Positions 1 to 51,582 of a stretch of 51,582 nucleotides of DNA are shown here, in pieces. Where the stretch lies: IMG/VR virus record IMGVR_UViG_3300025525_000040, positions 1-51,582 of that record. The stretch is one strand, 5' to 3'. This DNA is from a virus. A program made the translations under genes and the position numbers. Within the stretch, counting starts at the first letter, position 1; every line of letters starts with the position of its first letter. Below the pieces are notes generated by a model. That model was not told the origin of the DNA. It was given only the letters and a program-made list of their open reading frames with translations, and did not search any database.

Positions 1-693
1 ATGGAATATTGGGGTAATCACCCAAATATCGGAAGATATATATTAGATCGAGCAAATGCGAAGTATGAACTCGTCCTATTTTTAGAGTATATACCTTATA
101 CAGTGGGAACTTGGTTACTTGAAAACCCAAAGAAAATACCGATGATCATTGCTGACACGCAAGCAACAATTTCTTTTCTAAGAAACAATGGAATCATTCA
201 TCTTGACACCGATTTTTTCAATATACTTACAGATGGCAAACAAGCATATTTGACTGATTTTGGCTTAGTTCTTGATAAACGTTTTACTTTGACACCTGAA
301 GAGAAACAATTCTTCAAGCAAAACAACTACTATGATTATGGCAATTTATTGTGGAGTTTGGGATCTCATTTGACTTGGATGTACTATGGATTATCGAATA
401 CTGATAAACGACGTATATGTAAAAAATATAAAATCGATAATGGAGTCAAGTTTGAAGAAATGATGTCTATCTTGCTAAGCAATATTGACGACCTTTATGC
501 GAGCGAGATTATGAATCTTGATAGAAACTATATCGCTAGCCTTGCCAAATATCGGAGCGTCATCATATTCATGCATAAATACTATTCAAACATGCGGAGA
601 AATAACAAAAAAGATACGCAACTTGATCACACAACATTACAGCGACTACTCAAGGAGACAGGGTTTTTTCCTGATAGCACCTTCAATGGTTGA
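1..693 (+). CDS. Protein kinase-like protein, 5' end possibly outside window
   Basis: The 230-residue reading frame opens at the first base, so the gene may begin upstream. It contains a kinase catalytic loop (HLDTDFFN, residues 67-74, pattern HxDxxxxN) and a DFG metal-binding motif (residues 86-88), with hydrophobic hinge-like sequence before them (about 24-40). An N-lobe with the glycine loop and catalytic lysine is not visible, which fits a missing N-terminus or a truncated kinase. The C-terminal half has no motif I recognise. The gene is clearly more AT-rich than its neighbours, which suggests horizontal transfer. It could equally be an aminoglycoside-phosphotransferase-like enzyme; the substrate cannot be told. 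Confidence 0.6.
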   Translation: MEYWGNHPNIGRYILDRANAKYELVLFLEYIPYTVGTWLLENPKKIPMIIADTQATISFLRNNGIIHLDTDFFNILTDGKQAYLTDFGLVLDKRFTLTPEEKQFFKQNNYYDYGNLLWSLGSHLTWMYYGLSNTDKRRICKKYKIDNGVKFEEMMSILLSNIDDLYASEIMNLDRNYIASLAKYRSVIIFMHKYYSNMRRNNKKDTQLDHTTLQRLLKETGFFPDSTFNG

Positions 694-843
694 TATTGCT
701 CCATGCAGTAGTCACTTAATGCCAGCAAGTTGCCCACCGAAGCGTACACACAGACATTGGATGCGGGGGATTCTGCCGCATTTTCGAGCATTTTCCTTGC
801 CTTGCTAGATCAAATATTTAGGTTAATAAAAAAACTTAAATAA

Positions 844-874
844 AACGCCCTCTCCCAACCCGGGAAAGGGCGTT
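844..874 (-). terminator. Rho-independent terminator after the FAD oxidoreductase gene
   Basis: Arms AACGCCCT (844-851) and AGGGCGTT (867-874) pair, with an inner TCCC/GGGA extension. Read on the minus strand, the hairpin is followed by a T-rich stretch (822-843). It lies about 20 bases past the stop of the leftward gene at 895. Confidence 0.75.
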
Positions 875-903
875 CAACTTTCAACCTTCAACCTTCAACC
901 TTC
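873..903. repeat. Tandem TTCAACC heptamers
   Basis: Around four near-perfect copies of TTCAACC/TTCAACTT run across the stop codon of the oxidoreductase gene and up to its terminator. This is a short simple repeat, so slippage here could change the last residues of the protein. No function is evident. Confidence 0.6.
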
Positions 904-2190
904 CAACATGATTTTCGCTGCCTTGCGGCCAATCTCGACCGCGAAATTCGTGCCGCGATCCCAGGGGTAGACCTGGCTCATCGAAGCGAAGTACAGGCCC
1001 TCGACCGGCGTCGCAATCGCCGGGATGTTCTGCGAATGGTTGACCAGCGGCACCGGCTGGGCATAGGCCGTCCGCCACAGCCAGGCCTTCTTGACCCAGC
1101 CGCGCTCGAAGCGCGGGTTCAACTTTTGCAGGCTCGGCAAAAAGCGCTCGAGCAGTTCATCCTGCGTCAGCCTGAAATACTCGTGGTCCGGCTCCAGGTA
1201 ATCGCCGACATAAACGATATGGTCGCCGCCGAAATTCTCGGGCGCGACAAAATTGGTGTGCTCGACCACCGCCAAAAACGGGAAGCCCGCGCTCTTGGGG
1301 ATGTTGTACCAGTAATAGCCCTGCTCCGAAAGCCGCTCAGTCAGCGCCAGCGTCATCACCACCGCGCCCATCGACTTTAATCTCAGCAGGCCTTCGAGAT
1401 ATTCCCTGGGAAGCGACGGGACCATTTTGGCGGCGACTCCCGGCGAGAGCGTCACCAGCGCTTGTTCGGCCTTTTCCATGCCTTCGGGCGTCGCCAGTTC
1501 GAGCAACCCGGAAGTTGAATCCCGTTGAATGTGCGTCACCGGCGTTCCGAGCCGAATCTCGACCCCTTCCGCGCGCAGTTTTTCGGCGAACTGGTCGGCA
1601 AAAGCCTGAAATCCGCCTTCAAAAGTCCCCAGGCGGGTCGTGCGGGCGTGGATTCTGGCCCACATCCAGGCCATGTTGACCTGCTTCGAGTAGCGCTCGC
1701 CGAATTTGCCGACCAGGAGCGGCTCCCACATTAGTTTGTAGACCTTTTCCCCGGCCCATTTGCGCATCCAGGCTTCGACGGTCGTTTTTTCGAGCGCGCG
1801 CCAGTTTGTGGTCAGGCGCAGGAACAGGCCCACCAGCCCAAAGCGGATTTTGTTAATCCCCCAGCCCAGGCCGGGGAATAGCAAAGCGTTGATGATGGAG
1901 TCGAAGGGGTAGAATTTGCCCTCGTGGTACATGACCGTCAGCGGGCGCGGGAAGAGCACTTTGTCCTCCAGCCCAAGTTCCTTAATCAGGCCGAGCATGT
2001 GTGCATCGCTGGCGAACCAATGATGGTAGAACTTCTCCACCGACCAGTCCCAGCCCGGTTCCTTGAAGCCGCTCGCCAGCCCGCCGACATAATCGGCGGA
2101 TTCGTAGATGACGACCTCGTGGCCGGCCTTGCGTAAGTCCCAGGCCGCGGCCATGCCGCCATATCCCGCTCCGATGATTGCAATTTTCAT
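895..2190 (-). CDS. NAD(P)/FAD-dependent oxidoreductase (protoporphyrinogen oxidase / desaturase-like)
   Basis: 431 residues. The N-terminus is a classic Rossmann dinucleotide fold (IAIIGAGYGGMAAAW, glycines at about 7-12), followed by an acidic residue ending the second strand (YES). The rest resembles flavin amine oxidase / phytoene desaturase / HemY-like enzymes, with a C-terminal FAD-closing segment (GLYFASMSQVYPWDRG). I chose the ATG at 2190 over the one at 2202 because GAGGAAACCT sits just before it. Such enzymes oxidise lipids, carotenoids, amines or porphyrins; the neighbouring flippase-like gene hints at a membrane-lipid or cell-envelope pathway. The exact substrate is unknown. Confidence 0.8.
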   Translation of the reverse strand: MKIAIIGAGYGGMAAAWDLRKAGHEVVIYESADYVGGLASGFKEPGWDWSVEKFYHHWFASDAHMLGLIKELGLEDKVLFPRPLTVMYHEGKFYPFDSIINALLFPGLGWGINKIRFGLVGLFLRLTTNWRALEKTTVEAWMRKWAGEKVYKLMWEPLLVGKFGERYSKQVNMAWMWARIHARTTRLGTFEGGFQAFADQFAEKLRAEGVEIRLGTPVTHIQRDSTSGLLELATPEGMEKAEQALVTLSPGVAAKMVPSLPREYLEGLLRLKSMGAVVMTLALTERLSEQGYYWYNIPKSAGFPFLAVVEHTNFVAPENFGGDHIVYVGDYLEPDHEYFRLTQDELLERFLPSLQKLNPRFERGWVKKAWLWRTAYAQPVPLVNHSQNIPAIATPVEGLYFASMSQVYPWDRGTNFAVEIGRKAAKIMLEG

Positions 2191-2204
2191 AGGTTTCCTC
2201 ATTC

Positions 2205-2233
2205 GTAGGGGTGACCCATCGGGTCGCCCCTAC
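2205..2233. repeat. Intergenic GTAGGGG palindromic element
   Basis: GTAGGGGTGACCC (2205-2217) and GGGTCGCCCCTAC (2221-2233) form a 13-bp hairpin with one G-T pair and a 3-base loop. It overlaps the stop codon of the response regulator gene. It resembles the REP-like GC-rich dyads scattered in GC-rich genomes; related GC-rich stretches occur near 6790-6830 and 9129-9175. Confidence 0.55.
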
Positions 2234-2871
2234 CTTTCCAATCGTTCCGCCAGTTTCTTCAGTTTGCCCCACTCCTGGCGGATGATGTAGAGCATCGCCA
2301 GGGTGCGCAGCCAGCGCAGTTCGCATTCGGGGTTTTCGGCCAGCTGCTCGAAAACCTCCAAGGCCTTATCGTCGGTGCGTTTCGAGGCGGCATATTCCCC
2401 GGCCAGTTTTTCGAGCGAAGCCTCGCTTTGTCGGTGCAGGCGTCTGGCATTCTCGAGGCTGGGGCGTTTCTCGCGCAGTTGTTCCCCCACCCGGTTAATC
2501 GCCTCGTTCAATTCCTCGATGGTAAAGGGCTTGCCCAGGTATTCCTGCACGCCCAGGGCGATGGCTTTGTTGAGGGTTAGCAGTTCCCTTTGGGCCGAGA
2601 TGATGATGCAGCCGATATCAGGGTAAATTTCGCTGATTTGTTTGAACGCATCCAGCCCATTCATTTCGGGCATGTTGATGTCGAGCACGACAATATCGGG
2701 GTGGTGTTCGCTGGTCAGCTCGACCGCTTCGCGCCCGTTTTTGGCAATCGCCACCACCACAACCCGCGGATTCATCGACAGCATCAGGCGCACGCTGCGG
2801 CGCGTTTCCTGAAAATCATCGGCGATAAGCACCCTGAGTTTTGGGGCGGCGTCCGCGTTTGTCGCTGGCAT
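2230..2871 (-). CDS. Response regulator with CheY-like receiver domain
   Basis: 213 residues. The receiver domain spans about 11-130: acidic pair D18/D19, phosphoacceptor D64 in LDINMPEMNG, serine 92 (IISA) and lysine 114 in GKPF, all in standard spacing. The C-terminal 80 residues are charged and helical with no DNA-binding or output domain I recognise, so it probably works by protein contact rather than as a transcription factor. The ATG at 2871 is preferred over an upstream TTG because AAAGG lies at proper distance. No partner histidine kinase is in the window. It is leftward, between the flippase-like gene and the oxidoreductase gene. Confidence 0.85.
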   Translation of the reverse strand: MPATNADAAPKLRVLIADDFQETRRSVRLMLSMNPRVVVVAIAKNGREAVELTSEHHPDIVVLDINMPEMNGLDAFKQISEIYPDIGCIIISAQRELLTLNKAIALGVQEYLGKPFTIEELNEAINRVGEQLREKRPSLENARRLHRQSEASLEKLAGEYAASKRTDDKALEVFEQLAENPECELRWLRTLAMLYIIRQEWGKLKKLAERLER

Positions 2872-2919
2872 GGTTTTCAACCTTTGAACGCTTACAAATA
2901 AAGGAACACCTTTTCAAAT

Positions 2920-2948
2920 AGTATAACCCGTCCTATTTCCAAAATCAA
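2920..2948 (-). promoter_or_regulatory. Candidate sigma-70-type promoter for the response regulator
   Basis: On the minus strand a TTGATT hexamer (2943-2948) and TATACT (2920-2925) are separated by 17 bases. The -35 overlaps the end of the upstream flippase-like gene. Start of the regulator is about 50 bases downstream. Confidence 0.5.
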
Positions 2949-4069
2949 AATTTTTCCGTTTCGGCCCGCAGCGAGTCGTCCCATTTGATGCCCTCGCGAG
3001 CCAGGAACCAGGCCCCCAGCACGGTGATGGGCAGCCACAGGGCGACGTGCAGGACGAGCGTGTACCCGGCGGCCATGGCCTGGTCGACGCCGTAGGCGGT
3101 CAGTACGGCGATGCCAGGCGCGTCGAACGTGCCGATGTAGCCGGGGGCCGAGGGGATGGTCGTCGCCAGGTTGACGATGCCGTTCATCAACATCAGGGCG
3201 AAGAACGAGACTTCAAAGTTGAAGGCGTGCATCACGAACCAGTATTTGGCCGTTTCAAGCAGCCAGATGACCACCGAGGTCAGGAAAACCATCAGCACAT
3301 TGAAGGGTGAACGCAGCGAGGCCAGCCCGTCGAGGAATTTGCCTGTTATGCCAAGCAGTTTTTCACGCAGATTGATTTCATGTTCTGGTTGCCTTGAAAA
3401 TTCATCAATCTGTTTGCCGCCCCTGCCAAAAACAAGGCGCAGTGCGACCGACTGCATAACTTTCCACAAGGCTGCAGGGCGCAGGACGGTTTCCGGAACC
3501 AGGCGCAGAATCATCCAGGTAGCGATTTTTTCTGTTGTTGTTGGGAACATGGCCGCCAGCAGAAAAACAATCAGCGCCCCGACAAAGGCCGCCGTACCGT
3601 AAATCGCTACCTGCTGGATATTGCCGATAAAACCGGAGGAACTGGTCAGTTTTGCCAGTTCGGGCAGGTTGACGAAGATAAAGGCCAGCATGACTACCCC
3701 GTCGAAAATGCGCTCGACGATAATGGTCGCCAGCGATGCTGAAACAGGTACGCCTTCCTTGCGCTTCAGGATGACCGCCCGCAGCACCTCCCCCGCGCGG
3801 GCCGGGTAAATGTTGTTGCCCATGTAGCCAATGGTCGTAATCGGGAACATCCTGGCTGTCGGGATTTTCTTGATCGGCCCAAGCAGGTAATGCCAGCGCC
3901 AGGCCCGCGCCCACACGCCGACAAAGTAAACCGCCACGCCGGGCAGAATCCACCAATAATTGGCCGCCGCCACCACCGACCAAAAATCGCCCAGGTGTAA
4001 TCCACGCAGGGCGAGCCAGAGAAACAGGGCGCTAATCAGCACCCCGAGCCAGAGTTGCCATTTTTTCAT
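2945..4069 (-). CDS. Lysylphosphatidylglycerol synthase TM-region / UPF0104 flippase-like membrane protein
   Basis: 374 residues, strongly hydrophobic, with about eight predicted membrane segments beginning at residue 7 (LWLGVLISALFLWLALRGL). The pattern, with a conserved ARAWRW...LL block after the second segment and GYMGNNIYPARAGEVLRA at 75-95, matches the UPF0104/YbhN family, which shares the flippase domain of MprF. Family members are thought to move or present lipid-linked molecules at the inner membrane. The final residues are polar and cytoplasmic. It is the last chromosomal gene before the prophage attachment region; no sign of disruption. Confidence 0.85.
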   Translation of the reverse strand: MKKWQLWLGVLISALFLWLALRGLHLGDFWSVVAAANYWWILPGVAVYFVGVWARAWRWHYLLGPIKKIPTARMFPITTIGYMGNNIYPARAGEVLRAVILKRKEGVPVSASLATIIVERIFDGVVMLAFIFVNLPELAKLTSSSGFIGNIQQVAIYGTAAFVGALIVFLLAAMFPTTTEKIATWMILRLVPETVLRPAALWKVMQSVALRLVFGRGGKQIDEFSRQPEHEINLREKLLGITGKFLDGLASLRSPFNVLMVFLTSVVIWLLETAKYWFVMHAFNFEVSFFALMLMNGIVNLATTIPSAPGYIGTFDAPGIAVLTAYGVDQAMAAGYTLVLHVALWLPITVLGAWFLAREGIKWDDSLRAETEKF

Positions 4070-4110
4070 CGTAGAGGGATTTTACCAGATTGCGCCGCTT
4101 TCACTGAATG

Positions 4111-4347
<237 letters not shown>

Positions 4348-4467
4348 ATCTGACTTACATGCTAGAACACATAGTTTATTTGTTCTATGTTGGGAGAGCG
4401 AGGCACATCTGTTTTTTTTGTTTTCTGCGCCAACAATCCACGTGCTCTGTCAACCACGAAGATTTAT
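4348..4467. other. Phage left-end non-coding segment
   Basis: No gene is visible. It holds a small dyad ACATAG(tttatttgtt)CTATGT (4368-4389), a run of eight T (4411-4418) and AT-rich DNA before the leftward gene at 4468. Integrase arm-binding sites would be expected here, but I cannot identify them. Confidence 0.4.
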
Positions 4468-4770
4468 TTATTTTTTCATATACCAATGCCCAATATTTTT
4501 TATAACAGGCTGATGGCGCATTTTGGCTATCGCTTTTGTTTCGGAATTTAAAGAGCGAGCATCTTGTATCAAATTTACGGCTAGGGCCTCAGCACATGGC
4601 TGATGTAGCACAAGGAATCCATCATCTCCCATCCAAAAAACCACACCACCGGTGCTTCGTTCTTCGTCATTAAATAAGTGATTTCCACAATAAAAACAGT
4701 CTTTTGCTTCAATATCACTTCTCATCGGTGGTGGAATGTGCTCTGAGTTTGCTGGAATATAAATTGACAT
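4468..4770 (-). CDS. Hypothetical prophage protein with a CxxC and HxxC pair
   Basis: 100 residues. FYCGNH and LHQPCAEA provide Cys/His residues that could bind one metal ion. The centre has a conserved-looking stretch VVFWMGDDGFLVLHQPC; the tail is basic. A strong AAGGAG site lies before the ATG. It is the last gene of the leftward lysogeny block, closest to the left attachment site, where lysogenic-conversion genes are often found. Function unknown. Confidence 0.6.
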   Translation of the reverse strand: MSIYIPANSEHIPPPMRSDIEAKDCFYCGNHLFNDEERSTGGVVFWMGDDGFLVLHQPCAEALAVNLIQDARSLNSETKAIAKMRHQPVIKNIGHWYMKK

Positions 4771-4807
4771 TTTTTACTCCTTGTTATTTGAACAACGACA
4801 TTGTGAT

Positions 4808-5170
4808 TTAAGGCGATAGGCGTGAGCGAATTTCTGACAGCAATAATTCTTTCAGCAAGGGAATCGCGATGCTTTCAGTAACTTCCCCTATTTTTGACAT
4901 TGTTTTTTTCCAAATAGTTTCGTTACGAGCTGCATCCAAAAACTCATGCCCGTCCCAAGTCAGAGTAATGGGTAAATATATAACCATATCTCCCCGATTG
5001 GCACCTATCGCTTTAATCAAACCAGCACTGGTCAGCAACCCTAGATGGTAGTGGATTTGCTGTTCCGTGTAATCTTCAATCGGAATGTTTCCCCTTATGG
5101 GCTCGCTACCATTTGATTTGTCTTCGATGAAAAGCAACAATTTTCTTATTAGTTGAAGGTCTCGTTTCAT
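4808..5170 (-). CDS. DUF2513 family protein
   Basis: 120 residues starting MKRDLQLIRKLLLFIEDK, the signature opening of DUF2513, a family common in prophages and islands. The body looks like a winged-helix fold (IHYHLGLLTSAGLIKA... ITLTWDGHEFLDAARN), suggesting a DNA-binding or regulatory role, but no function is established for the family. The ATG at 5170 fits the family start, and it overlaps by four bases the end of a small membrane protein gene upstream. Confidence 0.8.
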   Translation of the reverse strand: MKRDLQLIRKLLLFIEDKSNGSEPIRGNIPIEDYTEQQIHYHLGLLTSAGLIKAIGANRGDMVIYLPITLTWDGHEFLDAARNETIWKKTMSKIGEVTESIAIPLLKELLLSEIRSRLSP

Positions 5171-5325
5171 CGATATTTTCTCCAGGCAGCGAACGCGACA
5201 ATGGCACCAAGTACAAAAACGGCGATTGCTATTGGGCCAGGCCCAATATGGACGAGTAGCCAATCAAGTAATTTCCCTGTCCATTCAAGGGCCGTTTCTA
5301 TGCTTCCTTCAACGTTGATGTTCAC
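5167..5325 (-). CDS. Small single-span membrane protein
   Basis: 52 residues from a GTG start: a polar amphipathic N-terminus, then one hydrophobic span (GPGPIAIAVFVLGAIVAFAAW) and a basic C-terminal tail. The stop overlaps the next gene's ATG (ATGA), and it begins four bases after the upstream stop, so it fits the operon exactly. The ribosome site is weak and relies on translational coupling. Lysogeny-block small membrane proteins often mediate superinfection exclusion; that role is only a guess here. Confidence 0.5.
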   Translation of the reverse strand: MNINVEGSIETALEWTGKLLDWLLVHIGPGPIAIAVFVLGAIVAFAAWRKYR

Positions 5326-5328
5326 TTG

Positions 5329-5676
5329 TTAAGCATCTTTCGAGAATGTTACTTTTGCCCCTGTTGATGAGCATGTTAGTGTGAACGGGGTCTCTGTGTC
5401 GATGGCCAGGTCTTTGCCTGCGAGGCCTTGCCAGCAAGCAAGATATTCAAGCGTGCCTGTTTTCTTCTTGCCCTTGAATTCTGCTGGCACACCACCGCGC
5501 CAGGCCAGGAGCATAAGTTCACCTTGTTTGGCGCGCTGGGCAAGGGCAGGTTCTTGTTCGGCAAGCAGGCGGCCGTTTTCCCAGCACCAGATAAGGCCTT
5601 TGTCTTCAGCGCGCCATCGGTGTTGCATGTCTATAAAGTCCCGGATGGGGGTTGTTATAGGTCGAGAAAGTTTCAT
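5329..5676 (-). CDS. Hypothetical prophage protein
   Basis: 115 residues, soluble, with several tryptophans (HRWRAEDKGLIWCWENGRLL). No family recognised. Its ATG overlaps the stop of the upstream exonuclease-BRCT gene (ATGA), so the two are translationally coupled and may act together. Confidence 0.6.
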   Translation of the reverse strand: MKLSRPITTPIRDFIDMQHRWRAEDKGLIWCWENGRLLAEQEPALAQRAKQGELMLLAWRGGVPAEFKGKKKTGTLEYLACWQGLAGKDLAIDTETPFTLTCSSTGAKVTFSKDA

Positions 5677-6587
5677 GGTCTTATGACAAATTCAATGACT
5701 AGGCCGCCATCTTCATCATCGCCATAGTCATCTTCAGGCTCGAAGCCGACCATATCGAAGAAGTCTTTTTCGGTGATGATGCGCATGGGCTGGCCTTGCT
5801 GAATGAGCTGTTCGGCTTTGCGGTGTTTGCTGCTTTTGTTTTGTCCGGCTGCAAGTCGGGTGCGGTCCTGAATTCCGACGACGAGCAGGGTGGTTTGACG
5901 GGTTAGGCCGGGCTGGACGTTGCATCCGGCTTCGGCAGCAATTTGGGCGGCTTCGATGCGTGAGATGGAAAGCTCGCCAGTAAAGACAATGTTTTCTCCA
6001 TACAACGGGCCTTCCGGGTTGCCACTCATGGCTACCTTTGGGCTGTATCTTGGTTGGGGTTGAACGCGGGTGTGCCAGTCTTCGAGAGATAGTCCGGATT
6101 CGTTTATGGCAGCAAGCAGGACGAGGCCTGCGGCGCGGGCATCTTCGACGGCGTCGTGGGGCTGGTACTGGATGCCGAGATGGGATGTAATGTTTACGAG
6201 GCCAAAGCCGGATTGGGAAAATTGCTGCCAGTGGTTGCGGACGACGGTTGCGGAGTCCATCCACTTACATTCGAGGAGCGGTGTGTTGTGTTTTTTGCAT
6301 GCCTGGCGCAGGGAGGTACGGTCGAATGGAGTGTGGGTAACGACAATATGATTTTGCAAGCGGGCTTGCAGGGTGGGGTGGATTTGGTCGAATGTTGGCG
6401 CGCCGACCACCCTTTCAGGTGTAATGCCGTGTACATAGATGTTTGTGGGGTCAAAATAATCTTCTGGGTTGACCAGTGTTCCCCAGGAGCTGGCGACGGT
6501 TTGGCCGTCAAACTCGACAATGCCGATTTGGCAGATACTTGCCATATCGGCGTTTGCAGTTTCGACATCGAGGGAGAGAAATTTCAT
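5673..6587 (-). CDS. DnaQ-like 3'-5' exonuclease fused to a BRCT domain
   Basis: 304 residues. Residues 1-170 are a DEDDh exonuclease: D7 and E9 in LDVET, D89 in THTPFDR, H144 and D149 in HDAVEDA. A BRCT domain follows (about 194-285, starting GENIVFTGEL as in NAD-dependent ligase BRCT domains). A short acidic tail (EPEDDYGDDEDG) closes it. The combination resembles the DNA polymerase III epsilon-like/BRCT proteins of many Gram-positive genomes. The enzyme would trim 3' ends of DNA or RNA; BRCT would tether it to nicked or damaged DNA. Its place in the lysogeny block rather than the replication block is unusual. Confidence 0.85.
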   Translation of the reverse strand: MKFLSLDVETANADMASICQIGIVEFDGQTVASSWGTLVNPEDYFDPTNIYVHGITPERVVGAPTFDQIHPTLQARLQNHIVVTHTPFDRTSLRQACKKHNTPLLECKWMDSATVVRNHWQQFSQSGFGLVNITSHLGIQYQPHDAVEDARAAGLVLLAAINESGLSLEDWHTRVQPQPRYSPKVAMSGNPEGPLYGENIVFTGELSISRIEAAQIAAEAGCNVQPGLTRQTTLLVVGIQDRTRLAAGQNKSSKHRKAEQLIQQGQPMRIITEKDFFDMVGFEPEDDYGDDEDGGLVIEFVIRP

Positions 6588-6772
6588 GACGGTTCGAGGT
6601 ATTGCCAGACAACGTAATTGACGACGATGATGGGGATGCCGATGATTACAAAGAGCATTTCGCCGGTGGTGGAGGCGCGCGGCCAGTAGCCCTGGGGGTT
6701 GATGAGCAGGATAAGCAGGGGGACGATGAGCAGGATGCCGGAGGCGAGGCGGAGTTTTTTTAGGGCGGTCAT
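6584..6772 (-). CDS. Small two-span membrane protein
   Basis: 62 residues starting MTALKKLRL. Two hydrophobic segments (ASGILLIVPLLILLI and EMLFVIIGIPIIVVNYVVW) are joined by a short polar loop. The stop overlaps the exonuclease start by ATGA. No family recognised; placement beside the repressor suggests a role expressed in the lysogen. Confidence 0.6.
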   Translation of the reverse strand: MTALKKLRLASGILLIVPLLILLINPQGYWPRASTTGEMLFVIIGIPIIVVNYVVWQYLEPS

Positions 6773-6817
6773 TCTCTCACACGTATGAGCGCGAGGGGGC
6801 GGGCACAAGGCCTGCCC

Positions 6818-7147
6818 TTACGATTGGGCGGGGGCCGGGCGGAGGGTGAGGGGTAGAAGGGCGAGGCCGACGATGAGCAGGTTGGCGGTGAAGTATTGGA
6901 GTATGGCGGGCGTGGGAGCAGCGAAGGTCAGGATGAAGGCCAGCATTTGGGCTGCGGTGGCGTAGGGCAGAATTTGGCGGGGTGTGATGGGCGGGGTGAC
7001 GCGGCGGTCGTCGACGGTGTGCCATTGGATGGGGGCGCGACGGTCAGGCAGCAGGATGCCGCGCAGACGGTTGGATATGGTTTGCCAGGCCAGCAATATA
7101 CGCAGGGTGAGTATGTAGAGTTGGGCGATGATGCGGTCAGAGAACAT
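6818..7147 (-). CDS. Membrane protein of the lysogeny operon
   Basis: 109 residues starting MFSDRII. A hydrophobic N-terminal helix, a basic central loop (RLRGILLPDRRAPIQW) and two C-terminal spans (ILPYATAAQMLAFILTF and LLIVGLALLPLTL). The start lies 11 bases inside the repressor gene end, so it is co-transcribed with the repressor. Unknown function; a superinfection-exclusion or immunity role is possible. Confidence 0.55.
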   Translation of the reverse strand: MFSDRIIAQLYILTLRILLAWQTISNRLRGILLPDRRAPIQWHTVDDRRVTPPITPRQILPYATAAQMLAFILTFAAPTPAILQYFTANLLIVGLALLPLTLRPAPAQS

Positions 7148-7526
7148 TTTTGTTGTGGGGGGCGGGGCGGTGCGCTTCTTGCTGGCGGTTGAGTTGTTCG
7201 AGCAGGCCGATGGCGGTCTGGCGCATTTCGGGGTTGAGTTGGGCGGTGAGGGCGGCGATGTGCTGTTGTTCTTCTTCGGTAAGGTTGAGGGGCGGCAATA
7301 AGCCGGCTTTGCGGTAGACGGTTTCAAGGGGGGTATTGGTGGCGGCGGCGATGGCTTTGCACATATCGACGCCGACAGATTTGACCTGCAAGGTAAACAG
7401 TTTGCTAACAGCGGCTGTAGTTACATATCCAGTTCGCGCAACATCGGCCTGGGTAATGTTTTTTTGATTCATCTGGGATTGTAACCAGATGATGAAACTT
7501 GACAAGTTGTCAACCATATTCGACAT
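7137..7526 (-). CDS. Phage repressor, HTH (Cro/CI-Xre) family
   Basis: 129 residues. A helix-turn-helix of the lambda-repressor type fills the N-terminal half (MNQKNITQADVARTGYVTTAAVSKLF, about 18-45, then LETVYRKAGL as in Xre proteins). The C-terminus is helical (EEEQQHIAALTAQL) and probably dimerises; there is no LexA-type protease domain, so induction would not follow the classic RecA self-cleavage route. It is the first leftward gene, divergent from the early operon, and overlaps a palindrome TTGACaagttGTCAA (7499-7513) at its own start that could be a further operator. Confidence 0.8.
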   Translation of the reverse strand: MSNMVDNLSSFIIWLQSQMNQKNITQADVARTGYVTTAAVSKLFTLQVKSVGVDMCKAIAAATNTPLETVYRKAGLLPPLNLTEEEQQHIAALTAQLNPEMRQTAIGLLEQLNRQQEAHRPAPHNKNVL

Positions 7527-7542
7527 TATGACTGCTTAATCG

Positions 7543-7568
7543 TTGAATGTGTTTAGTAATATGTAAAA
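7543..7568. promoter_or_regulatory. Operator-like repeat, copy 1
   Basis: TTGAATGTGTTTAGTAATA... matches 7603-7628 (TTGAATGTAGTTAGTAAAT...) at about 80 percent over 26 bases, exactly 60 bases away. It lies between the repressor start and the early promoter, where it could cover the repressor's own promoter. Confidence 0.6.
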
Positions 7569-7573
7569 GGGGG

Positions 7574-7601
7574 TTGACAAAATTATAAACAACACTATAA
7601 T
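7574..7601 (+). promoter_or_regulatory. Consensus early promoter of the rightward operon
   Basis: Perfect TTGACA (7574-7579) and perfect TATAAT (7596-7601), spacer 16 bases. It would drive the early operon from 7657. The reverse complement of the -35 (TTGTCA) followed 16 bases on by TACTAA makes a weaker candidate promoter for the repressor in the other direction. Confidence 0.8.
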
Positions 7602-7602
7602 A

Positions 7603-7628
7603 TTGAATGTAGTTAGTAAATAGTAAAG
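7603..7628. promoter_or_regulatory. Operator-like repeat, copy 2
   Basis: Second copy of the 7543-7568 repeat in the same orientation, starting one base after the early -10. A protein bound here would block the early promoter, the expected site for the 129-residue repressor. Confidence 0.6.
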
Positions 7629-7656
7629 CAAGAGACGCACCCGAGGAGCAAAGCGA

Positions 7657-7923
7657 ATGGCGAAAGAATGGCAGCGGATTGCGATCCGCCCGAGTGATTA
7701 CCAGAAATTGAAGGTGTTGACGGCGCTTGAGAACCTGAACGGGGGTGATGAAGTTACGCCGATGGCCGACTATGTGGGCAAATTGATTGATAGCGCCTGG
7801 GAGCAGGCGAAACAGAGCGGGTCGGTGAGCGACGGGAAACGTCGACGCCGGAAAAGCGACACTCCGGTGGCGGTGTCTGATACGTGCGAGCCAGAGTATG
7901 CCGACCTCACGGATGGCGCGTGA
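7657..7923 (+). CDS. First early protein, hypothetical
   Basis: 88 residues. The N-terminal half (AKEWQRIAIRPSDYQKLKVLTALENLNGGDEVTPMADYVGKLI) looks like a short strand plus two helices, reminiscent of ribbon-helix-helix proteins; the C-terminal half is basic then acidic and probably disordered. Good GAGGAGC ribosome site. As first gene behind the early promoter it may be a Cro-like counterpart of the repressor, but this is inference from position and fold impression only. Confidence 0.55.
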   Translation: MAKEWQRIAIRPSDYQKLKVLTALENLNGGDEVTPMADYVGKLIDSAWEQAKQSGSVSDGKRRRRKSDTPVAVSDTCEPEYADLTDGA

Positions 7924-8036
7924 TGAGGTGGAAAAAGAGAAAACAGGCGCTGATTGATATGGCCTTTGCTCTCTTTTTTGTTTTGTTTGTTATCGGGCTG
8001 TTTTACTACCTGCTTTTTGTTGTGGGCGTGTGGTGA
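7923..8036 (+). CDS. 37-residue membrane peptide
   Basis: Starts MRWKKRKQALIDMAF and is then one long hydrophobic span (ALFFVLFVIGLFYYLLFVVGV). Its ATG overlaps the previous stop (TGATG), so it is translationally coupled to the first early gene. A basic N-terminus places that end in the cytoplasm. Function unknown. Confidence 0.55.
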   Translation: MRWKKRKQALIDMAFALFFVLFVIGLFYYLLFVVGVW

Positions 8037-8097
8037 GACTTCACGGTTGGTTCACGGATTGATTGGGCCAAGCAGATTACAGTGATCGAGGACAATG

Positions 8098-8310
8098 ATG
8101 AGCGATATATGCGTGACGACCGGGGTCGAGTACCGGGGTGAGTTTATCCATACCCTGGCAAGCGGGCAGGTGGTGGTTTACCCCAGTTGGCTGGGCGGCC
8201 AGGTGCAGGCAGAGTTTTTGAACCACAACGAGGCGATGAATTTTATCGACGCCAAACATGCGCTGAGCTGCGTATTGGCGGCTGATTCGCTGGCGGGGGT
8301 GGGGTTATGA
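8098..8310 (+). CDS. Hypothetical small early protein
   Basis: 70 residues (MSDICVTTGVEYRG...). Predicted beta-rich start followed by a helix; no motif recognised. The second of two adjacent ATGs is chosen because GAGGA lies five bases ahead. Its end overlaps the next start by ATGA. Confidence 0.5.
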   Translation: MSDICVTTGVEYRGEFIHTLASGQVVVYPSWLGGQVQAEFLNHNEAMNFIDAKHALSCVLAADSLAGVGL

Positions 8311-8522
8311 GCAAGTCTAACCAGGTGTATGACAGCAAGCGGCGCTCGGAGGCCGGGCGAAAGAGCAAGCAGACCGCTGCGGAGAAGGCGGCGGCGCTGC
8401 AAGAGCGCATCGATGCGATTGTGGCCCTGGCAGAAGAGCGCGAGCACGCGGGCGGGGATGTGTTTTTCGACCGCCGACCGCTGCGGATGAAGGCCGGGCG
8501 CAGGGGCTACAAGCTGGGCTAG
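8307..8522 (+). CDS. Hypothetical basic early protein
   Basis: 71 residues, rich in Lys/Arg, with a helix-forming middle (EKAAALQERIDAIVALAEERE). Might bind nucleic acid through charge. ATGA overlap with the upstream gene shows it is part of the operon. Confidence 0.5.
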   Translation: MSKSNQVYDSKRRSEAGRKSKQTAAEKAAALQERIDAIVALAEEREHAGGDVFFDRRPLRMKAGRRGYKLG

Positions 8523-8583
8523 GTGGTGGCGCGCGGGTGTGTTGGTGAGTGGTTTTCATGATTTCAGGATAGCAGGAACTGCG

Positions 8584-8904
8584 ATGGAAAACATAAACGG
8601 GATGACTTTGGGAACACTTTCGGTTGTTGTAAATATTTTGCTGGCATTATTTCTTTTTGCTCTTTTTTTCAACTGGCGCATCAACAAACTTGGGGCGCGG
8701 GCCGAGGGTTGGTCGTGGCTGCTGGTGTTGATTGGCAACCTGGTGACGCTGGCCGGTATTGGATTGCTCGACCTGGTGCTGGATTGGAACGCGTTTTTTG
8801 TCGGGCTGCTGGCTTTTGCGGCCAGCGGGCTGCCAATGGCGATAGGGGCCTGGAGGCGTCACCAGGAAGCGGTTGAGCGGGCGATGAAGGCGGCCAGGGA
8901 ATGA
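8584..8904 (+). CDS. Early membrane protein, about three spans
   Basis: 106 residues from MENINGM. Hydrophobic segments near 10-32 (TLSVVVNILLALFLFALFF), 45-65 and 70-90. AGGAACTGCG before this ATG supports it over one 45 bases upstream. Overlaps the following gene by four bases. No family recognised. Confidence 0.55.
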   Translation: MENINGMTLGTLSVVVNILLALFLFALFFNWRINKLGARAEGWSWLLVLIGNLVTLAGIGLLDLVLDWNAFFVGLLAFAASGLPMAIGAWRRHQEAVERAMKAARE

Positions 8905-9128
8905 CGCCACGCAAGCGCTGGCCGAACGAGGCCGACCGCGCCAGAATGGATGCGATTGGCCTGGCGCGGCGGGTAAAGGCGCAGATTATGCCGATGCTGG
9001 ATGCGCTGGAAGGCGGCAAAACAGTAAGTAGTTTGGAGTTGTCGTTACGGTTGAATCGGATAAGTAATGCGGCCAATGAGATTGAGGTGAAGTTGCTGCA
9101 AGCAGGGCCGCAAGACTTTTTAGATTAG
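8901..9128 (+). CDS. Hypothetical small early protein
   Basis: 75 residues, charged, all-helical appearance, with an N-terminal basic cluster (TPRKRWPNEADRARMD). Coupled to the upstream membrane protein by ATGA. Unknown function. Confidence 0.5.
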   Translation: MTPRKRWPNEADRARMDAIGLARRVKAQIMPMLDALEGGKTVSSLELSLRLNRISNAANEIEVKLLQAGPQDFLD

Positions 9129-9199
9129 GGGCAGGGCAGGCACAAGGCCAGCCCCAACGAGAGCCGCCCCAACGAGAAAACCTACCCCAGGAGGATGTT

Positions 9200-9661
9200 A
9201 TGAGCAGTACCCCGATTGTTATACCAAGCACGCCCATCGACGAGGACGACCTGCAGCAGTGGGTGGCCGACACTGAGAAGCTGACCGGCTCGCGCATTAC
9301 GGTGGACCGGCAATGGTTGGTACACAGCGAGAACGAGTCGGTCAACCAGGCTCTGGCGGCGCTGTTTGGCAACCCGACCACTGAGCAGGCAGCCCGCAAA
9401 CCGCGCAAGGCCCGGGCGGAGAAGCCGGAGAAACCGAAGATTAAGTTGAACACGGCCCCGCCAGGAGAACTGCGGGCGTGGCGGGTGCTGGGCGAGGACG
9501 GTGAGCCGGTGGAGAGCCTTTCATTGGCAGAGCGAAACCACAGGTTGAGCGGCGGGGCTTTTGCCGAGGGGACGATTCTGCATCACCCGAAGGCGGGCAA
9601 ACACCGCGTGACCGGCGCGCCTGGCGTGGGCCAGGGCCAGGGCATGGAGCCGGTCGAATAA
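9200..9661 (+). CDS. Hypothetical early protein
   Basis: 153 residues in two parts joined by a basic linker (RKPRKARAEKPEKPKIK, about 67-85). The C-terminal part (LRAWRVLGEDGEPVESLSLAERNHRL) may be a small strand-rich domain. Strong AGGAGG site. It precedes the ParB-like gene, separated by a 112-base gap containing the dyad CCTGGCCCC/GGGGCCAGG (9718-9739). Confidence 0.5.
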   Translation: MSSTPIVIPSTPIDEDDLQQWVADTEKLTGSRITVDRQWLVHSENESVNQALAALFGNPTTEQAARKPRKARAEKPEKPKIKLNTAPPGELRAWRVLGEDGEPVESLSLAERNHRLSGGAFAEGTILHHPKAGKHRVTGAPGVGQGQGMEPVE

Positions 9662-9773
9662 TTATGGTCTGAACGGGTAATGACGGCCCGTTAGATGAAT
9701 TCTCCCTCCTGAGCCAGCCTGGCCCCACCGGGGCCAGGTATGGGGAGGGGAACCAGTACGAGGAGGCTTAAAG

Positions 9774-11537
9774 ATGGCAGAAGAATTGACATTGGTACCG
9801 CTGGAGAAAATCTGGCCGAACCCATACCAGCCGCGCAGCGTGCGCAACGCAGAGAAGGTGGAGAGTTTGGCGCGCTCGATTGCGGCGGACCGGCTTTTGC
9901 AGCCGCCGATGGCGCGGCAGGTTGCCGATGAGTTTCAGTTGGCATTTGGGCATACGCGCTTCGAGGCGTTTGTTTTCCTGAACGAGCAGACAGTGGAGTG
10001 GTTTACGGAAAACGGCTGGCTGGACAAATATGGCTATTACAGCCAAATGCCGCTGGTGGTGGCCGACCTGAGCGATGAGGACATGTTCCGCTATGCCAAC
10101 GCAGAGAATGCCCAGCGCGAGGATATCGGGCCTATCGACGAGGCCAAGTCTATGAAGCGGGCGCTGGTCGAATTCAAGTACACCAGCCGCCAGGTGGGCG
10201 AGTTGTTTGGCAAGAGCGAATCGACGGTGCGCGGCGCTATCCGGCTGCTCGACCTGCCGGAGTCGCTGCAGGCGCAGGTCAACTCGGGCGAAATGACAGT
10301 TGGCGCGGCGCGCAAGATTTTGAGCGTGCGCCACCTGGTGGAGAACATGGAGGAGCTGGTTACTTCACGGTTTTCGACAGCCCGCACGGTGGATGAGATT
10401 GTGCAGGACAAGATTGACAACCAGGCCATCAAACTGCACACGATGTGGCAACGATGGAACAGCGACGAGAAGCCCAGGGGCGGGCCTGACCTGTGGGAAT
10501 TGTCGTGGACGTACAAAGTTCCGCCCTACCACATGCCGACCGAAAAAGAGTTTTTGAAGATTTGGAACGGGCCAAAAGAAATTAGCGGTCGCGCGGTGGA
10601 AGACCTGGCGAATGATTTTTACCGGAGCATTGCGACCATACAGCCGCACTTGCGAAAAACCTGGGAGCAGCTGTATGCCGAAAACAAGCCGGAGGTGTAC
10701 CCGGTGCTCGACCTGGTGAAGCAGTTGGCCGAGCCGCCCGCCTGCACGGCCTGCCAGTTTTACGTGCGCAACGATGGGAATCACCTGTGCGCGTTGAAGG
10801 CCTGCTGGGAGCGGAAATTTGCCGAGTTTACGCGCAAGGAACTGGAAGCGCTCTCGAAGAAAACGGGCATCCCGGTGTACCGGCCAGGGGAAGACGGGCG
10901 GACGGTGATACGCCTGGAGTCGTCGCACGACGCCGAGGAAAGGCGCTGGTTCGAGGCCCGGCACGAGGGGCTGCGCTTGCAGGTGCGGCAGTCGTCGTGG
11001 AAACATGCGCACACCGACTCGCTGAATGTGTGCGTTTTGATGACCGGCGCGGAGGCCGAACGGATAAAAGCGGCGGAGGCTAGAGCGAAGAAGGAAAACA
11101 GCCAGGAGGATTACAGCGCCCGGTGGAAACGCGATAACCAAAAGCGGGACCTTTACGTAGGAGCGGTACAGCGTTTTGTGCTCGAGCAGGTCTGCCCGAC
11201 CTTTGCCAGCGCGCTGGAGGGGAAGCTGGCTGGCGCGCTGCTGGATGACCTGGCGCGGCGGACGCACTACACCCTGCCCGATAAGATGCCGCCGGCTCAA
11301 AAGGTGGTCTACAACCTGGTTTGGTCGATGCACGCAGTAGATGGCGAAGCGAGACAAACGGATGCCCCCTTACCGGTCGGGTACGCCGCGAAACATTTAC
11401 AGGGCGTGGCCAAGGCCTGGGGCGTGAAACTGCCGCCCGACTGGATGGATATCGCGGCACGCTATGAGCCGGATTTGAGCGAATTCCCCGAGTGCTGCGT
11501 TTCCACAGAAACGCCGGTGGAGGAGGTGGCGGCATGA
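9774..11537 (+). CDS. Large ParB-like nuclease-domain protein with HTH and Cys cluster
   Basis: 587 residues. The N-terminus is a ParB/Spo0J domain: LEKIWPNPYQPR (10-21), a GHTR version of the nucleotide-binding GxRR box (59-62) and ENAQRED (111-117). A helix-turn-helix follows (SRQVGELFGKSESTVRGAIRLLDLP, 138-162), as in ParB. Beyond that it departs from partition proteins: a long C-terminal region with a CxxC...C...C cluster (about 323-345, CTACQFYV, HLCALKACW) that probably binds zinc. ParB proteins bind CTP and DNA and spread or cleave; no ParA partner is present, so a DNA-binding, replication or regulatory role is more likely than partition. Confidence 0.8.
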   Translation: MAEELTLVPLEKIWPNPYQPRSVRNAEKVESLARSIAADRLLQPPMARQVADEFQLAFGHTRFEAFVFLNEQTVEWFTENGWLDKYGYYSQMPLVVADLSDEDMFRYANAENAQREDIGPIDEAKSMKRALVEFKYTSRQVGELFGKSESTVRGAIRLLDLPESLQAQVNSGEMTVGAARKILSVRHLVENMEELVTSRFSTARTVDEIVQDKIDNQAIKLHTMWQRWNSDEKPRGGPDLWELSWTYKVPPYHMPTEKEFLKIWNGPKEISGRAVEDLANDFYRSIATIQPHLRKTWEQLYAENKPEVYPVLDLVKQLAEPPACTACQFYVRNDGNHLCALKACWERKFAEFTRKELEALSKKTGIPVYRPGEDGRTVIRLESSHDAEERRWFEARHEGLRLQVRQSSWKHAHTDSLNVCVLMTGAEAERIKAAEARAKKENSQEDYSARWKRDNQKRDLYVGAVQRFVLEQVCPTFASALEGKLAGALLDDLARRTHYTLPDKMPPAQKVVYNLVWSMHAVDGEARQTDAPLPVGYAAKHLQGVAKAWGVKLPPDWMDIAARYEPDLSEFPECCVSTETPVEEVAA

Positions 11538-11767
11538 ACGTGGGGATGCTGTGGTTCGACAACGACCCCAAAACGGCGCTAGCGGATAAGGTGCAACAAG
11601 CGGCCCTGTTTTTTGCGAAGAAATATGGCAAGCAGGCGAACACCTGCCTGGTGTGCTTGGCAGAATTTGGAGATGAGGGGCTGCCCGCAGTGGACAAGAT
11701 TCAGGTGCACTCTCGGCGAATTGTGCCGAAAGGCCACCTGTGGATTGGCGTGGAGGAAGTGAAATGA
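11534..11767 (+). CDS. Hypothetical early protein
   Basis: 77 residues starting MNVGMLWFDND; contains a helical segment and CLVCLAEFG. Overlaps both neighbours by four bases (ATGA), so it is tightly coupled to the ParB-like gene. The pattern 'LADKVQQAALFFAKKYGKQANTC' looks like a small alpha/beta domain; no function known. Confidence 0.55.
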   Translation: MNVGMLWFDNDPKTALADKVQQAALFFAKKYGKQANTCLVCLAEFGDEGLPAVDKIQVHSRRIVPKGHLWIGVEEVK

Positions 11768-11964
11768 ACAAGCCAAAGGAACTACTCCCCGAGATTACCC
11801 AGGAGCAGGGTAGATATCGCCCGCACTGCACGTTTTGCGGCGGACGAGGACATATTGGCGAAAAGGCCGAAGTTGCGCATAACGCGTTCGGGCACAAGTA
11901 CCGCATTCCGCTTTCGCATGCGCTTTGTAAAGAGTCTGTTCTCTCTCTCTCGATGAGCCGATGA
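11764..11964 (+). CDS. Small putative zinc protein
   Basis: 66 residues with CTFCGGRGHIGEKAEVAHNAFGH, a CxxC plus His arrangement like a zinc ribbon or knuckle. ATGA overlap with the previous gene. May bind nucleic acid; function unknown. Confidence 0.5.
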   Translation: MNKPKELLPEITQEQGRYRPHCTFCGGRGHIGEKAEVAHNAFGHKYRIPLSHALCKESVLSLSMSR

Positions 11965-11979
11965 AGAAAGGATAAACCC

Positions 11980-12357
11980 ATGCCACGCTTTACAGACGAA
12001 CAACTGGAAAAGGAAGTTTTGGTTTTGCTGCGCCAGCACATGGGCAAACAAAACGCGGTTGGCCGCTGGGAGCTGGTGGCCAAGATATATGGCCCGGATG
12101 CTTGTTTCCCGGAGGACGACAACAACTTCGCCGACCGGAAAATTCGTGAAGCGGTGGCGAGTTTGCGCCGGCAGGGCGTGTTGATTTGCGACATGGGCGA
12201 CGGCAAGGGCCGCTACCTGGCGCAGACGCTCGATGAGTACCAGGCGTTTCGTCAGTATTACGGTGCAGGCGCCTTTGAGAAGCTGACCACTATCCGCGAG
12301 ATGGACAAGGCGGCCGAGACGGTGTGGCCCAATGCCCTGCAACCGAGGCTGCTGTAA
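11980..12357 (+). CDS. Putative winged-helix protein
   Basis: 125 residues. The order of segments (a first helix LEKEVLVLLRQHM, DRKIREAVASLRRQGVLICDMGDGKGRYLA as recognition helix and wing) suggests a winged-helix DNA-binding domain. It is followed by a helical tail. AGAAAGGA ribosome site. Could regulate the early operon; unproved. Confidence 0.55.
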   Translation: MPRFTDEQLEKEVLVLLRQHMGKQNAVGRWELVAKIYGPDACFPEDDNNFADRKIREAVASLRRQGVLICDMGDGKGRYLAQTLDEYQAFRQYYGAGAFEKLTTIREMDKAAETVWPNALQPRLL

Positions 12358-12587
12358 TGGGCGCACGGTGCAAGCGGTGTGGACGGCCACTGAAAGACCC
12401 CTATAGCATTGCTGTGGGCATGGGGCCAGAGTGCCGCGGCGCGGCAGCCAAACGCGGCGCGCGCCTGCCGAAGCCGAGATGGCGCGTGACGCATGGCCGG
12501 GTGGTGTTCGACGGCCTGCAAGAGAACGAGGGGCCGCTGGTTGGAGATTTGACCGACGATGACGAGCAGCCTGCGGACGGTGAGTGA
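12357..12587 (+). CDS. DUF6011-like small zinc protein
   Basis: 76 residues. The opening RCKRCGRPLKDPYSIAVGMGPEC has the CxxCGRxLxxPxSxxxGxGPxC pattern seen in DUF6011-type phage and plasmid proteins. Its ATG overlaps the previous stop (TAATG). The acidic tail continues 29 bases into the next gene. Role unknown. Confidence 0.65.
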   Translation: MGARCKRCGRPLKDPYSIAVGMGPECRGAAAKRGARLPKPRWRVTHGRVVFDGLQENEGPLVGDLTDDDEQPADGE

Positions 12588-12807
12588 CCCGATTGCCTGG
12601 TTTGGGAATGACCGCCTGCTGCTCGACGACATCACCCGCTACGGTCTGCGCCGGTACGTGGTGGCGCGGAAAGGCGGCTGGCCAGATGTAAAGGCCTTCC
12701 TTGACCTGGTGGTGAAGCAGGCGAAGGGGGCGGTCATCCACTGCTGGGTGTACGAGGACGTTGAGAGCGGCTTTGCGTACCTGTGGATTTGCTGGAAAGC
12801 GGAATAG
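12559..12807 (+). CDS. Hypothetical early protein
   Basis: 82 residues, with a compact alternation of strands and helices (LLLDDITRYGLRRYVVARKG). Begins inside the acidic tail of the preceding gene, a 29-base overlap. Nothing recognisable. Confidence 0.5.
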   Translation: MTSSLRTVSDPIAWFGNDRLLLDDITRYGLRRYVVARKGGWPDVKAFLDLVVKQAKGAVIHCWVYEDVESGFAYLWICWKAE

Positions 12808-12817
12808 GAGGAGGCCT

Positions 12818-12997
12818 ATGCGCGAGTGGTTGAAGCCAGTTTTATTGATACACGGTTTGCCTGTTGTGATGGGCGTTGTGCTGTTTGGGCTCGTGACCTG
12901 GGAGGGTCGGATTATGGAAAACATTATTTATATCGCTGTTGTCGTCGGGCTGGTGGTTGTGTTCGACTGGTGGCGCAACATTTGGAGGACGCGATGA
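12818..12997 (+). CDS. Small two-span membrane protein
   Basis: 59 residues: two hydrophobic segments (PVLLIHGLPVVMGVVLFGLV and ENIIYIAVVVGLVVVFDWW) and a basic end. AGGAGG lies just before the ATG. It overlaps the next membrane protein gene by four bases and is the first of five consecutive membrane-linked genes leading to the FtsK-like ATPase. Confidence 0.6.
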   Translation: MREWLKPVLLIHGLPVVMGVVLFGLVTWEGRIMENIIYIAVVVGLVVVFDWWRNIWRTR

Positions 12998-13497
12998 AGG
13001 CCTGGATTGTATTTGTACTGGTGGCGGCGCTGGCCCTGGGCGGCATATTTGCCATGTCATCGGTCTCGGCTTCGTATGCAATGGCCCGGCAAGCACAGGC
13101 TGCCATCGAGGCCAGTCGGGCGACGCAGGTGGTCGCGGCAAGCAACCTGGTGCTGGCCCTGGCGCTGCTGGTGTTGGGGATGCTGGCCGGGGCGGTCATT
13201 GGCGTCGTGGTTTTTATGCGTTTGCGGTCTTCAGCGCCGCGCCATTCCACCCAAGGCACAGGAACGCGATGGGTATCGGGCCCGAATGCAGGCTGGAGAC
13301 TGGATGATAGCCCGGCTGGGATGGTCAACAGCCTGCGCTCAGGGGTCGACCCGCAGCAGGTGATGCTGACCGCGTTGGCGATTCATTTTTTGCAGAATAT
13401 GCCGACGCAGGCCCACCAGCCTGTTGGGTTGCTGGCGGAACGCCCCGATGCGCTGGATGAGGAAGATTGGAGCGACGTATGGGACGGCTTGCAGTAG
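12994..13497 (+). CDS. Two-span membrane protein with cytoplasmic tail
   Basis: 167 residues. First span 3-25 (WIVFVLVAALALGGIFAM), an Ala-rich extracytoplasmic helix (ARQAQAAIEASRATQVVAAS), second span 50-75 (LVLALALLVLGMLAGAVIGVVVFM), then a soluble tail of about 90 residues. GGAGG site. The end overlaps the lipoprotein gene by 19 bases. The hairpin-like topology with a short helical outer loop is a typical structural membrane partner, but no family is recognised. Confidence 0.6.
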   Translation: MKAWIVFVLVAALALGGIFAMSSVSASYAMARQAQAAIEASRATQVVAASNLVLALALLVLGMLAGAVIGVVVFMRLRSSAPRHSTQGTGTRWVSGPNAGWRLDDSPAGMVNSLRSGVDPQQVMLTALAIHFLQNMPTQAHQPVGLLAERPDALDEEDWSDVWDGLQ

Positions 13498-14423
13498 TTC
13501 TGCTGGTGGTTGTGTTGCTGGCCGGATGCGCCCCGGATGCCGGTTCGAACGCTGTGCGGGATGCGCTGGCGACGCCGACGCCGGGTGAGTTGGAGCAGGC
13601 GCTGGCCAACATCCAGGCGCAGGCGACGTTGGATTCCATCCAGGCGACATCGCAGGTGATTTCGGCGGGCCTGACCCTGACTGCGGGAGCGCCGACCCAG
13701 CGGGCGGCTGAAACGGCAACCGGGCAGGCCTGGATAATGCAATCCTGGACGGCCACAGCGGCGGCAGATGCCACCCAGCGGGCCGACAGGGCCACCGGCA
13801 CAGCCGGGGCCTGGACGCCAACCCCCGCGCCGACCGCGACGCCCGATTACACGGCGACAGTGGATGCGGCGGCTGCCGCGGCCCTGGCGACTACGTATCA
13901 CGGCCAGGCCGTGAGCGTGGAACTGGCTATCAGCCGCGAGCGCATGATGAACGAGGTACAGGCGGTCGTGCCCTGGGTAGTCTTGGTTGTGGTGGTGGTG
14001 TTCGTCCTGGCCGTGGCCTGGCGCTGGGCCAGGGTGCGGCCTATCCGACGGGATGAGCGCGGCGACGCCCCGCTGCTGGTGGTGGACGGGGCGGTATATG
14101 ACGCCGACCGCAATCCTGAGCCGGTGATGAACGTTCACAAGGGTAAACCGCATATCCCGATGCTGACGGACCGGGCGATGCAGGCGGCCACGACCGGGCG
14201 CGACCAGCTGGTCGACCTGGCGACCCGCGGCCAGAACGGGCCAGGCAGGCCGCCCAGGAAGGCCGTAGCGGCGCAAATGGGGCAGTTGCCGGGGCCTGTG
14301 CAAGAAATAAGGGTTTTGCGGCCCGAGGAGGCGCGCCCGCTGCTTGGGGATGTGATTCCGAGCATTGCGCGAGACGCCATCGATGGCGAATTGGGGCACG
14401 AGGAGGTGCCCGGAAATGACTAA
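13479..14423 (+). CDS. Phage-encoded lipoprotein with internal membrane span
   Basis: 314 residues from the ATG at 13479 (GGAG just upstream; an in-frame TTG lies 12 bases earlier). Signal peptide with lipobox LLAGC, lipidated cysteine at 17. An Ala/Thr/Gln-rich exported region (about 20-155, with TPTPAPTATP) follows, then a strong membrane span (WVVLVVVVVFVLAVAWRW, about 166-183) and a roughly 130-residue basic cytoplasmic domain. A lipoprotein that crosses back into the cytoplasm is unusual. It overlaps the FtsK-like gene by eight bases, suggesting that its cytoplasmic part contacts the ATPase. Confidence 0.75.
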   Translation: MGRLAVVLLVVVLLAGCAPDAGSNAVRDALATPTPGELEQALANIQAQATLDSIQATSQVISAGLTLTAGAPTQRAAETATGQAWIMQSWTATAAADATQRADRATGTAGAWTPTPAPTATPDYTATVDAAAAAALATTYHGQAVSVELAISRERMMNEVQAVVPWVVLVVVVVFVLAVAWRWARVRPIRRDERGDAPLLVVDGAVYDADRNPEPVMNVHKGKPHIPMLTDRAMQAATTGRDQLVDLATRGQNGPGRPPRKAVAAQMGQLPGPVQEIRVLRPEEARPLLGDVIPSIARDAIDGELGHEEVPGND

Positions 14424-15759
14424 CGTAACGATATCGCACCGCTATATGCGGATGGCTGAGAGCGTGCGGGCGACGTTGTCTCAGTCGCTGGCGCGCCGTC
14501 GATTGGCTCCGGTGTTCAGCGACTTCTATATCACCCACCTGGCCGGGATGACCCCGTTGATTGCCGTGCTCGACACGGCCAAAATCGGCGACCACGGCCC
14601 GTATACGCGGCCCGAGTTGCTGCACCAGTTGAGCACGGATTTGGGCGGGATGCCGGTGTATCTGTCGAACCACAGCGGCATTCGGTATGTGGTGCTTTTG
14701 TCACAGTTGCCGAAATTGCCTAGGCGGGTGGATTTGCCGCCGGATGTGCCGCGCGGCAAGCTGGCCCTGGGTGTGCGTTTCACCGGGCAGCCGGTGGTGG
14801 TGGATTGGGAAAGCCTGAAGCACCTGGCCGTGTTGGGCGCGACCGGTTCGGGTAAATCGGTTTTCCTGCAAAGCCTGGCCTTGCAGGCCTGCCGGGATGA
14901 GATGAGGCTGCTGGTTTCGGACATTGACCAGTTGACCTTTGGGATGCTGGACGGCAGCCCGCACCTGGGCGCGCCGGTGGCGCGGTCGGAGCAGGAAGCG
15001 TTTGGGCTGGTGGAGCGGGCCATCGGTGAGTTCGAGACGCGCGCGGCGTTGTTTGTGAACCGGCCTGAGCGACCGCAAAAACTGTCGGAGTACAACGCGC
15101 TGCCGGGCGTGGAGCCGCTGCCGCGCATCCTGGTCATCCTGGATGAGGCGTCGAGCGTTTTGACGGCCCTGGGCGGGGCGCGGGGCGAGATGGGGAAGTC
15201 GCTGGCGACCCTGGGCTATCGCGGGCGTAAGTTCGGCGTTCACTTTGTTTTTGCGGCCCAGGAGTTTACCAAGGCCGTGATGGGGCCGGTGCGCGACCAG
15301 GTGGGCCTGAGCGTGTGTTTTCGGGTGGCTTCGGGCCAGATGGCGGCGATTATGGGCTGCAAGGGTGCGGAGCGCATTCCGGAGAGCCGACCGGGCCTGG
15401 CGATTAGCAACCGGCATGGGCCGATGCAGGCCTATTTTGTAGAGGCTGCCAGCCTGGGCGACTCGGAGCGGGCGCTGCCAGTGATTTCGGATGACGAGCG
15501 GGTGCTTGCCGAGCGGGCATGGTTCGAAGCGGATGGCAAGGTGAGCCGCGAGGCCCTGATGGGCTTGGGCCTGGGTCAGCAGGAGGCGCGGCGATTGCAG
15601 GCTGACTGGAGGATGCGCGGTTGGGCCCGGAACGACCCGGCGCGGGCAAATGGGCTGTATATAACACCTAAATTGGTGAAATTGCTAACCAACCGACCAA
15701 CCCAACCAACCCTGACCAGCCCTGACCAACCGGCAACCAGCCCAACCAGCCCATTTTGA
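14416..15759 (+). CDS. FtsK/SpoIIIE-type DNA translocase ATPase
   Basis: 447 residues. Walker A GATGSGKS (141-148), Walker B RILVILDEAS (237-246), and the FtsK-typical segment around DIDQLTFG (169-176) and GRKFGVHFVFAAQE. The N-terminal 120 residues form a separate domain, without transmembrane spans. The C-terminus looks like a winged helix, as in FtsK gamma (MGLGLGQQEARRLQADWRMRGW). FtsK family motors pump double-stranded DNA; smaller relatives drive plasmid and actinomycete ICE transfer. Context (lipoprotein and membrane proteins on both sides) points to a membrane-anchored complex. It is not the packaging motor, since a terminase is present. Confidence 0.85.
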   Translation: MTNVTISHRYMRMAESVRATLSQSLARRRLAPVFSDFYITHLAGMTPLIAVLDTAKIGDHGPYTRPELLHQLSTDLGGMPVYLSNHSGIRYVVLLSQLPKLPRRVDLPPDVPRGKLALGVRFTGQPVVVDWESLKHLAVLGATGSGKSVFLQSLALQACRDEMRLLVSDIDQLTFGMLDGSPHLGAPVARSEQEAFGLVERAIGEFETRAALFVNRPERPQKLSEYNALPGVEPLPRILVILDEASSVLTALGGARGEMGKSLATLGYRGRKFGVHFVFAAQEFTKAVMGPVRDQVGLSVCFRVASGQMAAIMGCKGAERIPESRPGLAISNRHGPMQAYFVEAASLGDSERALPVISDDERVLAERAWFEADGKVSREALMGLGLGQQEARRLQADWRMRGWARNDPARANGLYITPKLVKLLTNRPTQPTLTSPDQPATSPTSPF

Positions 15760-15851
15760 CGCTGATTTGGGCGGCGACCGGGCTTGACTTACCGGGCCTA
15801 ATCCATAACCTGTGTGCTGCCTTTGCGGGTTGCAGGGGCAAGGAGATGCTG

Positions 15852-16559
15852 ATGTTCGAAAAGCGATTACTTGATTTTGTTGCAGGAATAAGCCCCTGGT
15901 TGGCTCCTTTGGTGCCGACCTATTTTGCGGCCTACAACGCCTATTACTACCTTGCGAAAGGTAAGGAGTGGTGGGACGTGGGTGCAGTGATAGTTGTGGC
16001 GCTGGTGGTCGAAACCATCGGCCTGGCCGGAGTGCATACGGCCATCCAGTTTTGGAACTGGAACCGGACGCGGTTGAAGTCTGACGATGCTGCGCCTATG
16101 GGTTTGGCAATCCTGGCGGTGGTGGCCTATGTGGTCATCATTATCCTGGTGAACGGCCTGTTGGATTGGTATGCCATTGCCGACCCCGACTCGCTGCCTT
16201 ACGTAAAAATTGTGGCAGTGGGTCTTCTATCACTTCTGGCGCTCAACTCTGCGTTGATTGTGGCACTGCGGGCAGGGCAGGCCGACAGGGAATTTCGGGC
16301 GGAAACTGCCCGGCAAGAGCGGAAAGACGCTCGGAAAGATGGCCGGAAAGTTGCCGACGACGAAGGGAAAGTTTCCGGAAACTTTCCGGCAGACTGGCGG
16401 AAGGTTCGGCCATTTATTTCTGACGGGGAGGTGGTCGAAATTGCGAAGATGAGCACACGGCAAATTCAGGAAAAATATCACTTACCGCAAGAGAAGACTG
16501 CGCGCAACTGGCGCGGTTATGCGACCCGGGAAGTAGAGCAGAAAGATGAGGTGCGTTGA
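15852..16559 (+). CDS. Multi-span membrane protein with HTH-like tail
   Basis: 235 residues from MFEKRLL (AAGGAG six bases ahead). Four membrane spans lie in the first 130 residues. A Lys/Arg/Asp-rich connector (ARQERKDARKDGRKVADDEG) follows and then a helix-turn-helix-like segment (TRQIQEKYHLPQEKTARNW). The layout suggests a membrane-bound DNA-binding protein next to the translocase. The connector is encoded by repeated CGGAAAG units and a perfect 22-bp palindrome (16366-16387). Confidence 0.65.
   Translation: MFEKRLLDFVAGISPWLAPLVPTYFAAYNAYYYLAKGKEWWDVGAVIVVALVVETIGLAGVHTAIQFWNWNRTRLKSDDAAPMGLAILAVVAYVVIIILVNGLLDWYAIADPDSLPYVKIVAVGLLSLLALNSALIVALRAGQADREFRAETARQERKDARKDGRKVADDEGKVSGNFPADWRKVRPFISDGEVVEIAKMSTRQIQEKYHLPQEKTARNWRGYATREVEQKDEVR
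16320..16390. repeat. CGGAAAG repeats and a 22-bp perfect palindrome
   Basis: GGAAAG recurs at about 16321, 16333, 16345 and 16366. The last starts a perfect palindrome at 16366-16387 (half-site GGAAAGTTTCC followed by its reverse complement). It lies about 170 bases before the replication initiator gene. Confidence 0.6.
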
Positions 16560-17788
16560 TGAATACTCGGATGATGTTCACCCGGTCGTTGAAAGGTTTG
16601 CCATCGACAATATTTGTGGTCTTTTTGATGACCCGGCGCATGATGACCACGTCGGAGTTGGTGATATGGGCAGACAGCAACGATGACGACGTGCGCAAGG
16701 CTCTGCGCGTGCTGGAAGGCCTGCAGGTGGTTTCGGTCGATGTTCGTGAGCGCGGCGAAAAGTGGTACGGGTTGGCCACGGGATATCAAGATGCGCTGCC
16801 AGGCATGTTCGATGCGCTGGAAGGCGAACAAGGAGCGTTGATGTCAGGTTCCGATTTTTCGGATTCTGGCAGGGCCGACAGCGAAAAACAACAACGAAAC
16901 ATCGTTTTCGACGTCGAAAACGGGTCAGAATCCGATAAATCGGATTCTGAAGACTCTAGACTAGAGAGTCTAGAGTCTTCTAGTTCTTTAAAGACCTTAG
17001 AAGATTCTAACTACCTAGACTCTGGGGCAGGTTCCGATTTTTCGGAACCTGAATTGGCCGAAAAGACCACGCCGGAGAGTTTGTGCAGGGAGGCGTACCG
17101 ACTGCTCGGGAAGTCGGTGCGATGCGATGATGTGGTCAGGGCCAGGCCGATACGCGAGATATTGGCTTGGATGGCGCAGGGGTACCAATCGCGGGATGAC
17201 TTGATGTCACCGGTGGGATTTGTCTATCGGGCCATTCGACGCGAACTCAAAAAGGGCAAAAAGGTCGACGCAAACAAGCGGCCGGACCCGCAATACTTGA
17301 GCAATCCATTTGAATTTTTGACGTATGACTACCTGGCCGCGGTCGGCCTGGCCGAATATCATGTGCAGCGGTGCCCGCGGTGCGGCGAGACGGGGGGCAG
17401 GCATGTGGTGAGTTGCCTGAATGGGGTTGATTATGAGCGGGTGACAGAGACTGAAACGCGCATCAGCATTGACCCGTCCGCGGTGATTGAGGGGGATTGG
17501 CCTGAAACTACCGAGAGCCTGGCCGCAGTGAGTGTTTGGGGCAGTCTGCTCGAGCATTATGCAGAATCACTGCCCCGAGCCGCCTACGAAACCTGGGTCA
17601 AGGATGTGCGCCTACAGGGGTATCGGGACGGGATTGTTTATTTGGCCGCGCGGAATGCGTTTGCGGTCGATTGGGTGAGTGAGCGACTCGGCGAGAGCAT
17701 TCAGGCACATTTTGCAGAGCAGTTGGATGGGTTTCGAGACGTGAAATTTGTTCTTCGGGCTGTTTCTGTGGAAACGGAGGATGACTGA
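16559..17788 (+). CDS. Replication initiator-like protein with DnaA-N-type domain
   Basis: 409 residues. N-terminus: a winged-helix-like segment (TTSELVIWADSNDDDVRKALRVLEGLQVVSV). Residues about 95-170 are a Ser/Asp/Glu-rich linker encoded by the iteron cluster. A middle domain holds CPRCGETGGRHVVSC. The C-terminal 90 residues match the DnaA N-terminal domain pattern (WGSLLEHYAESLPRAAYETW... IVYLAARNAFAVDWV). Phage initiators of the lambda O/DnaA-N type bind their origin inside their own gene and recruit helicase. ATG overlaps the previous stop; an upstream TTG is less likely. No helicase or loader gene is recognisable nearby, so host DnaB would be used. Confidence 0.75.
   Translation: MNTRMMFTRSLKGLPSTIFVVFLMTRRMMTTSELVIWADSNDDDVRKALRVLEGLQVVSVDVRERGEKWYGLATGYQDALPGMFDALEGEQGALMSGSDFSDSGRADSEKQQRNIVFDVENGSESDKSDSEDSRLESLESSSSLKTLEDSNYLDSGAGSDFSEPELAEKTTPESLCREAYRLLGKSVRCDDVVRARPIREILAWMAQGYQSRDDLMSPVGFVYRAIRRELKKGKKVDANKRPDPQYLSNPFEFLTYDYLAAVGLAEYHVQRCPRCGETGGRHVVSCLNGVDYERVTETETRISIDPSAVIEGDWPETTESLAAVSVWGSLLEHYAESLPRAAYETWVKDVRLQGYRDGIVYLAARNAFAVDWVSERLGESIQAHFAEQLDGFRDVKFVLRAVSVETEDD
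16845..17051. other. Putative replication origin: palindromic iterons in the initiator gene
   Basis: Three 24-bp elements of the form CAGRWTCCGAT-WWW-TCGGAWYCTG lie at 16845-16868, 16926-16949 and 17028-17051; the second and third are perfect or near-perfect palindromes. Between them are a perfect 20-bp palindrome (16903-16922, half-site CGTTTTCGAC) and a 14-bp-arm inverted repeat (16949-16962 / 16967-16980, GAAGACTCTAGACT). An AT-richer stretch (16981-17015) follows. The arrangement resembles an origin embedded in a phage initiator gene. Confidence 0.65.
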
Positions 17789-17789
17789 T

Positions 17790-18065
17790 ATGCGCGACCT
17801 ACGACCAGAACTGAACTTGTCTGTGCTGCTGCGGTTGTTGGCTGAACAAAAGCGCGTGAACGAGAACTTGCACAATGTAGCGGCATCGATGCTCAAGCCC
17901 GGCACAACGGTGCAGTACCAGTACAACGCGCGTCGATATTTTGGCGACGTTGAAGATGTGATAGGGATGCCAGGAACAACCCGTGTGCGCGTCAAGAACT
18001 TGTCCACGCAGAAGGTGCGCGATATCCAACTCAGCGACATCACCGGTTTGGTTAAGGAGGAGTGA
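17790..18065 (+). CDS. Hypothetical protein, possible SH3-like fold
   Basis: 91 residues from MRDLRPELN, preceded by GGAGG at nine bases; an ATG nine bases earlier is also possible. The second half (GTTVQYQYNARRYFGDVEDVIGMPGTTRVRVKNL) is a run of short strands like a small beta-barrel. Function unknown. Confidence 0.5.
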   Translation: MRDLRPELNLSVLLRLLAEQKRVNENLHNVAASMLKPGTTVQYQYNARRYFGDVEDVIGMPGTTRVRVKNLSTQKVRDIQLSDITGLVKEE

Positions 18066-18067
18066 GG

Positions 18068-18382
18068 ATGCCAGCAAACGAACGCAAGTATTGGCCGACC
18101 CCATCAAAGCATGCTCATGTTTTGGGCGAGGTGAGGCAGGTCAAGCACGGCAAGGGCGTCACATCTGCGCTGTATCTGTACCAGGCATCCGTTGAGCGCG
18201 GTGATGAGCCACAGGAGCTGCCCGCAGCGCGCGCCAGGGCTATTATTGGGGCCTGTTCGGGGATTGTCTGCACTATTTGCGGACAGGAGGTCGATTGGAC
18301 AGAGCCGCCGACCGAGGCTTATCTGCGTTTGATGTCGCATTACCCGGCGATAGCGGTGGGTGATGGGGTAATGCAATCATGA
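18068..18382 (+). CDS. Hypothetical protein with CxxC
   Basis: 104 residues. Contains VCTICGQEVDW and an N-terminus rich in basic residues. It starts right after the previous stop with AGGAGGAGTGAGG as ribosome site. Might bind zinc with residues contributed elsewhere; unknown. Confidence 0.5.
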   Translation: MPANERKYWPTPSKHAHVLGEVRQVKHGKGVTSALYLYQASVERGDEPQELPAARARAIIGACSGIVCTICGQEVDWTEPPTEAYLRLMSHYPAIAVGDGVMQS

Positions 18383-18412
18383 ACTCGGCGGACTGCCGAG
18401 AAAAGAGAAAAG

Positions 18413-18622
18413 ATGCCAACGTTATCTTTGAGAATTATAAAAAAGCCTCGCAGAAGTCGTTACTGTGATACATGCGGAAAACGCCTGGAAGGTGAAACTA
18501 TCCGACTCTATGGCATGGCTGAATGTACGGATAAACCCTATGCTGTGTTTTTGCATCGACACTGTCTTACCAGCAAAAACGAACTCGCCATGCTGGAAGC
18601 CGCCGAAGTAAAGGAAAAATAA
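18413..18622 (+). CDS. Small putative zinc-ribbon protein
   Basis: 69 residues. YCDTCGKRLEGE and LHRHCLTSKNE supply a CxxC and an HxxC, a likely single zinc site. The gene and the next two are less GC-rich than the preceding operon, suggesting separate acquisition. Confidence 0.55.
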   Translation: MPTLSLRIIKKPRRSRYCDTCGKRLEGETIRLYGMAECTDKPYAVFLHRHCLTSKNELAMLEAAEVKEK

Positions 18623-18623
18623 A

Positions 18624-18983
18624 ATGGAACTTTGCGGAATATCTGGTCAGCCATACGGTGAGTGTAATGGCTTGCATGAAGATGAGTGCATTTGGAAGTG
18701 TGGTCAATGTGGCGGGAATGTTTATAACTGCATCTGCCCCGAAGAAACCACGCCATTTATAGGTGTTGATATTGCACATAGTAAAGATAAAACCGTAACA
18801 ATGGTTGCGGAAAAATGTTCGTTTGATGGTTGTTCCGAATTGGTCTGTGAAGCAGAAAAAGAATCTCCAGACCGTATGCGCTTTTGCCAGAAGCATCACG
18901 ACCAGCTGGCGCAATACGTGAAAGAAAATGCCATACCTAAAATCTTCAGTTTTTGGTTAAAGGCGAATGGAGGAACACAATGA
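18624..18983 (+). CDS. Cys-rich hypothetical protein
   Basis: 119 residues with eleven cysteines (CGISGQPYGECNG, CIWKCGQCGGNVYNCIC, CSFDGCSELVC, FCQKHHDQL). Likely two zinc-binding modules. Follows the previous gene by one base. No family recognised. Confidence 0.55.
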   Translation: MELCGISGQPYGECNGLHEDECIWKCGQCGGNVYNCICPEETTPFIGVDIAHSKDKTVTMVAEKCSFDGCSELVCEAEKESPDRMRFCQKHHDQLAQYVKENAIPKIFSFWLKANGGTQ

Positions 18984-19300
18984 GCTATGTACCGGTCCCG
19001 CCGCCACCAAAGAAGTTGAGCCTTACTGGTAACTCAGACGCCGACATTCCGCATTGTGACTATTGCAGGAGTGTTTTATTTCTGGATTATCGGGGTTGTT
19101 GTTGCGCTTGTGGCGCACCAGGAAGTGAGCATGTCCTGCTACCTGTGACGGCTTCTCCACAAAAGATTGCGGTGTTGAAGGTTTCCCGTATGTTATCAGC
19201 AGCCGCTCTTGAAAGAATTCATCAACAATGGTTGGATAATTTCGGGCCAGACTCGAAGCTGGTAATATTGGATAATGACATGGATATTGAGTTTTTGTGA
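18980..19300 (+). CDS. Cys-rich hypothetical protein
   Basis: 106 residues; HCDYCRSVLFLDYRGCCCACGAPG gives a zinc-ribbon-like cluster after a proline-rich start (VPVPPPPKK). ATGA overlap with the preceding gene. Last gene of the early block before the late-region RNA element. Confidence 0.55.
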   Translation: MSYVPVPPPPKKLSLTGNSDADIPHCDYCRSVLFLDYRGCCCACGAPGSEHVLLPVTASPQKIAVLKVSRMLSAAALERIHQQWLDNFGPDSKLVILDNDMDIEFL

Positions 19301-19336
19301 GCAGATGTGAACAGGTCGTCACTGGGCAAAAACATG

Positions 19337-19342
19337 TATAAT
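19337..19342 (+). promoter_or_regulatory. Candidate -10 box ahead of the first late-region RNA
   Basis: Perfect TATAAT with a TG extension region upstream, but no good -35 at 17 bases (GGTCGT / CGTCAC). A transcript from here would start near 19350 and include an AAAGGAGG sequence and the conserved RNA. Confidence 0.4.
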
Positions 19343-19394
19343 AAAAAATGAAAGGAGGTTTTGTTCTAAAAGTAGTGCTGTAACAATCTATTCG

Positions 19395-19470
19395 TTTGCA
19401 GTCCTGGTGTAGACCGGGACATTTGTCGGAAATGATGCACCCGGCGCCTTTATGGCGTCGGGTGCTTTTT
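19395..19470 (+). ncRNA. Late-region structured RNA, copy 1
   Basis: Two hairpins. First: GTCCTGGT-GTAG-ACCGGGAC (19401-19420, 8 pairs). Linker ATTTGTCGGAAATGAT. Second: 12-bp stem 19437-19448 / 19454-19465 with loop TTTAT followed by T5, an intrinsic terminator. The same architecture recurs at 26024-26101 with compensatory changes. It lies 30 bases before the holin-like gene at the head of the late genes. Confidence 0.7.
19437..19470 (+). terminator. Intrinsic terminator closing RNA copy 1
   Basis: Arms GCACCCGGCGCC and GGCGTCGGGTGC (one G-T pair), pentaloop TTTAT, then TTTTT. It would stop transcription between early and late genes unless antiterminated. Confidence 0.85.
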
Positions 19471-19500
19471 GTTTCCACTTACCTAACCAAGGAGAAAACT

Positions 19501-19947
19501 ATGAAGTTCAATCTCGAATCTGTTTTGAAAAGCCTGGGCCTCCCAGTTGGGCTGGTGGCTGTTTTTGCTGCCGTGTTGGCTTTGTTCGGCCTGGACTTGG
19601 ATATCGTCCTGGTCATTGCCGGCAGCATGATTGGCCTGCAGGCTTTGTTCAGTTTGTTGGTCGACGTGCTCAAGTGGGCAGGGGTCGTTGCCGACGACAC
19701 CGCTGGGGTATGGTCGGCCGTGTTCAATCTGTTGGGCCTTGCCGGCATTGCTGTTGTGTTGGGATTTCATCCCAGCTTCGACTATGCAGCTGTCGATTCA
19801 CAAATACTTGATGTCGTCAAAGTCCTCGGCCTGGTCTTTGGATATATCGTCCAGGTAGCCGGGACGAAGGGACTGCACCTGTTTCTTGTCAAAGGCCTGG
19901 GGTTGCGGGCGTTCTCGCATTCAGGCAGCAGGGAATTTCCGTTCTAA
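19501..19947 (+). CDS. Holin-like membrane protein
   Basis: 148 residues with about four hydrophobic segments (LPVGLVAVFAAVLALFGL, IVLVIAGSMIGLQALFSLLV, SAVFNLLGLAGIAVVLGF, VLGLVFGYIVQVAG) and a short polar C-terminus. Good AAGGAG site. Located first in the late region and next to a structured leader. Size and topology suit a holin or a related phage membrane protein, but there is no specific motif, and no endolysin gene is adjacent. Confidence 0.5.
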   Translation: MKFNLESVLKSLGLPVGLVAVFAAVLALFGLDLDIVLVIAGSMIGLQALFSLLVDVLKWAGVVADDTAGVWSAVFNLLGLAGIAVVLGFHPSFDYAAVDSQILDVVKVLGLVFGYIVQVAGTKGLHLFLVKGLGLRAFSHSGSREFPF

Positions 19948-20309
19948 TGCCCAGGAAGCCGCCCCGGCTTTGCGCCGCTCCGGGTTGTCCTGCGCTGGTC
20001 TACGAAGGGAGCCGGTGTGATGAGCACCGACTCCCACGTCCGCCTGATAACCGGCCCAATGCCACCCGTCGAGGCTACGGGTTTGCATGGCAGAAGAAAC
20101 GCAAGGCCTGGCTGGAAGAGCATCCGTGGTGCGTTGATTTGTATGGCGTTCACCGTGGGCTTCTGGTTCGGGCAACCATTGTTGACCATATTATTCCGTT
20201 ACGACAAGGAGGTCGTGATGATGAAACCAACTACCAATCCTTGTGTGTCACTTGCAATAACCGCAAGACCGCGCACGATGGCAGTCGTCGAGGGGGTAGG
20301 GGGGATTAA
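19947..20309 (+). CDS. HNH endonuclease, terminase-associated
   Basis: 120 residues. N-terminal CxxxxC/CxxH cluster (CAAPGCPALVYEGSRCDEH), then an HNH core: VDHIIPLRQGG (about 79-89), asparagine in ETNYQSLC (94-101) and CVTCNNRKT zinc residues. In HK97-like phages an HNH protein beside the terminase is needed for cos cleavage and packaging; position here fits that role. It overlaps the holin-like gene stop by one base. Confidence 0.85.
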   Translation: MPRKPPRLCAAPGCPALVYEGSRCDEHRLPRPPDNRPNATRRGYGFAWQKKRKAWLEEHPWCVDLYGVHRGLLVRATIVDHIIPLRQGGRDDETNYQSLCVTCNNRKTAHDGSRRGGRGD

Positions 20310-20392
20310 ATCTTCACAGTCTATGGTCGCTAGACCGGCGCATGGGTCGTGCGTATTTACCCGCGAAATTAGGTAGGGGGGGGTAGGTATGA

Positions 20393-20878
20393 ATGCGAGG
20401 ACGAAAACCAAAACCTACCACCGTGAAATTGCTCGCAGGCAATCCTGGAAAGCGAGCAATCAACCATGCAGAGCCTCGTCCAACAATAGTTTTTCCCTCG
20501 GCTCCAGAACATTTGGGCGATGATGAGAAAAACAAATGGTTGGCCGTTGTTCAGGAACTGTACACTCTCGGTCTCGTTACAACTGTTGACAAAGATGCGC
20601 TTGCCATGTATTGCGTGATTTATGTTCGCTGGTTGAAGGCCGAAAGGATGGTGCGCGAAAAAGGCGAAATTATTAAAACGGCAGCCGGGAACATTATTCA
20701 GAATCCCTACTTGGCAATAGCAAATCGCGCACTTGACCAGTTGAACAAGCTTGGTGCTGAGTTTGGAATGACACCTAGTAGCCGCTCACGAGTCAAAGTT
20801 GAACTACCCAACGCGGAGAGCGAACTGGAAGAAATGCTTTTTGGAAAAAGAATAAGGGTTTCAAATTATGACCGATGA
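20393..20878 (+). CDS. Terminase small subunit, P27 family (copy A)
   Basis: 161 residues opening RGRKPKPTTVKLLAGNPGKRA, the P27/TerS N-terminal signature, and ending with MTPSSRSR near the C-terminus. TerS recognises the packaging site and loads TerL. The gene is separated from TerL by two methyltransferases and a second small subunit at 23437 that shares the same N-terminal and GMTPSSRSR blocks. Which one serves packaging is uncertain; copy B sits directly before TerL. Confidence 0.85.
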   Translation: MRGRKPKPTTVKLLAGNPGKRAINHAEPRPTIVFPSAPEHLGDDEKNKWLAVVQELYTLGLVTTVDKDALAMYCVIYVRWLKAERMVREKGEIIKTAAGNIIQNPYLAIANRALDQLNKLGAEFGMTPSSRSRVKVELPNAESELEEMLFGKRIRVSNYDR

Positions 20879-22196
20879 CCTCACTTATATAGCGGAAGGC
20901 TTAAGAAGTCTGGCCGTCCCTATTGACGATTTGCATATCGACCCGGCCAACGCGCGGAAAGGTCACGCGCTGGACAGGATAGCCTCTTCTTTGAAAGCCT
21001 ATGGACAGCGCAAACCCATTATTGCCAATCGCCTGCAAAACGGCAAAATCGAGGCAGGCAATGGAACTTGGCTTGCAGCCAAGCGGATAGGTTGGAGCCA
21101 CATTGCGGTTGTTTTTGTTGAAGATGACCCGGCCACCGCAGCCGCTTATGGAATCGCGGACAACCGCCTGAGTGAGTTGAGCGAGTGGGACCTCGATGCG
21201 CTTGGGGCTTTGCTGCCAACCGTTGATGACCTGTTTACGGGTTTCACGGATGGTGAAATACGTGATGTCCTGGGAGAGCGGGGAGATGGGCTGATGGTGG
21301 ACCCAGGGCCGCAGGATGACCATCTGCTCGAGCTTTGCGAAAAATGGCAAACTGCTTCCGACCAGGCCTGGCAGCTCGGCAAGCACACATTAGTTTGCGC
21401 AGATACGATGCGCTTGGACATTGGGGCCTTGCAGTGGGGCGGAGTAGCGGCGCTGGCAGTTACATCTCCGCCTTATTGGGTCGGTAAAGATTATGAGCGC
21501 GAGAAAAGTGTGGAAGAGATAGAGAAGTTTATCGCCGAGGTTGCCCGAGTCATTGCATCCGTGGTGCGCGTTGACGAGTCACGTATTGTGATTAATACCG
21601 GAACAGGTTTCACAACGTCGTTTGATAAACGCAAGAAGCGCCAGGTGTTATTGCTGATAGATAAGTGGGCCAATGCTTTCTACCCGCATGGCTGGAATTT
21701 GCGCCATGTAAGGCACTGGCTGAAGGAAGGCCAGGTTGCAGCTTTATCGCCCAAGAGTGATTTGATTGACCAGCACTCGGAGTTTATTGGCGCATTTGAA
21801 CATGATGACGGCTTGCCGTTGAGCTTTACCGATTCCTTGAACGAGCAAGACATACTATCGCTTGAAACTTTCTACAATCGAGACGGTAAGAGCCGAGGGC
21901 AGGGAAAAACAAACCAGAAGTGGGCGCTGCGCTCGTATTGGAATGACATCAAGGGCACAGCTGGCGCGCATGGCCATGTGGCCGCATTTCCGTTGGAAAT
22001 CCCTGCACGGCATATCTTGCTTTATACCCGGCCAGACGAGGTTGTTTTTGACCCTTTCAGCGGGTCTGGAACGTCTTTGATTGCTTGTGAAATTCTAAAC
22101 CGAGTCTGCTGGGCTGCTGAAATTGACCCCCACTATGTAGCCGCGACCCTGGAACGATGGCACCTGATGACGGGGAAGATGCCTGAAAGGAAGTAG
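20868..22196 (+). CDS. ParB-like domain fused to DNA methyltransferase, N4-cytosine type motif
   Basis: 442 residues. Residues 10-110 are a ParB/sulfiredoxin-like domain (DPANARKGH, GQRKPIIANRLQNGKIEAGNGTW). The catalytic part is beta-class: motif IV TSPPYW (199-204) comes first and motif I FDPFSGSGT (394-402) near the end. TSPPYW is the form typical of N4-cytosine (or some C5-neighbour) enzymes. No restriction nuclease is adjacent, so it is an orphan, probably protecting phage DNA against host restriction. It overlaps terminase copy A by 11 bases. Confidence 0.85.
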   Translation: MTDDLTYIAEGLRSLAVPIDDLHIDPANARKGHALDRIASSLKAYGQRKPIIANRLQNGKIEAGNGTWLAAKRIGWSHIAVVFVEDDPATAAAYGIADNRLSELSEWDLDALGALLPTVDDLFTGFTDGEIRDVLGERGDGLMVDPGPQDDHLLELCEKWQTASDQAWQLGKHTLVCADTMRLDIGALQWGGVAALAVTSPPYWVGKDYEREKSVEEIEKFIAEVARVIASVVRVDESRIVINTGTGFTTSFDKRKKRQVLLLIDKWANAFYPHGWNLRHVRHWLKEGQVAALSPKSDLIDQHSEFIGAFEHDDGLPLSFTDSLNEQDILSLETFYNRDGKSRGQGKTNQKWALRSYWNDIKGTAGAHGHVAAFPLEIPARHILLYTRPDEVVFDPFSGSGTSLIACEILNRVCWAAEIDPHYVAATLERWHLMTGKMPERK

Positions 22197-22201
22197 CCCC
22201 A

Positions 22202-23440
22202 ATGACTGACCTGTCCTATATTACTGAATCTTTGAGACCCCTGGCAGTACCCGTTGCGAGCCTGCATGAAGACCCGGCCAATGCACGCATTGGGCATGAT
22301 GTAGAGCGAATCGCGGGCAGCCTGCGACAATATGGACAACGTAAACCCATTGTTGTGAACCGGCTACAGAACGGAAAGATTGAGGCTGGAAATGGCACCT
22401 ATCGCGCGGCTTTGCAATTGGGGTGGAGTCACATCGCTGTTGTTTTTGTGGATGATGACGCAGCCACCGCGGCGGCATTTGGGATTGCAGATAACCGCGT
22501 GGGAGAGTTTAGCCGTTGGGATGAAGATGTTTTGCGAGAACTGACCGGGAGCCTGGGCGACCTGTTTACCGGCTTTGAACCAGCTGAACTCGACGAGTTG
22601 GTTGGCGTTTCTACAGAAACGAAGCCGGTCCTTGACGACCCGGGGCCAGAACTTGAGCGCGCCGATGAGCTGCAGGCCAAGTGGCAAGTGCAGCCGGGCC
22701 AGATGTGGCGGCTGGGTAAGCAGCGCATCATGTGCGGCGATTCTACCCAGCAGGCCGATGTGAAGCGGTTGATGGGGAATGACCTCGCGCAGATGATATG
22801 GAGCGACCCGCCCTGGAATGTCAATTACGGCGGCGGAGTCGATGTCGAAAATGCACAGGGTTACAAGGTACGCACGATGAACAACGATAACCTGGGCAAA
22901 GACTTCCCGCTTTTTGTAGAGAAGTTTACCAAACGGATGTGGGAGTTTTGTGTACCCGGTGCGCCGATCTACCTGGTGATGGGCTCACAGGAGTGGCCGG
23001 TGATAGACCAACAATTGCGTGAGCGTGGTTTTCACTGGTCATCTACCATCGTATGGGTCAAAGACCAGCTGGTGCTCTCCAGGAAGGATTACCACACCCA
23101 ATTTGAGCCTATGTGGTATGGCTGGCGCGGGGATGCCGCCCGGTTGGTCGAGGTGGTGGACCGCAAGCAGTCTGATGTATGGTGCATCGACCGGCCCAAG
23201 AAAAGCGAAGACCACCCTACCCAGAAGCCGCTTGAGCTGGTCGAGCGGTCTATATCCAACTCCAGCAAGCCCGGGGCAGTTGTGCTTGACCTATTTTCCG
23301 GTTCTGGAACAACCCTGATGGCCTGTGAGCGACTGGGGCGGGTATGCCGCGCAATGGACAATGACCCCAAGTATGTGGCAGTTGGCCTTGAGCGCTGGTC
23401 AACCGCTACCGGCCAAAGTCCAGAATTGGAGGAGCCGTGA
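22202..23440 (+). CDS. ParB-like domain fused to DNA methyltransferase, N6-adenine type motif
   Basis: 412 residues. The first 110 residues are closely similar to the preceding protein (DPANARIGH, RQYGQRKPIVVNRLQNGK, SHIAVVFVDDD), but the catalytic half differs: motif IV SDPPWN (201-206), typical of N6-adenine methylases, and motif I LDLFSGSGTT (362-371). Target-recognition segments between them share no obvious similarity with copy one. Likely an orphan DNA methylase against restriction or for packaging control. Its stop overlaps the GTG start of terminase copy B. Confidence 0.88.
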   Translation: MTDLSYITESLRPLAVPVASLHEDPANARIGHDVERIAGSLRQYGQRKPIVVNRLQNGKIEAGNGTYRAALQLGWSHIAVVFVDDDAATAAAFGIADNRVGEFSRWDEDVLRELTGSLGDLFTGFEPAELDELVGVSTETKPVLDDPGPELERADELQAKWQVQPGQMWRLGKQRIMCGDSTQQADVKRLMGNDLAQMIWSDPPWNVNYGGGVDVENAQGYKVRTMNNDNLGKDFPLFVEKFTKRMWEFCVPGAPIYLVMGSQEWPVIDQQLRERGFHWSSTIVWVKDQLVLSRKDYHTQFEPMWYGWRGDAARLVEVVDRKQSDVWCIDRPKKSEDHPTQKPLELVERSISNSSKPGAVVLDLFSGSGTTLMACERLGRVCRAMDNDPKYVAVGLERWSTATGQSPELEEP

Positions 23441-23916
23441 GGGGGAGAAAGCCAAAGCCCACTGAAGTTAAAAAACTAGAAGGCAACCCTGGAAAACGGG
23501 CACTGAACAAAAAAGAGCCAAAGCCAGAGAGTGTGGTGCCACGCTGCCCGTCACACCTGCCTGATGTTGCAAAGGCAGAATGGCGGCGCATTACCAAGGA
23601 GCTGCATGCCCTCGGGCTGTTGAGCCGGATTGACCGGGCCGCGTTGGTTGCCTATTGCCAGGCCTGGTCTGATTACATCGAGGCGGATGAAGAGATAACG
23701 GTGCAGGGTGCCGTTATTGTCTCTGAAAAGGGCGGCATGTACCAAAACCCGTGGGTTGGTATCAAAAACAGCGCCCTGAACCGGTTGGTCAAGATTGCTG
23801 CGGAATTCGGCATGACGCCGTCGAGCCGGTCGCGCGTGTCATCAGAAAAACCAAGCGATGACGATGAAATTGCCCGTATGTTGTTCGGCGACAAAGTAAA
23901 GGTCAACAAGCAGTGA
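23437..23916 (+). CDS. Terminase small subunit, P27 family (copy B)
   Basis: 159 residues from a GTG overlapping the upstream stop. Opens RGRKPKPTEVKKLEGNPGKRALN and carries GMTPSSRSRV, like copy A, but the rest is divergent. It is directly followed by TerL with one base between, which is the normal TerS-TerL order, so this is the likelier working small subunit. Confidence 0.88.
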   Translation: MRGRKPKPTEVKKLEGNPGKRALNKKEPKPESVVPRCPSHLPDVAKAEWRRITKELHALGLLSRIDRAALVAYCQAWSDYIEADEEITVQGAVIVSEKGGMYQNPWVGIKNSALNRLVKIAAEFGMTPSSRSRVSSEKPSDDDEIARMLFGDKVKVNKQ

Positions 23917-23917
23917 A

Positions 23918-25618
23918 ATGGCGAAGATGAAAGCGGTACTTCATCCGGCAGAACAATATGCACACGATGTCGTGGCGGGCAAAATCGTGGCTTGCCGCTG
24001 GGTTCGCCTGGCGTGTGAGCGCCATTTACACGACTTAGCGCATGGCCATGAACGTGGGTTGTGGTTCGACCGGGATGCCGCTGAGCGCGTTTTGCGTTTT
24101 AAGGGGATATTAAAGCATTCCAAAGGCAAGTGGGCTGGGCAAAACTTAGTATTAGAGCCGTGGCAGCAGTTCAAGACTTGGGCGATGTTTGGGTGGATGA
24201 ACTCAGACGGCACACGCCGGTTTCGCAGCGCGTACATCGAAGTGGCACGTAAGAATGGCAAGTCTACCGACAGCGCCGGTGATGGCTTATATCTCGCTTT
24301 TGCTGACGGCGAAGCCGGGGCGGAGGTTTATTCAGCGGCCACGAAACGCGACCAGGCACGCATTGTGCACCAGGAGGCCATTCGGATGGTGCGCAAGAAC
24401 CCGCTGCTCAAGAAATATATCCGAATTTATAAGGATAATTTGAGCATCGAGCAGACGGCCAGCAAGTACGAGCCGCTGGGTGGTGACTCGGATAGTCTTG
24501 ATGGGCTCAACGTTCACGGCGCTGTCGTCGACGAGCTGCATGCTCATAAAAGCCGCGAGACGCTGGAGTTGCTTGAAACGGCCACCGGCTCGCGCGAGCA
24601 GCCGCTGATTATTATGATAACGACGGCGGGCATGGACCGCCAAAGCGTGTGCTATGAAAAGCATGAATACACGCGCAAGGTGCTCGAGGGTTGGCGAGAC
24701 GATTCGTACGTGGATGATTCGTGGTTTGGCATTATTTATACGCTGGATGAGGGCGATGACTGGCGAGATGAGTCTGTTTGGGTGAAGTCGAACCCCAACC
24801 TGGGTGTGTCAAAAAAATGGGAAGACATGCGCATAAAGGCCAAGCGGGCCGGGGAAATGGCCGCAGCCTTGAATAATTTTTTGCGGCGCGAACTGAACGT
24901 GTGGACGCAGGGCGAAGTAAAGTGGATGAACATGGATTCCTGGCGCGCCTGTGGCATTGAAAATATCCCAGCCCTAGAATTGCCAGAAAAGATGAAAGGC
25001 CAGGTGGCTTATGCTGGGTTGGACTTGTCGAGCACAGACGATATAACAGCCTGGGTTATGGTTTTTGCAGGTGATGACGGAGAGTATTATGTGGTTTGCC
25101 GCTTCTGGATACCAGAAGACAATATGAGCATTCGTACCCGCGACCAGGGGGTCAAATACGAGGAGTGGGTGAAGGCCGGGTTCATGGAGGCCACGCCAGG
25201 GAATGTTATTGATTATGACTGGATATTTGAGCAGATAGAAAAGGATGCCGATATGTTCGATATTGACCAGGGTGCTTTTGACCGTTGGGGCGCTGCGCGT
25301 GTGGTGCAGGTGCTCGAAAACAAAGGCATGACCATGCTGCCGTTTGGGCAAGGGTATGCTTCGATGTCGCCACCGATGAAAGAGCTGGAGCGGTTGATTC
25401 TTGCGAAAAAAATCAAGCACGGCAACAACCCGGTATTGACCTGGATGATGGATAACGTAGTCGCGAGACTGGACCCGGCCGGCAACATTAAGCCGGACAA
25501 GTCTCGAAGCCGCGAAAAAATAGACGGAGTGGTGGCGTTGATTATGGCCCTAGACCTTGCCTTGCGCCATCCGGAGCAGAAATCAGTCTATGAATCGCGC
25601 GGTATTCGCACTTTGTAG
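23918..25618 (+). CDS. terL: Terminase large subunit, HK97-like
   Basis: 566 residues. ATPase: adenine-side region LEPWQQF (79-85), Walker A-like ARKNGKST (110-117), Walker B AVVDELH (202-208), coupling motif TTAG (about 236-239). Nuclease half: AGLDLSSTDDITA and a later DIDQGAFDRWGA, with acidic metal-binding residues as in Terminase_1. The length is normal. It drives ATP-powered packaging and cuts concatemeric DNA; the HNH protein and P27 small subunit point to cos-type ends. Confidence 0.95.
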   Translation: MAKMKAVLHPAEQYAHDVVAGKIVACRWVRLACERHLHDLAHGHERGLWFDRDAAERVLRFKGILKHSKGKWAGQNLVLEPWQQFKTWAMFGWMNSDGTRRFRSAYIEVARKNGKSTDSAGDGLYLAFADGEAGAEVYSAATKRDQARIVHQEAIRMVRKNPLLKKYIRIYKDNLSIEQTASKYEPLGGDSDSLDGLNVHGAVVDELHAHKSRETLELLETATGSREQPLIIMITTAGMDRQSVCYEKHEYTRKVLEGWRDDSYVDDSWFGIIYTLDEGDDWRDESVWVKSNPNLGVSKKWEDMRIKAKRAGEMAAALNNFLRRELNVWTQGEVKWMNMDSWRACGIENIPALELPEKMKGQVAYAGLDLSSTDDITAWVMVFAGDDGEYYVVCRFWIPEDNMSIRTRDQGVKYEEWVKAGFMEATPGNVIDYDWIFEQIEKDADMFDIDQGAFDRWGAARVVQVLENKGMTMLPFGQGYASMSPPMKELERLILAKKIKHGNNPVLTWMMDNVVARLDPAGNIKPDKSRSREKIDGVVALIMALDLALRHPEQKSVYESRGIRTL

Positions 25619-25673
25619 GCTTGACTTTCCTGGCATACAGCGGCCTAATGATGGCAAGAAAGGAAACCAAACC

Positions 25674-25886
25674 ATGAAAACAAACGACAGCGCACTCGCA
25701 AAATACGAAGAGAAACAGGCGGCAATCAAGAAACTTCTTAAGCAGATTGAGGTCGGGATTGAGAAATCTGACAGGGGCAGAACCGAAGCGGTTCATTGGG
25801 GCCATGTTGGCAGCCTGGCGCACATTGAAGGGCAGTTGCAGGACATCAAAGACATGCTGTACCAAACCGGAGAATACGCAAATTGA
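25674..25886 (+). CDS. Small helical protein after terminase
   Basis: 70 residues starting MKTNDSALAKYEEKQ, preceded by AAAGGAAACC. Almost entirely helical and charged, coiled-coil-like over residues 8-35. No function recognised. Confidence 0.55.
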   Translation: MKTNDSALAKYEEKQAAIKKLLKQIEVGIEKSDRGRTEAVHWGHVGSLAHIEGQLQDIKDMLYQTGEYAN

Positions 25887-25981
25887 ACCCTTGACAGAAC
25901 AGAACGCATATTCTAAAATAGAAACCAGCGACCGTTTGACCTGCCCCCCTCAGGCCAAACGGTCGCACAATTTATTTTATA

Positions 25982-26010
25982 TTGACAAACAAGAACAAAA
26001 GTCCTAAAAT
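25982..26010 (+). promoter_or_regulatory. Strong promoter of RNA copy 2
   Basis: TTGACA (25982-25987), 17-base spacer, TAAAAT (26005-26010). Transcript predicted to start near 26017, giving an RNA of about 85 bases up to the terminator. Confidence 0.75.
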
Positions 26011-26023
26011 GAATAAGTAAATA

Positions 26024-26101
26024 TTTGCAGTCTTGGTGTAGACCGAGACGTTTGACGGAACTGATGCGCCCGTCCTGCTTTGTGCAGGATGGGCGTTTTT
26101 T
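26024..26101 (+). ncRNA. Late-region structured RNA, copy 2
   Basis: First hairpin GTCTTGGT-GTAG-ACCGAGAC (26030-26049); the C-G pair of copy 1 is T-A here and the loop GTAG is unchanged. Linker GTTTGACGGAACTGAT. Second hairpin 26067-26078 / 26084-26095 with loop TTTGT and a T run. About 60 percent of stem bases differ from copy 1 in the second hairpin, yet all 12 pairs are kept. A consensus promoter lies just upstream. Confidence 0.8.
26067..26101 (+). terminator. Intrinsic terminator closing RNA copy 2
   Basis: Arms CGCCCGTCCTGC and GCAGGATGGGCG (one G-T pair), loop TTTGT, then T6. It precedes the portal gene block. Confidence 0.85.
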
Positions 26102-26160
26102 GTTTCCCGGAGAAACCCGATGACCAAACAAGTACGAAGTTCAATCGAGTAAGGGGAGTT

Positions 26161-26430
26161 ATGGAGTATATCGGCCTACTTATCCAGGTCCCGTTGGTTG
26201 GTGTTTTTATCTGGTTTGCGCTCCAGCTCGTGGCGATTTTCTTGAAAGCGATTGAAGCGCGCGACAAGCAATGGCAGGATTTTCTCGTGTTGCAACGCAA
26301 GGAGACGAGTGATGCGCTGACGGCTTTGTCAGACGAGGTTAAGCGACTTTCTGGCGAGGTATCTAAATTTAACGGCGTTTTATCGGCCCATGATGCCCGA
26401 CAGCAAGACCAAATAAGGAAGGTCAGATGA
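26161..26430 (+). CDS. Small membrane protein with coiled-coil tail
   Basis: 89 residues. One N-terminal span (YIGLLIQVPLVGVFIWFALQLVAIFL) and a long charged helix (KETSDALTALSDEVKRLSGEVSKF). AAGGGGAGTT before the ATG. This topology occurs in some holins, antiholins and spanin-like phage proteins. It is coupled to the next gene by ATGA. Confidence 0.55.
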   Translation: MEYIGLLIQVPLVGVFIWFALQLVAIFLKAIEARDKQWQDFLVLQRKETSDALTALSDEVKRLSGEVSKFNGVLSAHDARQQDQIRKVR

Positions 26431-26612
26431 GGGGCTTTTACTTTGGGCCTTCTGAAGTTTTGTACATGATAGGCCTGATTTCCGTATTTTTTGGTTTGTG
26501 GGTTTGGATTGGGTTAGGCCAGGCATTGTTTGGTGTTGGGGCGGTGCTGCTCGCGACAGCGTTTGCAAACGCGATGCGGCGCAGCCCCCAGGAGAACAAG
26601 GATGCTGTTTGA
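26427..26612 (+). CDS. Small two-span membrane protein
   Basis: 61 residues: VLYMIGLISVFFGLWVWIGL and ALFGVGAVLLATAFANAM. It overlaps the portal start by 11 bases. With the preceding gene it could make a second lysis or membrane pair; no motif confirms this. Confidence 0.5.
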   Translation: MRGFYFGPSEVLYMIGLISVFFGLWVWIGLGQALFGVGAVLLATAFANAMRRSPQENKDAV

Positions 26613-28248
26613 GCGCCGCTACCACCCGTCAACGGACCCGGACAGTGAATTTAGCCGGGTTTTGGCGGGCGGAGATGTAAGCACATCGGGAGTGATGGTC
26701 ACGCCAGAGAGTGCGCTGCGCGTCTCGGCCTGGCTGGCCTGTGTGCGCATCATTTCGGAGACGGCGGGCAGTTTGCCGTTTATTACGTACAAACGGCTGG
26801 AGCGCGGGAAGCAGCGCGCGCACGACCACTACCTGTACTCGCTTTTGCATGATGTGCCCAACCCGGAGATGACGGCCATGACCTACAGAGAGACGATTAC
26901 GTCTCATGTGGCGTCTCGCGGCAATGGGTTGTCCGAAATCGAGTTTGACCGTGCTGGGCGGGTGCGCGCGTTATGGCCGCTCAACCCTGACCGGGTGCGA
27001 ATGGAGCGGCGGCAAGGAAGATTGTGGTACGTCATCACCCTGCCTAATTCGGCAGGTGGATACCCGGTGGGCATCCCATCTGACCGTGTTTTCCATGTGC
27101 GCTGGATGACACGTAACGGCTTGTGGGGTTATTCCCCGACTGACCTGGCGCGCGAGTCGATTGGTATGGCCCAGGCAATTCAGACACACGGCGCGTCCTA
27201 CTTCAGCAATGGGGCTGAGCCAGGCGTTGTATTGAAACACCCCAAAGAACTCGGCGATAAGGCATACGGCCGCTTGCGGGAAACTTGGGAAGAGCGGCAT
27301 CAGGGTCTCGATAAAAAGCACAGGGTTGCCATCTTGGAAGATGGGATGGAAATCGAGAAGCTCGGCGTGGGCAACGAAGATAGCCAGTTTATCCAATCTG
27401 CGGAGATGACGGTGGCGGAAATCGCGCGCATCTTCGGGATTTCCCTGGATATGTTGGCCATCAATGGCGCATCGGCGACTTATGCAAGCGTTGAGGCCTT
27501 TGGACTGCGTTTTGTGACGTACACCATGCGGCCGTGGTTTGTGCGCTGGGAGCAGGAAGTTTCGAGAAGCCTGCTGACGCGTGCAGAGCGGCGCGATTAT
27601 TATGCCGAGCACCTGGTGGAGGCGTTGCTGCGCGGCGACCTGGCTTCACGGTACAACGCTTTCGCCCAGGGCATCACGAATGGGTTTCTTACCATCAACG
27701 ATGTGCGCGAGGCCGAAAACCGCAACCCGGTCGAAGGTGGGGATACGCCACGGGTGCCGCTCAACTCGGTTGCACTCGGATACGAACCCCAGCAGCCGGT
27801 GGCGCAGCGCAGCATTTTACAGGCTCAGTGGCACACCTTCAGGGATGTGGCAGAGCGCGTGTTACGAAGGCAGCGCAACGATGTGTTGGCATTGGCGCGC
27901 CGGGATGGCTTTGCACAAACCTTGCCGAATTTTTACGCAGACCATGAGGCTTTTGTTGCCGCACAGTTCGAACCTGTGGCGCGCGCGCAGATTGAAATTT
28001 GGAAGCGCATGGTAAGCAAGCCACTGAACGAACTTGAGGTTGCCATTTTGGCTACCAGTGTAGCACGCAACCTGGCGCGGCGAATGTGCTCTGACGATTA
28101 CCGCCATGTGCGAAGCCTTGGCATAGACAATTTTGCAGATTTGTTCTCTGACTGGTGCGCGAGCCGGTCAGAGACGTTCGAGAGCGATTTTGACGCTCTA
28201 AACAGCATGATTCTGGCGAATTTTACCCAGGAGGAGCAGGATGACTGA
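26602..28248 (+). CDS. Phage portal protein, HK97 family
   Basis: 548 residues from MLFERRY. It has the portal-family features SAWLACVRIISETAGSLPF (about 43-61), AHDHYLYSLLHDVPNPEM, and FGISLDMLAI with an ATYASVEAF block (about 290-315). The C-terminal 150 residues are long helices (crown/wing region). It forms the dodecameric ring through which DNA enters and leaves the head. ATG has GGAG upstream; it overlaps both neighbours. Confidence 0.92.
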   Translation: MLFERRYHPSTDPDSEFSRVLAGGDVSTSGVMVTPESALRVSAWLACVRIISETAGSLPFITYKRLERGKQRAHDHYLYSLLHDVPNPEMTAMTYRETITSHVASRGNGLSEIEFDRAGRVRALWPLNPDRVRMERRQGRLWYVITLPNSAGGYPVGIPSDRVFHVRWMTRNGLWGYSPTDLARESIGMAQAIQTHGASYFSNGAEPGVVLKHPKELGDKAYGRLRETWEERHQGLDKKHRVAILEDGMEIEKLGVGNEDSQFIQSAEMTVAEIARIFGISLDMLAINGASATYASVEAFGLRFVTYTMRPWFVRWEQEVSRSLLTRAERRDYYAEHLVEALLRGDLASRYNAFAQGITNGFLTINDVREAENRNPVEGGDTPRVPLNSVALGYEPQQPVAQRSILQAQWHTFRDVAERVLRRQRNDVLALARRDGFAQTLPNFYADHEAFVAAQFEPVARAQIEIWKRMVSKPLNELEVAILATSVARNLARRMCSDDYRHVRSLGIDNFADLFSDWCASRSETFESDFDALNSMILANFTQEEQDD

Positions 28249-28990
28249 ACTTGAAAAACGAACATTGACTTTTGATTTTGACAGTTTGCAAGTCGAAGAG
28301 CGGGCCGATGGCCAGCCGCCTTTGATTGTCGGTCATGCGGCGGTCTTTAACCAGTTGTCTGTTGACCTGGGTGGATATCGGGAGCGCATTCGCCGAGGCG
28401 CGTTTACGAAGACCATTCTTGAGCAGGATGTGCGCGCGCTTTTTAACCATGATGCCAATATTGTCCTGGGGCGCAGCAAGAGCAAAACACTGGAAATGCG
28501 CGAGGATGAAACCGGCTTGCTGATTAGGGTTGACCCACCCAAAACGCAGCTCATCAATGACATGGTGTTGGAGCCTATTCGGCGGCGAGATATTACCCAG
28601 ATGTCGTTCATGTTCCGCGCGCTCCGGCAGGAATGGCTCGATGATACCGTTACGCAGGAGCGAATTCGGGAGCTTGTGGAAGTGCGGCTGTATGACGTTT
28701 CGGTCGTGACTTTTCCGGGCTACGAAGGAACCGACGTTGCCGTGCGCTCTGCGCTGGCCGCGGTCGGGATTGATTACCAGGCTTTATCGCAGGCCATTGA
28801 GCGTTCGAAATCAGGCGACATTAACGATGGTGACCGCTTAATGGTGCGTTCAGCAATAACAGCGCTCGAATCGATGTTGACGGTTGCGCCGCCCCAGGAG
28901 GAGCACCCAACCGAAGCCGAAAACCAAAATATGGCGCAGGCGCGCCAGGATTGGCTGAAGCGACAACTCGAACTGTTGGCGCTCGAATAA
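28241..28990 (+). CDS. Prohead serine protease, HK97 (S78) family
   Basis: 249 residues. IVGHAAVFNQLS, the catalytic His in LFNHD (about 67-69), and the catalytic Ser in QMSFMF (about 123-126) followed by VRLYDVSVVTFPGYEGT match family S78. It cleaves the scaffold/delta domain of the capsid protein during maturation. A 60-residue helical C-terminal extension follows the protease core. Confidence 0.92.
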   Translation: MTELEKRTLTFDFDSLQVEERADGQPPLIVGHAAVFNQLSVDLGGYRERIRRGAFTKTILEQDVRALFNHDANIVLGRSKSKTLEMREDETGLLIRVDPPKTQLINDMVLEPIRRRDITQMSFMFRALRQEWLDDTVTQERIRELVEVRLYDVSVVTFPGYEGTDVAVRSALAAVGIDYQALSQAIERSKSGDINDGDRLMVRSAITALESMLTVAPPQEEHPTEAENQNMAQARQDWLKRQLELLALE

Positions 28991-29024
28991 CCTTTTTCTT
29001 TCTCATCTTTCGGAGGAACAACTA

Positions 29025-30365
29025 ATGACTACCTTACGTGAAAAACGCATGAAGCGCGCCAACCTTGTTTACGAGGCGCGCCAGATTGATGCTCTCGCCA
29101 AGAAGGAAAAGCGCGGCTTGACGGCTGATGAAGAGCAGCGCTATGACGCCATCATGGACGAAGCAACCGCCCTGGGGCAGGAAATCCAGGAAGAGGAACA
29201 GCGCGAGGCGCGCGCGGCCCAACGCCAGCAATGGCTGGAGCAGGAAGAGCGCGGCCTGGATGAGCCGGATGGGAGCACCCTGCGCCCTGAGCCGGGTGAA
29301 GGGGATGACGAGACTGAAAACCGTTCTGGTGTCGGGTCAATTGCCCCACTATACCGCGCCGCGTTGCGCGAGGCCCGCGAGCACCGTGCGTATGCCATGC
29401 GCGAATCGGCTGAGTACCGAGATGCGTTCCGGGGCTTTTTGCGCGGCCAGCAGGTGCCGCAAATGGAACGGCGCGACGGCCTGGTGGCCGGGAATGACCC
29501 TTCGGGCGGGTTCTTAAAGCCACCGCCTGCCTTTGTGGCGCGGCTGCTGATGGCGGTTGACAACATTGTCTTTTTCCGCCAGCCTGGTTGGGCAACGGTC
29601 ATCCCGGTGCTCAATGCCGACAGTCTGGGGATTGTCTCGCTGGATGCCGACCCGGACGATGGGGAGTGGACGACTGAAATCGCCGAAATCACTTATGACG
29701 CCAGCATGGCGTTTGGCAAGCGCGAGTTGAAGCCGCAGCCGTTGAAGAAGGGCATCAAGATTAGCCGCAAGCTGCTGCGCCTGCGCCCCGATTCGGAGCA
29801 GCTGGTCATCGACCGGATGCGCTACAAGATTGCTGTGACCCAGGAAAAGAAATTCATGACTGGCCACGGCTCGAACCAGCCGCTGGGCGTTTTTACAGCC
29901 AGCACGCAGGGCATCAGCACGGCGCGCGACGTTGCCACGGACAACACGTCTACAGCGATGACCGCTGACGGCTTGATAAATGCCAAGTTTACGCTGAAGC
30001 CGCAGTATTGGCCCGGGTCGAAGTGGCTCTTCCACCGCGACGGCGTCAAGCAGCTCGCCAAGTTGAAAAACAGCACCACCGGCGAGTACATCTGGCGCGA
30101 ATCTGTGCGCGCAGGAGAACCAGACCGGCTGCTGAACCTACCCCTGGCGATGAGCGAGTATGCCCCGAACACGTTCACTTCCGGCTTGTATGTTGGCATC
30201 CTGGCCGATTTCAGCTTCTACCACATTGCTGACAGCCTGGATATGGACTTCCAGCGCCTGGTGGAACTGTATGCCAAGACCGGCCAGATTGGCTTCCATG
30301 CCGAACTCGAAACCGACGCCATGCCGGTGCTCGAAGAGGCTTTTGTCCGCGTGAAACTCGGATAG
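29025..30365 (+). CDS. Major capsid protein, HK97 fold
   Basis: 446 residues. Residues 1-130 are helical and charged (the delta domain expected to be cut by the protease; LREKRMKRANLVYEARQIDALAKKEKRGLT). The mature part starts near 150 with GNDPSGGFLKPP, then IKISRKLLRL and GHGSNQPLGVF, all typical of HK97 capsids. Strong AGGAGG site as expected for an abundant protein. Confidence 0.93.
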   Translation: MTTLREKRMKRANLVYEARQIDALAKKEKRGLTADEEQRYDAIMDEATALGQEIQEEEQREARAAQRQQWLEQEERGLDEPDGSTLRPEPGEGDDETENRSGVGSIAPLYRAALREAREHRAYAMRESAEYRDAFRGFLRGQQVPQMERRDGLVAGNDPSGGFLKPPPAFVARLLMAVDNIVFFRQPGWATVIPVLNADSLGIVSLDADPDDGEWTTEIAEITYDASMAFGKRELKPQPLKKGIKISRKLLRLRPDSEQLVIDRMRYKIAVTQEKKFMTGHGSNQPLGVFTASTQGISTARDVATDNTSTAMTADGLINAKFTLKPQYWPGSKWLFHRDGVKQLAKLKNSTTGEYIWRESVRAGEPDRLLNLPLAMSEYAPNTFTSGLYVGILADFSFYHIADSLDMDFQRLVELYAKTGQIGFHAELETDAMPVLEEAFVRVKLG

Positions 30366-30418
30366 CCACAATTGCTTCGTTTGTTCGTCTCATCGGATGA
30401 ATAGACAAGGAGAAAACC

Positions 30419-30841
30419 ATGAACCTGAGCAAGAACACCAAACTCATCAAGGTAAAGGCGGGCCAGGCTTCTGGCACCGACCTGATTACCAGCGACACCG
30501 TTGACATGCAGGGCTTCGAAGGCGTGATGTTTTTCGGCTCGATTGCCACTGCAAACGCAGGCAATTACGCCAAGGCGCGCCAAGGCGCTGACAGCGGCAT
30601 GTCTGACGGCGCAGACCTGGCCGGGACGAAGATTGTCACCGGTGACAACGGTGATTCGTTCCTGATTGACCTGTATCGGCCCGCGAAGCGTTATGTCGAT
30701 GTGCAGGTTGTGCGAGGTGCCGCGACCATCACCGGCGACATTTATGCCCTGCTGTACGATGCGCCGCGCAAGGCACCGACCAGCCAGGGCGCGACCATCG
30801 ACGCCGAGTTGCACGTCAGCCCAGCGGAAGGCACCGCGTAA
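30419..30841 (+). CDS. Probable head decoration or minor structural protein
   Basis: 140 residues, Ala/Gly/Asp-rich, strand-rich, low in aromatic residues, starting NLSKNTKLIKVKAGQASGTD. Its place right after the capsid gene and good AAGGAG site suggest an abundant capsid-associated protein. No family confirmed. Confidence 0.6.
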   Translation: MNLSKNTKLIKVKAGQASGTDLITSDTVDMQGFEGVMFFGSIATANAGNYAKARQGADSGMSDGADLAGTKIVTGDNGDSFLIDLYRPAKRYVDVQVVRGAATITGDIYALLYDAPRKAPTSQGATIDAELHVSPAEGTA

Positions 30842-30856
30842 CCTGCGGCCTGATTG

Positions 30857-30892
30857 TTCCATCCCCTGCTCGTGTTCAGGCAGGGGATGGAA
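30857..30892 (+). other. 13-bp intercistronic hairpin
   Basis: TTCCATCCCCTGC (30857-30869) pairs perfectly with GCAGGGGATGGAA (30880-30892), loop 10 bases. No T run follows, so it may be an mRNA stability or attenuation structure rather than a simple terminator. Confidence 0.6.
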
Positions 30893-30919
30893 GCCACTTC
30901 TACTCAAGGAGAGTACCCC

Positions 30920-31120
30920 ATGAAAATCAAAATGTTGACCTTGCAAGCGGGCCCAAAAGGGGTGCGCGAACCTGGTAAAGAATATGACGTACCCGACAAG
31001 GAAGCCAAAGAACTGATTGCCGGCGGCTATGCCCAACCGGCAGGCCTTGAAAAGGCGACCGGCCGGCGCGGCACTGAAAAGGCGACCGCGCCCGATGCAG
31101 AAGAGCCGGGCGAGTCTTAG
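30920..31120 (+). CDS. Small head-region protein (DUF7210-like)
   Basis: 66 residues. Short strand-rich start (KIKMLTLQAGPKGVREPGKEYDVPDKEAKELIAGGYAQ), the pattern of small proteins often found between phage capsid and connector genes, then a charged disordered tail. Function unknown. Confidence 0.6.
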   Translation: MKIKMLTLQAGPKGVREPGKEYDVPDKEAKELIAGGYAQPAGLEKATGRRGTEKATAPDAEEPGES

Positions 31121-31165
31121 TTGTCCATTTCCGGCGACCCTCCCCGCCGGTTGGAGCCTTATTGC

Positions 31166-31203
31166 TTGGGATTGCTGTGCTCCTCCTCGCGCAGCAATCC
31201 CAA
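31166..31203 (+). other. 12-bp intercistronic hairpin
   Basis: TTGGGATTGCTG (31166-31177) and CAGCAATCCCAA (31192-31203) pair perfectly with a 14-base loop. No T run follows. It lies 15 bases before the connector gene, so it may affect its translation. Confidence 0.6.
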
Positions 31204-31218
31204 CCCACCCTAAACCTG

Positions 31219-32244
31219 ATGAACCTACAAGTCTATTGCACCCTGGATGAATTGAATGACGACGCGGAAGGCGCAAGCGGCCTGGATGTGAGCGTTTTGT
31301 CCCGTTTCATTTTGCCTGCCAGTGAGTATTTGAGCCGGGAAATTGGGATGTTCCTGCCCTTCCTGGAAACGCAGAAGCTCAGCGCACGGGACTCTGTTTT
31401 GTATACCCCGCCGCTGCTACGACTGACTGACGATATCAACAATGCGGGTGTCACGGTCAGCCAGGCGGATGTGGTATTGCGCTCGACGGCGCAGAATAAC
31501 CGCCCTTTTTGGCATGACGGCCCATTTTTGCGCATCGACCCGGCCAGCGGTGTTTCGTTGTCCTGGAGCGAGGCCGTGAACGGGGTTGAGGTTCCAGGCG
31601 TGTGGGGCTTGTATGAGCGCAGCGAGGCGACCGGGGCGACAGCCGCCAGCGAACAAGGCGTTTCCGTGGAAACGCTGAGCGTGGCGGATGGTTCGCTGCT
31701 TTCGCCGGGGATGGTGCTGCAATTGGGCGAGGAGTGGCAGTTTGTGCGTGGTTACGGCGCGGTTTCGGCGAGCCTGACGACGCTGGCCAGCGCGCTGGAT
31801 GCTTCGAGCGAGGTGGTGGCCCTGGCGAGCGGGTCAGCGGTGAAGGTTGGGGAAGTGCTGAAGGTCGAGTTCGAGCAGATGAAGGTTTTGGATATCCAGA
31901 CGAACAGCGCGTTTGTGATACGCGGCTGGAATAAGACCAAGAAGGTTGCGCACAACTCAGGGGCCGCGGTGGGGGCGTTCCGGTCGTTTGCGGTGACGCG
32001 GGCGGTGAATGGCTCGGAGGCGGCGACCCACGCCACGGCGACGGCTATCTCTCGGATGGTTGTGCCGAGCGACATTAATTATTTATGCCGGCAGATTGCA
32101 ACCCTGATGATGAAAAAGAGCCAGGGCGGGTATGCCGGGCGGTTGGGCAATGCCGAGAGTGGCGAGAGTTTTTATTTGCATGAGTTCCCGCGGGATGCCA
32201 TCGAGCGGGTGAAGAGCAATTATTACATTCCGGCGGTGCGGTGA
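31219..32244 (+). CDS. Head-tail connector-like protein
   Basis: 341 residues. The first 30 residues (YCTLDELNDDAEGASGLDVSVLSRFILPASEYLSREIG) resemble the small helical HK97 gp6-type adaptors. But the protein is three times longer, with a strand-rich middle (about 60-280) carrying LSVADGSLLSPGMVLQLG and similar repeats like a beta-sandwich insertion. The C-terminal helix closes the adaptor fold. It probably binds the portal. Confidence 0.65.
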   Translation: MNLQVYCTLDELNDDAEGASGLDVSVLSRFILPASEYLSREIGMFLPFLETQKLSARDSVLYTPPLLRLTDDINNAGVTVSQADVVLRSTAQNNRPFWHDGPFLRIDPASGVSLSWSEAVNGVEVPGVWGLYERSEATGATAASEQGVSVETLSVADGSLLSPGMVLQLGEEWQFVRGYGAVSASLTTLASALDASSEVVALASGSAVKVGEVLKVEFEQMKVLDIQTNSAFVIRGWNKTKKVAHNSGAAVGAFRSFAVTRAVNGSEAATHATATAISRMVVPSDINYLCRQIATLMMKKSQGGYAGRLGNAESGESFYLHEFPRDAIERVKSNYYIPAVR

Positions 32245-32678
32245 TGGCTGGGTATCGCGGGGCGGCTCGAATCAACAGCGTGTTGGATGCCGGCAGTGTG
32301 GACCGGCAGTTGAAGAAACTGGCTGACTTCGACAAGTTATACAGCGAAATTATGGGCCAGGCGGTGCAGGATGCGATTGGAATCGCCGGCGCGCGGGCAA
32401 GCGAGAATGCGCCCAAACTGACCAGTGAGCTGGCCGCAAACATTTTTAAGAAATATTTGGGCGTGAACAAGAGCAATATGCAGATACGCGGCGCGGTAGG
32501 AACCAACAAGGGCCAGGGCCTGAAGGGCATCGTGATGGAAGTAGGCCGGAACTATGGCGCGCGCCGGTGGAAGGGATTTTTCTACCTTTATTACGGCGTG
32601 ATGGACAAGCGCGACGAGATAGCCGCTTTGTACAGCAAAGCCAATGAGCAGATTGTTCAAAAACTGGTGACGCGATGA
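32244..32678 (+). CDS. HK97 gp10-like head-tail/tail completion protein
   Basis: 144 residues. A start with helical ring-former character (DRQLKKLADFDKLYSEIMGQAV...GARASENAP) and GFFYLYYGVMD near the end match the HK97 gp10 family pattern. ATG overlaps the previous stop (TGATG). It joins the head connector to the tail terminator. Confidence 0.7.
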   Translation: MAGYRGAARINSVLDAGSVDRQLKKLADFDKLYSEIMGQAVQDAIGIAGARASENAPKLTSELAANIFKKYLGVNKSNMQIRGAVGTNKGQGLKGIVMEVGRNYGARRWKGFFYLYYGVMDKRDEIAALYSKANEQIVQKLVTR

Positions 32679-33136
32679 TTGAGGACTGGATTGACGACCT
32701 GACGAGAGTCTGGGAGGTGGATGACGGCAAGGGCGGGCATGTGCGCTCGTACCGGCTGTTTGAGCGGGATGAGTTCCCACAAAATGTTCCGCTGGACATA
32801 CCAACGGCATTGACCTTTTTTGACAACGTGGACAACCTAGAGTATTCCGAGGGTGGGCCGAAAATCGCCTTTTACAAGGGCACGGCTGAGTTCAACCTGA
32901 CCCCTGATTTGGATAGGAGCCGGATTCCGTATGTGCTGCGCTTTGTGGGGCGCATCATTCGGGCGGCGGCTGCGAATATGACCCTGGGCGGGCGCGTGAA
33001 TTATATGATTTTAGACCCAAGCGGGCCGATTGAGATGAGCACTTTGAAGTATGGCAATGCAGGCGCAGAGCATTTGGGTCTGGTGGCGAAATGGATTGTG
33101 AAGGAAACGCTGAATGGCCTGGAGGTGAGTCAGTGA
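32675..33136 (+). CDS. Tail terminator-like protein
   Basis: 153 residues, strand-rich, overlaps gp10-like by ATGA. Position (after gp10, before tail tube) and size suit the tail terminator/completion protein that caps the tube. Sequence similarity to a named family is not obvious, so the call rests on synteny. Confidence 0.55.
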   Translation: MIEDWIDDLTRVWEVDDGKGGHVRSYRLFERDEFPQNVPLDIPTALTFFDNVDNLEYSEGGPKIAFYKGTAEFNLTPDLDRSRIPYVLRFVGRIIRAAAANMTLGGRVNYMILDPSGPIEMSTLKYGNAGAEHLGLVAKWIVKETLNGLEVSQ

Positions 33137-33357
33137 AAGACAAGGCGATTGTTTATGTGTTCGTTGGCGATGGGCTGGGGGTTCCTGGCCTGGCGCATGA
33201 GATTACCCAGGAGCAGGCGGAGGCCGACGGGGTTGGCGGCTTGCTGAAGGATTGCATTGAAAAAGGCGTGTACAGGGAACGGCTGGAAGTGCCGCCTGGC
33301 TACCCTGAGAACGTTGATGTGAAGCTTGAAACAGGCCAAAAAGGCCGGAAAGGTTAA
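33133..33357 (+). CDS. Small hypothetical protein
   Basis: 74 residues from a GTG overlapping the upstream stop. Begins VKDKAIVYVFVGDGLGVPGL; strand then helix. Lies just before the tail tube gene. No function recognised. Confidence 0.55.
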   Translation: MKDKAIVYVFVGDGLGVPGLAHEITQEQAEADGVGGLLKDCIEKGVYRERLEVPPGYPENVDVKLETGQKGRKG

Positions 33358-33363
33358 ATCATC

Positions 33364-34392
33364 ATGGGCGACCGATTTTTTAGCAAAGTACAGTTTGGCA
33401 CGGAGAACCCGGCTGCGCATGGGACGCCGGTGGCGGCGACGCGGACGTTGGTGGGCGGGCAGGTTGGGCCGATTACGCCGTATAAGCGACCGCGCAAAAT
33501 CAACGAAAACATTGGGGTGCGTTCGGCGGGACACAGGAAGGTCATTGACCAGTACCTGGTGAGCGACAGTTTGAGCATCCCGGAGGGGTACTTCCAGGCC
33601 TTGCTGCCGATTTTGGGCTGCGGGCTGAAGGGCGCGGTAACGGCCACAGAGACGACTGCCGACCAGAGCGATTATGCCTGGGATTTTACGCCGAGCCTGG
33701 CTTCTGATGGCGCGAATGCGCCTGACAGCCTGACGATTGAGAAGGGCGACAACACGCAGGCCTTTGAGGCCGAGTATTGCATGTTTCAGCGGGTGCGCAT
33801 CAGCGGCCAGGTGGCGCAGGGCGCGGATGCCGCTCCGGTGAGCATCGAGGCCGAGTATTTCGGGCGGCAGTGGACGCCGACCACGTTTACCGGGTCGATT
33901 GCCATTCCGGTGACCACGCCGTTGAACGCGAAACTGGCGCGGGTGTACGTGGATACGAGCTGGGCGGGCCTGGGCGGCACGGAGCTGGCCAACATCCTGC
34001 GAGCGTTTGACCTGGACATCATATTGGGGCCGTACCCAAACTTTGCAGGCAGCGCGGCCAAGACGTTCAACCGGCACGGCGAGGGCATCATTGGGGCGCA
34101 GTTGTCGCTGACCCTGGAAGGTTTAAGCGCGGCGGATGCGCTTTGGGACGCGGCCAACAGCGACACGCAGGCGCTTTCGTTCGTGCAGCTGGCGCTGGGC
34201 GGCCCACAGATTGGGACGGGCGCGAGCCATTCGGCGAAGTTCAACCTGGCCGGGACGTGGGATGAGGTCATTCCGCTGGCCGAGGAAGACCGCGGAAACA
34301 ACCTGCACACGCTGGTGATGACCAGCCTTTACGACCCGACTGCCGCGAAAGAAGTTGGGGCGGTGGTTGTGACGGACCGGAATAGTTACTAG
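33364..34392 (+). CDS. Major tail (tube) protein
   Basis: 342 residues. Strand-rich with TENPAAHGTPVAATRTLVGG near the start, RVRISGQVAQGADAAPVSIEAEYFGRQW in the middle and DITLEG-like repeats, the usual look of siphovirus tube proteins (the 'tail tube' family with Ig-like extension). Located between the tail terminator and the chaperones, as in HK97-like phages. Confidence 0.75.
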   Translation: MGDRFFSKVQFGTENPAAHGTPVAATRTLVGGQVGPITPYKRPRKINENIGVRSAGHRKVIDQYLVSDSLSIPEGYFQALLPILGCGLKGAVTATETTADQSDYAWDFTPSLASDGANAPDSLTIEKGDNTQAFEAEYCMFQRVRISGQVAQGADAAPVSIEAEYFGRQWTPTTFTGSIAIPVTTPLNAKLARVYVDTSWAGLGGTELANILRAFDLDIILGPYPNFAGSAAKTFNRHGEGIIGAQLSLTLEGLSAADALWDAANSDTQALSFVQLALGGPQIGTGASHSAKFNLAGTWDEVIPLAEEDRGNNLHTLVMTSLYDPTAAKEVGAVVVTDRNSY

Positions 34393-34421
34393 GAGGAGCC
34401 GCCTGAAGGCGGCGGTACATC

Positions 34422-34844
34422 ATGCAAATTAAGTTACAGAAGGTTCTTCGACCGTTGAATTTGGCAGAGTATGCGCCTGAGTATGGCGAGGCGGCGATGG
34501 TTGTGTGGGTCAACCCGCCGACGTCGCTGTATGAGCAGATTGATAACTCGCTGCGCGACTCTGACCGGATTCTGGGTGAACTGCGCAATCTGGCCGGGGC
34601 TGAGACGCGCGACAGCGCGCGGATGAATGCGCTGCGCGCGGAATTGGAGAGCACTGGCGAAAAAATGACCGCCTGGCTGAGTGAGATTTGGAGCCAGGGA
34701 CAGCCGGAAACGCACATGAGCATCGATGACGTGAAAGCCCTGGAAGCTGATACCAGAGAGAATGACCCCGCGCTGTTTCGGTGGCTGATTGGCCAGTCGT
34801 GGCTGCTTATTTTGGGACACCGGGCTGGCGTAAAAAAAAATTAG
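34422..34844 (+). CDS. Tail assembly chaperone, first frame (G-like)
   Basis: 140 residues, largely helical with a charged centre. It ends GVKKN at a stop immediately after a run of nine A (34832-34840). Slippage by -1 there joins it to the next frame, giving a fusion of about 226 residues. This G/GT pair is universal in long-tailed phages and sets the correct ratio of chaperones that coat the tape measure. Confidence 0.8.
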   Translation: MQIKLQKVLRPLNLAEYAPEYGEAAMVVWVNPPTSLYEQIDNSLRDSDRILGELRNLAGAETRDSARMNALRAELESTGEKMTAWLSEIWSQGQPETHMSIDDVKALEADTRENDPALFRWLIGQSWLLILGHRAGVKKN

Positions 34845-35101
34845 AGGAAGATTTAGACGAGATTTTCATCAGCGGCAAGACGGTTAATTATTACTTCAGG
34901 CGAATCAGCCTGGCGCGAATGATTAACAGGCAGTGCGGGGGCGCGGTGGTTGCGCCCTGGGATGTGGACGATTTACCGAACGATTGGCTGGACGCGTTTC
35001 GGCTGCTTGAATCGGACGGGCAGTACAGGGCAGCCGCTGTGCAACGAGTGAAGACGGCAAAAGCCGACTGGCTGAAGAAGTTTAAGCATTACCGGCAGTG
35101 A
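34781..35101 (+). CDS. Tail assembly chaperone, -1 frame extension (T-like)
   Basis: Only reached through the slip site at 34832-34840 (A9, codons AAA AAA). The downstream part reads KLEEDLDEIFISGK... to 35101, about 87 residues after the slip. The 106-residue frame has an ATG (34781) but no ribosome site; the product is most likely made as the fusion. The extension is helical and basic near the end. Confidence 0.75.
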   Translation: MADWPVVAAYFGTPGWRKKKLEEDLDEIFISGKTVNYYFRRISLARMINRQCGGAVVAPWDVDDLPNDWLDAFRLLESDGQYRAAAVQRVKTAKADWLKKFKHYRQ

Positions 35102-35112
35102 CGAGGTTTTGA

Positions 35113-36762
35113 ATGGCACAAAGCATACTGCAAATTATTTTGCGGGTGACCAAGGAAGGCACTGGTGAGCGCCAGGCCGCCAAGGAAGCGAAAGAACTCA
35201 AGGGAACGCTGAACGAACTTGGGTTGGGTTCGCTTGCTTCGGCTTCGGCGATTGGGGTGTTGACCGGGGCGGTAATGGCGGTCGGGAAGTTTACGAAAGA
35301 TGCTGTTGATTCCACGCTTAAATATGCGATGGAGGTCAAGGCACTGAAAGACATCACCGGAGAAACTGCGGAGGAAACGAGCCGGGTTATCCAGGTAATG
35401 GATGATTTTCAGGTTTCGACCGCCGACCTGACTACCGTGCAGAAAAAATTGAGCGAGCAGGGCTTGAGCCTGAACATTGAGACCCTGGCGAAACTGAGCG
35501 ATGAGTATAAGCAGCTGAACAGCGGGGCAGAGCGAACACGGTTTTTGGTGGATAACTTTGGAAAAAGCGGTTTAAAAATGGCCGCAGCGATGCAAGCGGG
35601 CGGTGACGCCATCAGGGAGATGAGCGCGGCAACACTTGACAGCCAGGTGTTTACCGAAAAGGCTATCCAGGACGCGGATGCTTATCGCCTGGCGATGGAT
35701 GCGCTCAACGATGAGTGGTTGGGGTTTACCTGGACAATTGGCCGAACTGCCATCCCGTTTTTGACGGGCGCCCTGAAAGAATTTCAGGACAGGCTTAATA
35801 ATCGCTCATTTTGGAATTGGGAAAACCTGATTCCGCCATTGGCTGGATACAACGCGCTACGAGACATTTTAGGGGAAATGGGGGATGCTGGCGCTGATGC
35901 TACTGCGTCGATGTCGCAACTGCCGGACACCCTGGCTGCGGCGGATGCGCGGGCAAAGGGGGCTGCCGTCAGCCTGGAGGATACGGCAGAGTCTTTGAAG
36001 GCGCTGAGTGATGCCAATAAGCAGTTTTATAAGAATTTTCAGTCGTTCCAGGGCATGGAAGATACTTTTGCGGCCAAGGCTAAGGAAATAGCCGAAGAAC
36101 GCATCAAAATTGAAAAAGAAAAGGCCGAGTATATACAGCAGTATGGTTCGTCGAATGTCGAGGCGGTGCAAAAATTTGATGATGCCCTGGCGGAAAACGG
36201 GAGGAAGGCGCAGGCGAATGCCAGTGAGCACGAGAAAGCGACCCGCAAGGTTATTTTGGGCTATATGGAACAGAAGTTTATGGCGGACGGGCTGCTGGAT
36301 GACAAGGAGATGGAGTGGCTGATTGCGAAGGGGCAGGCGTGGGGTGTTTACAGCCAGGATGCGGTGAATGCCTTCCGGGCGGCGATGACAGAAGCGGATA
36401 AGTATGCTGCCCAGTTGAGCCGCATCCCGTCAAAAATCAGCACGGAGATTGTGCAGAAGTACGTGCAGCAGGGCTATGACATGCAGATGCTGGCTTATGG
36501 GTACGCGAGCGGGACGGACGGCTGGGAGACGGTGCCGCCCGGATACCCGCGCGACAGTTATCCGGTGTTTTTGACGAGTGGCGAAAAGTTTGCGGTCATC
36601 CCCGCTGGGCAGCAGGCGGAGTCTTTTGGGGGCGTGATGCCCGGCGGCGGGCTGGCGGTCGGGCAGGGCGGCGGTGAGCAGATTGTTACCATTCGCCTGG
36701 CCGGGGATGCCGAACGGCTTTTCCAGCCGTATGTCGAGCGCGCCGTGAAAAGGATGCGGTAA
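35113..36762 (+). CDS. Tape measure protein
   Basis: 549 residues. Helical, with an N-terminal coiled coil (about 10-40), a hydrophobic segment (SASAIGVLTGAVMAVGKF), and further coiled coil at 310-350 (KAKEIAEERIKIEKEKAEY). The C-terminal part has glycine-rich turns (GGVMPGGGLAVGQGGGEQ). At roughly 1.5 angstrom per residue it would imply a short tail of about 80 nm. The position after the chaperones is standard. Confidence 0.85.
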   Translation: MAQSILQIILRVTKEGTGERQAAKEAKELKGTLNELGLGSLASASAIGVLTGAVMAVGKFTKDAVDSTLKYAMEVKALKDITGETAEETSRVIQVMDDFQVSTADLTTVQKKLSEQGLSLNIETLAKLSDEYKQLNSGAERTRFLVDNFGKSGLKMAAAMQAGGDAIREMSAATLDSQVFTEKAIQDADAYRLAMDALNDEWLGFTWTIGRTAIPFLTGALKEFQDRLNNRSFWNWENLIPPLAGYNALRDILGEMGDAGADATASMSQLPDTLAAADARAKGAAVSLEDTAESLKALSDANKQFYKNFQSFQGMEDTFAAKAKEIAEERIKIEKEKAEYIQQYGSSNVEAVQKFDDALAENGRKAQANASEHEKATRKVILGYMEQKFMADGLLDDKEMEWLIAKGQAWGVYSQDAVNAFRAAMTEADKYAAQLSRIPSKISTEIVQKYVQQGYDMQMLAYGYASGTDGWETVPPGYPRDSYPVFLTSGEKFAVIPAGQQAESFGGVMPGGGLAVGQGGGEQIVTIRLAGDAERLFQPYVERAVKRMR

Positions 36763-36766
36763 CGAT

Positions 36767-38323
36767 ATGGCGCGTTGGGATGACGGTGGTGTATGGGACG
36801 ATGGCGGCGTGTGGGATGAGGTCGACGAGGCTGACCTGAATATTTTGTGGCAGGTGTATGTGGACTGGAACAACACCGGCGCGTTAGACCCGACCATCAA
36901 CGAGTGGGAGCGCACCGTACACGTTGAGTATGAGCTGGGGCGGATGGACTATATCCGCATTCAGGGCGAGGAAAATGACCGCGAGGCAGTTGGGTTTTAC
37001 TACATCGAGCCGGGGCGCGGGTCGATTAGGCTGGACAACCGGGATGACCGCTATAACCCGCGCAACATTGACAGCCCGTTGTACCCCAACGTGCGGCGCG
37101 GGCGGCTGGTGCAGGTGACGGTGTGGAACGGTATTTTTGGGTCACGGCGCGACCGGTTTACCGGGTACATCGAGGATATCGAGCTCGATTTCGAGAATGA
37201 AACCGCGGTGATTACGCTAGTGGACCCGATGAACAAGTTGGCTAAAACAGACGCTAACCTGGGCTTACAGCAGTCCATCAAAATTAGCGAGGCCATTGAC
37301 CTGATTTTGGATTATGTGAACTGGCCGCTGGGCCGAAACATTGAGAATACGAGCGATACGCTGTCGTACTGGTGGACGCGCGGGCGGCGGGCGCTGAGCG
37401 AAATACGTGAGACGGCAGACGGCGACCTGGGCACGTTTTTTGTTGCCGGTGACGGTACGGCAACTTTTTACACGCGCAACCATGCCAGCAGCGTGGCGGT
37501 GAACCTGAGCGAGGCGGATGTTGGCAAGGACATCAAAGACGCTTCGCCCTGGAACGTGATTTGCAACCTGATTGAGGCGACGGTCAGCCCGCTGCAATTG
37601 CAGGCGACAGGGGTGCTGTGGGAAATGATTGGCGACACGCCGTATTTTGCGCCGGGGCAGGAGCGGGAGTATTTTTGCCCGCTGCAATACAATGGCGTGC
37701 AGTGCCCGGCGGATAACATTATCGCGCCGCAGGCGACGACCGATTACACGGCCAACACTGCCAGCGACGGCAGCGGCACCGACAAGACAGCCAACTTTAG
37801 CGTGACGAAGACTGAACTGGGCATCATCGTCAAGCTGACTGTGACCAACAACGGCGGGCCCGGTGAAGGGGCATACCTGCGCAAAAACCAGATTCGCGGG
37901 GATGCGATTACTTCGCCCAACCAGGTGGTTTTGGTGCGGCGCGACCAGGACAGCATCGATGAGTATGGCAGCCTGCGGTTTCGGTATCGGTCGGACTGGC
38001 TGCAAAACCTGAATGTGGGTGAGTCGGTGGCGGATTTGTTGAAATTGATTTTGACAAACCCGCTTGGATTTTTGACGGTGAACCTGGATACGCTGCCAAG
38101 CAAGCAGTTTTCGGCGGGGTTGTTTGACAATGTGCAGGTGGATTTCGACCGGCTGGGCGCGAGCGCGTCGATGCGGGTCGGGTATTACCGGGATGAGTGG
38201 CTTTCGCCGACCGGGCAGGCGGTGAAGACGACGCTGAAGCTGGAGCCGCCTGCCAACGATGGCGGGGATTACTTCCGGTTTGATGTGAGCGAGCTGGATG
38301 TGGATGCGTTGTTTGCGCCGTAG
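36767..38323 (+). CDS. Baseplate/tail hub-like protein
   Basis: 518 residues. The N-terminus repeats WDDGGVWDD/WDEVDE (direct repeat, low complexity). Strand-rich body with NDREAVGFYYIEPGRGSIRLDN and YNPRN, then a carbohydrate-binding-like section with SDGSGTDKTANF. It follows the tape measure, where distal tail and baseplate hub proteins lie. The specific role (Dit- or Tal-like) cannot be set by eye. Confidence 0.65.
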   Translation: MARWDDGGVWDDGGVWDEVDEADLNILWQVYVDWNNTGALDPTINEWERTVHVEYELGRMDYIRIQGEENDREAVGFYYIEPGRGSIRLDNRDDRYNPRNIDSPLYPNVRRGRLVQVTVWNGIFGSRRDRFTGYIEDIELDFENETAVITLVDPMNKLAKTDANLGLQQSIKISEAIDLILDYVNWPLGRNIENTSDTLSYWWTRGRRALSEIRETADGDLGTFFVAGDGTATFYTRNHASSVAVNLSEADVGKDIKDASPWNVICNLIEATVSPLQLQATGVLWEMIGDTPYFAPGQEREYFCPLQYNGVQCPADNIIAPQATTDYTANTASDGSGTDKTANFSVTKTELGIIVKLTVTNNGGPGEGAYLRKNQIRGDAITSPNQVVLVRRDQDSIDEYGSLRFRYRSDWLQNLNVGESVADLLKLILTNPLGFLTVNLDTLPSKQFSAGLFDNVQVDFDRLGASASMRVGYYRDEWLSPTGQAVKTTLKLEPPANDGGDYFRFDVSELDVDALFAP

Positions 38324-38420
38324 GTTGTCAGCGGATGAGTCAACGGATGTTGCACGGATGCGCGGATGGGTCAGCGGATGTAGCACGGATGCGCGGATAA
38401 AACGGATTGGAGCGGATGAT
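38324..38420. repeat. CGGATG-rich direct repeats
   Basis: Two imperfect direct repeats contain GTCAGCGGATG and GCACGGATGCGCGGAT. CGGAT occurs eight or nine times in 95 bases between the hub and the next tail gene. No promoter or terminator is obvious. Confidence 0.6.
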
Positions 38421-38901
38421 GGAAGAAAGAATCTTGGACGGTGACGATAAAGCGCGGGAGATGGGTTATCCCGATTATGAGTCTTGGGTGACGCTGTTTC
38501 CGCAGAAACGGCGGGGGCTGCTGCCAAGCGGGCTGAAGGCCTGGAACGGGAAAACGGTGGACGGGCCCGCAATGCAGGCGCATATCAGCGGCGGGCGGTG
38601 GATGGTGCAGTGTCCGTGCGGGGCGTACAGTTACGTTTGCAAGCGCAGGCCGATTCACTGGTGCATGGTGTGTGGCAACGGCGAGATTGGCGCAGCGGTG
38701 CCGGTGGTGTTCCCGGATGATGCTGATGAAATTGCACGGGTTTTGCTGCTGCGGCCTGTGCAGCCTGGTTACAGCGAGCAGCCGACCCAGGCAGCGATGC
38801 AGGCCGTGCCGCTGGTGCCGGGGCTGCGGCGGGATTGGTTCCCGGGGCAGTCGGTTGAGTGGCTGGCGGGTGTCAACCAGCAGAACGGAGTTGACGGATG
38901 A
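38416..38901 (+). CDS. Tail-region protein with Cys cluster
   Basis: 161 residues starting MMEERIL (TTG and ATG alternatives upstream and downstream). Contains CPCGAYSYVC and WCMVCGNG, likely a zinc site. The N-terminal part has ESWVTLFPQKRRGLLPSGLKAW. Unknown function; ATGA overlap with the next fibre-like gene. Confidence 0.55.
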   Translation: MMEERILDGDDKAREMGYPDYESWVTLFPQKRRGLLPSGLKAWNGKTVDGPAMQAHISGGRWMVQCPCGAYSYVCKRRPIHWCMVCGNGEIGAAVPVVFPDDADEIARVLLLRPVQPGYSEQPTQAAMQAVPLVPGLRRDWFPGQSVEWLAGVNQQNGVDG

Positions 38902-39572
38902 GTTATAACGAGCAAAGCCACGTTGGGATTGGCGACCTGTACACGGCGTCGATGCACAACACGCTGCTGGATAACCTGCATACTTTTTGGGCGAACGCGG
39001 CGGCGGGTGGGATGCCGTATTGGAGCGCGGCGAACATTGTCAGTTTGCTGGCGAAGCCTACAACCCGAGGGGTTATGCGGCACGATGGGACTGTGCCGAG
39101 CTGGTTGGAGTATGGTGCAAGCCAGGCCTACCGGTTTTTGACTGTCAACAGTGCCGGGACAGGGGTGGCGTTTAATTACGGTCCGCTAAAGCTTTCTTCA
39201 AAAACGGATGCCACCGGGCACACTTACAACAATTCCGCCTTCCGGGATATGCCGAACAGTAGCCTTTCGGTAACGCTGGATATGCAATCGACCATCCTTG
39301 TGGTTGGGTTGGTGTCGGAATATGGGACGGACACCCCTAACGGTTATGGTTTTTTTGAGTGCTACCCGCGCATCGATGGGACAGATTCGAGCGGCTTTTC
39401 CACCGGTCGGCGGTACAACTTAAATGCGGCAGATACTATGCCGGTGCTGGGGATAAAAACCGGGGTGCAGGCAGGCAGCCGGACGGTTGTACTGCGCGAG
39501 GCTTGCGCAGCAGGAAGTTACCAGGTAATTCGACTGGCGTACCTGGTGATTGTTATACCAGAAGCGGCATGA
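38898..39572 (+). CDS. Putative tail fibre/structural protein
   Basis: 224 residues, rich in Ser/Thr/Gly/Asn/Tyr and short strands. N-terminus MSYNEQSHVGIGDLYTASMHNTLLDN is helical and may attach to the tail; the C-terminal part looks like a fibre head domain (AADTMPVLGIKTGVQAGSRTVVL). Located in the tail-tip region. Overlaps the upstream gene by four bases. Confidence 0.6.
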   Translation: MSYNEQSHVGIGDLYTASMHNTLLDNLHTFWANAAAGGMPYWSAANIVSLLAKPTTRGVMRHDGTVPSWLEYGASQAYRFLTVNSAGTGVAFNYGPLKLSSKTDATGHTYNNSAFRDMPNSSLSVTLDMQSTILVVGLVSEYGTDTPNGYGFFECYPRIDGTDSSGFSTGRRYNLNAADTMPVLGIKTGVQAGSRTVVLREACAAGSYQVIRLAYLVIVIPEAA

Positions 39573-39594
39573 CCCGCAATTAGGAGAATATCTG

Positions 39595-40641
39595 ATGCCA
39601 TTACCGAATTACACTCGTTTAACCCCTGGGGTGACCCAGCGCAAGGCAGAGCAGGTCAATGTTTTGTATGACGATGCGGAGAAAATTGCCAGGGCCGCAT
39701 TGCTGGCCGACTATGCTGTCAGTAATGTGCTTGACGATGACCTTGCGCTGACTGATGATGATGCGCCTACCCAGGTTTTGGAGCCGGATGGGGCGGATCG
39801 GGCCGTGACGTTCCCGACGCCGGGGGCGGACAACCATGCCTATTTTGTTGTCAATCCATCGGCTAGCAGTTACAACCTGACCATGCCAGCGGGTTTTGAC
39901 CCACTTGCGCCTGGTGATAGTGCGCTGTATGTTTCGGATGGTTCGGCCTGGCATGTGGTGAGTGGGTCGGGAGGGGGCAGTAATGAGTGGACGGCTGTTG
40001 CCGATGTTTGGACGAGGACGGGGAATCATTCGTTCACCGCGCCCGGTGACGTCACCGATGTTTATGCGCCAGGGGTCAAAGTTAGGTACAAGGACGGCGG
40101 GGGTTATGAATATGGCGTTATATCGACATCGAGCTACTCTTCGCCAGACACAACAATCACATTGATTGCCAATAGCGATTTTGCGATGGCGGCAGCGACA
40201 ATAACAGATACGGCCATCAGTCCGGATTTGATGCCGGATGGTTTCCCGCATAAATTTAATTTTGTGCCGGTTTGGAATAACTTTACCGTTGGAGATGCAA
40301 CGGTCACGGCCTGGTGGCGCACGGTTGGGCGCAATTGGCATCATTACATCAATCTGGACGTTGGTAGCAGCACAGTGTTTGCTGGCACCGGTGCATTGTC
40401 ATACAATTGCCCGATTGTTTGCTCTTACCCACGACAAAACGCATTCGGGATTGCTCGCCTGCGAGATGAGAGTCCGGCTGCCGCGTACCAGGGGGCTGGC
40501 GTTTGGGCTACTGACAATAGGTGCTACATATTGGCGTTGGATGTTGCGACATATTTGCGCCAGACTAATGTCAATTCTGGTGTGCCGTTCACCTGGGTGA
40601 CGGGGGACAATATCCAGGTGAGCGGATGGCTGGCGTTTTGA
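39595..40641 (+). CDS. Putative tail fibre protein
   Basis: 348 residues. A helical start (PLPNYTRLTPGVTQRKAEQVNVLYDDAEKIARAALLADYA) is followed by a strand-rich middle with PDGADRAVTFPTPGADNHAYFVVNPSASSYNLTMPAGFD (pattern of fibre repeats) and a glycine-rich linker (SGSGGGS, about 128-134). The end domain has many aromatics and cysteines and may be the receptor-binding head. Receptor unknown. Confidence 0.65.
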   Translation: MPLPNYTRLTPGVTQRKAEQVNVLYDDAEKIARAALLADYAVSNVLDDDLALTDDDAPTQVLEPDGADRAVTFPTPGADNHAYFVVNPSASSYNLTMPAGFDPLAPGDSALYVSDGSAWHVVSGSGGGSNEWTAVADVWTRTGNHSFTAPGDVTDVYAPGVKVRYKDGGGYEYGVISTSSYSSPDTTITLIANSDFAMAAATITDTAISPDLMPDGFPHKFNFVPVWNNFTVGDATVTAWWRTVGRNWHHYINLDVGSSTVFAGTGALSYNCPIVCSYPRQNAFGIARLRDESPAAAYQGAGVWATDNRCYILALDVATYLRQTNVNSGVPFTWVTGDNIQVSGWLAF

Positions 40642-40811
40642 TGGATGATTTGACCTTGACCTGGGCCGAGTGGTTGGCATTATTTCTGGTGGTGGTGTTT
40701 GTGCTGCTGCCGGTGATGGCGTGGCGGTGGCTAATGGCGGTTTGGCTGCGGGTGACGGGGAGGTGGGTGCGGGCGGAGCGTGGGCTGAAAGCGGACAGGT
40801 CTGGACAATGA
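40641..40811 (+). CDS. Small single-span membrane protein at the late-operon end
   Basis: 56 residues starting MDDLTLTWAEW; one strong span (LALFLVVVFVLLPVMAWRW) and a basic tail. ATG overlaps the previous stop (TGATG). Convergent with the integrase gene, separated by one base. Could be a lysis-related peptide; not proven. Confidence 0.55.
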   Translation: MDDLTLTWAEWLALFLVVVFVLLPVMAWRWLMAVWLRVTGRWVRAERGLKADRSGQ

Positions 40812-40812
40812 G

Positions 40813-41871
40813 TTATCCAGTTTGCTTGAGCAGGGATAGAATTTCTTCCAGTCGGGCTTCGAGGTTGGATTCTTGCCTGGGATTCGACTGGGCAATTCCG
40901 AGGCTTGAGATTGTGTTTTTGACATCGTCGTCGAGCAAACGGCTATAGATTTGGTCTGTGATGACAACACTGGCATGCATGACGTTTTGGGATATGGCTT
41001 TAAGTTCGGCCATATTTTTTACTTTTTTGAGTGCATAGACGATGTGGCCATGCCGCAATTTGTGAGGTGACAGATATGGCACGCCGGCTAACTCACAAAC
41101 CAGTCGCACATCACGTTCGATGGCATTGTGCCGGCCCAAAAAGGCATGATAGGTTGCTGTGAGCTGCATTCCGTCGCGGGTAAGAGTCGCATACCAAAGG
41201 GCTTCGAGGGGTAGGGTACTCAGGCGCTCTTCCCAACGGCTGCAAATGTCCAGCAGGGGTTGGATGGGGAGCAGCCAAGTGACCGCAGCCTTGCGGTTTT
41301 TTGTTCGGACGCCACGTTCGGGGAGTTGTTCGATTTTCCGCTCGGCTAAATGGATGCAGGAGCGGGGAATGGATGCGAGGGCTTCAGCGCGCATCCCGGA
41401 GAGAAAGAGCATGCAGACCGCAACTTTGCCCCGCTCTTGACGGAGCGTTTCTGTGGAAACGGCCGCAATTTTTAGAACATCCTCGATGGTATAGAACTGA
41501 TGGACTGGCAGGCGCGACTCTGCGCGAAAGTGTCGGGGCGGCTGGAGCGTGGATATCCAAGACTCTGACACTCGTTTATAGCGCAATGGCCATTCAGCAC
41601 GGGCGAAGGCGAAGAACTGACGGGCCGCCGCGATTCCTTTCGAGACCGATGCTGGGGCGAGTTTTTTATCTTCCCCTTGATTTGCTGTGAGATAGGCGGG
41701 GTAGACGGGGTCAATGTTTTTGGCTTTCGGGAAGGGGGTCTCGTCTGCCCATTCGAGGAGGTGGCGCAAGTAAGCGCGCATCCGCTTTACAGTTTCGGGA
41801 CTATTCTGGCGGACGCGGTCGAGATGATGCAGGTAGGTGCGCACATCTAGCCAGTTTTGACGGTGTATCAT
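40813..41871 (-). CDS. int: Prophage integrase, tyrosine recombinase
   Basis: 352 residues from MIHRQNWLD. Core-binding SAM-like domain about 10-115, catalytic domain after 125 with R161 (GMRAEAL), H270 and R273 (HKLRHG), H299 (MHASVV) and nucleophile Y309 (DQIYSRLL). Other ATGs upstream belong to the xis-like frame. The start overlaps the upstream gene by four bases. Adjacent to the right attachment site on the correct strand, so this is the phage integrase that targets the tRNA-Pro 3' end. Confidence 0.93.
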   Translation of the reverse strand: MIHRQNWLDVRTYLHHLDRVRQNSPETVKRMRAYLRHLLEWADETPFPKAKNIDPVYPAYLTANQGEDKKLAPASVSKGIAAARQFFAFARAEWPLRYKRVSESWISTLQPPRHFRAESRLPVHQFYTIEDVLKIAAVSTETLRQERGKVAVCMLFLSGMRAEALASIPRSCIHLAERKIEQLPERGVRTKNRKAAVTWLLPIQPLLDICSRWEERLSTLPLEALWYATLTRDGMQLTATYHAFLGRHNAIERDVRLVCELAGVPYLSPHKLRHGHIVYALKKVKNMAELKAISQNVMHASVVITDQIYSRLLDDDVKNTISSLGIAQSNPRQESNLEARLEEILSLLKQTG

Positions 41872-42275
41872 GATTGCCCCGCTTGGCGCGCCCGGGCGCG
41901 GTTGATGGTGCGCCCGCAGCCGGAGCAGGGAGCCTGCAGCAGCTCGAGATAGCGATTGACGATTTTTACTCGCGGGTTTTTCAACTGCACAGGCCGGTTG
42001 CATTTCATGCACCAAGCGTGCCCTTCGGGCAAGCCGAATCGTTTGGCTCGGCGCTGCGAGATGGTCTGGCGCGCCCACGCAACGAATGCCGGGCCATGTA
42101 TCCAAACGTTGCCTTTGGGGTCGCGGGTGTGGGGTAAGCCTGCCGGCAGGTAAGAGCGGTAGACGGTATCTTGGGTGACGCCTATTTCCTCGGCAATTTC
42201 GCCGGGTTTGTAGAGCATATCCAAGATGCGCCCAAGTTTGATTATGTGGGTATGCTTGAGTAGGGGTTGTCTCAT
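41868..42275 (-). CDS. HTH protein with zinc-ribbon tail, Xis-like
   Basis: 135 residues from MRQPLLKHTHII, start chosen because GGAGG sits five bases upstream. An excisionase/AlpA-like helix-turn-helix (about 20-45, GEIAEEIGVTQDTVYRSYLPAGLPHTR) and a C-terminal CxxC...CxxC (WCMKCNRPV, CSGCGRTI) suggest a small DNA-binding protein that helps the integrase. It overlaps the integrase gene by ATGA. Not an obvious match to any named Xis, so the role is inferred from position. Confidence 0.7.
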   Translation of the reverse strand: MRQPLLKHTHIIKLGRILDMLYKPGEIAEEIGVTQDTVYRSYLPAGLPHTRDPKGNVWIHGPAFVAWARQTISQRRAKRFGLPEGHAWCMKCNRPVQLKNPRVKIVNRYLELLQAPCSGCGRTINRARARQAGQS

Positions 42276-42311
42276 TCGGCCTCCAGGAATAAAAAAAGCA
42301 AAACACGACGC

Positions 42312-42325
42312 CCGGTAATTACCGG
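42312..42325. promoter_or_regulatory. 14-bp perfect palindrome upstream of the Xis-like gene
   Basis: CCGGTAATTACCGG, about 35 bases before the start codon of the Xis-like gene, in the leader of the xis-int operon. Possible operator or arm-type site. Confidence 0.45.
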
Positions 42326-42359
42326 TTGTTGTATCTCGCTCTCCTGAAGCCAGATTAGG

Positions 42360-42393
42360 GGAGCAGAACCACGCTACTTTGCGATTCTGCTCC
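42360..42393. other. 9-bp hairpin between xis region and attachment core
   Basis: GGAGCAGAA (42360-42368) pairs with TTCTGCTCC (42385-42393) across a 16-base loop that itself contains a short CGC/GCG pairing. No T run. It lies just past the phage-side 3' end of the tRNA fragment. Confidence 0.5.
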
Positions 42394-42447
<54 letters not shown>

Positions 42448-42461
42448 GAAAATTTGCGCCG

Positions 42462-42512
42462 AAACACAGACTGATTACATAGGTAAATTTCCTAAGTAAT
42501 CAGTCTGTGTTT
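42462..42512. other. Long perfect inverted repeat beside the right attachment site
   Basis: AAACACAGACTGATTAC (42462-42478) and GTAATCAGTCTGTGTTT (42496-42512) are perfect 17-bp arms, extended inside by TAGG/CCTA after one mismatch; loop TAAATTT. On the plus strand it ends in a T run (TTTTTTG overlaps the stem), so it may be a terminator, or the end of a second element. Confidence 0.7.
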
Positions 42513-42881
42513 TTGAATAAATCTTTGATTGTTGGATGTCTGTGATTGAAAGTATCGCAATTTGAATATACAAGGCAAAAAATTAAGTAAACTTGTTCGA
42601 CTTTATATCAGCGGTCTTTAGATAAAAACTGAACATTGGTGAAGGTTGCTCGAAAAAATTTGAAAACATGTCATCCAATCCGAGGGGATGCGTGTGTGGA
42701 ACTTTAACAACCCCAAGCAAAATGAAAGGTGAGCAACAATCACCAAGCGTCAAAGCGATATTGGGGTATTTAAGCGTTATCAGGATCCTAAATCTAATTG
42801 TATTGATCTGGCGCACCAACCCGAATTTCATTCTGACTTAGTTTGTCTGCCTGGCCGCTCACAAACGAAAGGATACTTACC
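42513..42881. other. Non-coding, AT-rich region before the second recombinase
   Basis: Nothing convincing. A leftward 82-residue frame (42583-42831) has no ribosome site and no recognisable content. The stretch is far more AT-rich than the prophage, supporting a different origin from it. Confidence 0.4.
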
Positions 42882-43859
42882 ATGAAAATAACAACCGCAA
42901 AAACCGGCTTCTTGCTATCACTAAGAGCGCGAGGTTACGCGCCGGCAACCATTGAACTATACCGTTATGTGCTGGACGCGCTCGCTGACTACCTGGACGA
43001 TCCAGAAGTCAATAAAATCCGCCTGACGGACCTTGAACGCTATTTTGTCTACTTGCGTGATGAATATAAACCGACAAGAAAAAGTGGGGATTCATCGCCA
43101 CTTTCTGGGAGTACTCTGCAAAACCATTGGAAAGGTATTCGGGCATTTTTTGCATGGGCGGTGGATGAATTGCGTCTAAAATCACGCCCGGATTTGCGAT
43201 TAAAACTACCGAAAAATAATCCTAAACTGATTCGCCCTCTCAAGCAGGATGAAATCAAATCGTTACTCATTGCTGCTGAGCGAACACAGGAGGCAGTCCC
43301 AAGTAATCGTCGCCCGTTTACCATGCGTCGGCCAACTGCCGACCGCGATTCTGCTATCTTGCTTATGCTGCTCGATACCGGCGTCCGCGTTGGGGAATTG
43401 GCTCGTATGACTGTTGATGATGTAAATCTAAAAACAGGTGAAGTCATTGTCACACCCTTCGGAGAGAGTGGTCGAAAAACCAAGGGACGTGCGGTTTTTA
43501 TAGGCAAATCAACAATGCGGGTACTTTGGCGATATTTGGCAAATCGGGGCAATCCGGAACCCGAAGAACCTTTATTGCTTTCCAGACATGGACATCCGAT
43601 GAGTCGCAATTCCATTAGATTATTATTGGCCGATATGGGTAAGAGGGCCGGAGTGGCAAATGTTCATCCTCATCGATTTCGGCATACATTTGCAATTGAA
43701 TTTTTACGCAATGATGGAGATGTGTTTAGCTTACAGCGAATTTTAGGGCATGCTGATTTAGAAACCGTGAAAAAGTATCTTGAACTGGCGCAAGCGGACA
43801 CGCAAAACGCACATAAACGGGCATCACCGGCTGACCGCTGGAATCTATCCCGAAAGTAA
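42882..43859 (+). CDS. Second tyrosine recombinase (XerC/D-like)
   Basis: 325 residues from MKITTAKTG (GAAAGGA upstream; a TTG start lies 39 bases earlier). SAM-like core-binding domain about 5-100. Catalytic residues R169 (GVRVGEL), H264 and R267 (HPHRFRH), H290 (LGHADLET) and Y299 (VKKYLEL). Distinct from the phage integrase and outside its attachment site. Resembles the integrases/resolvases of integrative and plasmid-like elements. It ends 40 bases before a shared terminator. Confidence 0.88.
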   Translation: MKITTAKTGFLLSLRARGYAPATIELYRYVLDALADYLDDPEVNKIRLTDLERYFVYLRDEYKPTRKSGDSSPLSGSTLQNHWKGIRAFFAWAVDELRLKSRPDLRLKLPKNNPKLIRPLKQDEIKSLLIAAERTQEAVPSNRRPFTMRRPTADRDSAILLMLLDTGVRVGELARMTVDDVNLKTGEVIVTPFGESGRKTKGRAVFIGKSTMRVLWRYLANRGNPEPEEPLLLSRHGHPMSRNSIRLLLADMGKRAGVANVHPHRFRHTFAIEFLRNDGDVFSLQRILGHADLETVKKYLELAQADTQNAHKRASPADRWNLSRK

Positions 43860-43897
43860 ATAATCAGCCCAACTTCACCAGAACAATCAATATCAAC

Positions 43898-43931
43898 AAA
43901 AAAAGCGAGGCTTTTCGGCCTCGCTTTTTTT
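43898..43931. terminator. Bidirectional intrinsic terminator
   Basis: A7-GCGAGGC (43898-43911), loop TTTTCG, GCCTCGC-T7 (43918-43931). It serves both the rightward recombinase gene and the leftward helicase gene, whose stop is at 43934. Confidence 0.9.
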
Positions 43932-43933
43932 GA

Positions 43934-46900
43934 TTAACGCTTGCGCTTACCTCCTTTCTTGTGCAGCAAGTGGGCCGGTACAGCGTCGCCGAACATGGAG
44001 GCCTGCATCACATCGGATGAGTCATGCGAGACCGTCGCCAATTCGCGGCTGGACTGCCATGAAGCCTGGCTAACAGCCTGCATGAAATCCAATTGCGCCT
44101 GACTGCGGGTAACTTCCTGGCGGGCCTGCTCGATAACCTCCGGCGTAACCGGGATGGCGGGTTCGGGCAGTTCCACTTCGATGGGCTGCTGGTGTATCGC
44201 GTTGATGCGGGCCAGGGCGGATTCGAAGATGTCAATCCAGCCATCGTCGTTGTCCACAATGGACAGGTCGATGTCGTCGTCTTCGCCATCCTTCTTTTCG
44301 GCTTGCTTGCGTGTCCATGCGTCGAGTTCGACGGTGAGAGCAGCCAGGGCCGCTTGTGTCTCTTCGTACTCGCGCTCATGCTGCCAGGTCTTCGGGATTT
44401 CAACTTCCAGTGAAGCCAGGTCGGTGTGGAGACGGGCCAGGTGAGAGCGGGCGTCTGCCAGTTTCTTGTCCAGCGCGCGCAGGGCGGCATCCAGACTGAT
44501 GAACAGCCCTTTATCGGTGCTTTCCACGTTGGCAAGCAGGAGTTCATCGTTGGGCAGCATGAACCCGATGGCGGTTTCAACTTCCACGAAGGTTCCGCGT
44601 GTTTTGCGTTGCGTGAACCCGGCCAGTTTTACGCCGCGATACTCGCCAAGGACGGTCAGGTCCCGAGGTACCAGGGCCGCTTTGCGCAGGGCCTTGCCCG
44701 CCGATTCGCGTTCCGTGTAGGTCGTCCCGTTGATGGTTGCCGAGAAGTCCTTGCCGGTCGCTTCGCGCTGGGCGATGCTTCCCTCCAGCGTGCGGATTTC
44801 GGCTTCGACCTGCGGGATGCGGGATTCGATGAAAGCCTTGTCGCGCACATGACCGCTGCGGGTGCGCAGCCACTCCGCGCGCAAAGCGTCCAGGCGAATC
44901 AAGGCGGCGTCCAACTCGACCTTTTTCAACATGAGTGGATTACCGGAAGCGATGGCCTTGATGGCCGCGTAGGATGCGACTTCATCGCCGATGTCGTCGG
45001 CGTCGCGCTGGACAATCCCGCGTTCAAGGTCTTTGATGAAACCCAGTTTGGTTTCCAGCGTCTGCCAACTAAACCCGTCGAAACTACCGGGCGTGACGTA
45101 GACAAACTCGAAGACCTCACCATAGCGGTTGCCGGGACGCTCCATGCGTCCGGTGCGCTGGATCAGGCCATCCGGTTTCCAGGTGGGGGTTAGGTGATGG
45201 ATAGCCAGCATACGCTCATGCACGTTGACACCCACGCCCATCTTCTCGGACGACGCAATCACCACCCGCTTGCGACCTTCGTTGACCGCTTTGAACAGGG
45301 CGTTTTTTTGCTCGGTCGTTTTGGCATCGTGGGCAAAGGCGATTTCGGCCTCCGGGATGCCGCGCCGCGCGAGGCGGCGCTTGATTTGGGCGTAGATGTC
45401 GGTCGTCAGGGCGAGTTCGTCTCCGGTCAGCGCTTCTGCGTCGTCGCCGGTTGCGTCATCTTTACGGGCCTGTTTTGCCTTCGGGGTGGCCAGGTCGCAG
45501 AAGACCAGCTGCGCGCCGCGCATGGGTGTACTCATGCGGTGGATGGCGGCTACGGTCTCGACCAACCTGTCCACTTTCGGCATTGGCCCGTTCGGGTTGC
45601 TGGCGAGTACCAGGCTGACGTCCAGGGCGCATTTGCGTCCATCGGACGAGATGACAAGCATGTTGTCCTCGGATGACTTGACCCCGCCAGACCTGATGGC
45701 TTCGGCGCGCGTGCCGAGGGAACGAACGTAATCGCGCAAGCGCAAGTCACGTTGGCACTTGACCTTAATCAGCCCGCCCGCGAACTTTTTGGGCATGTCG
45801 GGGATGTCGCCTTCCTGGATGGCATACGCATCTGTGAACTGGAAGTAGACTGCGAACAGGTCGCGCAGATTTTTGAATCGCCGGAAGCGGGTGTTCATGC
45901 GAAAGCCGGAACCGTCCGGGGTCATCTCGACACCCGGCTCCGCGATGGCGTATTGATAGGCCCAAGCGTCAAAATGAGCCAGGCCCATTTCAATCAATAC
46001 ACGCTCCTGCATGTAGCGCTGCATGGTGTAGGCTTCGGCCAGGGTGTTCGAGACCGGCGTGCCAGTCAGGGCGACCACCTTGCCGCCGCGCTGGATCGAC
46101 CAGCGGGTCTTCATATACATATCGAAGGCGCGCTGGGATTCCGAGTTGGGCAGACCGGCGATGCGGTTGATGCGGGTTTTGAAGAACAGATTTTTGTAAG
46201 CGTGGAATTCATCTACAACCAGCATGTCCACGCCGAGCATCTCGTAGGTGATGGTGTCAGGAGAATCCTTGGCCATGCGCTTCTTCTCGAACAAACGCGC
46301 CTCGAAGGCGCGCTTGGAACGTTCGATGCTCTTGATGGCCGCCGCAGCGGACTCCTTCTTGTCGGACTGGGCTTTGAGTTCCCACAGGTATTTCTCCAGT
46401 TCGGCCACCTGGCCTTCGATGAAGTCGATTTCGGCCTCGACGCTCATGGGGAGCAGTTTGAAAACCGAATACGGGACGAGCACCAGGTCCCAATCGCCAG
46501 TGGCGATACGCGATAAAAACGTGCCGCGTTTGGACTTGGACAGGTCTCCTGCCAGGACGGTCAAGGTGCGGGCGCTGGGATAGGCGCGTAAAACCTCGTT
46601 TTCCCACTGCCCGATGACCTGGTTGGGGACAACCGCCATGACCTTGCGGGCCAGACCGAGCCGCCGGGCTTCCATCGCCGCGACAATCGCGGTCAGGGTC
46701 TTCCCGGCGCCGACTTGATGCCATAGGAGCGAGGTCTGGTATTGCAGGATGCGCCAGGCGCCGTTGCGCTGGTTCTTGCGCAGGCTGATATCGGTGTTCA
46801 GTCCGGGGAAAGTCAGGTGGGAGCCGTCTGGCTTTGGTTGCCGCCAGACATTGAAGGATTTGTTGTAGAGCGATACCAGATGCTCGGTGCGTTCTACATC

Positions 46901-49000
46901 CATCCAGACCCAATTGTCGAAGGCGGCCTTGAGTTCGGCCTGGCGGGCCTGGGCGGCGACGGTGGCTGCGTGGTTCTGCACCCGCTTTTCTTTGCCGTTT
47001 TCTTCGTAGGTGTCATAGACGACGGTTTGCCGGGCGTTCATTGTGTCATAGATGATGACATCCATGTCCACTCGCGATGTGCTCCAGCGCGAACGTACGC
47101 CGCTGGGGACGCCGTAGCCAATCTTGACGGACCATTCGGCGGTTCCTGGAACATGGGTCACGGACACCTTCTCGGTTTCAAGCAAGCCGCACAGGAAGTC
47201 TTCGATGACCTTTTCGGGCAGCCAGCCGGTACCGAGTTGGATGTAGATGTCCTCCGCTTTGAGCGGTTCCGGCTGCACCATCCGTAGGGCCGTGACGTTG
47301 ATTTGGTATTGCTCATCGAACATCGCGGCGGCCTCGGCGGCTTCCAGTTTGGCAGCCACGTTGCCGGATAGATAGACTTCATCAGTGAGCCACTCTTTTG
47401 TTTCCGGGTCGCGGAAGATGCGTCCCCCGGCCAGATGGCGGATAGCGTCTTCTTCGGGGCTGCCCGTAATCTGAGCGATGGTGGGGATGTCCACGCGGCC
47501 CAGTTTGTCGAGGCAGAGCAGCAAGGCGTCGTTGGGGTCGTCGGTTTGCTCGAGCGGGTTGGCCTGGCGCACGGTGGTCTTCGAAAACATGTCGGCCTTG
47601 AGCCAGGTTCCCATGCCCTCGACTTCGAGGGCTTTCAGGAACAAGAGTTCCGGCTCGCCTTTGAGCGGGCGGGTGTTGGCCGGGTCGTTGAGGAAGCCGT
47701 AGCGGGCGACAAAGTCGTCGTAGAGGTTGTTCAACTTGTGGCGCAGGACGGAAGCAGGTTGGGCATTGGCCTCGTCCTTCAAGAGTTGCCGGGCGGTAGT
47801 GTAGATTTCGCGCATTGCCGTGACCCGCGCCGGTTCAGGGGCGGGGGCAGATTCGATGGTTTCAGCCTGAATCTCCAACACAGTTGCCTGTTCTGCTTTC
47901 GGGGCTTCGATGGTGAGCAGGTCTTCCGCCAGGAAGGCTTCCAGCCGGGCAGTGATGGCCTGGCCCAGGTCGCGCTCGTCCGGTAGAACGGTGTACTCGT
48001 AGTTGCGGTACATCGTGCCCGCGGCAGCCGGTTTGCCGAGAACGCATTCGGGGTGGTTCAGGTAGTACTGGTTAACCCAGAACTTCTCGGCGGCCCAGTC
48101 GCGCTCGTGGTGCTGGAGCGTCTGCTGGCGGACGTTGGCCCAGGCGGGCTGTTCCTTGTTGGGCGCGAAACGCTTGCGCAGGAAAAGCAGGTCGGTGACG
48201 ACCTCCGTGCCCGCGTTGGATGTGAAGGCGTTGTTGGGCAGGCGCACGGCGGCCAGCAGGTCGCAGTGTTCGGCCAGGTGTTTGCGCACCAGGTCGTCCT
48301 TCTTGTCGAGCGTATATCTCGAGGTGATGAAGGCCATCACGCCGCCTGGACGCAGCAGCTCGAGGCTGCGGGCGAAGAAGAAATCGTGGATGCTCGTCCG
48401 CATGTGGCGCGGCAGGCCATCGAAGGCGACCGGGTAGTTCCCAAAAGGGACATTGCTGGTGATGATGTCGAAATGTCCCCTGGGCAGGTTGACGTCTTCA
48501 TAGCCCGCACCAAAGACCTTGCTTTTGGGGTGCAGGGCGGTGAGTATTTGGGCGGTGATTTTGTCCAGTTCGACTTCGACCCAACTGGCCTTGTCGCGCA
48601 GGCTTTCCGGCATCATGCTCTTGAAGTGCCCGACACCGGCGGACGGGTCGAGGACGTTCAGGCTGTCCAACTTCCCGGCGCCGAGGCGTTCGAAGCCGCG
48701 CCAGATGGCGGCGATGACCGGCAGGGCAGTGTAGTGAGCATTCAGGGTGCTGGCCTTGACCGCATCCCACTCGTCTTCAGTGAGCAGCTTGAGCAGGTCG
48801 AGTTTGTCGAGGGCGTAGTTGAGGACCTCGGTGTGCCCCCATCCGACGTAGCGGGACAGGCTGGTGAGTTCTTCGGGGTTGGCCGGGCGGCTTTCGGCGA
48901 CGAGTTGGCGCGCCAGTTGGATGGCGGCGACGTTGCCTTTGGCTTTTTCGGCAGGGCCGCTCCAGGTCAGGGGCTGGTTGTTGGCAAAGTGGAAATCCAT
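43934..49000 (-). CDS. Giant N6-methyltransferase / SNF2-type helicase, DarB-like
   Basis: 1688 residues; start ATG at 49000 chosen for AGGAGG eight bases ahead. Order: N-terminal segment; methyltransferase with motif I VLDPSAGVGHF (about 115-126) and motif IV SNVPFG (about 181-187, a variant of NPPF); middle region; helicase core with VGAGKT (about 762), DEFHAYKN (about 932), LTGTPVSN, and RTGRMERPGNRY (about 1283); C-terminal coiled coil (about 1440-1560). Such fusions occur in phage P1 (DarB, antirestriction) and in conjugative elements. The whole coding region is one frame. It likely protects or modifies DNA of the second element. Confidence 0.85.
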   Translation of the reverse strand: MDFHFANNQPLTWSGPAEKAKGNVAAIQLARQLVAESRPANPEELTSLSRYVGWGHTEVLNYALDKLDLLKLLTEDEWDAVKASTLNAHYTALPVIAAIWRGFERLGAGKLDSLNVLDPSAGVGHFKSMMPESLRDKASWVEVELDKITAQILTALHPKSKVFGAGYEDVNLPRGHFDIITSNVPFGNYPVAFDGLPRHMRTSIHDFFFARSLELLRPGGVMAFITSRYTLDKKDDLVRKHLAEHCDLLAAVRLPNNAFTSNAGTEVVTDLLFLRKRFAPNKEQPAWANVRQQTLQHHERDWAAEKFWVNQYYLNHPECVLGKPAAAGTMYRNYEYTVLPDERDLGQAITARLEAFLAEDLLTIEAPKAEQATVLEIQAETIESAPAPEPARVTAMREIYTTARQLLKDEANAQPASVLRHKLNNLYDDFVARYGFLNDPANTRPLKGEPELLFLKALEVEGMGTWLKADMFSKTTVRQANPLEQTDDPNDALLLCLDKLGRVDIPTIAQITGSPEEDAIRHLAGGRIFRDPETKEWLTDEVYLSGNVAAKLEAAEAAAMFDEQYQINVTALRMVQPEPLKAEDIYIQLGTGWLPEKVIEDFLCGLLETEKVSVTHVPGTAEWSVKIGYGVPSGVRSRWSTSRVDMDVIIYDTMNARQTVVYDTYEENGKEKRVQNHAATVAAQARQAELKAAFDNWVWMDVERTEHLVSLYNKSFNVWRQPKPDGSHLTFPGLNTDISLRKNQRNGAWRILQYQTSLLWHQVGAGKTLTAIVAAMEARRLGLARKVMAVVPNQVIGQWENEVLRAYPSARTLTVLAGDLSKSKRGTFLSRIATGDWDLVLVPYSVFKLLPMSVEAEIDFIEGQVAELEKYLWELKAQSDKKESAAAAIKSIERSKRAFEARLFEKKRMAKDSPDTITYEMLGVDMLVVDEFHAYKNLFFKTRINRIAGLPNSESQRAFDMYMKTRWSIQRGGKVVALTGTPVSNTLAEAYTMQRYMQERVLIEMGLAHFDAWAYQYAIAEPGVEMTPDGSGFRMNTRFRRFKNLRDLFAVYFQFTDAYAIQEGDIPDMPKKFAGGLIKVKCQRDLRLRDYVRSLGTRAEAIRSGGVKSSEDNMLVISSDGRKCALDVSLVLASNPNGPMPKVDRLVETVAAIHRMSTPMRGAQLVFCDLATPKAKQARKDDATGDDAEALTGDELALTTDIYAQIKRRLARRGIPEAEIAFAHDAKTTEQKNALFKAVNEGRKRVVIASSEKMGVGVNVHERMLAIHHLTPTWKPDGLIQRTGRMERPGNRYGEVFEFVYVTPGSFDGFSWQTLETKLGFIKDLERGIVQRDADDIGDEVASYAAIKAIASGNPLMLKKVELDAALIRLDALRAEWLRTRSGHVRDKAFIESRIPQVEAEIRTLEGSIAQREATGKDFSATINGTTYTERESAGKALRKAALVPRDLTVLGEYRGVKLAGFTQRKTRGTFVEVETAIGFMLPNDELLLANVESTDKGLFISLDAALRALDKKLADARSHLARLHTDLASLEVEIPKTWQHEREYEETQAALAALTVELDAWTRKQAEKKDGEDDDIDLSIVDNDDGWIDIFESALARINAIHQQPIEVELPEPAIPVTPEVIEQARQEVTRSQAQLDFMQAVSQASWQSSRELATVSHDSSDVMQASMFGDAVPAHLLHKKGGKRKR

Positions 49001-49027
49001 GTTTTTCACCTCCTGGTGGAATCAAAA

Positions 49028-49051
49028 GAGCGGCTTTTGGGAAAGCCGCTC
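49028..49051 (-). promoter_or_regulatory. Hairpin-plus-T leader of the helicase gene
   Basis: GAGCGGCTTT and AAAGCCGCTC, 10 pairs, 4-base loop. On the minus strand it is followed by TTTTG and then the ribosome site, so it may be an attenuator or the terminator of an upstream leftward transcript. Confidence 0.55.
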
Positions 49052-49212
49052 CTTGTGGGTTTGCTGGTGATGGGTTTTAGGACAGGTTTTGCAGGGCTGT
49101 AGTGGAACAGGTAAATGTCGTGACTGGGCCTCCTTGTTGGGTTATGGGGAATGTGAATCTTGCGGGGCTATTGCTTTCAAGCGTAGGTTTTCGCGGTTCG
49201 CCCACCAAAGAG

Positions 49213-49267
49213 CAGAACAGCAAACCCTCGCCGCCTTTTGAATGGGCAGCATGGGTTTGCTGTTCTG
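49213..49267. other. 15-bp perfect inverted repeat, 25-base spacer
   Basis: CAGAACAGCAAACCC (49213-49227) and GGGTTTGCTGTTCTG (49253-49267). It lies between the divergent helicase and lipoprotein genes (49001-49332, otherwise without a gene). A TATAAT box occurs 40 bases on (about 49309). Could be a shared operator or an RNA structure. Confidence 0.6.
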
Positions 49268-49332
49268 GTGAGTTGCTTGATGTGGGCCGAGGCGCAATTG
49301 CTCGGCTATAATCCTATTTGGAGTACCTGATT

Positions 49333-50631
49333 ATGAAAAATCTTCTCGTTCTTTTCCTATTTGTTCTATTAATTGCTTGCACCCCAGCAGTGACCGAATT
49401 GCCAGTCATAATGGACACGCTGCCTGCCCCAACCAATACTCCTACCGCAACTGCGACCCTGCCCCCATCCCCGACACCGACCGAAAGCCCCGAGGAAGCC
49501 GCCGCGCGACTTGCCCAGGATGTGTTGGATGGGAATATTACCGACCTTTCTGGTTTGGATGAGCAGCAGCGTTCGGCTGTGTTTGAGATTCTGGATGAAC
49601 ACATCCCTGAATTGGCCGCGATGGTCATTCAAAATCAGAACAGGTACGCCGGGCTTGTCTTACCACTCCCTGAAGAAGCACAGCGAGCCATTCACCTGGA
49701 AATTGCTGCCCAAATCAATGCAAATAAGTTGTTCAATCCTACACACACCAATGGAAGCGGTGTTAAAATTGGTTTCTATGAGGGCGGAAACACTTGGTTT
49801 GTACGTGAAATACCGTCAGATCCAAGCCTTAGTGGAAAAGAGTTAAAATTATTAAATCCAGCAGATTTTGATCCTCAACCCAAACCAATACAAGTATTCG
49901 TAGCTGGTCGTACTGTATTCGATACTAGTGGTAATGTGGTCGGTTATGAGATGCACGATCAAGAATCTGGCAACTGGGTGCCGCTCGACCTGACAGGCTT
50001 GGTGCAGTTTCCAAGAATGACAGACCTATCAGTAGGCAATGAATTATCAGAGAAATGGAAGAAAGAGCTCGCCAGTAAAGAAGGCATTAAAATTCAAAGC
50101 ATTCGTGAAAAAAAAGACAAAACATCAATAGTGATGCCGGCGGTAGTCATCGATGGTTTTGAAGACTCTCTGCCTATTCCAAACAGTATGGGTGGCATAT
50201 ATCCAGATGGTAGGTGGATTTGCTATCCCTTCAGAAGTGTGAGTGCTGGCTTTCCTGTTTTTGAAGGAGACAATCTACTTGGACTGGTAAAAATACGCTT
50301 TTTTGTTGATCCCTACGACAGCTTCGTTGTAGAAACACCAAGTAAGGCATCGATATTCAATTCAGTCACCTCTGCAGATCAGGCAAAAAGAATGCCGAAG
50401 TGGGATCCTGAAGCAGGGAAGCTGCTCTTATTCATGACTACAGACCATGCAGCATTCAGCAAGAGCTCCTACAATCCGGTAGACAACGAACCCTTTCCAA
50501 AAGAAATGATTTCTTTAGAAACATTTCTAAAAACCTGTCCAATCGAAGGGGAATGTAGTTTACAGACACTTGCCGATATGCGTGGGTGGCTTGCGTTTGG
50601 AGTTGGACACTTTGCCGAAATCGGCAAATAG
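49333..50631 (+). CDS. Secreted lipoprotein
   Basis: 432 residues from MKNLLVLF. Lipobox LLIAC (lipidated Cys at 16), a Thr/Pro-rich linker (TNTPTATATLPPSPTPTESP) typical of envelope lipoproteins in Chloroflexota, then a globular domain with EEAAARLAQDVLDGNITDLSGLDEQQRSAVFEILD and a strand-rich C-terminal half ending in a Cys pair (CPIEGEC). No enzyme motif recognised. Function unknown. Confidence 0.75.
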   Translation: MKNLLVLFLFVLLIACTPAVTELPVIMDTLPAPTNTPTATATLPPSPTPTESPEEAAARLAQDVLDGNITDLSGLDEQQRSAVFEILDEHIPELAAMVIQNQNRYAGLVLPLPEEAQRAIHLEIAAQINANKLFNPTHTNGSGVKIGFYEGGNTWFVREIPSDPSLSGKELKLLNPADFDPQPKPIQVFVAGRTVFDTSGNVVGYEMHDQESGNWVPLDLTGLVQFPRMTDLSVGNELSEKWKKELASKEGIKIQSIREKKDKTSIVMPAVVIDGFEDSLPIPNSMGGIYPDGRWICYPFRSVSAGFPVFEGDNLLGLVKIRFFVDPYDSFVVETPSKASIFNSVTSADQAKRMPKWDPEAGKLLLFMTTDHAAFSKSSYNPVDNEPFPKEMISLETFLKTCPIEGECSLQTLADMRGWLAFGVGHFAEIGK

Positions 50632-50709
50632 TTCAGAAAAAACGGAAGATTTTATCTAGGATAGCAATGTTAACTTAAATATCCGCCATTCCATCAAACA
50701 ATCATCGAT

Positions 50710-50890
50710 ATGCAAAATATTTCGCTAATCACACTTGCTTGGGAGTTGTTTGAGGTTAGAGTCCCTAAATCACATATTGCAGAGAAGCTACATAAAAATC
50801 GTGAAACCATCACTTTGTGAATCCAAGGAATCCAAAACTACGGTTGACCTGGGTCTGTTGGACCAGGTTGGTAAGAGCCGGGAATAATCA
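50710..50890 (+). pseudogene. Transposase remnant, HTH part only
   Basis: The frame MQNISLITLAWELFEVRVPKSHIAEKLHKNRETITL is a transposase-style helix-turn-helix; it hits a stop (TGA, where a Trp codon TGG would fit) and continues IQGIQNYG before a second stop. Another frame carries GLLDQVGKSRE. No catalytic domain follows. The rest of 50632-50904 holds no gene. Confidence 0.5.
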
Positions 50891-50904
50891 CGAAACTACG
50901 ATGA

Positions 50905-51165
50905 TTATTTGGGTAGACCAAAAATCTCTTGCAACAGTGGAGTGAAAGAAATCCCACCAGTGCCATTAAAGTATTTAGTGACTGGTTCATCTCCTACGTT
51001 CACTAGGACTGGTTGACCAGCAGAATCTGGTCCAATCGGAGAGTCGTCAAAAGCAGTTAGTTTTAATCCCGGTTTTTCGAAGTTATGCCAACCAGCAAAG
51101 GCCTTGTCGAGACCATAATATATTTGTCCATATACAGGCACATTAAGTATTTTTAAGTATCGCAT
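50905..51165 (-). CDS. Hypothetical protein, possibly truncated
   Basis: 86 residues (MRYLKILNVPVYGQIYYGLDKAFAGW...). Mixed strands and turns with no recognised motif. It lies directly beside the IS1-type gene end (18 bases), so it may be the tail of a gene cut by the insertion; the start is not certain. Confidence 0.45.
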   Translation of the reverse strand: MRYLKILNVPVYGQIYYGLDKAFAGWHNFEKPGLKLTAFDDSPIGPDSAGQPVLVNVGDEPVTKYFNGTGGISFTPLLQEIFGLPK

Positions 51166-51183
51166 TTCTCCATCAGGGAGTGG

Positions 51184-51582
51184 CTAAACTGGTGGGTAAA
51201 CGAAGTGGATCAAATGAGCCGGGTAGTTAGGGTAGCGTTGCTTGTAAAGTTGACGGCGATTGAAGCAATCGACAAACAGGTGAATGGCGCAACTGAGAGC
51301 ATAATCGCAACGCGAAAAACAACGAGAGGAACGTGCTAACCTGGCAAGATAATGACGGAGTTCGGCATTATCACCCTCAACAGAAAAGGTGTCTGTTTTT
51401 CCATCCGAAACTGCATACCTGCCATAGTGATACCAGAGCAAACTATAGGCTTCAAGGCCATCGCTGAAATAGAATCTGGCCTTTGGGGCCTCGTCCACCA
51501 AGGCCTGGATGCTCTCTTTGGTTCGTTCCCAGACCAGTTTCCAGCCCAGAATGCAGCGTGTGCTCCGGTCAACGATCGTCAT
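51184..51582 (-). CDS. IS1-family transposase, C-terminal part
   Basis: 132 residues visible; the gene continues past the window end. Shows DRSTRCILGW near the start of the DDE region, YFSDGLEAY (catalytic Asp) and FSVEGDNAELRHYLARLARSSRCFSRC with the Glu/Asn-R-H/K signature of IS1 InsB. The C-terminal ends HLIHFVYPPV. The terminal inverted repeat would be expected near 51165-51183 but is not obvious. Confidence 0.85.
   Translation of the reverse strand: MTIVDRSTRCILGWKLVWERTKESIQALVDEAPKARFYFSDGLEAYSLLWYHYGRYAVSDGKTDTFSVEGDNAELRHYLARLARSSRCFSRCDYALSCAIHLFVDCFNRRQLYKQRYPNYPAHLIHFVYPPV

Follow-up and report, generated by a model that had tools for sequence, protein, structure and literature searches.

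The DNA region at positions 12818–16559 of the window (the complete 51,582-nucleotide stretch of IMG/VR virus record IMGVR_UViG_3300025525_000040) contains five ORFs, all on the + strand, which encode (i) a 59-aa membrane protein with two hydrophobic stretches (12818–12997), (ii) a 167-aa membrane protein with two spans (12994–13497), (iii) a 314-aa lipoprotein with a lipobox ending at C17 (13479–14423), (iv) a 447-aa FtsK-type ATPase (14416–15759) and (v) a multi-span membrane protein with a helix-turn-helix (HTH)-like tail, judged as such from its sequence (15852–16559). An earlier note on this DNA had described these as consecutive overlapping genes, and the ORFs themselves, with the spans and the lipobox assigned to them, were all found. 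The overlap holds for the first four; the ORF of the last gene opens at 15756, but its start is probably the ATG at 15852, which is preceded by a Shine-Dalgarno sequence (15841–15845) and leaves a gap of approximately 90 bp after ftsK.

The lipoprotein comprises a helical outer region, a span at approximately residues 164–184 and a basic cytoplasmic tail. Its lipid cysteine is invariant in the alignment of the family, and the structure prediction for this protein was poor (pLDDT 57). In the two-span protein (P0002) the motif RWxxGPNAxW follows the second span and is kept in the cytoplasmic tail of its homologs (L082, L084, L087, L096, L135 and L136); it is a candidate contact site.

The ATPase (P0005; PF01580, E=8.8e-19) has intact Walker A (GATGSGKS) and Walker B (ILVILDEA) motifs. 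Its predicted structure (pLDDT 82) consists of a beta-domain, a RecA-type motor and a C-terminal winged helix (approximately residues 355–425) with a helix at 388–400, in agreement with the winged-helix tail noticed earlier. The top structural match, obtained with Foldseek and VIA-align, was TcpA of plasmid pCW3 (Z 28.4, residues 19–351), with which FtsK motors tie (Z ~28), followed by EccC and HerA. Hydropathy analysis detected no membrane span in the FtsK proteins of the family, the spans being located in the two proteins encoded upstream. The best PHROG match was an FtsK/SpoIIIE-like “moron” family (1.6e-29).

The record as a whole represents a siphovirus-like prophage. A 43-bp direct repeat resembling a tRNA 3′ end is present at 4308–4350 (putative attL) and 42395–42437 (putative attR), and an integrase gene adjoins the right copy, which together delimit a prophage of 38.1 kb. 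No intact tRNA gene was detected at either att side, and searches of the window with Rfam and ARAGORN were negative for RNA genes. A 76-bp tandem repeat (4154–4326; 2.3 copies, 92% matches) adjoins attL and shares its start with the att sequence. Beyond attR, at 42843–49009, there are genes for a second tyrosine recombinase and a 1691-aa helicase/methyltransferase, representing either a second mobile element or a defence-like gene adjoining the prophage.

Upstream, in the same operon as the membrane and ftsK genes, is a gene for a ParB-like protein (9774–11537, + strand; PF17762, 3.8e-17; PF02195, 2.4e-10). The downstream neighbor of the unit encodes a probable replication initiator with a DnaA_N domain (16559–17788, + strand; PF11638, 1.2e-10). 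Three palindromic iterons (e.g. CAGGTTCCGATTTTTCGGAACCTG) lie within the linker region of this gene, at 16845–16868, 16926–16949 and 17028–17051, and probably constitute the replication origin, comparable to the lambda origin within gene O. Intragenic iterons were also observed in other phages (L082, 12257–12405; L017, 1402–1503; L003, 4658–4790), their position being constant and their sequence variable. An ordinary large terminase subunit is encoded at 23918–25618 (+ strand). The region 20393–25618 contains interleaved duplicated genes upstream of that for TerL, kept in relatives: two for related small TerS-like proteins (20393 and 23437) and two for related ParB-methyltransferase proteins (20868 and 22202).

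Conservation and distribution of the unit

The order of these genes was examined in related loci, with genes called by our own ORF script and several of the loci coming from metagenome bins. A strict script was applied to the 28 loci of the family in which 1.15 kb or more of sequence precedes ftsK, and it placed a gene for a lipoprotein with an internal span immediately 5′ of ftsK in 23. In the other five the lipoprotein was recognized by eye, the script having failed on frame breaks, a weak span or an atypical lipobox. Thus, homologs in the form of a lone ftsK gene, which the earlier note had named as evidence against its reading, were not encountered. The two-span gene lies 5′ of the lipoprotein gene in 18 of 19 loci. 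A tblastn search among the relatives with the 59-aa protein matched only the window's own copy, and the 4-span gene, a phage-specific neighbor of ftsK, is confined to phage-type loci. The five-gene arrangement therefore exceeds chance, and the part of it that is conserved is a unit of three genes encoding the two-span membrane protein, the lipoprotein with an internal span and the FtsK-type ATPase; the 59-aa and 4-span genes are outside this core. In the family-profile comparison, members scored above 160 bits and the other FtsK-type genes of the hosts below 90 bits, which separates the FtsK of the unit from the host's own copies.

In total, approximately 35 family members were identified. Some belong to Anaerolineae phages, the others to elements that carry integrase, primase and partition genes and in which no virion genes were detected. 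A terminase scan yielded 80 phage loci, in several of which the unit is likewise positioned 5′ of a probable replication initiator gene. Scans of viral contigs with the FtsK alone or the ParB-like protein alone recovered no relatives, and collections of phage and plasmid records gave only distant FtsK matches, none spanning 80% of the query. Scanning genome contigs with the FtsK alignment revealed 14 loci in Anaerolineae and Chloroflexi genomes (42–69% identity), including one in the isolate Anaerolinea thermolimosa. Genome searches recovered the family from 14 of the 251 genomes covered within the order and from 5 of 301 within the phylum, a patchy spread consistent with mobile elements.

Two groups of carriers can be distinguished. 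Phages with virion genes include the window, L082, L083, L084, L013, L023 and a prophage (G004:C17) that has many structural genes in common with the window. The second group consists of compact elements in which the unit is accompanied by genes for an actin-like ATPase and a small RHH-like protein (or ParA), and further along for a tyrosine recombinase, an AAA_25 protein and a primase. A Pfam scan of one such element (G002, L122) identified integrase, AAA_25, primase and actin-like domains and no relaxase, type IV secretion system (T4SS) or virion families; the remaining compact elements were inspected by eye and searched by tblastn with proteins of the phage. The search for long att repeats flanking the small elements found none, which leaves their ends undefined. 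The search for the module in other Chloroflexota elements, which the earlier note had proposed as a check, therefore did find the core unit in such Anaerolineae elements.

In some relatives the motor is missing. Two phages (L003, 1436–2786; L021, 1250–2618) and an element with ParM/ParR (L149, 1483–2788, minus strand, beside parM) carry a unit composed of a shorter lipoprotein and, in the ftsK slot, a membrane-anchored winged-helix protein. Profile comparison gave no support for homology between the winged helix of FtsK and this TM-winged-helix protein. The replacement of FtsK indicates that the motor is at times dispensable. The three-gene core, this motor-less variant and the repeat array described below go beyond what the earlier note had recognized.

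A direct-repeat array at the 3′ end of ftsK

In the window, seven direct repeats with the consensus RACCARCC form an array within the final codons of ftsK (15687–15751, + strand). The copies start at 15687, 15695, 15704, 15714, 15724, 15735 and 15744, i.e. with a spacing of 8-9-10-10-11-9. Arrays of this kind were first noticed at the ftsK 3′ ends of the window and L082. For 32 non-redundant family members the region from −110 to +70 of the ftsK stop codon was compared with 60 dinucleotide shuffles each, using 126 other gene ends from the same loci as controls. This analysis revealed a significant array at 24 of the 32 ftsK ends, compared to 1 of the 126 controls (Mann-Whitney p = 1.2e-14); eight members had no significant array at the threshold used.

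The copies occupy several reading frames, and in the L083 phage the array is on the opposite strand, which indicates that the signal resides in the DNA. The spacing 8-9-10-10/11 recurs among divergent members with differing core sequences. Outside the array the motif is almost absent from the elements, and it occurs in a single orientation; such clustering points to a single DNA site, unlike polar motifs of the KOPS type. The array is therefore a candidate clt-like address site for FtsK. In L003 and L021, the 3′ end of the gene that occupies the ftsK slot seemed by eye to carry an array, which was not significant. In a divergent FtsK subfamily, trinucleotide runs like CTACTACTAC precede and runs like GTAGTAGTAG follow the ftsK stop codon (L013, 3262; L022, 928; L023, 2853), and these too were not significant in the repeat test. 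A ParA-type element (L135, 9670–9939) contains seven 21-bp iterons, similar to TTGGCGCAGTTGACACCTATA, just 5′ of the unit; the heptamer TGACACC is shared with the clt repeat of pWTY27.

The core of the repeat was found to vary together with the start of the recognition helix of the FtsK winged helix: RER or PER/TER is paired with GTC, EW or DW with CTC, and GQxE with RAC or YAC. With motifs chosen by eye, and with correction for the divergence of the motor, repeat core and recognition helix were correlated (partial Mantel r=0.53, p=2e-4), and the best of 245 nine-residue windows of the protein was at residue 388. Since the motifs had been selected by eye, the test was rerun with fully automated motifs. 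The top windows were then at 381–388, and the mean partial r was 0.43 for windows 381–396 and approximately 0 for the N-terminal half and the motor. The entire winged-helix region correlates somewhat, including windows 422–424, whose residues are encoded by the array itself, and local linkage may add signal in the remaining winged helix; windows 397–412, which are closer to the array, score lower than 381–396.

A second potential reader, ParR, could be discriminated in ten elements with ParM/ParR. ParR of class alpha occurs with GTC arrays in L085, L087, L088 and L095 and with a CTC array in L091, while class beta occurs with GTC in L086 and L090 and with CTC in L092, L093 and L094. The array core thus tracks the FtsK helix in all ten elements and not the ParR class. 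Arrays also persist in the window, L083, L084, L145 and L129, where ParM/ParR are not present. The assignment of the array as the parC site of ParMR was rejected on these two grounds, the independence of the core from ParR class and the existence of arrays without ParM. The covariation suggests instead that the array is read by the C-terminal winged helix of FtsK, and the pairs RER–GTC, EW–CTC and GQxE–RAC would represent a candidate recognition code.

Proposed function and alternative readings

The small integrating elements of the same bacteria share the set of genes, so the unit probably moves or anchors the double-stranded DNA of its element at the envelope. This is in line with the earlier proposal of a membrane-linked DNA pump, for which the linkage of the core unit and the TcpA/FtsK fold of the motor now speak. 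The reading that we favor, at roughly even chances, is a dsDNA translocase anchored in the envelope and loading on an address array of its own, most likely for transfer from cell to cell. Gene linkage, motor type, the array and the helix–array covariation were computed here; from them we infer loading, anchoring and outward pumping as follows. The two-span protein, the lipoprotein and the FtsK ATPase would form the translocase. Soluble FtsK would load on its own replicon at the unique array of approximately 5–8 repeats through its winged helix, the number of sites being compatible with an FtsK hexamer. The lipoprotein and the two-span protein, with their spans and cytoplasmic tails, would hold FtsK at the membrane, as suggested by the constant linkage of the genes. 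FtsK could then pump excised or replicating element DNA across the envelope into a neighboring cell. Such a unit would give filamentous Anaerolineae a TraB/clt-like system for dsDNA transfer, serving both small integrating elements and temperate phages. Several observations weigh against this reading: the FtsK lacks a span, unlike TraB, FtsK-less relatives exist, partition genes are frequent neighbors, the lipoprotein model is poor and eight of the 32 members had no significant array.

The main rival is a DNA tether or segregation device, in which the complex would attach the extrachromosomal element to the envelope or septum and move or keep hold of its DNA, so that both daughters inherit it, the array acting in a centromere-like manner. 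We regard this as a possible but rather unlikely reading. It would account for the neighboring genes, which encode actin-like ParM and an RHH-like protein in L082, L085–L095 and L136, ParA in L096, L113, L137 and L138, and ParB-like proteins in the window and L083. The repeats of ParR-type centromeres are also spaced by approximately 10 bp. Furthermore, the motor-less version with its membrane-anchored winged-helix protein, found also beside ParM, suits a tether better than a pump, which is why segregation keeps an appreciable share of our estimate. However, the array is retained where ParM/ParR are missing and its sequence follows the FtsK helix rather than the ParR class, tethering needs no processive dsDNA motor with an outward-facing lipoprotein, and a prophage requires no partition while it is integrated.

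Chromosomal FtsK acts together with XerCD, and on this model the FtsK of the unit could drive dimer resolution or excision with the tyrosine recombinase of the element, which, in the plasmid-like elements, is encoded a few genes further downstream. This is improbable: the motif forms a single cluster instead of a polar, genome-wide KOPS-like series, the lipoprotein and the two-span partner would be unnecessary, and in the phages the recombinase gene is far away. A complex for entry exclusion, defence or host takeover built around an FtsK/HerA ATPase is very improbable. PHROGs files the nearest phage proteins under moron/host takeover, and in PADLOC the motor weakly matched SspH, mad8 and HerA; on the other hand, the lipoprotein and the two-span protein had no PADLOC match, the unit lacks a defence nuclease or effector partner, and a self-recognition array points to action on the element's own DNA. 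A DNA packaging motor, suggested by a weak match of the ATPase to the terminase-labelled phrog_2666 (5.4e-08), can practically be dismissed, as the earlier note had also judged, given that the phage has a separate canonical terminase (phrog_9, 2.5e-180), that the unit is present in elements in which no virion genes were found, and that the fold is nearest to TcpA/FtsK, with packaging ATPases absent near the top ranks of the viral structure library. A grouping of the ATPase with packaging motors, the other outcome that the earlier note had named as refuting, was not observed.

The favored reading, a translocase for transfer, has its closest parallel in the TraB/clt systems of Streptomyces, represented by AICEs such as pSAM2 and by the plasmids pIJ101, pSVH1 and pWTY27. 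TraB transfers dsDNA without a T4SS (PMC3218068), and its winged-helix domain reads 8-bp repeats (PMC3583192). The clt site can include the end of a tra gene and contains 7- to 9-bp direct repeats; that of pWTY27 spans 16 bp of traA plus 159 bp next to it and has direct repeats of 7 bp (PMC3583192). Both the Anaerolineae unit and these systems have filamentous hosts and an FtsK-type motor that ends in a winged helix and whose gene carries short direct repeats at its 3′ end. Activated-sludge Chloroflexota include many filamentous members (PMC6753630, PMC10746286), which, as in Streptomyces, would suit spread along filaments. The differences are that the unit has its spans in proteins other than the motor, including a lipoprotein, that its arrays are helically phased and class-specific, and that its neighbors include ParM/ParR or ParA. 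By analogy, the unit appears to resemble TraB/clt in its working, yet it stands outside that group, having a motor without spans and hosts of another phylum.

The likeness to FtsK-type ICEs pointed out earlier is supported and may extend from the motor to the elements themselves. The one element scanned with Pfam (L122) fits the AICE pattern, with an integrase and a replication gene and no relaxase or T4SS families detected, while the others were read by eye. A survey of Actinobacteria found AICEs only in Actinomycetales (PMC3218068); in contrast, the hosts here are Chloroflexota, tailed phages also carry the unit, and the window itself is a prophage with virion genes.

Other FtsK-type proteins are less close. 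TcpA of Clostridium plasmid pCW3 shares the N-terminal domain and motor fold (Z 28.4). It functions with a T4SS, while Pfam detected no relaxase or T4SS families in the L122 element; in the A. thermolimosa locus, genes for a T2SSE-type ATPase and a HerA-like protein lie approximately 13–20 kb away. The unit further differs in its lipoprotein partner and self-address array. Chromosomal FtsK/SpoIIIE shares the motor fold (Z ~28) and the C-terminal winged helix; it differs from the ATPase of the unit, which has no membrane spans and one clustered array in place of polar KOPS-like sites. Thermus TdtA, the donor ATPase of transjugation, is likewise of the FtsK/HerA family and serves DNA donation outside a T4SS, but it has no DNA-binding domain and adjoins NurA, and no lipoprotein or array is described for it (PMC5365140). 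No paper describing the unit was found among the open-licence papers searched.

FtsK-type dsDNA conjugation without a T4SS is established in Actinobacteria. We tentatively suggest, at somewhat less than even chances, that a tailed temperate phage with a working conjugation-like dsDNA apparatus of a new lineage spreads its genome along Chloroflexota filaments without virions, and that the small Anaerolineae elements are a non-actinobacterial counterpart of AICEs. If true, another filamentous phylum would have a second version that looks independent and is common to phages and small integrating elements, and FtsK-type movement of dsDNA would have arisen or spread more widely.

Several natural variants of the unit are at hand, and A. 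thermolimosa provides a named isolate as host. In the chromosome of this strain (L117, 12708–19993; L118, 1–3950), a HerA-like protein of 1091 aa, a secretion ATPase of the T2SSE type and membrane proteins are encoded approximately 10–20 kb from the unit, with masked stretches close by.

Follow-up and report, generated by a model that had tools for sequence, protein, structure and literature searches.

A phage RNA element with predicted terminator and antiterminator states at the heads of two late gene blocks

Element copies and gene content of the window

The window analysed here is a 51,582-nucleotide stretch of viral DNA. It carries two copies of an element of approximately 80 nt, both on the plus strand and referred to as copy A and copy B. 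The original prediction had described two elements of about 78 bases at these places. Both were confirmed by a common core, TTTGCAGTCNTGGTGTAGACCGNGAC, which is found at 19395-19420 and 26024-26049 with 0 mismatches (0 expected from shuffles), and by folds far better than those of shuffled sequences (z of -7.4 for copy A and -6.9 for copy B). No third copy of the core is present in the window.

The layout is the same in both copies. From 5' to 3' it consists of the triplet GCA, the 20-nt hairpin P1, a 4-nt spacer, the linker GTCGG or GACGG, the sequence AA-NN-GATGC, a terminator of 12-13 bp and a T tract, with a ribosome site and a late gene shortly 3' of each T tract. In copy A the 5' strand of P0, GCA, is located at 19398..19400 and was assigned from conservation and covariation across the members. 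It is followed by P1 (GTCCTGGT-GTAG-ACCGGGAC, 19401..19420), by the linker GTCGG, which is the 5' strand of P2 and can take the place of the 3' arm in pairing with the terminator 5' arm (19425..19429), and by the 3' strand of P0, TGC (19436..19438). The terminator hairpin of 12 pairs extends over 19437..19465, with its T tract at 19466-19470, and the 3' strand of P2, CCGGC, is found at 19441-19445. The corresponding features of copy B are GCA (26027..26029), P1 (GTCTTGGT-GTAG-ACCGAGAC, 26030..26049), the linker GACGG (26054..26058), TGC (26065..26067), a terminator hairpin of 13 pairs (26066..26096) followed by a T tract (26097-26101), and the 3' strand of P2, CCGTC (26070-26074). The replacement of C-G by T-A in P1 and the re-paired terminator stems, both described in the original prediction, are real. 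The two terminators, with 12 and 13 pairs, are the strongest terminator-like sites on the plus strand between 19000 and 38990, where the next-best sites reach at most 9 pairs, and we infer that they are functional.

Upstream of copy A lies the gene of c2 (18068..18382, plus strand), an orphan protein of 104 aa with an invariant His and a CxxC motif, which is a candidate trans-acting factor. The first late gene after copy A (19501..19947, plus strand) encodes a membrane-like protein of 148 aa, which is called holin-like from its position and hydrophobicity only. It has no PHROG match and is found by clustering in 14 of 19 records. The last large gene before copy B encodes the large terminase subunit (23918..25618, plus strand; PHROG 9, E 2.5e-180). 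The structural block behind copy B is headed by an ORF with the portal gene (26530..28248, plus strand; PHROG 12, E 2e-108), whose true start probably lies 3' of 26530. Two small-terminase and two ParB-methyltransferase genes are arranged in tandem around the terminase block of the window (20393-25618), and this duplication is also seen in several relatives.

The placement before a holin/terminase and a portal block, given in the original prediction for the window, recurs across the mapped records. Copy A precedes the holin-like, HNH, small terminase, ParB-methyltransferase and large terminase genes, and copy B is located between the large terminase and the portal gene. This arrangement is retained even in records with few other genes in common.

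Promoters and leaders

For copy A, a -10 box TATAAT was identified at 19337..19342 on the plus strand, in agreement with the original prediction, and no recognisable -35 was found. Its context, TGTATAAT, recurs 5' of most A copies. Close to where the transcript of copy A is predicted to begin lies GAAAGGAGG (19350..19358, plus strand), which is present in most A copies, 7-10 nt downstream of TGTATAAT, and in none of the B copies. It is similar to the STAB-SD stabiliser of the Bacillus cry3A mRNA, which is a resemblance only (PMC4113751). A leader peptide after GAAAGGAGG in copy A was considered and rejected, as the leaders contain no consistent reading frame.

Copy B is preceded by the predicted promoter TTGACA-17-TAAAAT (25982..26010, plus strand), and a second promoter of the same form is located further 5' (25891..25919, plus strand). 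The B promoters are near-consensus and of the sigma-70 type, with a score of at least 10 of 12 in 16 of 20 cases versus 3% of shuffles. A strong promoter with a strong terminator right behind it suggests that regulation takes place at the termination step.

Between the two B promoters of the window a long hairpin was found (25928..25966, plus strand; z -8.0) with the loop region TGCCCCCCTCA. The succession of an extra promoter and a long hairpin, located at 25891-25966 in the window, also occurs 5' of other B copies, with the loop region GCCCCCCTCA. The motif CCCCCTCA precedes 12 of 26 B copies, whereas none of 25 A copies has it upstream. The long hairpin may serve as a further element of regulation or as a bidirectional terminator.

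Members and hosts of the RNA family

Pattern scans of IMG/VR yielded tens of additional copies, and the covariance model R1 was built next. In the search with R1, 17 of 32 records showed two strong copies on the same strand, 1.6-9 kb apart; for one record of this set the spacing is about 7 kb across the record ends, if it is circular. Two copies on one strand are found in 28 records, namely these 17, the window, G001, G002 and eight contigs fetched with c2. A few of the 28 are near-duplicates of one another, and the second copy of L158 is weak (22 bits). The mapped records with a single copy stop or start inside the block, so that the other copy would be off the contig; G002, which was mapped with one copy, has both. 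In total, at least 70 distinct members of the family were found, which come from uncultured phages and three bacterial assemblies. Of the outcomes named in advance as speaking against the original prediction, none of those accessible to sequence analysis was observed: covarying homologues are abundant, and there are usually two copies per phage, adjoining late genes.

Two variants were observed. An A-type copy at L020:2846-2909 has kept P1 and the linker and has no terminator 5' arm; it is either a natural terminator-less form or an assembly error. In G420 (L149:1745-3390) two copies, 1.6 kb apart, are located between terminase and portal, which hints at a possible third copy per phage.

Rfam 15 gave no match at or above the gathering score for the window and related loci, and the original statement that no described family has this sequence holds for this database. 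The top match of copy B below the threshold was PyrR, with 28.9 bits versus a cut-off of 54. By blastn no copy of the element was found in 50,697 GenBank phage records. Among 396 genomes of the host class, the covariance model detected real copies only in the genome used as the centre. Weak matches of the model in Chloroflexota genomes were rejected as ordinary terminators without P1, and most pattern matches in bacterial contigs (e.g., Pseudacidovorax and Rhizobium) as fortuitous matches within coding sequence that lack a terminator.

Of the named hosts of the element, one is an assembly assigned to the Anaerolineales and the other, with a contig of 414 kb, an assembly assigned to the Chloroflexi. 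A contig filed under Bacteroidetes carries the two elements of the window at identical spacing, and its filing is probably due to mis-binning. The hosts of the element-carrying phages apparently belong to the Chloroflexota.

Alternative pairing within the element

The linker 3' of P1 mimics the 3' arm of the terminator and is able to form a helix, P2, with the 5' arm. In the first 38 members 188 of 190 P2 cells are paired, and all 38 have at least 4 pairs. Shuffled unique combinations of linker and arm seldom reach the observed pairing (p 9e-5). The register is specific as well, with 98% of the cells of 50 members paired in place versus at most 65% when the strands are slid. Changes in the linker are matched by the arm (GACGG with CCGTC, GATGG with CCATC, TTCGG with CCGAA, ATCGG with CCGAT, GTTGG with CCAAC), and the later members found through c2 only (L152, L158, L160, L162, L165, L170 and L173) agree on P2. 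A few linkers form a P2 of only 4 pairs.

On alignment A7, P1 is paired to 97% and P0 to 100%, two-sided changes occur at 11 of 16 pairs, and both these changes and the covariation score exceed all shuffles (0 of 500 reach the score). P2 is paired to 83.5% on A7, a value lowered by misalignment of the linker in some rows. P1 is kept in every member. Its loop varies between phages in length and sequence, and P1 of copies A and B within one phage is more similar than between phages (p 2e-4), which would fit a shared partner or gene conversion. The unpaired A and GA bases between the strands of P2 are conserved.

In all members in which the base is retained, the triplet GCA before P1 is accompanied by UGC, with 0 discordant cases, and GCG is combined with CGC in 3 members from two lineages; in L167 the triplet is GCA. 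The joint change suggests P0, and hence a pseudoknot. P0 consists of 3 bp and is nearly invariant, and the GAGC variants lose the third pair. It is less certain than P2, since one of the GCG/CGC changes can also be read as an extension of the terminator. A closing helix of GCA and UGC that competes with the terminator is a possible feature of the RNA.

In predicted folds, 66 of 70 transcripts that lack the 3' arm adopt P2, and the terminator prevails in the full-length RNA, in calculations that ignore polymerase and pseudoknots. With P2 present before the 3' arm is made and the terminator thereafter, the element appears to be built as two exclusive states. It very likely represents a real, structured, phage-encoded RNA family, in which covariation backs a terminator and an antiterminator state at late operons. 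The pairing P2 and the linked protein gene c2 go beyond the original prediction.

The linked protein c2

After tblastn, a c2 homologue was found upstream of copy A in 16 of 16 records covering this region, and c2 is the only early-side family in every one of them. The end of the c2 gene is often less than 400 nt from copy A. Searching with c2 alone fetched 14 new contigs, 13 of which carry the element; in the remaining one, L168, the contig end is reached about 0.7 kb past c2. This link is partly one of shared phage ancestry.

No match that holds was obtained for c2 in Pfam, PHROG and NCBIfam, and at the sensitivity of tblastn it is absent from the 50,697 phage records. A relationship to BIR domains (best E 0.001-0.006) was rejected as a short resemblance of the zinc site. 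Broad c2 alignments contain too few conserved stretches for profile searches. The AlphaFold2 model has a pLDDT of 82.7. A fold search gave nothing significant in the PDB and one viral protein at E 2e-3, and the predicted fold matched no known RNA-binding protein. The pI of the members ranges from 5.6 to 9.5, several being near neutral or slightly acidic.

The distance between c2 proteins correlates with that of P1 in the adjacent copy A (p 4e-4), also beyond the terminase distance (p 0.004). No correlation was found with P1 of copy B (p 0.15), and a coevolution of c2 with copy B is unsupported. Since c2 tracks copy A only, linkage could explain the correlation, and c2 is held as the best candidate. 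The chances that it is the trigger of the switch are roughly even.

A model for late gene attenuation

Judged from structure and conservation, attenuation is quite probably the function of the element. RNA polymerase would initiate at the promoter immediately 5' of it. By default, P1 and the intrinsic terminator would form and transcription would end after about 80-130 nt. Before the 3' arm of the terminator is synthesised, the linker (GTCGG or a variant) could pair with the 5' arm in P2, and GCA before P1 with UGC just 5' of the terminator arm in P0. Together, P0 and P2 would form a pseudoknot around P1 and both would exclude the full terminator, a state from which we infer read-through. A trans-acting factor able to stabilise this fold during the passage of the polymerase would turn on both late blocks simultaneously. 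The best candidate for this factor is c2, whose gene lies immediately upstream of copy A, like the Q gene of lambda relative to pR'. We consider it likely that each element is a transcription attenuator in a late-operon 5' leader, with P0-P1-P2 as the read-through fold and c2 as the best candidate for the trigger. A two-component late switch, in which c2 recognises the pseudoknotted leader and blocks the terminator at the two late blocks, with timing via RNA refolding, is proposed tentatively, at somewhat below even chance.

The lambda pR'/tR'-like attenuation considered in the original prediction is supported by the succession of promoter, hairpin and terminator at the heads of the late blocks. 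Shared with lambda pR'-tR', its 6S RNA and Q are the late promoter, the short leader, the intrinsic terminator before the late genes and a regulator gene immediately upstream, here the candidate c2. In contrast to lambda, there is an apparent RNA refolding switch, which is duplicated at two late blocks. A Q-family antiterminator (PF06530, PF03589) is absent from the 51.6-kb record with positive controls detected, although the Q families are diverse and a distant one could escape.

Antiterminators of the BglG/LicT type offer a second parallel. In their RAT RNA a protein-stabilised antiterminator helix overlaps the 5' arm of the terminator, as P2 does here, but the element has a separate P1 and a pairing of the pseudoknot type. 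The domain CAT_RBD (PF03123) is absent from the window, with positive controls detected. The two-hairpin RNAs of ANTAR proteins have fixed, conserved hexaloops, whereas the loop of P1 varies in length and sequence; a search with PF03861 gave no match, and neither did the positive controls. The similarity to conAn of pLS20 concerns the layout only, a candidate two-part system in which a small protein is combined with a cis RNA that heads an operon. conAn acts in the conjugation operon of Gram-positive plasmids, which contains more than 20 terminators (PMC8955417).

The put RNAs of phage HK022, the second analogy of the original prediction, act in early operons without a phage protein and suppress distant terminators via the zinc-binding domain of the polymerase beta' subunit (PMC9378689). 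Like the phages described here, HK022 has two related RNAs of about 70-80 nt, with stem-loops near promoters and a link to terminator read-through (PMC9378689). The analogy holds for the two copies of about 80 nt per phage and fails in that the RNA of the window includes its own terminator, together with a pairing incompatible with it. P1, together with P2, could nevertheless act alone by binding the elongating polymerase and making it resistant to termination. The conserved unpaired bases and the position of P1 before the terminator would fit, as would the two stem-loops of the HK022 RNAs of about 70 nt (PMC9378689). We regard this as unlikely. The elements' own terminators are the only strong ones on the plus strand of 19000-38990, so that long-range antitermination is not needed, and P2 directly occludes the terminator it precedes. 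In addition, a P1 loop that varies widely across phages, with copies that are alike within one phage, suits a phage-specific partner.

The small pseudoknot overlapping a terminator and the conserved A and GA bases between the strands of P2 also resemble known riboswitches, and the P0-P2 pseudoknot could bind a host protein or a small molecule as a signal of the infection state. Riboswitches normally serve host genes too, but the real matches in the 396 host-class genomes were confined to the centre genome, and the element is tightly associated with c2; this explanation is quite improbable. A pair of trans-acting small RNAs, as alternatively suggested in the original prediction, would agree with a promoter and a terminator that bracket about 80-130 nt, would be merely ended by the terminator and could be stabilised by GAAAGGAGG at the 5' end, but it is very improbable because the covariation is within each copy, P2 pairs better in cis than in trans where the copies differ (of 10 pairs, 10 vs 8 in the window, 9 vs 7 in L151 and 9 vs 6 in L158, only three phages being informative) and the element always lies just 5' of a late gene and its ribosome site.

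Implications

To our knowledge, the control of late genes has been worked out thoroughly in few phages, chiefly lambda-like, T4-like and T7-like ones, and little is known of phage biology in the Chloroflexota. A literature search, incomplete in its coverage, found no RNA of this type in phage late control. What is new here is an RNA family absent from Rfam, with which the observation of the original prediction is extended to an apparently recurrent switch. Comparative sequence analysis alone led to this putative RNA switch at the late operons of phages with apparent Chloroflexota hosts. The covariance model can be used for the annotation of late operons in viromes, and c2 and the element are a candidate protein-RNA pair that is open to direct study in vitro. 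If the two-component switch is true, late timing in these phages would be set by RNA refolding and not by a late sigma factor or Q-type loading of the polymerase.
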